The notes below the pieces were generated by a model, which was given only the letters and a program-made list of their open reading frames with translations, was not told the origin of the DNA and searched no databases. This document shows positions 1-28,614 of a stretch of DNA of 28,614 nucleotides, piece by piece (position 1 is the first letter of the stretch; the number at the start of each line of letters is the position of its first letter). A program made the translations under genes and the position numbers. The stretch is from a virus. Location of the stretch: positions 1 to 28,614 of IMG/VR virus record IMGVR_UViG_3300032217_000566. One strand, 5' to 3'.

Positions 1-45
1 CACGCTGGCACGTCACACGCTGGCACGTCACACGCTGGCACGTCA
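1..45. repeat. 15-bp tandem repeat, three perfect copies
   Basis: Three head-to-tail copies of CACGCTGGCACGTCA start at the first base of the window, so the array may continue to the left. A fourth copy begins (CACGC) and then breaks down. No reading frame of interest crosses it. It lies just upstream of the inverted operator array and may be a protein-binding iteron or simple tandem expansion; the sequence does not decide between them. Confidence 0.85.
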
Positions 46-85
46 CACGCCACCCGCATAGGCGTTCACTTGAACACTAGTCGCT

Positions 86-211
86 TGTCATATTTATGAC
101 ACTCTTTCCGTTGTCGTATTTATGACATGCCCCGTTCGCTTGTCATATTTATGACACTCTTTCCGTTGTCATATTTATGACACGCCCCGTCCGCTTGTCA
201 TATTTATGACA
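86..211 (-). promoter_or_regulatory. Array of five 16-bp palindromic operator-like sites, reversed orientation
   Basis: Five copies of TGTCATATTTATGACA lie at 86-101, 112-127 (one mismatch, TGTCG), 141-156, 167-182 and 196-211. Start-to-start spacing alternates 26, 29, 26, 29 bp, so the array is a duplicated 55-bp unit. Each site has 7-bp arms (TGTCATA/TATGACA) around a 2-bp centre. The centre is TT here but AA in the copies before rightward genes, so these read in the leftward sense. The simplest inference is that they control a leftward transcript starting near the window edge. No part of that gene is visible here. Confidence 0.8.
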
Positions 212-220
212 AACCCCGTC

Positions 221-332
221 CGTCAATTATTTTCTCCTATACAATATAAAAAGTCTTCTTTAGAATTCATTGACTAATGTGTCCGACACATTAGTCAACA
301 GTGTTATCATAAGACTTTTTAATTCGCAAAAC
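221..332. repeat. 112-bp direct repeat (left copy) containing a long imperfect palindrome
   Basis: This stretch matches 21853-21964 without gaps, with 10 substitutions. The first 37 bp are identical. The rest forms nested inverted repeats around one centre at base 284: an inner 14-bp arm pair (270-283 with 285-298) and an outer 10-bp pair (AAAAAGTCTT at 248-257 with AAGACTTTTT at 311-320). A and T runs at both ends would suit a bidirectional intrinsic terminator. However, this copy lies between the reversed operator array and the rightward early genes, where a terminator is not obviously needed. Origin, recombination site or regulatory hairpin are alternatives. Confidence 0.85.
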
Positions 333-550
333 ACAGCGACATATTAGGCAAAGATAAACACAGGGATTTCTGCGAACTATGAACCCCGATTCCTCGATCC
401 CGTATCCCTCGCCCGTATCCAGTAACACCTCGATCCTGTATCCCGCTTCGCACACCCGTATCCAGTAACACCTCGTCCGTATCGCACACCCGTATCCAGA
501 AACACCTCGCCCGTCCTCTAAAAATACTTTGCGATTCCTTGAAATACTTA
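333..550. repeat. Gene-free stretch with a 21-bp dispersed repeat
   Basis: I see no credible gene here. Three copies of a 21-bp unit beginning CCCGTATCCAG and ending ACACCTCG lie at 412-432, 455-475 and 489-509 (the last with one change). Between them are degenerate relatives such as CCCGATTCC and CCTGTATCCCG. The minus-strand open frame at 291-566 is made largely of this repeat and is not believed. The stretch ends at promoter P1. Confidence 0.7.
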
Positions 551-579
551 TTGACATTCTATACATAATATGCTATCAT
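551..579 (+). promoter_or_regulatory. Early promoter P1 (sigma70-type, extended -10)
   Basis: TTGACA at 551-556, a 17-bp spacer and TATCAT at 574-579, preceded by TGC (extended -10). The region 547-600 is nearly identical to P2 (928-977) and close to P3 (2679-2707), so it is a repeated promoter cassette. The predicted start is near 586, about 18 bases before the ATG at 604. Confidence 0.85.
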
Positions 580-603
580 ATATGGACAGTTGAGACAGAC
601 TGT

Positions 604-912
604 ATGAAGACTATGTATCCTAACACTACCACCGCCCGCTGCTCCTTGTCGGAGTGTCATAAATATGACACCTCCCACAAGCGGCAGAGAAAAGACATCA
701 CCCTAGCTGTATGCGACCACCTCGAAACTTTCCAGCCCGAACGCTGGAAGGCTCGCGAGAACTGGTCGTATAAAGCAAAGCGTCCAGCCGAAGCAAACAA
801 AGCGAACGCTGTCTTCAATAGACAGCTCAAGCAATGGGATCGCGCCTGTCAGAAGGGCGACCTAAAAGCAATCATGCGCCTCGCCACTCTTAACCCTAAA
901 TTACTTGCCTAA
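604..912 (+). CDS. Small basic protein, unknown
   Basis: This 102-residue protein is not recognised. It is rich in Lys and Arg and has a helical, charged C-terminal half (around ERWKARENW and NRQLKQWDRACQKG), which would fit a nucleic-acid or small accessory factor, but no family is claimed. The open frame extends upstream to 529, but that part runs through promoter P1, so the ATG at 604 is chosen; ATG 613 is also possible. There is no Shine-Dalgarno sequence. A 16-bp palindromic site (655-670) lies inside the coding sequence and encodes CHKYD. It is the first gene of the early block. Confidence 0.6.
   Translation: MKTMYPNTTTARCSLSECHKYDTSHKRQRKDITLAVCDHLETFQPERWKARENWSYKAKRPAEANKANAVFNRQLKQWDRACQKGDLKAIMRLATLNPKLLA
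655..670 (+). promoter_or_regulatory. Palindromic operator-like site inside an early gene
   Basis: A perfect copy of TGTCATAAATATGACA, about 69 bases downstream of the predicted P1 start and inside the first early gene. A position downstream of the promoter suits a roadblock (stoperator-like) or RNA-level site better than promoter occlusion. Confidence 0.75.
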
Positions 913-927
913 CCCTTTAGATTCTTA

Positions 928-956
928 TTGACATTCTGTCCATAATATGCTATCAT
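928..956 (+). promoter_or_regulatory. Early promoter P2 with overlapping dyad
   Basis: TTGACA at 928-933, 17-bp spacer, TATCAT at 951-956 with extended -10 TGC. The flanks match P1 over about 50 bp with two differences. In this copy the differences create a 9-bp inverted repeat, CTGTCCATA at 936-944 and TATGGACAG at 958-966, spanning the -10 and the predicted start near 963. Confidence 0.85.
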
Positions 957-994
957 ATATGGACAGTTGAGACAGACTCTACTGCAAAACAACC

Positions 995-1010
995 TGTCAT
1001 AAATATGACA
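995..1010 (+). promoter_or_regulatory. Palindromic operator-like site carrying a start codon
   Basis: A perfect TGTCATAAATATGACA about 32 bases after the predicted P2 start. The ATG inside its right arm (1005) opens the following gene. A 6-bp RNA hairpin with an AAAU loop could form and would hide this start codon. Confidence 0.78.
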
Positions 1011-1280
1011 CAACCTAAACCAATGAATATGAATACTACCACTACCACTACCACTACCACAATGCCAGCATGGCTGGCTTCCGAAATCGCAACCCGCCCT
1101 CATCTGACAGCTGTCGTGAAACAGCTGCGGAAATACTGCCATCAGGCAGTACCACCCCGCTATTCCAAAGGCGGAAAGCTTGCTCGTCCAACGGGCAAGC
1201 AAGTCCGCGCCGCTCGCGTGATGGCAAGAGCCACACGCCAGCTTGGAAAACACGCAGCCTATTGCGCTGCAACTTACTAA
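1005..1280 (+). CDS. Small very basic protein with poly-Thr N-terminus
   Basis: A 91-residue protein of unknown function. The start is uncertain: ATG 1005 lies inside the palindromic site and gives MTQPKP, the same opening as the next gene (MTQPQT), which favours it; ATG 1023 and 1029 follow. An ACTACC microsatellite (about 1033-1060) encodes nine threonines. The remainder is rich in Arg, Lys and Ala (KQVRAARVMARATRQLGK), like a nucleic-acid-binding tail. No ribosome-binding site is seen. It is likely transcribed from P2. Confidence 0.6.
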   Translation: MTQPKPMNMNTTTTTTTTTMPAWLASEIATRPHLTAVVKQLRKYCHQAVPPRYSKGGKLARPTGKQVRAARVMARATRQLGKHAAYCAATY

Positions 1281-1282
1281 CC

Positions 1283-1298
1283 TGTCATAAATATGACA
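1283..1298 (+). promoter_or_regulatory. Palindromic operator-like site carrying a start codon
   Basis: A perfect TGTCATAAATATGACA placed 2 bp after the stop of the preceding gene. The ATG of its right arm (1293) begins the next gene, the same arrangement as at 995-1010. Confidence 0.78.
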
Positions 1299-1532
1299 CA
1301 ACCACAAACTGAAATGAACTATCCAATCCACAACTTGACAGCCCGCTCACGGAAGCGGGTCACCCGCCGCATCCTCAACAAGCTCAGATACTTGCGGTGC
1401 TGGTGGAACGATGCGCTCTGCGAATCAAATGCCGCAGAGTTCGACGGCGATGTAATCGCCATGCTCCAACATGAGCAAGAGGCATCTGCCATCTCACAGG
1501 AGATCCGCGAGCTGGAAGGGAGGCTCGCATGA
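1293..1532 (+). CDS. Small charged protein, unknown
   Basis: A 79-residue protein, not recognised. The N-terminal half is basic (TARSRKRVTRRILNKLRYLR) and the C-terminal half is acidic and probably helical (QHEQEASAISQEIRELEGRL), suggesting a DNA-binding head and a coiled-coil tail. The start is ATG 1293 in the palindromic site or ATG 1314. Its stop overlaps the next start as ATGA (1529-1532), implying translational coupling to the small membrane protein. Confidence 0.6.
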   Translation: MTQPQTEMNYPIHNLTARSRKRVTRRILNKLRYLRCWWNDALCESNAAEFDGDVIAMLQHEQEASAISQEIRELEGRLA

Positions 1533-1684
1533 TCCCCGTATCCTCTATCCTGATCCTTGCCGCCGCCTCACTCGTAGGCTCAACGCTCCTTCACGGAGTC
1601 ATCAAAGGCTTCCTCAACTGGCTGGCTGTCATACTTATGACAGCCTTCCTCTACGCAGCATTCGCTATCGGATGCATCCTCTAA
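1529..1684 (+). CDS. Two-helix small membrane protein
   Basis: A 51-residue protein read directly from the sequence. It starts at the ATG overlapping the previous stop (ATGA) and ends with TAA at 1682-1684. It is strongly hydrophobic, with two likely membrane segments, roughly residues 6-23 and 31-50, separated by a short loop with HGVIKG. The size and topology resemble holins and other small phage membrane proteins, but nothing sequence-specific supports a holin call. A variant of the palindromic site (1627-1642) is embedded in its coding sequence and encodes VILMT. Confidence 0.6.
   Translation: MIPVSSILILAAASLVGSTLLHGVIKGFLNWLAVILMTAFLYAAFAIGCIL
1627..1642 (+). promoter_or_regulatory. Palindromic site variant with altered centre
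   Basis: TGTCATACTTATGACA keeps both 7-bp arms perfectly while the central AA is replaced by CT, and it does so inside a coding sequence. Retention of the arms but not the centre is what dyad recognition predicts. Confidence 0.65.
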
Positions 1685-1724
1685 CCTGTAACTACAAACT
1701 GAAACTACAAACTGAAATACACAT

Positions 1725-2444
1725 ATGTCACTACTAACTAGCTCTGATGCCAAGACTACAAAAGGTCAGCCCTTAGGCTACCTCACAGGCATCTTGTATC
1801 TTGCGCCCCACAAGATTGCGGGCCGCAACGTCTGTCCAAACGCAACGAAAGGTTGCGCCGCCGCTTGTCTCTACTCCGCAGGACGGGGCAAGTTCTCCAA
1901 TGTACAACAGGCACGGATCGCGAAGACGAAGAAGTTCTTCGCCGATCCCAAAGCCTTCGTCGATGAGTTGCGAGCGGACATCCTCGCGCTCATTCGCAAA
2001 GCCGCGAAGTCTGGACTCATCCCATGCGTCCGCCTCAATGGGACATCCGACTTGCCATGGGAGAAACTCAAAGGCACGAATGGCATGACGCTCATAGAGG
2101 AGTTCTCGCATCTCCAATTCTATGATTACACAAAGTCCGTGCAAAGGATGGTGGACTTCGTCAACGGCGACTTACCCGCCAACTACCATCTCACCTTCTC
2201 CCGTAGCGAGAAGGCTGGCATGGGTACTATCTACGCTGGCATCCAGAAGAGCGGCGGCAATGTCGCGGCTGTCGTCAACGTGAAGCGCGGCAAGCCATTG
2301 CCCGCCTTCAGCGGCGGCTCACTTCTAGTGGATGGAGACGAGCATGACCTCCGCTTCCTCGACCCGAAAGGGTGCATCGTTGGCCTCCGCGCCAAAGGCG
2401 ATGCCATCAAAGACACAAGCGGCTTCGTGCTTCGTGTAGCCTGA
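1725..2444 (+). CDS. GP88-like phage protein
   Basis: A 239-residue protein that I recognise as the phage family named after mycobacteriophage gene product 88. The signs are the GYLTGILYLAPH opening, the cysteine cluster CPNATKGCAAACL (about residues 37-49), then VRLNGTSDLPWE, FYDYTK, NYHLTFSRSE, a late VDGDEHDLRF, and a final LRAKGDAIKDTSGFV. The three closely spaced cysteines suggest metal or iron-sulfur binding, but the biochemical role of the family is not established as far as I know. Length is typical. The start is the ATG after an A-rich leader with repeated AAACTGAAA and no Shine-Dalgarno. Some positions in the family call come from memory, not alignment. Confidence 0.8.
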   Translation: MSLLTSSDAKTTKGQPLGYLTGILYLAPHKIAGRNVCPNATKGCAAACLYSAGRGKFSNVQQARIAKTKKFFADPKAFVDELRADILALIRKAAKSGLIPCVRLNGTSDLPWEKLKGTNGMTLIEEFSHLQFYDYTKSVQRMVDFVNGDLPANYHLTFSRSEKAGMGTIYAGIQKSGGNVAAVVNVKRGKPLPAFSGGSLLVDGDEHDLRFLDPKGCIVGLRAKGDAIKDTSGFVLRVA

Positions 2445-2476
2445 AACCTGAAACCCCTAACCTGAATCCTAAATCC

Positions 2477-2492
2477 TGTCATAAATATGACC
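2477..2492 (+). promoter_or_regulatory. Palindromic site, last base changed, carrying a start codon
   Basis: TGTCATAAATATGACC: one mismatch in the final base of the right arm. Its ATG (2487) opens the next reading frame. It follows a run of CCTGAAACC and CCTGAATCC-like units just after the GP88-like gene. Confidence 0.68.
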
Positions 2493-2762
2493 AATCAAAC
2501 CGTATACATTTGTCAGAAGCTCCGACTCCACAACGTGGAATCCAACTTGCCCATCAACGCGAATGCGATCCAGTATCTTACTTCGCGTCAATCATCATGG
2601 GAATCCCCGCCGATTCTCTGCCGCGACATCATCTTGTATAAGCGCAAAGAAAAACCTTTGCTCAACAAGAAAAAGATGTTGACATTCTATTCTCTATATG
2701 CTATCATATATGGACAGTTGATACAGGCACTCCAGTCTGTCTCAACTCCGAAGCTGTCATAA
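2487..2762 (+). CDS. Small hypothetical protein whose 3' end covers promoter P3
   Basis: A 91-residue open frame, not recognised. The first 55-60 residues read as plausible protein, with a basic stretch ending KEKPLLNKKK. The tail from about residue 64 is encoded by the promoter cassette P3, and the stop codon falls in the next palindromic site. This suggests that the promoter cassette inserted into or truncated an older gene, or that the true gene is shorter. The start is the ATG of the palindromic site at 2487. Confidence 0.42.
   Translation: MTNQTVYICQKLRLHNVESNLPINANAIQYLTSRQSSWESPPILCRDIILYKRKEKPLLNKKKMLTFYSLYAIIYGQLIQALQSVSTPKLS
2679..2707 (+). promoter_or_regulatory. Early promoter P3 (sigma70-type, extended -10)
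   Basis: TTGACA at 2679-2684, 17-bp spacer, TATCAT at 2702-2707 with TGC before it, then TATGGACAGTTGATACAG as in P1 and P2. It drives the DUF3150-like gene and probably the MoxR/VWA genes beyond. A palindromic site lies about 41 bases after the predicted start. Confidence 0.82.
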
Positions 2763-2770
2763 ATATGACA
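2755..2770 (+). promoter_or_regulatory. Palindromic operator-like site before the DUF3150-like gene
   Basis: A perfect TGTCATAAATATGACA, 30 bp before the ATG at 2801, followed by an A-rich leader (AAACTGAAACAACAAACACC). It is in the same polarity as the other rightward copies. Confidence 0.78.
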
Positions 2771-2800
2771 AACTGAAACAACAAACACCAACTAAATAAT

Positions 2801-3649
2801 ATGAATACTGAAGTAGGAATCCTAGTCAGAGTGTCCTTTGGCAAGTTCGCCCCGAAAGTGGCGAACAAGAAAGCCAGTCACGAATATGCTAATGCTCACG
2901 GCGCAGATGCCGCGATGCATAAGGCACATATGCTCCTCGTATCCGAGGAGTACACACAACCAATCCAGAAGTTCGAGTCGTCTGTCCGACAGAACTTCTT
3001 GAATGTCTACACCACTCCGTGGGAAAGAGGCGGCTCGTCGCTGCTTCCTGCGAAGTGTATCGACACCTTCATGTCGCAGATCGGTTTGCTCCGACAGGAG
3101 CATGATCGCCTCGTCGCAGAGTGGCTCGCGAAGTACGACACTATTATCGACGGCGCGAAGCAGAAGCTCAACGGCGACTTCGATGCCCGCCGCTATCCCT
3201 CGCGTGAGGAAGTGTCGCGCAAGTTCTATATGGAAGTTACCTACTCACCGCTTCCTGCATCTGGAGACTATCGCATCGATGTCTCTAAGGAACTGCTTGA
3301 GGAAGTCAAAGCAGAGACTGATCGCATCGCCGACCAACGCTTCGCTGATGCACGCCTTGAGTTGCGTCAACGCTTGATCGACAAGCTCCAGCATCTGTCT
3401 GACAGGTGCAAGGCTGTCAACGAGAACGACAAGGCGAAGTGGTACGAGTCGAACATCAGCAATCTCGTCGATCTATTCGACCTGATTCCGAAGATGCTGT
3501 TGGGCGACGATCCTGCACTTGAGCAAGCGATCCGTGATGCCCGTGCCATGTTGACTGGCATCGACTCCGACACGATCAAGTCCAGCGAGAACGTGCGTGA
3601 TGTCGTCCGCAAGAAAGCCGCGAGCATCATCAGCTCACTGCAATTCTAA
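2801..3649 (+). CDS. DUF3150-like protein
   Basis: A 282-residue, mostly helical soluble protein. The pattern LVRVSFGKFAPKVANKKA at the start, a helical middle with YDTIIDGAKQKL, and the FYMEVTYSPLP segment near residues 142-152 followed by a long charged helical region resemble DUF3150. That family is, as I recall it, often encoded beside MoxR ATPases and VWA proteins in phages. The neighbours here fit exactly, and context supports the call as much as the sequence. A role as partner or regulator of the AAA+/VWA machine is inference. The start is ATG 2801, without Shine-Dalgarno. Confidence 0.6.
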   Translation: MNTEVGILVRVSFGKFAPKVANKKASHEYANAHGADAAMHKAHMLLVSEEYTQPIQKFESSVRQNFLNVYTTPWERGGSSLLPAKCIDTFMSQIGLLRQEHDRLVAEWLAKYDTIIDGAKQKLNGDFDARRYPSREEVSRKFYMEVTYSPLPASGDYRIDVSKELLEEVKAETDRIADQRFADARLELRQRLIDKLQHLSDRCKAVNENDKAKWYESNISNLVDLFDLIPKMLLGDDPALEQAIRDARAMLTGIDSDTIKSSENVRDVVRKKAASIISSLQF

Positions 3650-3655
3650 TCTCAC

Positions 3656-3730
3656 AAACTAACGGGGGAAGCGCATCCGATCACGCTTACAATCTGTCAT
3701 AAATATGACACTCTGAAATACAACTATACA
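3656..3730 (+). promoter_or_regulatory. 75-bp leader repeat before the MoxR gene, with a palindromic site
   Basis: This stretch matches 6396-6470 with two substitutions. It contains a G-run, a short inverted repeat AAGCG/CGCTT, a -10-like TACAAT at 3688-3693 and a perfect TGTCATAAATATGACA at 3695-3710. No good -35 is present, so if this is a promoter it may need an activator. The predicted start would fall inside the palindrome, a classic repression geometry. Confidence 0.65.
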
Positions 3731-3742
3731 CTACACACTACT

Positions 3743-4810
3743 ATGTCTCATCCAGAAATTACATCCAACGATATCGCCGCCGTACTTGAACGCTCCGCTC
3801 TCAGCGGCAACAGGAAAGTACCACTCTTCTTAGGAGTATATGGCATCGGCAAGTCCTATCAGGGCAACCTGTTTGCACAGAAGACGGGCCGCGAGCTTGT
3901 CGATTACCGCCTGTCCTATCGCACCTTCAACGATGTCCGTGGATTCGGCATCCCGAATCGTGAGACGGGACGCATGGAGTGGCTGACTGACGAGGACTTC
4001 CCGCAAGATCCGAACGGACGCTACGCCCTGCACTGGGAGGAACTGACTAACGCCATGCCCTCCGTCATGAAGGTCGCCATGCAAGCGATCCTCGACAGGC
4101 GCATTGGCAAGTACCACTTCCCTGAGGATACGATCATGTTCGCATCTGGCAATCGTCTATCCCACAAGACTGGCGTTGAGCGTATGCTCGCCGCCCTTGC
4201 AGACCGCCTTGCCATCTACCATGTTCGTCCTGATCTGGATTCCTATATGCGATTCCTTGAGACTCATGGCAAGTCCGCAGAAGTCATGGCGTATCTGTCC
4301 AGCAATCCGACTGCCACTTACGACTTCGACATTGCGAAGTGGGATGGCGAGTCCAACTTGCCGACGTTCCGATCCTTCGACAGGCTCGACGATCTCGCCG
4401 CATCTTACACAGATACGAAGGAGATGGCCGCTGATCCCCTACTCCGTGCACACGCCGCCTCATGTGTCGGCGCAAAGCACGGCGAGCAGTTCGCGCAGTA
4501 CATCAAGCTGACCTCAGAGGTAGGAGATGTCGGCAAGATGATCGACGAAGCAGACACTTGTCACATCCCCAACGCAGTCGATATCAAGTGGCTCATTGCT
4601 TGCCGTTCGATTGTGCTTGCCAACAAGGAGAATCTCGCGCAAGTTCTGTTGCTCGCCCACCGACTAACCGATCCAACTTGTAGCGAGCAATCGTTACAAG
4701 CGATGGCGTCCTTCGTTGGCAACACTATCAAACGTAAGAAGCCAGATCTGATGCGCTCCAAAGCGATGATCGACTGGCACATCAAACATGGCGACACTCT
4801 CTCCAGCTGA
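3743..4810 (+). CDS. MoxR-type AAA+ ATPase
   Basis: A 355-residue ATPase. Walker A is GVYGIGKS (residues 31-38), Walker B YALHWEE (94-100), and sensor 1 is FASGNR with N137. ALADRLAIYHV (151-161) is where MoxR proteins place the conserved Arg region. A helical lid follows (to about 350). MoxR ATPases act as chaperones or chelatase-like motors and usually pair with a VWA partner, here two genes downstream. The ATG at 3743 follows the leader repeat with no Shine-Dalgarno. The 3' end overlaps the next gene by 23 bp, arguing for coupled translation. The ATPase call is strong; the substrate is unknown. Confidence 0.85.
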   Translation: MSHPEITSNDIAAVLERSALSGNRKVPLFLGVYGIGKSYQGNLFAQKTGRELVDYRLSYRTFNDVRGFGIPNRETGRMEWLTDEDFPQDPNGRYALHWEELTNAMPSVMKVAMQAILDRRIGKYHFPEDTIMFASGNRLSHKTGVERMLAALADRLAIYHVRPDLDSYMRFLETHGKSAEVMAYLSSNPTATYDFDIAKWDGESNLPTFRSFDRLDDLAASYTDTKEMAADPLLRAHAASCVGAKHGEQFAQYIKLTSEVGDVGKMIDEADTCHIPNAVDIKWLIACRSIVLANKENLAQVLLLAHRLTDPTCSEQSLQAMASFVGNTIKRKKPDLMRSKAMIDWHIKHGDTLSS

Positions 4811-5090
4811 ACTAGTAGACCAGATCCTGAATCATGAACCCCGATTCCCGTTCACTCAACGGATATCAGGCAACTATGACTATGCGATCTGGTTCAGTAG
4901 ATGGTTACGCACTATGGGTTCAAGTCACATGGTGCGTGACCTTACTTACTATTTAGTATCTGATGAAGTATATGAACTATGGAAGTGTCACAACGACATA
5001 ATGAAACAACTAGCAACTTGTCATAAATATGAAACACAACGTAAAGCAAATGATAGACAAAGCAATCGCAGTGATTGCAAACCAGTATGA
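4788..5090 (+). CDS. Small linker gene between MoxR and VWA genes
   Basis: A 100-residue protein, not recognised. Tyr, Trp and Phe are frequent in the middle (YDYAIWFSRWLRTM, YYLVSDEVYELW). It overlaps the MoxR gene by 23 bp and the VWA gene by 62 bp, so it is wedged tightly into the cassette. The last 20 or so residues, encoded across the palindromic site and the VWA start, may be extra: the useful protein may end near residue 78. The tight overlap suggests a role with the AAA+/VWA pair, which is inference. Confidence 0.6.
   Translation: MATLSPAELVDQILNHEPRFPFTQRISGNYDYAIWFSRWLRTMGSSHMVRDLTYYLVSDEVYELWKCHNDIMKQLATCHKYETQRKANDRQSNRSDCKPV
5019..5034 (+). promoter_or_regulatory. Palindromic site variant overlapping the VWA gene start
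   Basis: TGTCATAAATATGAAA: the right arm is degenerate at one base. Its ATG (5029) is the first possible start of the VWA gene, which makes this the fourth site carrying a start codon. Confidence 0.62.
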
Positions 5091-6393
5091 CTTCTTCGCC
5101 CCTGCGGCGTGTGCCATGCCGTGGGTCGAAGACTATAGTGTGCCGACTGCCTGTACTAATGGGCTTCGTGTCCGCTACAATCCAGACTTCGTAGCATCAC
5201 TCGCTCCGCCAGCAGTTGTCGGACTGATCATACATGAGGTGTGCCACCCGCTATTCGGGCATCTGGATCGTAGCAAGCACATGACTGATGACCACATGGC
5301 GAACATCGCCTTCGACTACGAGATCAACAATCTCATAGAGAAGTATAACGAGACGGCATCCCGCAAGATCGTCCTTCCTCCAGAGGGCTATGTCGATCTC
5401 GCCAAGTACAAGAACGAGGCGGGCGAGGTTATCTATCGCAAGCTTCAAGAGGAAGAACAGCAGAAGCAAGACGAGCAGAAGCAAGACGAGCAGAAGCAAG
5501 ATGGCGATGGCGATGGCGATGGCGATCCACAAGATGGCGATGGCGATCCACAAGATGGCGATGGCAATCCACAAGATGGCGATGGCAATGGCAAAGACGA
5601 CAAGCCACAAGATGGCAATGGCAAAGACGGCAAGCCACAAGATGGCGATGGCAAAGATGGCAAGCCACAAGACGGCAAAGGCAAAGCAGACAAGCCCTCA
5701 TCCAGCGGGATGTTTGAGAAGTGCCCTGAGCCGAAGCAAGCAGAAGAAGTTGCCACTCGCTGGCGTGAGATCCTGTCTAGCACCATCCAGACTTCTCGCC
5801 TCCGTGGCAATGTGTCTGGCGACTTCTTGCAGAAGTTCTCTGAGTTGCTCGATCCTCCTGTCACAATGCGTGACTTGCTTGAGAAGTATGTCTGCGACTT
5901 CGCCCTCGCAGATGACAGCACGAAGTCTGACAGACGCTGGCTTGCTAACCACGATATGTGTGTAGCTGGCATCGAGTCCGAACGACACGGCACGATTGTA
6001 TTCGTCAAGGATACCAGCGGATCTATCACAGACACAATCCTCAAGACTGCCTGTTCCGTGATTCAGGATGCCTGTAACACGCTCAATGCATCCCGTATCA
6101 TTGTGCTGGATGTCGATGCCGCAGTGTGCGATGTCAACGAGTACCTGCCCAATGAGGAGATACCCGCCACTTGCAAAGGTCGCGGCGGCACAGACTTCAG
6201 GCCAGCCTTCAAGTGGGTCGAGGAGAATGCGCCTGATGCCCGTGTCCTGATCTATCTCACAGACGGGTGGGGTATGTTCCCATCAGAGACTCCCGACATT
6301 CCAACACTCTGGTTGTCGTGGGATCTGGAAGAGTCTGGCTATCCTTTCGGTCAAGTTGTCGCACTCGATGTGCTTAACAACGCAGCCGCCTAA
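5029..6393 (+). CDS. HExxH metallopeptidase-like / VWA-like protein (COG3864/DUF2201 type)
   Basis: A 454-residue protein in three parts. The N-terminal domain has HEVCHPLFGH (HExxH at 69-73), as in the putative metallopeptidase part of VWA-like DUF2201 proteins. A low-complexity linker (about 143-225) is built of QDGDGDP, GNGKD and GKPQDG units. The C-terminal domain is VWA-like: the MIDAS motif D328-T-S330-G-S332, GGTDF (386-390) supplying Thr, and YLTDGWG with D412. These proteins typically partner MoxR ATPases, as here. Activity on a protein substrate is not shown. The start is ATG 5029 (in the palindromic site) or ATG 5050. Confidence 0.85.
   Translation: MKHNVKQMIDKAIAVIANQYDFFAPAACAMPWVEDYSVPTACTNGLRVRYNPDFVASLAPPAVVGLIIHEVCHPLFGHLDRSKHMTDDHMANIAFDYEINNLIEKYNETASRKIVLPPEGYVDLAKYKNEAGEVIYRKLQEEEQQKQDEQKQDEQKQDGDGDGDGDPQDGDGDPQDGDGNPQDGDGNGKDDKPQDGNGKDGKPQDGDGKDGKPQDGKGKADKPSSSGMFEKCPEPKQAEEVATRWREILSSTIQTSRLRGNVSGDFLQKFSELLDPPVTMRDLLEKYVCDFALADDSTKSDRRWLANHDMCVAGIESERHGTIVFVKDTSGSITDTILKTACSVIQDACNTLNASRIIVLDVDAAVCDVNEYLPNEEIPATCKGRGGTDFRPAFKWVEENAPDARVLIYLTDGWGMFPSETPDIPTLWLSWDLEESGYPFGQVVALDVLNNAAA
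5456..5703 (+). repeat. Short tandem repeats encoding the acidic linker of the VWA protein
   Basis: Successive units of AGCAGAAGCAAGACG, GATGGC and CCACAAGATGGCGATGGC encode a Gln/Asp/Gly/Lys/Pro linker of about 80 residues between the HExxH and VWA domains. The nucleotide units are nearly perfect, a sign of recent slippage, and length variation between relatives is expected. Opposite-strand open frames here are shadows of the repeat. Confidence 0.85.
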
Positions 6394-6395
6394 AT

Positions 6396-6470
6396 AAACT
6401 AACGGGGGAAGCGCATCCGATCACGCTTACAATCTGTCATAAATATGACAATCTGAAATACAACTACACA
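6396..6470 (+). promoter_or_regulatory. 75-bp leader repeat, second copy, with a palindromic site
   Basis: The counterpart of 3656-3730, with a perfect TGTCATAAATATGACA at 6435-6450 and the -10-like TACAAT just before it. The MoxR-to-VWA segment is therefore bracketed by direct repeats 2,740 bp apart. It is the last palindromic site I found; none was noticed over the remaining 22 kb. Confidence 0.65.
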
Positions 6471-6484
6471 AATAATACAACTAT

Positions 6485-7495
6485 ATGAAAGCAGAAGAAG
6501 TAATCAATGCCGCCCTTAACTTGTCCACTAAAGATGTGAAGTCATCCGCATTCAAGTGGATCGCCAGCAAGCAGCTACTCGTAGCTACAAAAGTAAAAGA
6601 AGGTGCGCCGTATGTGATCATGGCACGTTTCGACGGAGTGACGTTTGTACACTACGATATCGGAAAGTTCTCAGAGCGATATGCGGCTAAAGGTAAGTGG
6701 CGTGATGCAGTTACTAAGATCAGCGAGACTGATCTCGTTATTGCATCTACTGCCTATAGTGAAGTATATTCAGGGTACGCCCCTATCAAACGTAGGATGA
6801 GTAGCCACGCTTTGATGGCGACTATCCTTCGTCAGGCATTCGCGGCTGATGATTTCAATAGTCCGTGGGAATGCACGTGGGAGCATTTGCTGTGTGCTTA
6901 TGCCAGTCAGTTCAACAAGTACCGCAACGACTTGTCAACTGGTCTGTCAGCGTTCCACTATAGCCCTGAACTAAAGAAGATGAATGCACGTCTCGTTAAT
7001 CTGGACAGCGTTCTACGAGAAGGTACTGTCTACAATCTCAGAGAGAACTATGTACAACTAGAGCATGAGTTCTATCAAGTGCTGAACAATCTTCGACGTA
7101 TGAATAGTTTATCAAGTATGCCGTACTCAAGGGAAGACGGCCACGCGTATGCTAGAACAAAGCTTCTTGTGCAAGCTTACCCTAATCTCAATGGCATACA
7201 CTTAGGAGCGCGAGCAAAAGTACAAGACCTCATGCCGCACTGGCAGATCATGAACGGCGAGAAGATGCTCTCGCATTGGGACAAGTTGACTAACCTATTC
7301 AAACTGATGGGTCTTCCAGTTCCTACTCCATTTGGCATTGACTTCACAGACGAGAACATTCCCGCGCTCTCTGCATTGTACGATACTGCAAAACATAACA
7401 TGACCAACTATAGTAGTTGGTATCGTGAGACTAAGCTCGCGCCAACTGAGACTAAGCCTACTGCTAACACTGAACCAACATCACTCCTCGCTTAA
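6485..7495 (+). CDS. Hypothetical protein of 336 residues in the MoxR/VWA operon
   Basis: I do not recognise this protein. It is soluble and looks mixed alpha/beta at the N-terminus (KWIASKQLLVATKV, VIMARFDGVTFVHYDIGKF) and mostly helical later, with a Thr/Pro-rich tail (KLAPTETKPTANTEP). No catalytic motif stands out. It has the same duplicated leader and palindromic site as the MoxR gene, which argues for co-regulation. The ATG at 6485 follows CAACTAT without a Shine-Dalgarno. One base separates its stop from the next start (TAA-T-ATG). Confidence 0.72.
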   Translation: MKAEEVINAALNLSTKDVKSSAFKWIASKQLLVATKVKEGAPYVIMARFDGVTFVHYDIGKFSERYAAKGKWRDAVTKISETDLVIASTAYSEVYSGYAPIKRRMSSHALMATILRQAFAADDFNSPWECTWEHLLCAYASQFNKYRNDLSTGLSAFHYSPELKKMNARLVNLDSVLREGTVYNLRENYVQLEHEFYQVLNNLRRMNSLSSMPYSREDGHAYARTKLLVQAYPNLNGIHLGARAKVQDLMPHWQIMNGEKMLSHWDKLTNLFKLMGLPVPTPFGIDFTDENIPALSALYDTAKHNMTNYSSWYRETKLAPTETKPTANTEPTSLLA

Positions 7496-7496
7496 T

Positions 7497-7880
7497 ATGA
7501 ATACACCAATCAACAACAACATGGACATCGACATCAACAATCCGCTCCACGCCGCCGCTTACAAGATGGCCGCGCAGCACTTCCTCTCATCCGATCACGA
7601 TGATTGGGATGCCGTCCGCCTATTCAATGCAATCACTTGCGATGAAGACAGCGACGACTGGCTGACGTGCGAGATGGATCGCCAGCTTGTCTTCCCGTGG
7701 AAGGGCATCGAAGCCGCTTGTAGTTGTCCTATGTGCGATCCGTGGGACGTCTTGCAGGAGTACATGATCTCGCTCGCGATGGACTTCGTCGCGTTCGCTC
7801 AAGAACAAAACAAGTTTCAGCATTTGCTGAAACCTGACACGAACCCGAAGTTCCATCCGAATGGCAAGTATCTAAACTGA
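7497..7880 (+). CDS. Acidic hypothetical protein
   Basis: 127 residues from ATG 7497. The frame opens further upstream inside the previous gene, but the stop-T-ATG junction favours 7497. It is strongly acidic, Asn/Asp-rich at the start (NNNMDIDINNP), with a possible metal-binding cluster CSCPMCDPWD near residues 81-90 and a helical C-terminus. The acidity is reminiscent of phage DNA-mimic inhibitors, but this is only a composition argument. No family is recognised. Confidence 0.62.
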   Translation: MNTPINNNMDIDINNPLHAAAYKMAAQHFLSSDHDDWDAVRLFNAITCDEDSDDWLTCEMDRQLVFPWKGIEAACSCPMCDPWDVLQEYMISLAMDFVAFAQEQNKFQHLLKPDTNPKFHPNGKYLN

Positions 7881-7901
7881 TTCCCGTATCCTGAATCTTA
7901 T

Positions 7902-8090
7902 ATGACAATCCCGCAACATATCCGTGAGGCACTGGACAAGAGTCCTAATGCCTCCGCTCATAACAATATCATCGTGTGCAAACTGAATGAAAAACTTTAT
8001 GCTGCACGGTGGAATCTACAACCCCATGTAGTGGAACTCGACCAGCTATGGGAGACTACATCGACCTCAATCCCGTATCCTAAACCATGA
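7902..8090 (+). CDS. Small hypothetical protein
   Basis: 62 residues, not recognised. The ATG at 7902 follows CTTATATGACA, a half-copy of the right arm of the palindromic site, so this junction may be a decayed site. The last residues (SIPYPKP) are encoded by a dispersed CCCGTATCC unit. Its TGA overlaps the next start as ATGA. Confidence 0.55.
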   Translation: MTIPQHIREALDKSPNASAHNNIIVCKLNEKLYAARWNLQPHVVELDQLWETTSTSIPYPKP

Positions 8091-8266
8091 AACACTTAGT
8101 CCTGACGATACACTCAGGATGGGTATCGTACACGATGGGTGTATCGTCAGGCTCCCATCCGATTGGCGACGACCTGCCTTCACAAACCATTGACTACCTT
8201 CTCCGAATCATTAATCCTGATTCCCATGAGGTTCACTATTATCCCTTAAACGAAACAACACTATGA
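8087..8266 (+). CDS. Small hypothetical protein, coupled at both ends
   Basis: A 59-residue protein read directly: ATG at 8087 overlaps the previous TGA, and its own TGA (8264-8266) overlaps the next ATG. ATGA at both junctions is good evidence that it is translated. The sequence includes MKHLVLTIHSGW and VHYYPLNETTL, with no recognisable family. A short inverted repeat lies within it: CCTGACGATACAC (from about 8100) pairs with GTGTATCGTCAGG (from about 8139), which would give a strong mRNA hairpin. Confidence 0.58.
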   Translation: MKHLVLTIHSGWVSYTMGVSSGSHPIGDDLPSQTIDYLLRIINPDSHEVHYYPLNETTL

Positions 8267-8541
8267 GATTCCCGAACATTGATCACGATACAGCAATCAC
8301 GCTGGACATTAACGGAGCAGATGTCTCCATCAAAGCACGACCAGAGAACAATCGCGTGAGCGGATGGGCAGTCATTGCCTTCACTCCCGCCTGTTCTCTC
8401 CGCTGCACGAAGACACACAGAGACAACTTGCTCGACGGCTTCGCTGAAGCAATCGCCGCCGCAGTAGGTTCCTTTGAGGACGAAGATGCAGAGCGTATTA
8501 AAGAGGCAATCCTGTCCATCACGACTAACCCCCCTCGATGA
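8263..8541 (+). CDS. Hypothetical protein of 92 residues
   Basis: Not recognised. It is compact, with beta-type segments (ITLDINGADVSIKA, WAVIAFTPACSLRC) and a helical acidic C-terminus (FEDEDAERIKEAIL). It overlaps the previous gene as ATGA, and one base separates its stop from the next start, so it sits in a coupled chain. Confidence 0.6.
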   Translation: MRFPNIDHDTAITLDINGADVSIKARPENNRVSGWAVIAFTPACSLRCTKTHRDNLLDGFAEAIAAAVGSFEDEDAERIKEAILSITTNPPR

Positions 8542-8542
8542 T

Positions 8543-8905
8543 ATGAAGAAACAACAGGTGATGATCCCTGCAAAGATGCCTTCACATGATCCGCTGTATC
8601 ATAGATACGAAGCATGGAAGATCCTTACTGCTGTGTGTAAGATCTCTAGCATTAACATATCGCGTCTTGACTCAAAGGAGAGAAGCAAAGGTCTTACTGC
8701 ATGGCGTGACATAGCCTACTGCGTTGCTGAGAAGTTCTTTCTCATGTCTCCTACAGAAGCAGCCAAAGCATTCAATGTTTCTCGCTCCACTATCATCAAT
8801 AGTGGAACGAGAAGTGACAACCTAATCGAGTGTCAGTCGCACGCTGAAACGCAAACGTATGTCGATATGTTGTATCGGGTATACGATACGGCTATTGCGG
8901 GTTGA
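8543..8905 (+). CDS. DnaA domain IV-like DNA-binding protein
   Basis: 120 residues from ATG 8543 (the frame opens at 8474, but the stop-T-ATG junction favours 8543). Residues around 53-90 (WRDIAYCVAEKFFLMSPTEA, then AKAFNVSRSTIINSGTRS) follow the layout of the DnaA C-terminal helix-turn-helix: R..IAYCVAE, a helix, then ..FNVSRSTI. A second protein of this type lies at 24654. There is no AAA+ domain, so it cannot be a full initiator; it may bind DnaA-box-like DNA or be a regulator. Its 3' end overlaps the end of the giant minus-strand gene by 14 bp. Confidence 0.6.
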   Translation: MKKQQVMIPAKMPSHDPLYHRYEAWKILTAVCKISSINISRLDSKERSKGLTAWRDIAYCVAEKFFLMSPTEAAKAFNVSRSTIINSGTRSDNLIECQSHAETQTYVDMLYRVYDTAIAG

Positions 8906-11900
8906 GTTTGATGTAACGCGTGTAGCGGTTGAGTTCGTCATTGAACGTCTTCATCCGCTGCACGCCCACATCTCCTAAGCTCAACACCTTTTCGATGAAC
9001 GCTGGATTTGGGACTGGCTTCTCCGATAGTCCGTTGAAGATCAGACTAATGCGGCGATCCCCGTATCCCATATCCTGCTGCTTCATAAGTCCAGCGGCTT
9101 CCCGAATCCCGAATCCTGAATTAGGGATGTTGAGGAATCCACGAAGTCCCTTGTAAACTTCTTCATCAATACGGACGCGAGTCTCAACCCATTCTCTGGC
9201 AAGTCCCTTGACTTCGTCGTCAGACAGCGCACGCTGCGTCTTGAGTTGATTGATCCTACCAGTCAGATCGTTCCGCTCCTTCTGTTTATTGCGAAGGAAC
9301 TTCGTCGCACTCTCCGTCACATTGACTTCGCGTGGCTTGATCACATTGAACTCATCCAGTAGAATATGGAGTGGTGCATACTTATCATCAACAGCGAGTC
9401 CTTGAGCAGAGTTGAATGCCTCCCATGCTTTCTGTATCGTGCGCGGATTGAACGAGTTGTCGATAATGTAGCCTAACTTCTTAGCGTATTGCATGATGCC
9501 GTCAGACTCATAGAAAATTGGTTGCTTTGTACTACGATCTTGATTGTTCCATACATCGAGCAATGCTCCAGTAAAGATCTGCGTATCAAGATAGGTACTG
9601 GATAAGGCTCCAGTAAAGTCAGTCATAGCCTTTGAATAGTTTCCTCTAGAGATCTGTTCAAGGCTACGCAAGATCGGATCAGCAACTAACGAGTAAGGAT
9701 TAATGAACGTAAGGTCGCCTGACATCAGCTTCCCATCAAGCCATCTGTAGTAGAAGTATGTATTGTCCTTAGCAAACGATGGCATACCTTCACGGAGTGC
9801 ATCATCCTCGTCGTCTCCAATCCCCATCCAGCGTCGCAGAGCTTCAGAAGCCGCACCTGAGATGACAAATAAGACAGAGTTCATACCCCAAAAGCGTTTC
9901 TGCCCACGACTTCTGATGACTGGATTATCTGACTTCCGCTCTTTAGACGCGAGCTTGTAAGTGTTGAAGATGATCCGTGGCACTTCAGTCTTGTATCGCA
10001 AGAATGGAGCCACAAACATTCCGCCACTACGGACAGTCGCCTGAATAATTGCTGGAGCTTCTGAGTAACTCTGCGCTGTAGCGAGTACGTTGTCTGCTGC
10101 AAGACGCTTCATCTCATAGTCTGTCAGTTTAGCGTAGTACGAATCCGTATTGCCAGCATCGAGGTCATGCTGCTTTGCTTTCTGGAATGTCTCAAGTTCA
10201 TGGTGGAAGTATGCCATCTTGTAGAACCCATCGACTGCTCCAGATGCTGCCCGAAGTCTATCAGTCAATGGCGCAGTTGCATCAGATGCCTTTCCGTAAA
10301 CAGCCCCAGCTTTTTGCTTTACAGCTTGAAGCTTCTCCATAATCGAATTAGCTTCTGCCTTCAAACTCTCTGGAGTCTTACGACCTTTGAGAAGATCCTT
10401 AATAAGCGACGATTGCATCTCATTATTAAGTATGTTCAATGACACTAGCTCTGCTCTGTATGCATCGATGTCGTGCGGATCTTTCACAACTTGTCCGATA
10501 AGCTTCATGGATAGTCCCATTGATTTGAAGTTAACGAACCCTTGAGATGGGCCGAAGAACAACGTGTTACTCACAATGTTACGAAGATAGAATCCAATCG
10601 AACCCATCGTCTTAACACCTAAGGATAGTCCAGTAAGCTTGTTGAACAAGTTGGATACTTCTTTAGTTGCAAGCTGTGATGCTGTCAGGTTGTCATCGAT
10701 TACTGGAGGGCTATACATCTTACGCATTCCTTCGATTAGTTCAAGCGGCCCGTACATATTGTACGTCGGATCGTATGTCCCACCTAAGTCATCTGGAACA
10801 ATCTCTTTGGAATCGGGAACGTAGATCTTTCCAGTCCGAAGATTAGCGTAACGCTGTTGCGTTGTGGGATCTTTCTTAATGAGTGCCTTCAACTGTTCTT
10901 CAGTATACAAGAATCCCTGTTCGACTGGCAGTCCATCTTCGCCGACAACTTGATTGCCATCAGGATCTAGTACTGGCTTTGAACTACCCATTGAAATCAA
11001 GTTATTGTAGAATGACTGACGAGCAACCATTGTAGTAACTGTCGAGTAAGTATTCAGCAAGTTTGATACTGCCTCTGTGTCCTGACTATATTCACCTAAC
11101 AACGCACGGAGACGAGGATCGATATTCGTTTTCCTCTTGAGGTTATCGATAAGAGATTTAGTAACACCCTTCGCTAAGACTCCACTTTTACGGTTATACT
11201 CTGGATCATACGATCTGATATACTGAACCATCAGCTGTGCGGCAATTTCAGGATGATCATCTAGATAATCCTTAGCTTCGATTCTAGCTTGCTCCTTCGT
11301 GAGTGCCTTTGATCCATCAATCTTAGACTGCTTAGTCGAATCCTTGACTCTGATACTTGCTTCTTTCTTGACGTAAAGTTCGCGGAAATATTCCATTGCT
11401 TCATCACGAATCTTCACGAATGCTTCATCCTTAGACGTAAGAACTTTATCCACGTAGCCTTCTTCAGAGAAGGTGCGGTAGGATCGAGTGAGGTAGATAC
11501 CCATTCCCGCATCGAAACGCACAGCAAGTGAACCTTTCAGTCCGTATTGCTCTTTCACTTTGCGGGAAAAAGCATCCGTAACCTTACGCATTTCAAGCAG
11601 TGCCGCTGCAAGTTCAGGAGAAGTGAGAGAGATCTTTTCCAGAGCAGCAGACTGCTTACGGAGAATCTCGTCGCGTAGTCTGGAACGCTCTGCTGTAATC
11701 CGCTGCACAACAAGTCTCTGATGGACACTAGTCAGATACTCTTTAGATGTAAGCTTCGCGCTAGTTTCAGGATTGAACTCCCCGTCCCTCACACGTTGTT
11801 TTACTGTCGCAACATAGGTGCGGTATTCACTCTGGAACTTCTGCTTAAGCTCTTTTTCAATCTGAATAAATTCAGTTGTTCCAACAGCATCTGCAAGAAG

Positions 11901-14900
11901 ATCGGATGGTGCATTAGCTTCGCTGCCATATGCTTCCTTGATCTGCTTAGTAATCTTGCTTGTGAGCGACTTGCCTAATGCATCTGTTGCACGCTCGAAA
12001 GATTGCTGATTCTTTTTGAGCTTGATGACTCGCTCATCGATATCGCCTTTGATGAGTTTACTCCATGTACTGGAAGCGTGTTGGTAGTTCCCGTTCTTGA
12101 ATAGTGCCACAGGAAGTTCAAGTGTATCGAACAGATACTTAAAGCGTTCTTCGATTTCTTCATCCGTCGTATCGGGATTGACCTCCCTAGCTGTTGCAGC
12201 ATAGCGGCGGCGGAGTACTTCGACGTTAGCTTCTGGAGAGCGTGGATCGAATGGACTATGGTTATCGACATTACGACCTCCAGATTGCATGAACTCAAGC
12301 TCGACGGCCATGCGATGAATCATTCCAGCGACTTCTGGATTATCTTTATTCAGGTTGTAGCGGGCGTACATCCGCTTGAAGACACCTTTGAAGTAGCGGA
12401 ACATGATACGCATGAGTGACGGATCGCTCTCGTAGAATGCGATGTCTTCCTCTGTAGTGTAACCGCGAGTAATCTTCTGCTTCTCCATACGCAGCATCTC
12501 CCCGATAAGCTGGCGTTTGATCTCGCCATCCTCGTCATTCTGAAGAGCCTCACGCAATTGACTACGGCGACTAGGATTAGCTGTGTACTCATCGACGATG
12601 TTGTAGAAGTCCTGATCGATGAACGAGTCTGCCAAACCGTTTAGTTCCTCCGTCGAAATCGCATAGAACTCTGCAACGTGGTCAAGCTCTTCTCCGATAA
12701 GAGATTCAAGAATCGCCTTAGCGTTCAACGGATCACTGATAGTGGACTGCTGGTTTAGAAGTGCTTTGCCCATCGTCTCTCTGTTGATAAAGATTGCTGG
12801 ATAAGTTTCTCCAGCATCGTTCTTCATCAGAGCCGCGACAATTGCATCCTCAGGACGATCCGCAAAGATTCCGTGTGCGTCTGCTTCAGCTTGCGTGTTG
12901 AAGACTTCGACGCTCACATCAGCAGGAATCAGTCCGCGAACTGCTTGATCGATCAGAATGTTGATTACTTCCTTTTGCTCTGGCGAAGTATCGATATCCT
13001 CAGAGATCGATCCGAAGTTTGCGAAGCGTGTTTGCTGTTGCGATTCTGAAACCTTCTCAACTACAGGAATAATTCTACGACTGACTCCGACACTAATGGC
13101 TTCTTGAATACCTCTATCAATGTAGTCACGACTTGTTCTAGCCATGCTGCTGTTTCCAACTTCTGTAAAGTCCGTAAGGGCTGCAAGTGCCGTATCGAAT
13201 TCACTCGTTGGCTTGATGCCGAAGGCACTCAAGATCGCATCATAGATACGGGCAAAGAAGTTCTTACCCTTAGTCTTAGGATCTTGCAGGAACTTCAGGC
13301 TATTCTGAAAGTCTGAGGAAGAGAAGTACGTCGCAATGAACTCTTCAAAGTTCTCTGTAGCAAGCTCGAAAGCAACGCTACGCCTGCCAGTCAAACGGGA
13401 ATCCTCTGTGTACGCGGCTTTAGTAAGCTCGTAGAGTCCTTTAAGTCTTGCCTTTGCCGTGCGCTGCGATGACGTGAGTGAGACATCGGGTCTAGTAAGA
13501 AGATCAACAGTGAGAGCGTGAACGTACTCATGTAGCAGAACTGACTCTACGCCATTGCCATAATAACCTGCAAGATTGACTGAGACACGACCTCCGCCCG
13601 ATTCAAACGGAATGAAATTTCCAGCTTCGTTGTTGTTAATATCCGTGATAACAAACTGAATGTTGCGAATAATGTCTGGATTTTTCAACAAGAGTTTAGC
13701 AATGGCTTTATGGTTCTTATCCTTGCCACTCTTAGCAATAAGATTCAAAGCAGAAATAACGGACTCGACGTTTCCAGATTCAAGACTAAGTCTCTCGACT
13801 TCTTGATTGTTCTTGTTGCGATAGAAGGCGCGGTACTTATCAGAGATGAACGATGGGGCTGCATAGCTACGCTGACCGACACGGGCAGCAATAACAACAG
13901 AAGCAGCTTCTCCTGAACTCATTCCAATATCCATCAACTCTTTGATGGCGCGGCTTTCTTCTCGCATGAATTTGACTTCAGCTTCTGTAAAGCCCAATTC
14001 GTTCACCATACGCGATTGGACCTTCTTATTCCATTGTTGTCTAAAGTCATACTGGAATGATCCTGATGCTTCAAAGGCATCATATACCGCTCTAGTTGTA
14101 GCGTTAACTGTCTTGAAGGTGTCCAATACTTTTCTACGGAATAGGTGTGATTCCATTACTGAGAACCTATTACCAGATGGAGATGCCCACTGTGCAATTG
14201 CTGCAAAGCATTGTTGCCCACTCATATTATCTACTAACTGTGGGCTATCTTTAAAGGCAGTCTGTTTAGCTAGACGCTTCATAGCTCTTCCAATTTCGCC
14301 ATCTGATTTGATAACGGATAGTGCATCTCTTACAATGTACCGATTAACTTCAGCCAAATACGCTGCATCTTCAGCAGTATGTATGTAAGAAGTTGTACTC
14401 TCATCATAGCCGTATACTTCATTTAGCGCAGATTCAAATTCATTGCCAGTAACTTCTGAACGAAGTTTACTGTAAGCGTCTGCCTCTGCATTATCTCTAG
14501 TAGCCCTCTCGTATTCAAGACGATCTTTAAGGCGATCTCTAATTCTACTAACGATAGTTGGGACATTTGGAAAGTCTCCATTACTATCGGCGTGAGCTAT
14601 GTTATCATTGATAGTATTCAATAAGAACTGATCGACTACTTTATTTGCCCACTGAGGATCTAGAACACGCTCTGCGTTCTTCTTAGCAGATACTAAGATC
14701 TCAGGTTTTATGCTGCCTGTTTTAAATCCGAACGTGTAGAGGAAGCTTGCTTTGTTTTCTTCTGCTGACGTAACTTTTAGATCTTGATCTAGTTTAGCAT
14801 CAGACGGAACTGAAAGGCTGTTAAGCAAGATTGATCTAGCTTGTTCAGTTCCTTCTGGCTTGATCGAATACGTAGAACCATTCCGCACAAGGATGTCCGC

Positions 14901-17900
14901 AGCTTGCAGTGACTGAACAATGTGTCCGTATGTCAGGGCGCGTGTAAACTCTGGAATTACTTCCATCATAAACTTCAACTTAACATCTTGAACTTCATTA
15001 CTGCGAAGTCTAAGTCGATCTAAATTCGCAAGCTTGAATAGTTTATTTGCTGCTCCAATGTTTTTCTTATACAGTGTGTTATCACCGCCAACATTCTGTG
15101 TAATTGTTGAATACACATTGCCAAAGAAGTTATTTACATTTATAAGTGCTTCTACAAGTGAGAACTCTTTAGCTGGTGCAGCTTCTGTAATGTCACTAAG
15201 GTTTTTACTTACGGTTACTTTGCTCTCGATAGACGGTTTAAATCCAGCAAGCAAATCAAAACTATCTGCGATAGTTTTAGGTATCGTATTATCTGTTGGT
15301 TTACTCTTGTTCTTATGAACAATCGAAACTTTTTCAAGAGGGTTTGAAGGACTTGGGAATTCTACATCATAAATTATTCTTGTTGCTTTATCAAATTTAA
15401 TCGCTTTATTTACGGCTCCATTGAAGTTTGTAGGAACTTTGATAGGGATCTGTAACTTTAGAATATGTGCGACTGTAAACGGATTGTTGTCGAACACCCC
15501 AATCTTAACTCCGCTATCTTTATAGAGTTTGTATGGGATGCTAACATTTTGTTCGTAGTTTCCAGTAAATGGATTGAACCAACTTAATTTAGGAGTCTTT
15601 GTAGACTCCATGTTTTGAGTTAGTATCCCATATAGTTCTACTACTTCAGCTAAAGAAAGTGGTGGGTACTTAGCAAAAGTACGCGTCGCCAACATATTCG
15701 ATAGCTCATTGTAATCGATAGCGTCACTGTAGTTAGCGGGCATTCCAAATGCCGCACTCTTCTTAAAGCGCACGACTGCGCCTTCATCAGAAAGGTAGTC
15801 AAGAACTTTAGGAATTTGTTCATTGGCAACTTGTACAGCAACGGACGCACCCCTTACACGTTCTTCATCCGCGAGCCTAAGCTTTTCAATACGTACTCTC
15901 TCAGTTTCAGCTTTAGCTTCCGCCTTAGCTTGAGCTGCTAAGGCTTTAGCGTCACTTGGAACTTTAGGAGTTTTGGGTTCCTTAGGAGCTTTGGGTTCCT
16001 TAGGAGCTTTGGGTTCCTTAGGAGCTTTGGGTTCCTTAGGAGCTTTAGGTTCCTTAGGAGCTTTAGCTTCTTCTACTGCAACTGTCCGCAGACGCTCTGC
16101 AACAGCAGAAGCTTGAAACGGATCAACGTCGTTCTGAGAGGATAGCCGCTCACGAATTCGTTTGTCAGCAGCTTCAAGAGTTAAGCCTCGTCTAACGAGT
16201 GCCTGAACTGCTTCGTTATATTCCTGCCTTGTAAACGAAAGCGAGTCATCGGGTTGGCTTTGGATCGAGTACTTAAGATTCTTATCCGCTTCTGATTGAG
16301 GAAAGATTAAGTTGGGATCTAAAAGTGGGCTTTCGACAATAGCAATAGGAGAAGAGATTTGATCAAGTAAGTCTGGAAGAGCTTGTTCGGAAGTCTCAAG
16401 ATAAGCTCCTTGAACTGCGGCACGAAACTCTTCTGGAGAAATGTCACGAAGTCTTTTGATAATCTCGTCGGCTCTACTATCAGCAAGAGGCTGAATCTTG
16501 AGTTCGTTGATTGGGATGGAAAGAACATCGGGAGTAGCGTCAGCATTGCCAGCCTCTACTTCTGCCATCGTAGTATTATCGTCACCGATTTTAACGTATG
16601 CAATCGGCCCGTTCTCAGATTCGGCGACGCCAATAACTGTGCCAGAATAGAATCCTTTGCTAGTGCGGCCTGATGCAACTTGTCCAATAAGCGGGTTTAC
16701 CTCTTCTTGTTCTGGTGCAACTTCTGCCGTATCAGTACGGAGACTCTGAGCAACAGAAGAAGTAGCGAAAGGCTTCTTGATTGCGCCTGTGAGATTAGCA
16801 TCTTCGATTGGCTTCCTTGATTCGGCAATACGATCAAGCACACTTTTGATATTGCTGCGAAGCTTATCAGCGGTGTCGGGCATCGAGTTGGCTGTCGGTG
16901 CAAGATCACGATTAGTCGCCAGTACGTGTGGATGCTCTGGATTTCCAGAAGATACTTTGACAATGTTGAGCTTACGGATATCTCCAACAGTCTGGTTTAG
17001 ATAATCTGCAACAGCTCGCAGATCTTCAGATCCATAGAAATTATTGATGTCTTTTCCTGAAGTTTTATTGAACCATCCATCTGAGCCAATGCCAAAGATC
17101 GGATACCACTTGCCTACAGCAACGTCAGCTTTGCCGCCAGATCCAGTACTGATGTAGAACGGCACACGAATGCCATTGATAGACGCAAGCACTAACGGTC
17201 TTCCAGAATAGTCCAGCACTCTAGCTTCACCAGACTGCTCTTCAAGAGGTCCGCCAGTTACTGTAGCGTACTTAGTAGTATATGGCGCAGAATCAAAAGT
17301 AACTTTGTTGCCGTTGATATCTGCCGCTTGTGCCAAGACAGATTCAAGCTGCTCAGGATTACTGAAAGACGCTGGCGTAGTTGGCGCAGCTGGTGCGGGT
17401 AGTGCTGGAGTTGCTGCGTTAGCCTGTGGTTTAATGCTTCCAGTTCCGATTAGTCCGACAGCGTTTCTTGCACCAGCAACGGCAGTAGCAGAAGTTTCTT
17501 CTGGCTTATTAGCCATTGCGTTCAGCTGGTCTAGCGTAACAAACTCATCTGAGTTCGCAGCAGCGGCAGCTGGATTAGCCGCAGATGGCTTTGCGGCAGC
17601 TGGAGCAGTAGCCTTTTGTTGCGGTGCAAAGATGCGCTTCTCGATTGCTTCAGCCGTAAGTGGACTACCAGCAGCACGTAAGTTTTCAGCAATTTGATTT
17701 ACGACAGAAGACTTTGCAGCATCTCGACTCTCAGCATCGATCTCTCCGCCTCTCGCGAATTTGCCCAACGTCGCACGGAAAGCTCCAGTTGCTCCACCGA
17801 ATACGCCGCCGTATACTGCCGCCATTCCTGATTGCTTAATGCGCTCAAGCATTGGACGGTCTTGACCCGTGAATCCTGTTTCAACAAACCCGTTGATAAA

Positions 17901-20063
17901 GTCTTGTAAACCTTCTTCAACTGCTTCGTCAGCAAAGCCCTTTGCAACACCCATTGTGGCAGAAGTCTTGAACAAGTTCTTATAGCCAGCTTTAACTGTA
18001 TTAGCTACGACTTTATTGAAAATCTGATTTGCGGCATCAGACTCAAGTTCTCCAGCAGGGAAGTTAATTCCTTTGATCTTTGAGAGAACAGCTTTCATCT
18101 GGCGTGGTGTAGCTCCGCCCAACATGAAGTCTTCTAGACCTCCGTGTCCCAACATCGAGAAGCCGACAGTAGTCGCTCCAGTGATTGTCGCGGCAATCAT
18201 TCCGCCAGCTAAAGCTCTGTTATGTCTTTCCTGCTCAGTCATCTTCTTACCTTCAGGGGAGTCCTGTAGGACAGAGTAGATATTTGCATAGGTGCTGCCA
18301 CCTTCACGGGTAGCCGCTGTCACAAACTGTGCAGAACGAATCAGGTACTTATTTGCAGTAGTCTCCGCATAGGCTTTAATGGCAGTAGCGGCACTTTGTT
18401 CTATCGTTTGCGTAGCCGTCGCTTTTACAAGACCTTTTGTAACGAGTCGAGCTGCGGCATCTGCTGCCGTTTCAGTTGCTGCTCTAGCGAGTGCGCCCCT
18501 TGCAATCCCAGTAACGATTCCCTTTGCAGTTAAGCGTGCGCCAGCGTATGCTGCTCCTCCGATTCCGCCAGCTTCTGTCAAAGCTGCCATTGTCACCATA
18601 TCAGCAACAACAGGAGCTACCATTTCTCCGAATGTAGTAGTAACGCCAAAATCTTCTCCAAAGATGTTTGCGAGTGTCTTGCGCGAGGATCTTTCTCGAT
18701 GTGACTTTAGCAGTGCGTCTATGCTTTCTTTGTTCTTTGTAACAGCCCCTACAGTATGGTAGATGTCAGCAACGCTATCGTATACTGAAGAACCAATGGC
18801 CCCGACAATTTCATTCTTAAAGTAGTTATAGTCATGCGTATTTAAAAAGTTATCCAGAACTTCTGACTTCTTTTTACCTTGTGCAAAGCCAGTCTGCACA
18901 GCATTCGTCCACTCATCTGATAGATAAGAATCCTTAAATACTTGTCCATAGGTGTCGAAAGACGAATCAAGTTTAGACTCGCGCATAGCACCGAAACCAG
19001 CACGTTGATCTTCTGTAAGATCTGGATTCGCTGTGACGGCATTGAATACACTCTGCTTGATAAGGGCATCACGATGCATGACAGGGGAACCGTATCCAAA
19101 GTAATGGAGGTTCTTCGTAATCTCTTCGCCTTCACGGAACTTGAGTTGTCCAGAATCAGCTGCAATAGTCCCACCTAAGAACTCAAGAGCGGCACGCTTA
19201 TCTGCATCAGGAAGATCAGAAAGTTCTGGAAGTTTTTCATCTAGATTATCGATGAGCTGTTTGTAATGAAAATCAATATCCCTCAGGGCAGAAGTTTTTC
19301 CATTATCAATATCTCCAATATCTGTAGCTAACTTCAAGGCATTCTTCTTAAATTCTTCATCCTTATTAAAAAGGGTAGAAGCTGCCGCTCTAGCTTTATC
19401 GTAGTTTTGTAATTGAAACTTAGGAACAGTAGAACCTGTAGGAATCGTATATGCATCTTGAATAGCAAGAGCGTCGTCGGCACTAAGAAACCCCATTCGT
19501 TTGCCTTGCTGATATGCATCATAAGGAGTCATATTCTTCGCAAGCTCTCCGCCGACATAACGCGTGTCGCCTTTAGCATCTTTGATTTTAGCAAAAGGAA
19601 TAGTACCTTCGCTGAGTAACTTCATCTGAACCTTATCATAATTGGCGTCAGTAGCCGCTTTAGCTTTAGCTTCAAGCTCTGGCATTGCCGCCTGATAAGT
19701 TTCAAGATCTGGTCCTTCGATCTTGCCAGCTTCAAGATTCTTCTTAGTGATGTAGAAGCGACGCATATCGTCGTAGCCAGCATCCTGTTCATTAGTGTTG
19801 CCAAAGACGTAATCGAACTTCCGTTCAAATGGCGTTTCTTTAGGAGCAAACTGTTTGTCAATATCCTCTTTGCTTAACCCTAAAATAGGGTCTGATAGTG
19901 AAGCATATCGCGCTTCATCTACTGTCTTATTAATATCTCCATCAAGCTTGCCCTCTTTAAAGTAAGAGTCTTTGACGTATTCAGAATACTTATTACGCTT
20001 TTCTAGTTCATCGCTAACATTGTTTGAAAGCGACCATTGGTCGATTGATTGAAGCTCAGGCAT
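8892..20063 (-). CDS. Giant (3,723-residue) polyvalent virion-type protein with a zincin motif
   Basis: One uninterrupted frame of 11.2 kb. Visible parts: hydrophobic, Gly/Ala-rich segments near residues 490-530 and 620-650; Ala/Pro-rich linkers near 790-900; a mixed domain around 905-1045; a KAPKEP repeat at about 1333-1365 followed by an Ala/Lys/Glu helix; a zinc-protease motif HEYVHALT with HExxH at 2178-2182 and a downstream NFEEFIATYF that could give the third ligand; long charged helices; and hydrophobic stretches near 3160 and 3390. Such multidomain giants are known in phages as polyvalent proteins, thought to be packaged and ejected with DNA. N4 virion RNA polymerase and T7 gp16 are functional analogies only. 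It follows two probable virion genes on the same strand. The TAG stop overlaps the convergent gene. Confidence 0.75.
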   Translation of the reverse strand: MPELQSIDQWSLSNNVSDELEKRNKYSEYVKDSYFKEGKLDGDINKTVDEARYASLSDPILGLSKEDIDKQFAPKETPFERKFDYVFGNTNEQDAGYDDMRRFYITKKNLEAGKIEGPDLETYQAAMPELEAKAKAATDANYDKVQMKLLSEGTIPFAKIKDAKGDTRYVGGELAKNMTPYDAYQQGKRMGFLSADDALAIQDAYTIPTGSTVPKFQLQNYDKARAAASTLFNKDEEFKKNALKLATDIGDIDNGKTSALRDIDFHYKQLIDNLDEKLPELSDLPDADKRAALEFLGGTIAADSGQLKFREGEEITKNLHYFGYGSPVMHRDALIKQSVFNAVTANPDLTEDQRAGFGAMRESKLDSSFDTYGQVFKDSYLSDEWTNAVQTGFAQGKKKSEVLDNFLNTHDYNYFKNEIVGAIGSSVYDSVADIYHTVGAVTKNKESIDALLKSHRERSSRKTLANIFGEDFGVTTTFGEMVAPVVADMVTMAALTEAGGIGGAAYAGARLTAKGIVTGIARGALARAATETAADAAARLVTKGLVKATATQTIEQSAATAIKAYAETTANKYLIRSAQFVTAATREGGSTYANIYSVLQDSPEGKKMTEQERHNRALAGGMIAATITGATTVGFSMLGHGGLEDFMLGGATPRQMKAVLSKIKGINFPAGELESDAANQIFNKVVANTVKAGYKNLFKTSATMGVAKGFADEAVEEGLQDFINGFVETGFTGQDRPMLERIKQSGMAAVYGGVFGGATGAFRATLGKFARGGEIDAESRDAAKSSVVNQIAENLRAAGSPLTAEAIEKRIFAPQQKATAPAAAKPSAANPAAAAANSDEFVTLDQLNAMANKPEETSATAVAGARNAVGLIGTGSIKPQANAATPALPAPAAPTTPASFSNPEQLESVLAQAADINGNKVTFDSAPYTTKYATVTGGPLEEQSGEARVLDYSGRPLVLASINGIRVPFYISTGSGGKADVAVGKWYPIFGIGSDGWFNKTSGKDINNFYGSEDLRAVADYLNQTVGDIRKLNIVKVSSGNPEHPHVLATNRDLAPTANSMPDTADKLRSNIKSVLDRIAESRKPIEDANLTGAIKKPFATSSVAQSLRTDTAEVAPEQEEVNPLIGQVASGRTSKGFYSGTVIGVAESENGPIAYVKIGDDNTTMAEVEAGNADATPDVLSIPINELKIQPLADSRADEIIKRLRDISPEEFRAAVQGAYLETSEQALPDLLDQISSPIAIVESPLLDPNLIFPQSEADKNLKYSIQSQPDDSLSFTRQEYNEAVQALVRRGLTLEAADKRIRERLSSQNDVDPFQASAVAERLRTVAVEEAKAPKEPKAPKEPKAPKEPKAPKEPKAPKEPKTPKVPSDAKALAAQAKAEAKAETERVRIEKLRLADEERVRGASVAVQVANEQIPKVLDYLSDEGAVVRFKKSAAFGMPANYSDAIDYNELSNMLATRTFAKYPPLSLAEVVELYGILTQNMESTKTPKLSWFNPFTGNYEQNVSIPYKLYKDSGVKIGVFDNNPFTVAHILKLQIPIKVPTNFNGAVNKAIKFDKATRIIYDVEFPSPSNPLEKVSIVHKNKSKPTDNTIPKTIADSFDLLAGFKPSIESKVTVSKNLSDITEAAPAKEFSLVEALINVNNFFGNVYSTITQNVGGDNTLYKKNIGAANKLFKLANLDRLRLRSNEVQDVKLKFMMEVIPEFTRALTYGHIVQSLQAADILVRNGSTYSIKPEGTEQARSILLNSLSVPSDAKLDQDLKVTSAEENKASFLYTFGFKTGSIKPEILVSAKKNAERVLDPQWANKVVDQFLLNTINDNIAHADSNGDFPNVPTIVSRIRDRLKDRLEYERATRDNAEADAYSKLRSEVTGNEFESALNEVYGYDESTTSYIHTAEDAAYLAEVNRYIVRDALSVIKSDGEIGRAMKRLAKQTAFKDSPQLVDNMSGQQCFAAIAQWASPSGNRFSVMESHLFRRKVLDTFKTVNATTRAVYDAFEASGSFQYDFRQQWNKKVQSRMVNELGFTEAEVKFMREESRAIKELMDIGMSSGEAASVVIAARVGQRSYAAPSFISDKYRAFYRNKNNQEVERLSLESGNVESVISALNLIAKSGKDKNHKAIAKLLLKNPDIIRNIQFVITDINNNEAGNFIPFESGGGRVSVNLAGYYGNGVESVLLHEYVHALTVDLLTRPDVSLTSSQRTAKARLKGLYELTKAAYTEDSRLTGRRSVAFELATENFEEFIATYFSSSDFQNSLKFLQDPKTKGKNFFARIYDAILSAFGIKPTSEFDTALAALTDFTEVGNSSMARTSRDYIDRGIQEAISVGVSRRIIPVVEKVSESQQQTRFANFGSISEDIDTSPEQKEVINILIDQAVRGLIPADVSVEVFNTQAEADAHGIFADRPEDAIVAALMKNDAGETYPAIFINRETMGKALLNQQSTISDPLNAKAILESLIGEELDHVAEFYAISTEELNGLADSFIDQDFYNIVDEYTANPSRRSQLREALQNDEDGEIKRQLIGEMLRMEKQKITRGYTTEEDIAFYESDPSLMRIMFRYFKGVFKRMYARYNLNKDNPEVAGMIHRMAVELEFMQSGGRNVDNHSPFDPRSPEANVEVLRRRYAATAREVNPDTTDEEIEERFKYLFDTLELPVALFKNGNYQHASSTWSKLIKGDIDERVIKLKKNQQSFERATDALGKSLTSKITKQIKEAYGSEANAPSDLLADAVGTTEFIQIEKELKQKFQSEYRTYVATVKQRVRDGEFNPETSAKLTSKEYLTSVHQRLVVQRITAERSRLRDEILRKQSAALEKISLTSPELAAALLEMRKVTDAFSRKVKEQYGLKGSLAVRFDAGMGIYLTRSYRTFSEEGYVDKVLTSKDEAFVKIRDEAMEYFRELYVKKEASIRVKDSTKQSKIDGSKALTKEQARIEAKDYLDDHPEIAAQLMVQYIRSYDPEYNRKSGVLAKGVTKSLIDNLKRKTNIDPRLRALLGEYSQDTEAVSNLLNTYSTVTTMVARQSFYNNLISMGSSKPVLDPDGNQVVGEDGLPVEQGFLYTEEQLKALIKKDPTTQQRYANLRTGKIYVPDSKEIVPDDLGGTYDPTYNMYGPLELIEGMRKMYSPPVIDDNLTASQLATKEVSNLFNKLTGLSLGVKTMGSIGFYLRNIVSNTLFFGPSQGFVNFKSMGLSMKLIGQVVKDPHDIDAYRAELVSLNILNNEMQSSLIKDLLKGRKTPESLKAEANSIMEKLQAVKQKAGAVYGKASDATAPLTDRLRAASGAVDGFYKMAYFHHELETFQKAKQHDLDAGNTDSYYAKLTDYEMKRLAADNVLATAQSYSEAPAIIQATVRSGGMFVAPFLRYKTEVPRIIFNTYKLASKERKSDNPVIRSRGQKRFWGMNSVLFVISGAASEALRRWMGIGDDEDDALREGMPSFAKDNTYFYYRWLDGKLMSGDLTFINPYSLVADPILRSLEQISRGNYSKAMTDFTGALSSTYLDTQIFTGALLDVWNNQDRSTKQPIFYESDGIMQYAKKLGYIIDNSFNPRTIQKAWEAFNSAQGLAVDDKYAPLHILLDEFNVIKPREVNVTESATKFLRNKQKERNDLTGRINQLKTQRALSDDEVKGLAREWVETRVRIDEEVYKGLRGFLNIPNSGFGIREAAGLMKQQDMGYGDRRISLIFNGLSEKPVPNPAFIEKVLSLGDVGVQRMKTFNDELNRYTRYIKLNPQ
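15974..16066 (-). repeat. 18-bp tandem repeat encoding Lys-Ala-Pro-Lys-Glu-Pro units
   Basis: About five near-identical 18-bp units (GGGTTCCTTAGGAGCTTT as read on the plus strand) encode the KAPKEP linker of the giant protein. Identity at nucleotide level points to recent expansion. The product is a stiff basic spacer between domains. Confidence 0.85.
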
Positions 20064-20099
20064 AGCTGGTGCTGGTTGGGGTATGTAGTTTAGGTTAGT

Positions 20100-21155
20100 C
20101 TATTTAGGGGTATTTACTTTAAAGCCACTAAAAATTTTATCTTGTTCTGGAAGAGGAGTAGAAGTTTGGTAGGGTACAGGAGTGCCATAAAATTCTCCTG
20201 AAGCGCGACGATAAAGAACTGTTGATTCTTCGTCGAGTTTATCGCCTAAAGCTTTGTAGAGATCTAAGTCATTCTGATACTTGTTCTCGATCTCTTTTTG
20301 ATCTTTGCCTGTGAGCATAGATAAGTTACGCACGTAAGTATTACGCTGTGTGGGCTTAAATAGCTTGCCGCCTTCTGGCAAAGGAGGCGGCGGGACATTT
20401 GATGTATTTTTAACTTCGCCACCTAAAATAGAAGTAGCATAGTCTTGTTGAGCGGCCCCAATAAAGGCAGGAGAATTATGCTGTGCCCGCATATCCTTAA
20501 TGAAGTCGGACTTAATCTTAAGAGCGTCGCCAGCACGTTCAGCTTCAGCCTTTGAGTTCTTCTCTTCCGCAGCTTTTTTATTCGCGTAATCTACAAGCTT
20601 AAGGCGAGCGGCATCAGGACTCACGATACCAGATGCAAGATCGTTTGCCATCTGTGGATCATACGGAGTAAGCTGCTGGACTAGATTGTAGTTCATGCTC
20701 TTCGCTTCACGTTCGTCTGCTGCCATAGCCGCAGCACGATTCCTATACGCATCGAGCGTAGCTGCCCCGATAGAAGTTCTGAATACTAGTGGATCTTGAG
20801 ACTGGAGTTTAGCAAGCCCAATTGTAATGTCTGTTGGCTTTGCATCAGGACTAAACAAAGACTCCATCGCGTTCGTTAAAGCACCAATTTTATTGGCCGC
20901 ATCACGCTCCTGTTGCAATTTTAAAGTTTCAGACTGGTAGTCAGTCATGGCCCGTTGGAATGAAAGCTGTTCAGTGGCAGACTTAGATAAAGCTGAAAGA
21001 GTATCGTTCTGAGCTTTCAGAAAAGGAGAAACTTCTGCGACATACTTCTGAGACAGATAAGATTTTTCACGATCTGAAAGTCGGCTGGACGAAAGATCTG
21101 AAAAATAACTGCTCTTCATAGGAGCAATATCACTAGCATAATCAAAAGTAGCCAT
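20100..21155 (-). CDS. Probable virion protein with coiled-coil, 351 residues
   Basis: Not recognised by family. The first 110 residues are polar and strongly helical (SDREKSYLSQKYVAEVSP; SETLKLQQERDAANK), and a second charged helix lies near 190-215 (NKKAAEEKNSKAEAERAGDA). A proline run VPPPPLPEGG follows at about 255-264. The gene sits 3 bp from its upstream neighbour and 36 bp before the giant gene, so the three appear to be one leftward unit. By analogy with podovirus internal-core proteins it may be a structural or ejected protein; this is inference. Start ATG 21155. Confidence 0.65.
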   Translation of the reverse strand: MATFDYASDIAPMKSSYFSDLSSSRLSDREKSYLSQKYVAEVSPFLKAQNDTLSALSKSATEQLSFQRAMTDYQSETLKLQQERDAANKIGALTNAMESLFSPDAKPTDITIGLAKLQSQDPLVFRTSIGAATLDAYRNRAAAMAADEREAKSMNYNLVQQLTPYDPQMANDLASGIVSPDAARLKLVDYANKKAAEEKNSKAEAERAGDALKIKSDFIKDMRAQHNSPAFIGAAQQDYATSILGGEVKNTSNVPPPPLPEGGKLFKPTQRNTYVRNLSMLTGKDQKEIENKYQNDLDLYKALGDKLDEESTVLYRRASGEFYGTPVPYQTSTPLPEQDKIFSGFKVNTPK

Positions 21156-21158
21156 AAG

Positions 21159-21761
21159 TTATCGAGGAGTTGGGACAGGACTAAGAGTACCATTCTTCCT
21201 TAAAGCCTCAATCTGTGCCCTGATAAATTCATTGGTAAGCCTGTTTTGCTCTTCAAGTTGGGCTTGATACTGCATAGCTGCGCTAGTAGCTGCGCCGTCT
21301 TGTTTGTCCCGCTCTGCTTGATATCCTTCGCTTTTGAGAACTGGCTCTTTAAGTCCAGTAGCTCCAGCAGTTTTGGCAAGATCATTTGCAGCACCACCGA
21401 AGCCTTGTCTTTTAAGGCGTCTAGCCATACGCAAGGCTTTACCCGTATCTGATTCAAGGGCCGTAGCGGGCATACTAGTTGCTGTTGACGTACCCATACG
21501 TGCGCCTTGCATCGCGTCGTAACGATCAAGCAAGCGGGTAGTCGGTCCTTGCGAATTGGATGGGTTCAAGTTTGGTCCGCCGAATGCTCCACTATCCTTT
21601 GACCTTTGACGGGCTGCGGCTTCGTCGGCATCAAAGATAGATCGCACAGGTTTTGCCGTAGCAAGTGGCATAGCAGGGAGCGGTTTGAACTTTTCTTCTT
21701 CATCAGGAAACAATCTCCCGCTAGTCGTAGCAAATTTCCCGTTAGCAATCGTCGAAGCCAT
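21159..21761 (-). CDS. Probable virion-associated protein, 200 residues, first gene of the late unit
   Basis: Not recognised. It is low in hydrophobic residues, with a disordered N-terminal half (Gly, Ser, Thr, Asn, Pro-rich: GGPNLNPSNSQGPTTR) and a helical C-terminus (AAMQYQAQLEEQNRLTNEFI). Ala/Arg-rich LRMARRLKRQGFGGAANDLA lies near residues 109-128. Composition and position resemble small internal virion or scaffold-type proteins. Start ATG 21761 lies 6 bp after a -10-like TAAATT, so the mRNA may be leaderless. Confidence 0.6.
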   Translation of the reverse strand: MASTIANGKFATTSGRLFPDEEEKFKPLPAMPLATAKPVRSIFDADEAAARQRSKDSGAFGGPNLNPSNSQGPTTRLLDRYDAMQGARMGTSTATSMPATALESDTGKALRMARRLKRQGFGGAANDLAKTAGATGLKEPVLKSEGYQAERDKQDGAATSAAMQYQAQLEEQNRLTNEFIRAQIEALRKNGTLSPVPTPR

Positions 21762-21767
21762 TCGCAG

Positions 21768-21796
21768 AATTTACGGCAACACGCTCAATTTGTCAA
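21768..21796 (-). promoter_or_regulatory. Candidate promoter of the leftward virion unit
   Basis: On the minus strand TTGACA (21791-21796), a 17-bp spacer and TAAATT (21768-21773), a 4/6 match to the -10 consensus. The expected start falls on the A of the ATG at 21761, which would make a leaderless transcript. It lies directly before the 200-residue gene and after the hairpin element. Confidence 0.5.
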
Positions 21797-21852
21797 CACA
21801 TTAGCAATACAGGCGTTCAACTTAACACCGCCTACTTTAAATAGGTGGGATT

Positions 21853-21964
21853 CGTCAATTATTTTCTCCTATACAATATAAAAAGTCTTATTTAGAAGTC
21901 CTTCACTAATGTGTCGGACACATTAGTGAACAGTGTTATGATAAGACTTTTTAACTTACAAAAC
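21853..21964. repeat. 112-bp direct repeat (right copy) with long palindrome, next to terL stop
   Basis: The second copy of the 221-332 element, same orientation, starting 21,632 bp away. The inner 14-bp arms (21902-21915 and 21917-21930) carry paired changes relative to the left copy: G272/C296 there is C/G here, so pairing is kept. The outer arms end in AAAAAG and CTTTTT. It ends 2 bp beyond the terL stop, so on the minus strand it can act as a terL terminator, with T runs on both strands. Flank conservation beyond the stem suggests an additional function. Confidence 0.85.
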
Positions 21965-21965
21965 G

Positions 21966-23771
21966 CTAATCCAACAAAGCCGTCTCCGAATTGCTGAGTG
22001 CGCCACTCAATGACTTGAAAGAGTTCGGCGGCTTCCTGAATCCTGCTTCCGTCGAATCGTTCGGTGGTTCCATTGCTACCATCCCCAAACGCTGACGGGC
22101 GCAGTCCAGTGCGAGGAAGGCGGCATCCGCTAAGTCGGGCGACCTGCCGAAGCGGGACTTGAACTCTGGCTTTGATTCGATCTTCACTTTTAGTGAGCCA
22201 GTCTTGACTAGTTCGTAGTTCCTGCTTGTGATTTCCTGTGCCAGATCGGCGGAGATTCCGAATAACTGCTTCGTCCGCATGAGTTCCTTACCCACGAACC
22301 ACAATTCAGATACACGGTTCACGTAGAGTTCCTCGCCAGTAAGCTTGCTGTTCGCGCTGACACGCTTGTCAGAGGGCTTGCCGCCGAAACTGACACGGAA
22401 TATCGATGGCGACCACTCGCCTGCCAGAACGTCACAGAAGGGTGCGCCTGCGCCCGTAGCATCGACTGCAAGATTCTCAGGCAAGATGTTCCTACGCTGG
22501 CAGTGCTCCTTGACTTGCCTCACAATCTGGTACGTTCGCGGAATCGCCTTGTTCGTCGCGTCGTCGTTCAGTAGGATCGCCTCTCCGAATTCAAAGACGT
22601 AATGCCCCGTCGTGTCGTAGCCTACTGTAGCAGTATACAGGATCGTCCTATCTCCTCCGTTCGTGAACGCGGGATCGAGTCCCGCAACAATCGTCGGCTT
22701 GCCAGCCCATTCGACTTTGTTCATTGCCTTGCTAGAAGTCAGCTCAACTTCGCTGTAAATCCCTTGCGTCTCGTCGCTATCAAAGAAGATTGCGCGAATC
22801 ATCCGCAAGTAACCTCTAGACTCCGCACCCAACAAAGCCCTGTCCTCAATCAGCTTTTCCTCTGTGGGGAGCCAAGGATACAGGACTTCTCCAGCCAGAA
22901 TGTTGGGAGAACGCTCGCCGTCCAGCCGTAAGTAGAAACCACCCCACTTTGTTTTCCAGTTATCTGCCGTATTAGTATCTACAGAGTCCCATCCACGAAG
23001 TGGCTCAGACCAGATTCCGAAAGCGTCGAAGCGACTATTCGGGTTGCTCATACCGATCATCTGGAACTCTGGATTCTTTGACAAGTTGGTAAGACCCGCA
23101 TTTAGAATTGCTTCCGAAATTTCAGAAAGCTCGTCTCCGATTACGATGACCCGTTTCTGCTTGATACCGATGAACTTGCCAACTGCTTCCCGTGTCTTGC
23201 TCTTTTCAGCCGCAATCAGGGACAGTCCAGCCCGTTCGATCAAATCGCCGTTCTCATTGATGTAAGCGACGTTTCCAATTGAATCCCGAATCTTGCACGG
23301 TGCGTTGGGAATCACTGTCAGTAAGCTGATTACGGAACCCCAAATCCGTTTACGGGCTTCACGTAACGTCGTAGAGGTCATCAGGACGAGCGTGTCCTTT
23401 GGCTGCGACAGCCAGTTGATGATTGCCCACGCTGCCATTGTGTGGGATTTTCCGCTTGATGCCGATCCCCCGATTGCCAGATACTTGTTGCCAATAGCGG
23501 CACGCACCATTTCTTCAGCCCACGGATGGCGCACCATCAATTTTTCTGGAAGATCCTCGTTGTTCCAAAGCTCATCACAGCAACGCCAGAAGTAAAACTC
23601 CTTTGCCCTACTGTTCGTATGATTAGCAAATCCGTAGAGCAAAGCAGTCAAAAGACTCGTCGGAGGGATCAACAAACCGCCAATATCCATCTTCCTTGTT
23701 GTCGGGTCAATACGTGGCTCCAGCAACTTTTTTGTTTTTTCTGACGAAACGCTCATTTTTTTCTTGCCCAC
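21966..23771 (-). CDS. terL: Terminase large subunit
   Basis: A 601-residue DNA-packaging motor and nuclease. The ATPase half has Walker A GGSASSGKS (101-109), a segment LVLMTSTTLREARKRIWG as usual after it, and Walker B VIVIGDE (208-214). MIGMSNPNSRFD (238-249) is in the position of the coupling motif. The nuclease half shows the acidic trio of the RNase H-like fold: D366 (GLDPAF), D437 (AVDATG) and D546/D549 (SPDLADA). Length is typical. The longest start is GTG 23771; ATG 23756 is an alternative that removes five residues. The gene is divergent from the small-terminase candidate, with only 36 bp between. Confidence 0.92.
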   Translation of the reverse strand: MGKKKMSVSSEKTKKLLEPRIDPTTRKMDIGGLLIPPTSLLTALLYGFANHTNSRAKEFYFWRCCDELWNNEDLPEKLMVRHPWAEEMVRAAIGNKYLAIGGSASSGKSHTMAAWAIINWLSQPKDTLVLMTSTTLREARKRIWGSVISLLTVIPNAPCKIRDSIGNVAYINENGDLIERAGLSLIAAEKSKTREAVGKFIGIKQKRVIVIGDELSEISEAILNAGLTNLSKNPEFQMIGMSNPNSRFDAFGIWSEPLRGWDSVDTNTADNWKTKWGGFYLRLDGERSPNILAGEVLYPWLPTEEKLIEDRALLGAESRGYLRMIRAIFFDSDETQGIYSEVELTSSKAMNKVEWAGKPTIVAGLDPAFTNGGDRTILYTATVGYDTTGHYVFEFGEAILLNDDATNKAIPRTYQIVRQVKEHCQRRNILPENLAVDATGAGAPFCDVLAGEWSPSIFRVSFGGKPSDKRVSANSKLTGEELYVNRVSELWFVGKELMRTKQLFGISADLAQEITSRNYELVKTGSLKVKIESKPEFKSRFGRSPDLADAAFLALDCARQRLGMVAMEPPNDSTEAGFRKPPNSFKSLSGALSNSETALLD

Positions 23772-23807
23772 TTACCTTATTTCATTTAAACATCTTGTCA
23801 ACAACTA

Positions 23808-24410
23808 ATGGACGAAGAACAAGATATGGATAATCCGCTCTTAACAAGAGCGTTGGAGATGTACGCGAAGGACTACAAAATCAAAACCATTGCAAAAGAA
23901 CTCAATGTCCATGCAGGAACGATTCGTCGTTGGTTCAAGAAGATCGGGATTCCCGCGAGGAAGAACGGTTTTGCACAACCTAAAAAGGTTCTTCCAGTTG
24001 ATATTCCGCTTGATCCTCTTGCTGACGATCTGGAAGAAAACCTCGATAACTTCACGGATCAAGCTATACGAGTGGCAAAGCACGAAGCCCGAATAGCGGA
24101 AGACAGTGCCTTGATCGAGATCGCTGAAGCGCAGTCAACGCCAGCAGATAAGTACCAGCACTACATTGCTGCTGCTGGAATCAAGCTCCTACGCGACTCA
24201 ATGAAGAACCTTAAAGGTCCAAAGACTGTAAGGGAACTCAGCGAACTTGACCAGTTGATCCGACGTAATTTGGGCCTGAACTCAAAGAGCGGCGGCGGTC
24301 AAAGTAAAATGCACATTGACATTTCAATTCTCAATAATACAAAAGCTGATCGTGGAGAGGGCAGCGTCAAAAAAATGAAACAGACCATTATCGATATTGA
24401 ACCAGAATAA
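23808..24410 (+). CDS. terS: Candidate small terminase subunit (HTH protein)
   Basis: A 200-residue protein with an N-terminal helix-turn-helix at about residues 23-47 (IKTIAKELNVHAGTIRRWFK), then a basic-proline stretch, an acidic segment (DPLADDLEENLDNF) and a helical oligomer-type centre (EARIAEDSALIEIAEAQS). This layout and the position beside terL suit a small terminase, which recognises packaging DNA. The divergent orientation relative to terL is unusual, and a regulator remains possible. ATG 23808 is chosen; ATG 23826 is the next option. The symbol is provisional. Confidence 0.58.
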   Translation: MDEEQDMDNPLLTRALEMYAKDYKIKTIAKELNVHAGTIRRWFKKIGIPARKNGFAQPKKVLPVDIPLDPLADDLEENLDNFTDQAIRVAKHEARIAEDSALIEIAEAQSTPADKYQHYIAAAGIKLLRDSMKNLKGPKTVRELSELDQLIRRNLGLNSKSGGGQSKMHIDISILNNTKADRGEGSVKKMKQTIIDIEPE

Positions 24411-24411
24411 T

Positions 24412-24654
24412 ATGTTTAAGAACAAAATTGCAGAACTAAATGCTAGAGCCTTAGTTAGGAAAGAACTTCCAGACGGAGATTTTACCTTTGAAACTAAAAC
24501 CTTAGCGGGAATCTTTTACCGTGTGTTCCCGTACAATGGGCGCGAAGTTTGTTATCTCGAATCACTGAGTAAAGGAACAACGATGTTTGCTCCTGAATCA
24601 GGAGACGGGATTCTTGTACGGGCAGATGTAATCAATTACGTTTCAGAGAACTGA
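24412..24654 (+). CDS. Hypothetical protein, 80 residues
   Basis: Not recognised. The frame opens earlier through a TTG, but the stop-T-ATG junction after the preceding gene points to ATG 24412. It is probably a compact beta-rich protein (GDFTFETKTLAGIFYRVFPY; GDGILVRADVINYVSEN). Its TGA shares a base with the next ATG (TGATG), so the genes are coupled. Confidence 0.6.
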   Translation: MFKNKIAELNARALVRKELPDGDFTFETKTLAGIFYRVFPYNGREVCYLESLSKGTTMFAPESGDGILVRADVINYVSEN

Positions 24655-24959
24655 TGTATCACAAATTCAATCAAGAGAATAAGGATCTGATCTTAAAGCT
24701 TTCCGCAGAAGAGTTCAGCTGCACAGTAGATGGTATCATCGCAGTTGACAGATCAAACCGTCCGTCAAATGCAAGACACGTTTCGATGGCAATCATGAAA
24801 GCATTGCTTAAATGTACTCTCACAGAAGTAGCTGCGGTATTTGGCAAGCACTACACTACTGTGATACACGCGAAGAAGCGTGTTGATGAAGACATGCAAT
24901 TAAAGAACTCCGCTTTAGTCGTCATTAGAAAATTTAAAGAGCAGATGACTGAAGAATGA
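24654..24959 (+). CDS. DnaA domain IV-like DNA-binding protein
   Basis: A 101-residue protein whose centre (about 38-78) reads SNARHVSMAIMKALLKCTLT then EVAAVFGKHYTTVIHAKKRV. This is the DnaA domain IV signature: R..AM.L...., a helix, then E....FG..HTTVIHA. In DnaA this helix-turn-helix contacts the DnaA box. Here it stands alone with no AAA+ ATPase, so it could compete with host DnaA, mark a phage origin, or be a domesticated regulator. It resembles the protein at 8543 in type but not closely in sequence. It is coupled to both neighbours by overlapping stop/start codons. Confidence 0.75.
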   Translation: MYHKFNQENKDLILKLSAEEFSCTVDGIIAVDRSNRPSNARHVSMAIMKALLKCTLTEVAAVFGKHYTTVIHAKKRVDEDMQLKNSALVVIRKFKEQMTEE

Positions 24960-25435
24960 TCGTAGGCATCGACAACGGACTCGACGGCGGGCTGTGTGCG
25001 ATCTCAAAGCACAACGGATCGATCATCGACAAGTTAGCGATGCCAACTTTCCAACGCGCTGGGAAGCGTGAAGTAGATTCAAAGGCAATCTACAACTGGA
25101 TCTGCGACCTGAATACTGAATCCGTTATCGCGATTGAGGAGCCGTTGAAACACGCGAAGTCTTCGCAAGCTATGCGCTCGATGGGCATTTCGTTCGGGAA
25201 GATCATGGGGATGTGCGAGTCACGCGATCTCAAAGTCAAGCCGATTCAAGTACTGGACTGGCAGAAGAAGATGTTGGGCAAAGTGCCAAAGTCCCAAACA
25301 AAAGTTTTCGCTTTGCGGAAAGCAAACGAACTCGCGCCCGACGAAGACTGGCGCAAGAACGAACGATGCACTGTTCCGCATGACGGAATCATCGACGCCT
25401 TTTTGATCGCAAGATTCGTGCTAGAAAATTCTTGA
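24956..25435 (+). CDS. RuvC-like Holliday junction resolvase / nuclease
   Basis: A 159-residue RNase H-fold nuclease. The first strand is IVGIDNGLDGG with D6, the second acidic site is AIEEP with E61/E62, and the C-terminal site is HDGIIDAFLIARF with H142, D143 and D147. This arrangement (D, E, then H/D..D) and the size match phage and bacterial RuvC-like resolvases, which cut four-way junctions during replication or packaging. ATGA overlap with the previous gene. No RuvA or RuvB partner is visible, as usual for phage versions. Confidence 0.83.
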   Translation: MIVGIDNGLDGGLCAISKHNGSIIDKLAMPTFQRAGKREVDSKAIYNWICDLNTESVIAIEEPLKHAKSSQAMRSMGISFGKIMGMCESRDLKVKPIQVLDWQKKMLGKVPKSQTKVFALRKANELAPDEDWRKNERCTVPHDGIIDAFLIARFVLENS

Positions 25436-25483
25436 ACTTTTTTCTTGTGGTTCTGGCGCGAATGAAGTAAGAGCTTGTTCCGA

Positions 25484-26779
25484 ATGAAAACACTATTCCC
25501 AAAACAAAAAGAAGCCAAAGAGTTTTTCCAAGAGCGTATCCGCTGCGGCGGCAGCACGCTCGACAGTTCAAGCGTAGGCACTGGCAAGACTGTCGTAGCT
25601 GTCCATCTGGTGAAAGATCTTGCCCGCCCGTTCGCCGTGATCTGTCCAAAGGCCGTTGTCCCCTCATGGGAGCGCGAATGCGAAGCGCACGGCGTGAAGC
25701 CATTGTTCGTCCTGAACTACGAGAAACTTCGCGGAGGCAAGACGAAGTGGATGGCGAAGGCTGGAAAGAAGATCATGCGTTGGTCTTTGCCAGAAGGCAC
25801 TGTCGTACTCGTAGACGAGATCCACAAAGCCAAAGGACCGTACACGCTTAACGCGCAGCTTGTCGTGTCTCTCGTACAGCAGGGATATGCCGTACATGGA
25901 ATGTCTGCTACGGCTGCGGAAGATCCTACGGAGATGCGTCCGTTGGGATATGCACTGGAACTGCACTCGCTCAACAAGCCAGAAGGAAATCTAAAGAGTT
26001 GGTTCTCATGGATGATGATGAATGGATGCTATCAAGATACGTGGGGTAGTTGGAAGTTGAGCAATAAACAAAAGCTTGTCGAACTGAATAAGCAGATTTA
26101 CGGAGTCAGCGGACACAAGCTCACGCCAAAAGACTTTCCTGATTCCTTCCGCGAGAATCGGGTATTCGTAGAGCCGACGCAGTTCTCTGACTGGAAGAAG
26201 ATTGATAAGGCTTACACCGATTTGGGCATCACGCCAGCGATCATCGAAGAGTTTATCGAGTTGGGCAGCGTATCAAATAGCGAACACGTACTCGTCAACA
26301 TCCTCAAAGCTCGCCAGCTTGCCGAATCCTTTAAGGCTCCCGATCTGGCAGAGATCGCTGAAGACTACGTCAGTGGCAGCAATAGCGTTGTGATCTTTGT
26401 CAACTTCTCTGACACAGTTGACGCTCTCTGTACGAAGCTTCAATGCCGCAAGATCGATGGACGGCAAACAGCGGCAGAACGCCAGCTCGCTATCGACCGC
26501 TTTCAGGCAGACGACGATCACTGTCTCGTAGTCAATATCGCCGCTGGCGGTACGGGCTTGTCGTTGCACGACATCAACGGCAACCGTCCGCGCATCTCGC
26601 TGATCTCTCCGACGTTCAACGCGAAGGACTACCTGCAAGTGTTGGGCCGAATACACCGCAACGGAGCAAAGTCAGACGCGCTCCAGAAAGTGCTTGTCGC
26701 CGCTGGCTCTATTGAAGAGACAGTCATGAAGGCGATCAACGCGAAGACTGCCAATATGCAAGCCCTACATGGATCATGA
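25484..26779 (+). CDS. SNF2-like superfamily 2 helicase/ATPase
   Basis: 431 residues from ATG 25484; the frame opens at a TTG nine bases earlier. The first RecA-like domain has LFPKQKEAKEFF (Q-motif-like), motif I SVGTGKT (30-36), motif Ia AVICPKAVVPSWE (51-63), DEIH box (111-114) and motif III MSATAAE (140-146). The second has VNIAAGGTGLSLHD and motif VI GRIHRNG (388-394). This is a small SNF2-type translocase of the kind common in phage replication modules. SNF2 proteins usually translocate rather than unwind DNA. A strand-annealing or recombination role is likely but not shown. Confidence 0.85.
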   Translation: MKTLFPKQKEAKEFFQERIRCGGSTLDSSSVGTGKTVVAVHLVKDLARPFAVICPKAVVPSWERECEAHGVKPLFVLNYEKLRGGKTKWMAKAGKKIMRWSLPEGTVVLVDEIHKAKGPYTLNAQLVVSLVQQGYAVHGMSATAAEDPTEMRPLGYALELHSLNKPEGNLKSWFSWMMMNGCYQDTWGSWKLSNKQKLVELNKQIYGVSGHKLTPKDFPDSFRENRVFVEPTQFSDWKKIDKAYTDLGITPAIIEEFIELGSVSNSEHVLVNILKARQLAESFKAPDLAEIAEDYVSGSNSVVIFVNFSDTVDALCTKLQCRKIDGRQTAAERQLAIDRFQADDDHCLVVNIAAGGTGLSLHDINGNRPRISLISPTFNAKDYLQVLGRIHRNGAKSDALQKVLVAAGSIEETVMKAINAKTANMQALHGS

Positions 26780-26809
26780 AAATAAAATCACGAATTATGA
26801 AAATTTTTC

Positions 26810-26837
26810 TTGCCGCCATAATTTTGCGGCATACTAT
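26810..26837 (+). promoter_or_regulatory. Weak promoter candidate
   Basis: TTGCCG (26810-26815), 16-bp spacer, TACTAT (26832-26837); both boxes match consensus at 4 of 6. The spacer holds an inverted repeat (TGCCGC/GCGGCA) that could be an operator or a weak terminator for the helicase gene. There is no T run after the stem on either strand, so a terminator call is not supported. Confidence 0.3.
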
Positions 26838-26867
26838 CAAAGAAATTCTTAACACGTACTTAACAAA

Positions 26868-27080
26868 ATGAGCTTTGGAACTGGAGCAGGAAAAGGGGAT
26901 TTGCCACGCGCCGTAAAGGGCGAAGCATTCCGTGCCGCATACGACAACATCAAGAAACCTGAATCGTGGACTTTGCTTATAGCAAAGTTCCATGAAGCGG
27001 TGAACAACAAAGACTCTGTGCTTGCTGAAGAGCTGCAAGCGCGGATTAAGGAACATCCGTTTTATACAGGAAAGCCATGA
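26868..27080 (+). CDS. Small phage protein with MSFGTGAGKGDLPR opening
   Basis: A 70-residue protein. The opening FGTGAGKGDLPRAV resembles a small phage protein type I recall that begins MSFGKGAGKGD and has no assigned function; this is a memory-based similarity. The rest is helical (SWTLLIAKFHEAVNNK; AEELQARIKEHPF). It overlaps the next gene by ATGA. The start is ATG 26868; the upstream gap holds the weak promoter candidate. Confidence 0.65.
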   Translation: MSFGTGAGKGDLPRAVKGEAFRAAYDNIKKPESWTLLIAKFHEAVNNKDSVLAEELQARIKEHPFYTGKP

Positions 27081-27268
27081 ACATAGACGAAGTACTCGCA
27101 AGCCCTGAATGGAAACAAGCTCTTAAAGACTCTTTAGGATTTGATCTATCAAAAGCCAAACTTTCAGATAATTGGAAGAACCCTTTTATGGGGGTTTTAC
27201 CAAAACACGATTCTTTTAGGGGTATTGAATTGGGTGAACCTATTGCAGAGTTTAAATTTTATCCTTAA
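27077..27268 (+). CDS. Hypothetical protein, 63 residues, with protein-like frame after its stop
   Basis: Not recognised. ATG 27077 overlaps the previous TGA and has AGGA nearby as a ribosome-binding site. The C-terminus (GEPIAEFKFYP) ends at TAA 27266. The same frame continues for 22 codons to TAA 27335-27337, reading ITKTAFDSTEVALTDKQGNV and two Arg, which looks like ordinary protein. Either the stop is read through, a longer gene was truncated by one mutation, or the similarity to protein is coincidence with the structured RNA candidate that occupies the same bases. Confidence 0.55.
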   Translation: MNIDEVLASPEWKQALKDSLGFDLSKAKLSDNWKNPFMGVLPKHDSFRGIELGEPIAEFKFYP

Positions 27269-27278
27269 ATAACAAAAA

Positions 27279-27353
27279 CAGCGTTCGACTCGACCGAAGT
27301 CGCCCTGACCGATAAACAGGGAAACGTGCGTCGCTAACCGCACACGCTGACCA
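27279..27353 (+). ncRNA. Cloverleaf-like structured RNA candidate (75 nt)
   Basis: A 6-bp closing stem pairs CAGCGT (27279-27284) with ACGCTG (27344-27349), followed by A and CCA. Inside are three perfect 5-bp hairpins: CGACT/AGTCG (27286-27302, 7-nt loop), CCCTG/CAGGG (27303-27321, 9-nt loop) and GTGCG/CGCAC (27326-27343, 8-nt loop). The overall size and ending mimic a tRNA, but the canonical D-loop, TTCRA T-loop and U33 before the anticodon are missing, so it is not called tRNA. It is GC-rich inside an AT-rich patch. It may be a degenerate tRNA, a tRNA-like structure or another folded RNA. Confidence 0.4.
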
Positions 27354-27358
27354 ATTTT

Positions 27359-27415
27359 ATGAGAGAACAATACTACTACTACGACGAAAACGGAAGACTT
27401 AGACTAAGCCGCTAA
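27359..27415 (+). CDS. Possible 18-residue mini-gene
   Basis: ATG 27359 to TAA 27413-27415 encodes MREQYYYYDENGRLRLSR. It is below usual gene size and has no good ribosome-binding site. It is listed because it lies between the cloverleaf-like element and the two-helix gene, in a densely packed region, and the peptide composition (YYYYDENGR) is not random-looking. It may be a leader peptide, a real microprotein or chance. Confidence 0.25.
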   Translation: MREQYYYYDENGRLRLSR

Positions 27416-27438
27416 ACAAAAACACTAAGGAAAACAAA

Positions 27439-27618
27439 ATGAAAGAAGCAGCAACATTCTTCCTAATAGGCATTTTTTCCGCTTCAATAACGCTGACTAC
27501 AATGAAAGAAGTAATAACCTTCGGCCTAATCTGGATCTCCATTGCATTAGTTACGGCTACTCTGTGGCACGCAGCAGTTGGAGGAAACGATGACGATAAC
27601 TACCCACCAAAAATATGA
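27439..27618 (+). CDS. Two-helix small membrane protein, 59 residues
   Basis: The start ATG 27439 is preceded by TAAGGA at a good distance (about 8 bases), one of the few clear Shine-Dalgarno sequences here. The protein opens MKEAATFFLIGIFSASI and has two likely membrane segments, about residues 6-22 and 26-46, then a hydrophilic tail GGNDDDNYPPKI. Its TGA overlaps the ATG of the RNA ligase gene (ATGA). A small holin or membrane-anchored accessory protein is possible; no family is recognised. Confidence 0.62.
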   Translation: MKEAATFFLIGIFSASITLTTMKEVITFGLIWISIALVTATLWHAAVGGNDDDNYPPKI

Positions 27619-28274
27619 ACACACTAGAATTCAAACCATTCCCAAAGATGGCTCGCCTTCGCCGCGAGTGCATCATCACTGAGAAAATCGATGGCACAAA
27701 CGCCAGCATTTATATTGGGCCTGCTGATTATGGAGACCCTAAAATGGTTGATGCCTTTCACAATACTGAAGGCGAAACTATTGGTTTATGGGCTGGCAGT
27801 CGCAATCGCTGGATTACACGGCAAGACGATAACTTTGGCTTTGCCAAATGGGTATATGACCACTCGTTTGAACTCGTAAAATTAGGCGAAGGCCATCACT
27901 TCGGAGAATGGTGGGGCAGCGGAATTCAACGTGGCTACGGCTACAAGAACGGCGAGCGGTTCTTCTCGCTTTTCAATGCAAGCCGTTGGGTTGAGCATGA
28001 CAAGCCAACGTATGCAATCGAGCAAGACAATCCGAAGGCTGAACCAAAATTCACCGAACACGCGCCTGCTTGCTGCAAAGTGGTTCCTGTACTTTATGAT
28101 GGGTTATTCAGCACTCTTGTCGCAAGAAGTGAATTAAACCGACTTGCGGATTTGGGCAGCGTAGCCGCACCAGAATACATGAATCCAGAAGGTATTGTGG
28201 TGTATCACAAAGCTGCCGCTACTGGATTTAAGATGACTATTAAAGATGACGATAAACCGAAAGGCAAACAATGA
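27615..28274 (+). CDS. Rnl2-like RNA ligase
   Basis: A 219-residue nucleotidyltransferase. Motif I is TEKIDGTNA with adenylated lysine K24, a motif III-type stretch is FGEWWGSGIQRGY with E98, motif IV is PEGIVVYHK with E192, and motif V is FKMTIKDDD with K206 and K210. GLWAGSRNRW (57-66) is the usual strand after motif I. The compact length matches phage T4 Rnl2-type core ligases, which seal nicked RNA, often tRNA cleaved by host defence. No polynucleotide kinase partner is visible in the window. Coupled by ATGA to both neighbours. Confidence 0.85.
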   Translation: MNTLEFKPFPKMARLRRECIITEKIDGTNASIYIGPADYGDPKMVDAFHNTEGETIGLWAGSRNRWITRQDDNFGFAKWVYDHSFELVKLGEGHHFGEWWGSGIQRGYGYKNGERFFSLFNASRWVEHDKPTYAIEQDNPKAEPKFTEHAPACCKVVPVLYDGLFSTLVARSELNRLADLGSVAAPEYMNPEGIVVYHKAAATGFKMTIKDDDKPKGKQ

Positions 28275-28614
28275 ACACACAATACAACGACCCCAAAGGC
28301 GCGGCAGGCGCACTGAAAACACCATTAGGCTTAATCCCATCCTACGCAATGGAACAAACTGCGTGGGTACACAAGTTAGGCGCAGAAAAATACGGGCCTT
28401 TCAACTGGCGTAAAACTGGAGTATGTGCCAGCACCTACGTCAATGCCATCTTGCGACACCTCAACGCATGGCGTGACGGAGAAACAGTCGATCCTGAATC
28501 AGGCATCAGCCATCTGGCACACGTTGCCTGTAGCTGTAACATTCTGCTTGATGCAGGATTCTGTGGCACATTGAAGGATGATCGGAACATTACACCGCCT
28601 AATACGGCTGTAAG
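28271..28614 (+). CDS. dATP/dGTP diphosphohydrolase-like protein (DUF5664), partial at window end
   Basis: The frame opens at ATG 28271 (overlapping the RNA ligase TGA) and runs off the window with 114 codons visible. The region from about residue 38, LGAEKYGPFNWRK followed by YVNAILRHLNAWRDGE and ISHLAHVACSCNILLDA, matches the all-alpha NTP pyrophosphohydrolase type that phages use to alter dNTP pools. The acidic and histidine residues of this section are what the family uses for metal and nucleotide. The 3' part and true substrate cannot be judged. Z-genome phages use related enzymes, but no other Z-pathway gene is seen. Confidence 0.75.
   Translation, partial: MNTQYNDPKGAAGALKTPLGLIPSYAMEQTAWVHKLGAEKYGPFNWRKTGVCASTYVNAILRHLNAWRDGETVDPESGISHLAHVACSCNILLDAGFCGTLKDDRNITPPNTAV

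Follow-up and report, generated by a model that had tools for sequence, protein, structure and literature searches.

A 16-bp palindrome that recurs through the early region of an uncultivated phage probably serves as the switch site for a phage regulator of gene activity, and this regulator would repeatedly shift to a new target sequence. With a little more than even confidence, we read its copies as operators of a phage-encoded, probably dimeric HTH regulator, most likely the protein encoded at 8543-8905, which would roadblock transcription over the whole early region. In the evolution of phage immunity, it is an open question by what route a regulator can switch specificity in step with twelve or more scattered operators. 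Here, close relatives represent four states of this process, with a single base pair per half-site separating two of them, and a small co-varying HTH protein can be named; the question of the specificity switch thereby becomes directly testable with synthetic DNA sites and a handful of purified proteins. Moreover, these sites give initial access to gene regulation in an uncultivated family of phages that may infect Verrucomicrobiota and whose genes lack Shine-Dalgarno sequences. Assembled metagenome contigs underlie all results, including those on relatives, and the window analysed is a virus record of 28,614 bases (Table 1).

A repeated palindrome in the early region

The palindrome TGTCATANNTATGACA is found at 14 places in the window with at most one arm change (the centre excepted), which amounts to 28 matches on both strands, whereas 100 dinucleotide shuffles give a chance expectation of 0.32. 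The 14 copies claimed by the original prediction are thus borne out, five of them forming an array at 86-211 and nine standing singly between 655 and 6450, with no further copy elsewhere in the window. Exact TGTCATAAATATGACA accounts for 10 of the 14, and one arm change each is seen in the copies at 112 (TGTCGTATTTATGACA), 2477 (last base C) and 5019 (TGTCATAAATATGAAA), while the copy at 1627 combines intact arms with the centre CT (TGTCATACTTATGACA). Strong conservation is thus limited to the arms, and the centre can vary, being mostly AA or TT; on the plus strand it reads TT in all five array copies, which are spaced by 26, 29, 26 and 29 bases, and AA in eight of the nine single copies.

Non-coding DNA makes up just 7% of the interval 587-6484, yet it is touched by six of the nine single sites. 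As a correction to the first reading, the single sites do not all fall in leaders: the site at 655 lies within gene 1 (604-912), the site at 1627 within a possible 51-aa ORF, and the site at 5019 overlaps two ORFs. At the position equivalent to 5019, neither G002 nor G003 has a dyad, and the similarity at this weak site could be coding-driven. P1, P2 and P3 are near-consensus predicted sigma-70 promoters with extended -10 boxes, and the next site follows their predicted starts at 69, 32 and 41 bases, respectively, in agreement with the expectation that sites lie downstream of promoters; overall, this distance is 32-72 bases. With the promoters placed so far upstream, the sites would act on elongation or on the message, as the first reading of the sequence had proposed. 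The remaining sites occur in the leaders or at the starts of later genes, including those for the MoxR-type ATPase and the VWA/metallopeptidase.

Table 1. Features of the early region and the adjoining array in the window.
Feature	Position	Strand	Remark
Array of five palindromes	86-101, 112-127, 141-156, 167-182, 196-211	-	AA centre reads leftward; second copy with one arm change
Inverted-repeat element between array and P1	226-322	.	Core of CTAATGTGTCCGACACATTAG type within AAAAAGTCTT/AAGACTTTTT; second occurrence at 21850-21965; direct reading
Predicted promoter P1	551-579	+	TTGACA-17-TATCAT, extended -10; 11/12 matches; repeat family D3
Gene 1 (102 aa), fast evolving, candidate regulator no. 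2	604-912	+	Site in coding sequence in 4/4 compared genomes
Site in gene 1	655-670	+	Motif search
Predicted promoter P2	928-956	+	TTGACA-17-TATCAT
Site at start of ORF 1005-1280	995-1010	+	32 bases past predicted P2 start
Site at start of ORF 1293-1532	1283-1298	+	Motif search
Site with changed centre in ORF 1529-1684	1627-1642	+	TGTCATACTTATGACA; motif search
Site with last base changed, at start of ORF 2487-2762	2477-2492	+	Motif search
Predicted promoter P3	2679-2707	+	TTGACA-17-TATCAT
Site in leader of 282-aa gene (2801-3649)	2755-2770	+	41 bases past predicted P3 start
Site in leader of MoxR-type ATPase gene (3743-4810)	3695-3710	+	
Weak site over start of VWA/metallopeptidase gene (5029-6393)	5019-5034	+	TGTCATAAATATGAAA
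Site in leader of 336-aa gene (6485-7495)	6435-6450	+	
HTH protein (120 aa), best candidate regulator, last gene of early block	8543-8905	+	Bac_DnaA_C (DnaA domain IV) type

Several further sequence features accompany the early genes. Shine-Dalgarno sequences precede 3 of 104 phage ORFs, compared to a background of 14%, and the leaders are poor in G. The leader sequence GGGGGAAGCGCATCCGATCACGCTTACAA is repeated right before the dyad (window 3657-3691 and 6397-6431; L010:2838-2870 and 5527-5560), and in one copy each of G002 and G003 the stem AAGCG/CGCTT is replaced by GAGCG/CGCTC, a compensatory change that suggests an RNA hairpin. In addition, early messages of G002 and G003 would start with a hairpin AGTTGG..CCAACT or GGTTGG..CCAACC, again with a compensatory change (L010:725-770; L016:655-700 and 2250-2285). 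Rfam gave no match to known RNA families in the window. The long inverted-repeat element with a CTAATGTGTCCGACACATTAG type core recurs at several module boundaries (window 226-322 and 21850-21965; L014:10895-11009), adjoins leftward gene starts at two of them and is possibly a promoter or terminator. Variable tandem repeats are located at contig ends by the dyad array, as 15-bp units in the window (1-50) and at L010:1-200 and as GTCACGCT-type units in G001 (L014 right end); they probably explain the assembly breaks and are probably a sign of a circular or permuted genome.

Palindrome classes in related phages

The palindrome of the window recurs in G001 (ATPase 99%) in 16 copies, 15 of which lie in the first 6.4 kb, and one more, with one change, at 61571 of 62920. 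This genome is nearly complete and is the only one for which the full gene set from portal to array is known, the other two of the three close relatives, G002 and G003 (ATPase 80%), being incomplete. These two contain no copy of the window palindrome and carry other palindromes at homologous places: TGCATTA-AA-TAATGCA in G002, with exact arms in all 13 copies, and TGCAGTA-AA-TACTGCA in G003, with exact arms in all 12, which fall within the first 5.9 kb of 60.8 kb. Thus, the four compared genomes share one layout and have three different palindromes. Although the DNA of G002 and G003 is 83% identical over 6.2 kb, all sites common to both differ by one identical symmetric base pair, while the other arm bases are unchanged. 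Such a concerted symmetric change at many sites with unlike flanks argues for a trans-acting factor, and the sites common to both genomes point to a putative dimeric DNA-binding one. The fixed arms, the variable centre and these concerted arm changes uphold the idea of dyad recognition, and a multi-site early regulon, as originally proposed, is supported. Moreover, the site in gene 1 is coding in all four genomes and encodes different residues in each palindrome class, which indicates that it is kept as nucleic acid.

The polarity of the sites, which had been described as fixed, is so in the window but has exceptions in the relatives. The G002 array combines four AA with two TT centres, the site at L010:883 of this genome is symmetric (AT), and a single site of G003, at L016:1039, is reversed; the argument from fixed polarity is weakened by these reversed and symmetric sites.

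Two fragments extend the known classes, G007 being of the TGTCATA type and G011 of the TGCAGTA type. In G049, TGCAATA overlaps TGCATTA in one leader, so that there are four palindrome classes in all, the last of which rests on this single leader with two overlapping, unlike palindromes. In a distant branch (terminase 78%), the dyad is an unrelated one, GGTTAAC-N4-GTTAACC, and occurs in 7 copies in G026, where one stands before nearly every early gene, and in 10 copies in G023. No repeated palindromes were found in searches of G020, G022, G046, G006 and G035. In G020, a TTGACA promoter of almost the same sequence, followed by only a very short leader, takes the place of dyads before several early genes (L126:4738-9100). 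The TAGGCA repeat of G004 and G006 was rejected as a feature of the same kind, since it is a longer direct repeat, and searches of INPHARED by DNA, terminase and HTH protein revealed no relative.

The expectation that the palindrome would not be common in a host genome holds as far as it could be followed: the 3.2-Mb Opitutae MAG G050 contains no copy with fewer than two mismatches. The Opitutae are the only hint of a host, based on two contigs in this one MAG, and the assignment is weak. A host regulon, in which the site would be repeated in the host genome, finds no support in this MAG.

The candidate regulator and alternative explanations

The protein encoded at 8543-8905 is predicted to be an HTH protein of the DnaA C-terminal type, with a Pfam match to Bac_DnaA_C (7.5e-8) that is above the cut-off in the window and G001 and below it in G002 and G003, and a PDB profile hit to DnaA domain IV (9.6e-5). 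A second DnaA-domain-IV-like protein is encoded at 24654-24959 of the window near the small terminase gene and is conserved in many terminase relatives. Among seven records, the identity of the HTH protein is 92-98% within the TGTCATA class and 26-44% between classes. It amounts to 93% between the window and G001 and to 44% between G002 and G003, whereas most early proteins of the latter pair are 73-95% identical, the exceptions being this protein and gene 1 (40%). Similarly, the identity between G049 and G003 drops from 83% for the gene immediately upstream to 37% for this protein. The recognition helix region co-varies with the palindrome and is different in each of the four classes (VSRSTIINSGTR, VTKKTIIESNLR, MSSSRIRNSSMR and VSPAVIKAANMR). 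However, this co-variation represents few independent events, because the window, G001 and G007 are close and no difference exists between G003 and G011 over the compared stretch, so that the records with TGCAGTA give no independent support. The 336-aa protein, for which the AlphaFold model is poor (pLDDT 42), correlates with the palindrome more weakly, since its identity is 32-34% for G049, yet 73% between G002 and G003. In DnaA itself, domain IV binds asymmetric boxes as a monomer, and binding of the HTH protein to the palindrome as a dimer, in the manner of TrpR, a member of the same Trp repressor/DnaA domain IV superfamily, is therefore an assumption.

The palindrome could alternatively be a leader hairpin that is bound or cut as RNA and confers gene-by-gene control of translation or decay; RegA and RegB of T4 exert RNA-level control at start sites. 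There is one site per leader and not per promoter, the polarity is mostly one way relative to genes, the sites lie in transcribed DNA, and some leaders of G026 and G023 extend the stem through G-U pairs, where these longer, G-U-kept stems may reflect an RNA role. Nevertheless, the stem is fixed and the loop varies (AAAU, AAUU, ACUU, AUUU), the opposite of what most RNA-protein hairpins show, sites within one genome lack compensatory double changes, the sense strand folds weakly (mostly -3 to -10 kcal/mol) and nearly all leader sites fold no better than with shuffled flanks. Furthermore, the array is located upstream of P1, and reversed and symmetric sites exist. The fixed stem with its variable loop, the lack of compensation within a genome, the reversed or symmetric centres at homologous places and the scant flank pairing in the group of the window favour DNA, and control by RNA is considered unlikely. 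Sequestration of the start codon was rejected, as the dyads of G003 contain no ATG. The DNA-operator mechanism would stay unchanged if gene 1, instead of the HTH protein, encoded the regulator, a substitution to which we assign a rather low probability. This is the first early gene, it has sites in its own leader (in G002 and G003) and in its coding sequence, and it is 40% identical between G002 and G003. However, no DNA-binding family was detected in its product, the all-helical AlphaFold model is poor (pLDDT 65, pTM 0.35) and found no match in a fold search of the PDB, and where the palindrome is shared its identity is 84%, compared to 93% for the HTH protein, so that its divergence tracks the palindrome less well.

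A set of replication-origin iterons or a partition centromere, with the array as core and the single sites as secondary elements, is improbable. The tandem array does lie in a non-coding region beside the 15-bp repeat tract and the inverted-repeat element, and a DnaA-domain-IV-like protein has a replication-type fold, but no match to the ParA family was found, single sites that go with genes account for half of the total or more, and the array spacing varies (26/29 in the window, 26 in G001, 24-89 in G003 and 30-50 in G002). It is very improbable that the sites are short repeats at the boundaries of gene cassettes, spread by recombination, even though the gene at 1005-1280 of the window is missing from G001 with the homology breaking exactly at the dyad-containing 25-base repeat (L009:967-991 aligns to window 991-1015 and 1279-1303), and the homology of G002 and G003 restarts at a site (1338/1685). 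Cassette repeats account for gene gain and loss, but leave unexplained why sites in unrelated flanking sequence change in concert by one base, and the cassette boundaries are probably a consequence of the repeats. Hairpin promoters of the N4 type, read by a virion RNA polymerase, have the least to be said for them. The early MoxR ATPase and VWA genes resemble those of N4-like phages, and a 3723-aa virion protein has weak local tblastn matches to annotated virion RNA polymerase proteins; however, a polymerase domain is absent from it by Pfam, PHROGs and PDB sequence search, strong sigma-70-like promoters already lie upstream, and the distance from site to start codon varies. Part of this virion protein (window 8892-20063) matches the annotated ADP-ribosyltransferase of Pseudoalteromonas phage vB_Pun_Y3, and N4-like virion polymerases match it weakly.

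Proposed mechanism and known systems

In the preferred reading, in which the palindromes are DNA operators of the HTH protein, host-type sigma-70 promoters would start the early messages, and the regulator, presumably as a dimer, would bind the dyads 32-72 bases downstream of the promoter starts and again those in later leaders. Once bound, it would slow or stop RNA polymerase and thus form a distributed roadblock. The DnaA-domain-IV-like protein, encoded last in the early block, would accumulate until its own operon is shut off, early shut-off being the presumed purpose of this putative repression. The place of the HTH gene at the end of the block makes negative feedback on its own transcription unit the simplest reading; against the HTH protein as regulator speaks that its gene has no site immediately ahead of it. 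A wider proposal, which is more doubtful than probable, is that a non-integrating lineage uses an HTH protein of the DnaA-domain-IV type for shut-off in the manner of stoperators, that regulator and all operators switch specificity together between sisters, and that this could create mutual exclusion groups without classical lysogeny; G026 and G023 would follow the same design of one dyad per leader with their unrelated dyad.

In phiC31, symmetric conserved inverted repeats distributed across the early region are bound by the phage repressor; the palindromes described here are alike in being symmetric early-region repeats and unlike in sequence, repressor type and host. The N4 virion RNA polymerase promoters differ in that a virion protein with an RNA polymerase domain was not found in this case. 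Cluster K mycobacteriophages have ESAS, imperfect 17-bp inverted repeats with a spacer that lie over a putative promoter upstream of the 13-bp SAS (PMC3203893, PMC11373665). As in the present case, these inverted repeats occur in many gene leaders, show lineage-specific half-site changes and have been argued to be DNA-protein sites and not RNA hairpins (PMC3203893, PMC11373665), whereas here a compact dyad lies downstream of the separate promoters P1-P3 and no 13-bp start-adjacent element was seen. In SPbeta, a repeated element is bound by the prophage protein MrpR (PMC10516654), and the likeness consists in one element at about ten phage loci with one phage regulator; unlike the sites of the window, the SPbeta elements lie in promoter regions, and MrpR has a tyrosine-recombinase fold.

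The stoperators of L5 and other Cluster A mycobacteriophages, with which the sites had originally been compared, are asymmetric 13-bp sequences present in 20-30 copies throughout the genomes of temperate phages and have a known repressor (PMC6550527). Both systems have many copies, most of them outside promoters (PMC6550527). Stoperators are mostly oriented with transcription; here, the single sites are nearly all AA forward, while the relatives have one reversed and one symmetric site and the G002 array is mixed. The position downstream of predicted promoter starts is shared. At stoperators, the bound repressor blocks elongation, and the regulator proposed here would do likewise. Moreover, the stoperator consensus differs between related phages together with differences in the cognate repressor, just as the candidate HTH protein co-varies in silico over four classes. 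In contrast, the sites described here are 16-bp symmetric dyads with 7+7 arms; they number 14-16, and a single early block of 6.5 kb contains nearly all of them. Membership of the L5 class does not stand, because the sites are symmetric and restricted to early genes, and because the integrase or parABS genes of a temperate phage, like a repressor of the CI type, did not turn up: five records (G002 and G003 incomplete) gave no match to PF00589 (integrase), PF00239 (resolvase), PF13614 (ParA) or PF01381 (HTH_3). Thus, the feature would work like stoperators without being a member of their class.

Follow-up and report, generated by a model that had tools for sequence, protein, structure and literature searches.

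The 28,614 b of DNA analysed here (the window), one uncultured phage record in IMG/VR, carry two copies of a structured intergenic element that, as far as the tools used here show, is real, conserved and previously undescribed. Most likely, it fulfils an ordinary function, that of a transcription boundary, in an unusual form, with a core specific to each genome, a feature left unexplained by a plain terminator. We consider it somewhat probable that the element is a bidirectional terminator-like insulator hairpin, placed at the transcription-unit boundaries of a lytic phage group.

The two copies lie at 221-332 (c1) and 21853-21964 (c2) as direct repeats of 112 nt each, 91% identical and spaced by 21,632, with the minus strand as the element strand in both and the conserved TTGAC tail of c1 at 221. 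A BLAST search within the window genome aligns them with E = 8.8e-42, and a covariance model matches both on the minus strand, at 222-326 (103 bits) and 21854-21958 (107.6 bits). In c1 the inner palindrome, TTGACTAATGTGTC C GACACATTAGTCAA, occupies 270-298, with arms of 14 bp each at 270-283 and 285-298 around one central base, 284, and the outer arms, AAAAAGTCTT at 248-257 and AAGACTTTTT at 311-320, are coaxial with it and share this centre. The layout of c2 is that of c1 at +21,632, centred on 21916: its inner palindrome, TTCACTAATGTGTC G GACACATTAGTGAA, spans 21902-21930 and its outer arms, again AAAAAGTCTT and AAGACTTTTT, are found at 21880-21889 and 21943-21952, the central base being C in c1 and G in c2. 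An earlier note on this DNA had described these two elements with coaxial inner 14-bp and outer 10-bp arms, as well as the exchange of the pair G272/C296 of c1 for C21904/G21928 in c2 with pairing kept, and we could confirm both in the sequence; a single G/C to C/G swap between two copies would, taken alone, be weak evidence. The 37 bp that were said to be identical outside the stem (221-257) are indeed identical, but 10 of them belong to the left outer arm. Both strands of both copies are predicted to fold far better than dinucleotide shuffles (200 of 200 beaten, z = -5.0 to -6.0), and the pair is not a product of chance, since many related phages carry the element as well.

The exact inner core is present in five virus contigs besides the window; G002 (62,920 b) holds it three times, at 225, 21852 and 60960, and G001 (60,814 b) once, with a second copy near its start added by a mismatch-tolerant search. 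With the covariance model the element was found in 23 of 49 related records, most of the records being fragments, usually in 1-3 copies and in G039 in four, and three places recur among them. At the c1 place, the element has an array of palindromic operator-like sites to one side and the early genes to the other; in the window, c1 is adjoined by five such tandem sites (85-222, TTGTCATATTTATGACA), and the first early promoter lies on its opposite side. The c2 place is between the terminase and the following gene, with c2 of the window directly 3' of the stop codon of the terminase large subunit gene, which lies upstream of it (21966-23771, minus strand; phrog_2, E = 1.5e-17). At the c3 place (L105, L106, L108, L109, L128, L147 and L152), the element is upstream of the presumed portal operon, just ahead of the gene that precedes a portal-like gene of 749 aa, a name suggested by size and position; the 749-aa protein matched no family. 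Copies c2 and c3 precede late-type operons, of 13 kb and about 21 kb, respectively, and the genes beside c1 are early ones. In a scaffold-only IMG/VR scan, the matches listed were mostly chance ones, together with already-known members.

An unbiased search for palindromes behind the terminase found a strong palindrome in 101 of 179 loci (40 distinct), and outer arms with an A-run and a T-run are present in all 40, including lineages missed by the covariance model. Many relatives have the same design behind the terminase with a different core, e.g. GTAGTTCATTAAGC-NNN-GCTTAATGAACTAC, and in every lineage the outer stem is bordered by the A-run and the T-run, whether its sequence is replaced or not (AAAAAGTCCTCTG..., AAAAACTTTCTA..., AAAACTATTCTC...). 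As separate observations, the element in the c2 regions of G029, G031, G050 and L352 (L169, L171, L177, L352) is surrounded by one more inverted repeat, e.g. TGTATTTACATTGTAGTTTGAT ... ATCAAACTACAATGTAAATACA, which adds a third or fourth coaxial stem, and after the terminase stop of L325 (one contig) the inner palindrome is deleted and the outer arms are left, by either a natural deletion or an assembly collapse.

Two scans gave 297 and 434 terminase relatives for the phage group, the 297 being IMG/VR loci. The terminase search identified no cultured phage, the DNA search gave only short weak matches and no cultured relatives, and the DNA polymerase search gave only distant cultured relatives (≤28% identity among the matches listed). 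Among genomes, the only terminase relatives found were on four contigs, which belong to three uncultured MAGs from unrelated taxa and give no basis for host assignment. The gene content of G002 includes a family A DNA polymerase, a primase-helicase-like protein, a helicase, an exonuclease, a RuvC-like resolvase, an amidase and an RNA ligase; no RNA polymerase was seen among the matches listed for it. In the window, the operon downstream of c2 contains a giant ORF of 3,723 aa (8892-20063, minus strand) with an HExxH-type motif (HEYVH) and PKEPKA repeats, which is conserved in relatives (3,600-3,730 aa), has no match in Pfam or PHROGs and is perhaps an ejected virion protein.

In an alignment of 21 copies of the element from relatives, 88.8% of the cells are paired, 13 pairs have changes on both sides and the covariation score is 0.388, against 0.166 after shuffling, which agrees with the earlier suggestion of a structure under selection. 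There are 85 double-changed cells, compared with 35.3 in shuffles and at most 13 when partners are slid, and sliding by 1-3 columns destroys the covariation signal. Arms that diverge with loss of complementarity, a pattern that would speak against selection, were looked for in the relatives and not seen. Because the shuffle and slide controls have known weaknesses, the covariation claim is based chiefly on the observation that entire cores are replaced while their pairing persists. On the late-sense strand, the inner stems have about 17 G.U against about 5 A.C (distinct events counted by hand, p = 0.008), and 10 against 4 at the terminase loci alone (p = 0.09); this wobble excess favours folding as RNA, although a mutational strand bias could mimic it.

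At 36 of the 40 distinct loci, compared with 16% in shuffles, a sigma70-like promoter lies between the hairpin and the next start codon, and its -10 mostly ends 5-9 nt before the ATG, i.e. it is leaderless. In the window, c2 is followed by such a promoter (21796-21768, minus strand; TTGACA-17-TAAATT), whose -10 ends 6 nt before the ATG at 21761, and the first early sigma70-like promoter (551-579, plus strand; TTGACA-17-TATCAT) lies to the right of c1. The statement of the earlier note that one copy lies where no terminator is obviously needed is not supported: c2 has the stop codon of the terminase gene on one side and the promoter of the following operon on the other, c1 precedes the first early promoter, and both places are sensible for an insulating terminator. 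The promoter persists in 37 distinct relatives that have no hairpin, and in 34 of them its -35 overlaps the stop codon of the terminase gene. Hence the promoter is conserved and the hairpin in front of it is a separable unit that may be present or absent, as would be expected of an insulating terminator. The conserved TTGAC tail was also considered as the -35 of the operon, which fits G039 only, the promoter elsewhere being a second TTGACA further on.

We propose that the hairpin, standing just upstream of sigma70-type promoters, would stop transcription that arrives from the gene or strand upstream, ahead of the start of the following operon. The outer arms (an A-run followed by G/C-T-Y-T, paired with AARA-C/G-T-run) supply a T-run on both strands, and the long inner stem would make the structure fold first; that an RNA hairpin terminates transcription here is what we infer from sequence features. 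The element resembles bidirectional intrinsic (rho-independent) terminators in that A- and T-runs border its stem, whichever strand is read, and in its location at transcription-unit boundaries. In contrast to these, its inner stem is strong but has no T-run behind it, and the T-run follows the outer arm of an AT-rich stem that is looped off from the long inner stem by about 10 nt on each side. Neither copy has the G+C-rich stem directly followed by a T-run of intrinsic terminators, and the consensus terminator scan made no call at c1 or c2, whereas ordinary compact terminators (AAAAAGGGTGTTGACAACAACACCCTTTTT) are found elsewhere in the same genomes. In L358, L352 and L169 the pairing extends past the T-run, which is needless for a transcript ending there.

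The core is uniform within a genome and replaced between genomes. Inner-core identity is 0.90-1.00 among copies of one genome against 0.53 between genomes, and arm identity 0.69-1.00 against 0.63 (leaving aside the G039 rows with copy 0, in which opposite orientations are compared). The cores of the copies in G031 are 0.97 identical and their flanks 0.73, and for L352/L115 the values are 0.97 and 0.69. Even imperfections are common to the copies of one genome, namely T.G in G009 and on the contig of L352 and L115, C.T in G043 and G.G in G050, and c2 of the window differs at 1 position from the non-orthologous c3 of G002 and at 4 from its positional counterpart, c2 of G002. This last relationship indicates that the copies are either homogenised by exchange, probably through recombination or gene conversion, or bound by a phage-specific regulator. 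A plain terminator leaves the within-genome identity, the between-genome unrelatedness of the inner sequence and the extra half-sites described below unexplained. In G005 (one metagenomic contig), the otherwise imperfect element has a version with perfect 37-bp arms, which may be a change of the template-switching kind or an assembly artefact; it resembles the quasi-palindrome mutations by template switching described in yeast (PMC3820800), with the difference of organism and of resting on that one contig.

One alternative is that a phage-encoded regulator binds the inner palindrome, either as DNA or folded as RNA, and thereby controls whether transcription crosses the element, in the manner of repressors at stoperators or of N proteins at boxB; we regard it as possible but doubtful. 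The inner palindrome is identical or nearly so at all copies of a genome, with differing flanks, and unrelated between genomes, as this would predict. In addition, an extra half-site by c1 (338-347, minus strand; CTAATATGTC) is separated by 53 nt from the half of the inner palindrome that it matches, a spacing also found in G002, G001 and G003 and thus fixed for this motif in the clade of the window; extra half-sites are also found in G050, L351, L352 and L378, and the half-site CTAATGTGTT overlaps the -35 of the promoter downstream of c2. The phage encodes HTH proteins (23808-24407 and 24654-24956 of the window), but the candidate binder is only hypothetical and many lineages have no extra half-sites. 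Furthermore, arms of 13-18 bp, mostly perfect, exceed the needs of a dimeric operator, and the imperfections common to the copies of one genome fit plain copying of one sequence. The stoperators of cluster A mycobacteriophages, which are short, asymmetric and bound by a known monomeric repressor (PMC9283540, PMC6550527), are likewise repeated intergenic sites, uniform within a phage, different between phages and linked to ending transcription, whereas the element is a long, mostly perfect dyad. Tentatively, the inner palindrome could be a self-recognition site on a conserved terminator scaffold: each phage would encode a regulator that binds the version of that phage at every copy and so renders the boundaries conditional (open or closed).

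A site for recombination or module exchange, at which the copies would provide homology or form cruciforms cut by the phage RuvC-like resolvase (24956-25432), shuffling cassettes, seems unlikely. Besides the presence of this enzyme, the ectopic relationship between c2 of the window and c3 of G002 speaks for it, as does the first gene after c2 (21159-21761, minus strand), which is replaced by an unrelated gene in the close relative G002; yet this swap has its boundary at the start codon, at a distance of about 90 nt from the element, and the copies keep conserved positions. No integrase or resolvase-type recombinase was seen in G002 among the Pfam matches of 45 proteins or the 25 of 47 PHROGs families listed, and exchange would leave the promoter association and the wobble bias unexplained. 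We give an equally low probability to RNA processing or 3'-end protection, i.e. an RNase III site or a stabilising end of the upstream transcript, for which a long double-stranded RNA between genes and the wobble bias on the late-sense strand would be suitable, but which explains neither the T-runs kept on both strands nor c1, ahead of early genes in the opposite orientation. That the leaders of long late operons contain a processive antitermination RNA (put- or EAR-like) is very improbable: there is a sense-strand RNA structure ahead of long operons, but c1 points away from the early operon, an Rfam search of the window gave 0 matches above the gathering score, and the element is outside the mRNA of its own operon because the promoter is downstream of it. 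Four further candidates were rejected, namely an N4-type hairpin promoter with a giant virion RNA polymerase (the 3,723-aa ORF was searched for RNA polymerase motifs and none were found, nor any match; a PF00940 search of 17 records gave no match, and the control genomes also gave none), a hairpin telomere (at every copy the contig continues on into unique flanks, and a genome has 2-4 copies), an invertible or excisable segment with inversion or circularisation (no recombinase seen in G002 among the families listed, direct copies, fixed places in relatives) and a mobile element or MITE (positions conserved between relatives).

Other repeats were also observed. The palindromic operator-like motif TGTCATAAATATGACA occurs, besides the five tandem sites at 85-222, as single sites upstream of early genes (~654, 991, 1279, 1626, 2473, 2751, 3691, 5018 and 6431), and each relative has a form of its own around a TAAATA core (TGCAGTAAATACTGCA in G001, TTGCATTAAATAATGCAA in G009, GATGTAAATACATC in G050), which suggests phage-specific operators, judging from these motifs. 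Three early promoters (521-604, 898-981 and 2649-2732) are almost the same, TTGACA-17-TATCAT with a TG preceding the -10, and ~80 nt of their flank is repeated with them. Palindromes lying between early genes of L109 (577-612, 1577-1608), L128 (3100-3136, 3484-3516) and L155 (2310-2339, 4294-4325) have a core common within the genome (CTTAGTGCA..., CTGTAATAC...) and outer arms that differ yet are complementary, the same logic as the main element without the T-run. Degenerate repeats around CCCGTATCC / ATCCTGTATCC lie at 391-509, 1531-1558 and 9056-9083 of the window, and are also dispersed in intergenic regions of relatives.

By analogy, the nearest known kind is the PeSL cassette (promoter-early stem-loop) of T4-type phages (Arbiol et al. 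2010; Comeau et al. 2014), as far as the accounts available via PMC4503421 and PMC3950731 describe it: a small intergenic stem-loop terminator with a sigma70-like promoter, repeated in one genome and exchanged between copies. The stem-loop adjoining a sigma70-like promoter is found here as well, at the 36 of 40 distinct loci given above (16% in shuffles). According to the same accounts, PeSLs reach high density in plastic regions, in contrast to the 2-4 copies at fixed places seen here; shuffling at the element was not seen, and the one gene swap observed ends at a start codon and not in the element. Relative to the PeSLs so described, the hairpin precedes the promoter and in some cases a late operon, it has two or three coaxial stems, and the phage group is unrelated to T4. 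The element thus appears to work like a PeSL, and is not a member of this kind.

These findings reveal a structured intergenic element common to a large group of uncultured phages, which marks transcription-unit boundaries and leaderless promoters, and whose core follows an unusual pattern, being uniform inside a genome and replaced between genomes. This genome-specific core makes the element a testable case for hairpin-centred gene conversion or for phage-specific control of termination. If self-recognition is true, specificity classes would diverge between phages, like immunity or nut-site specificities.
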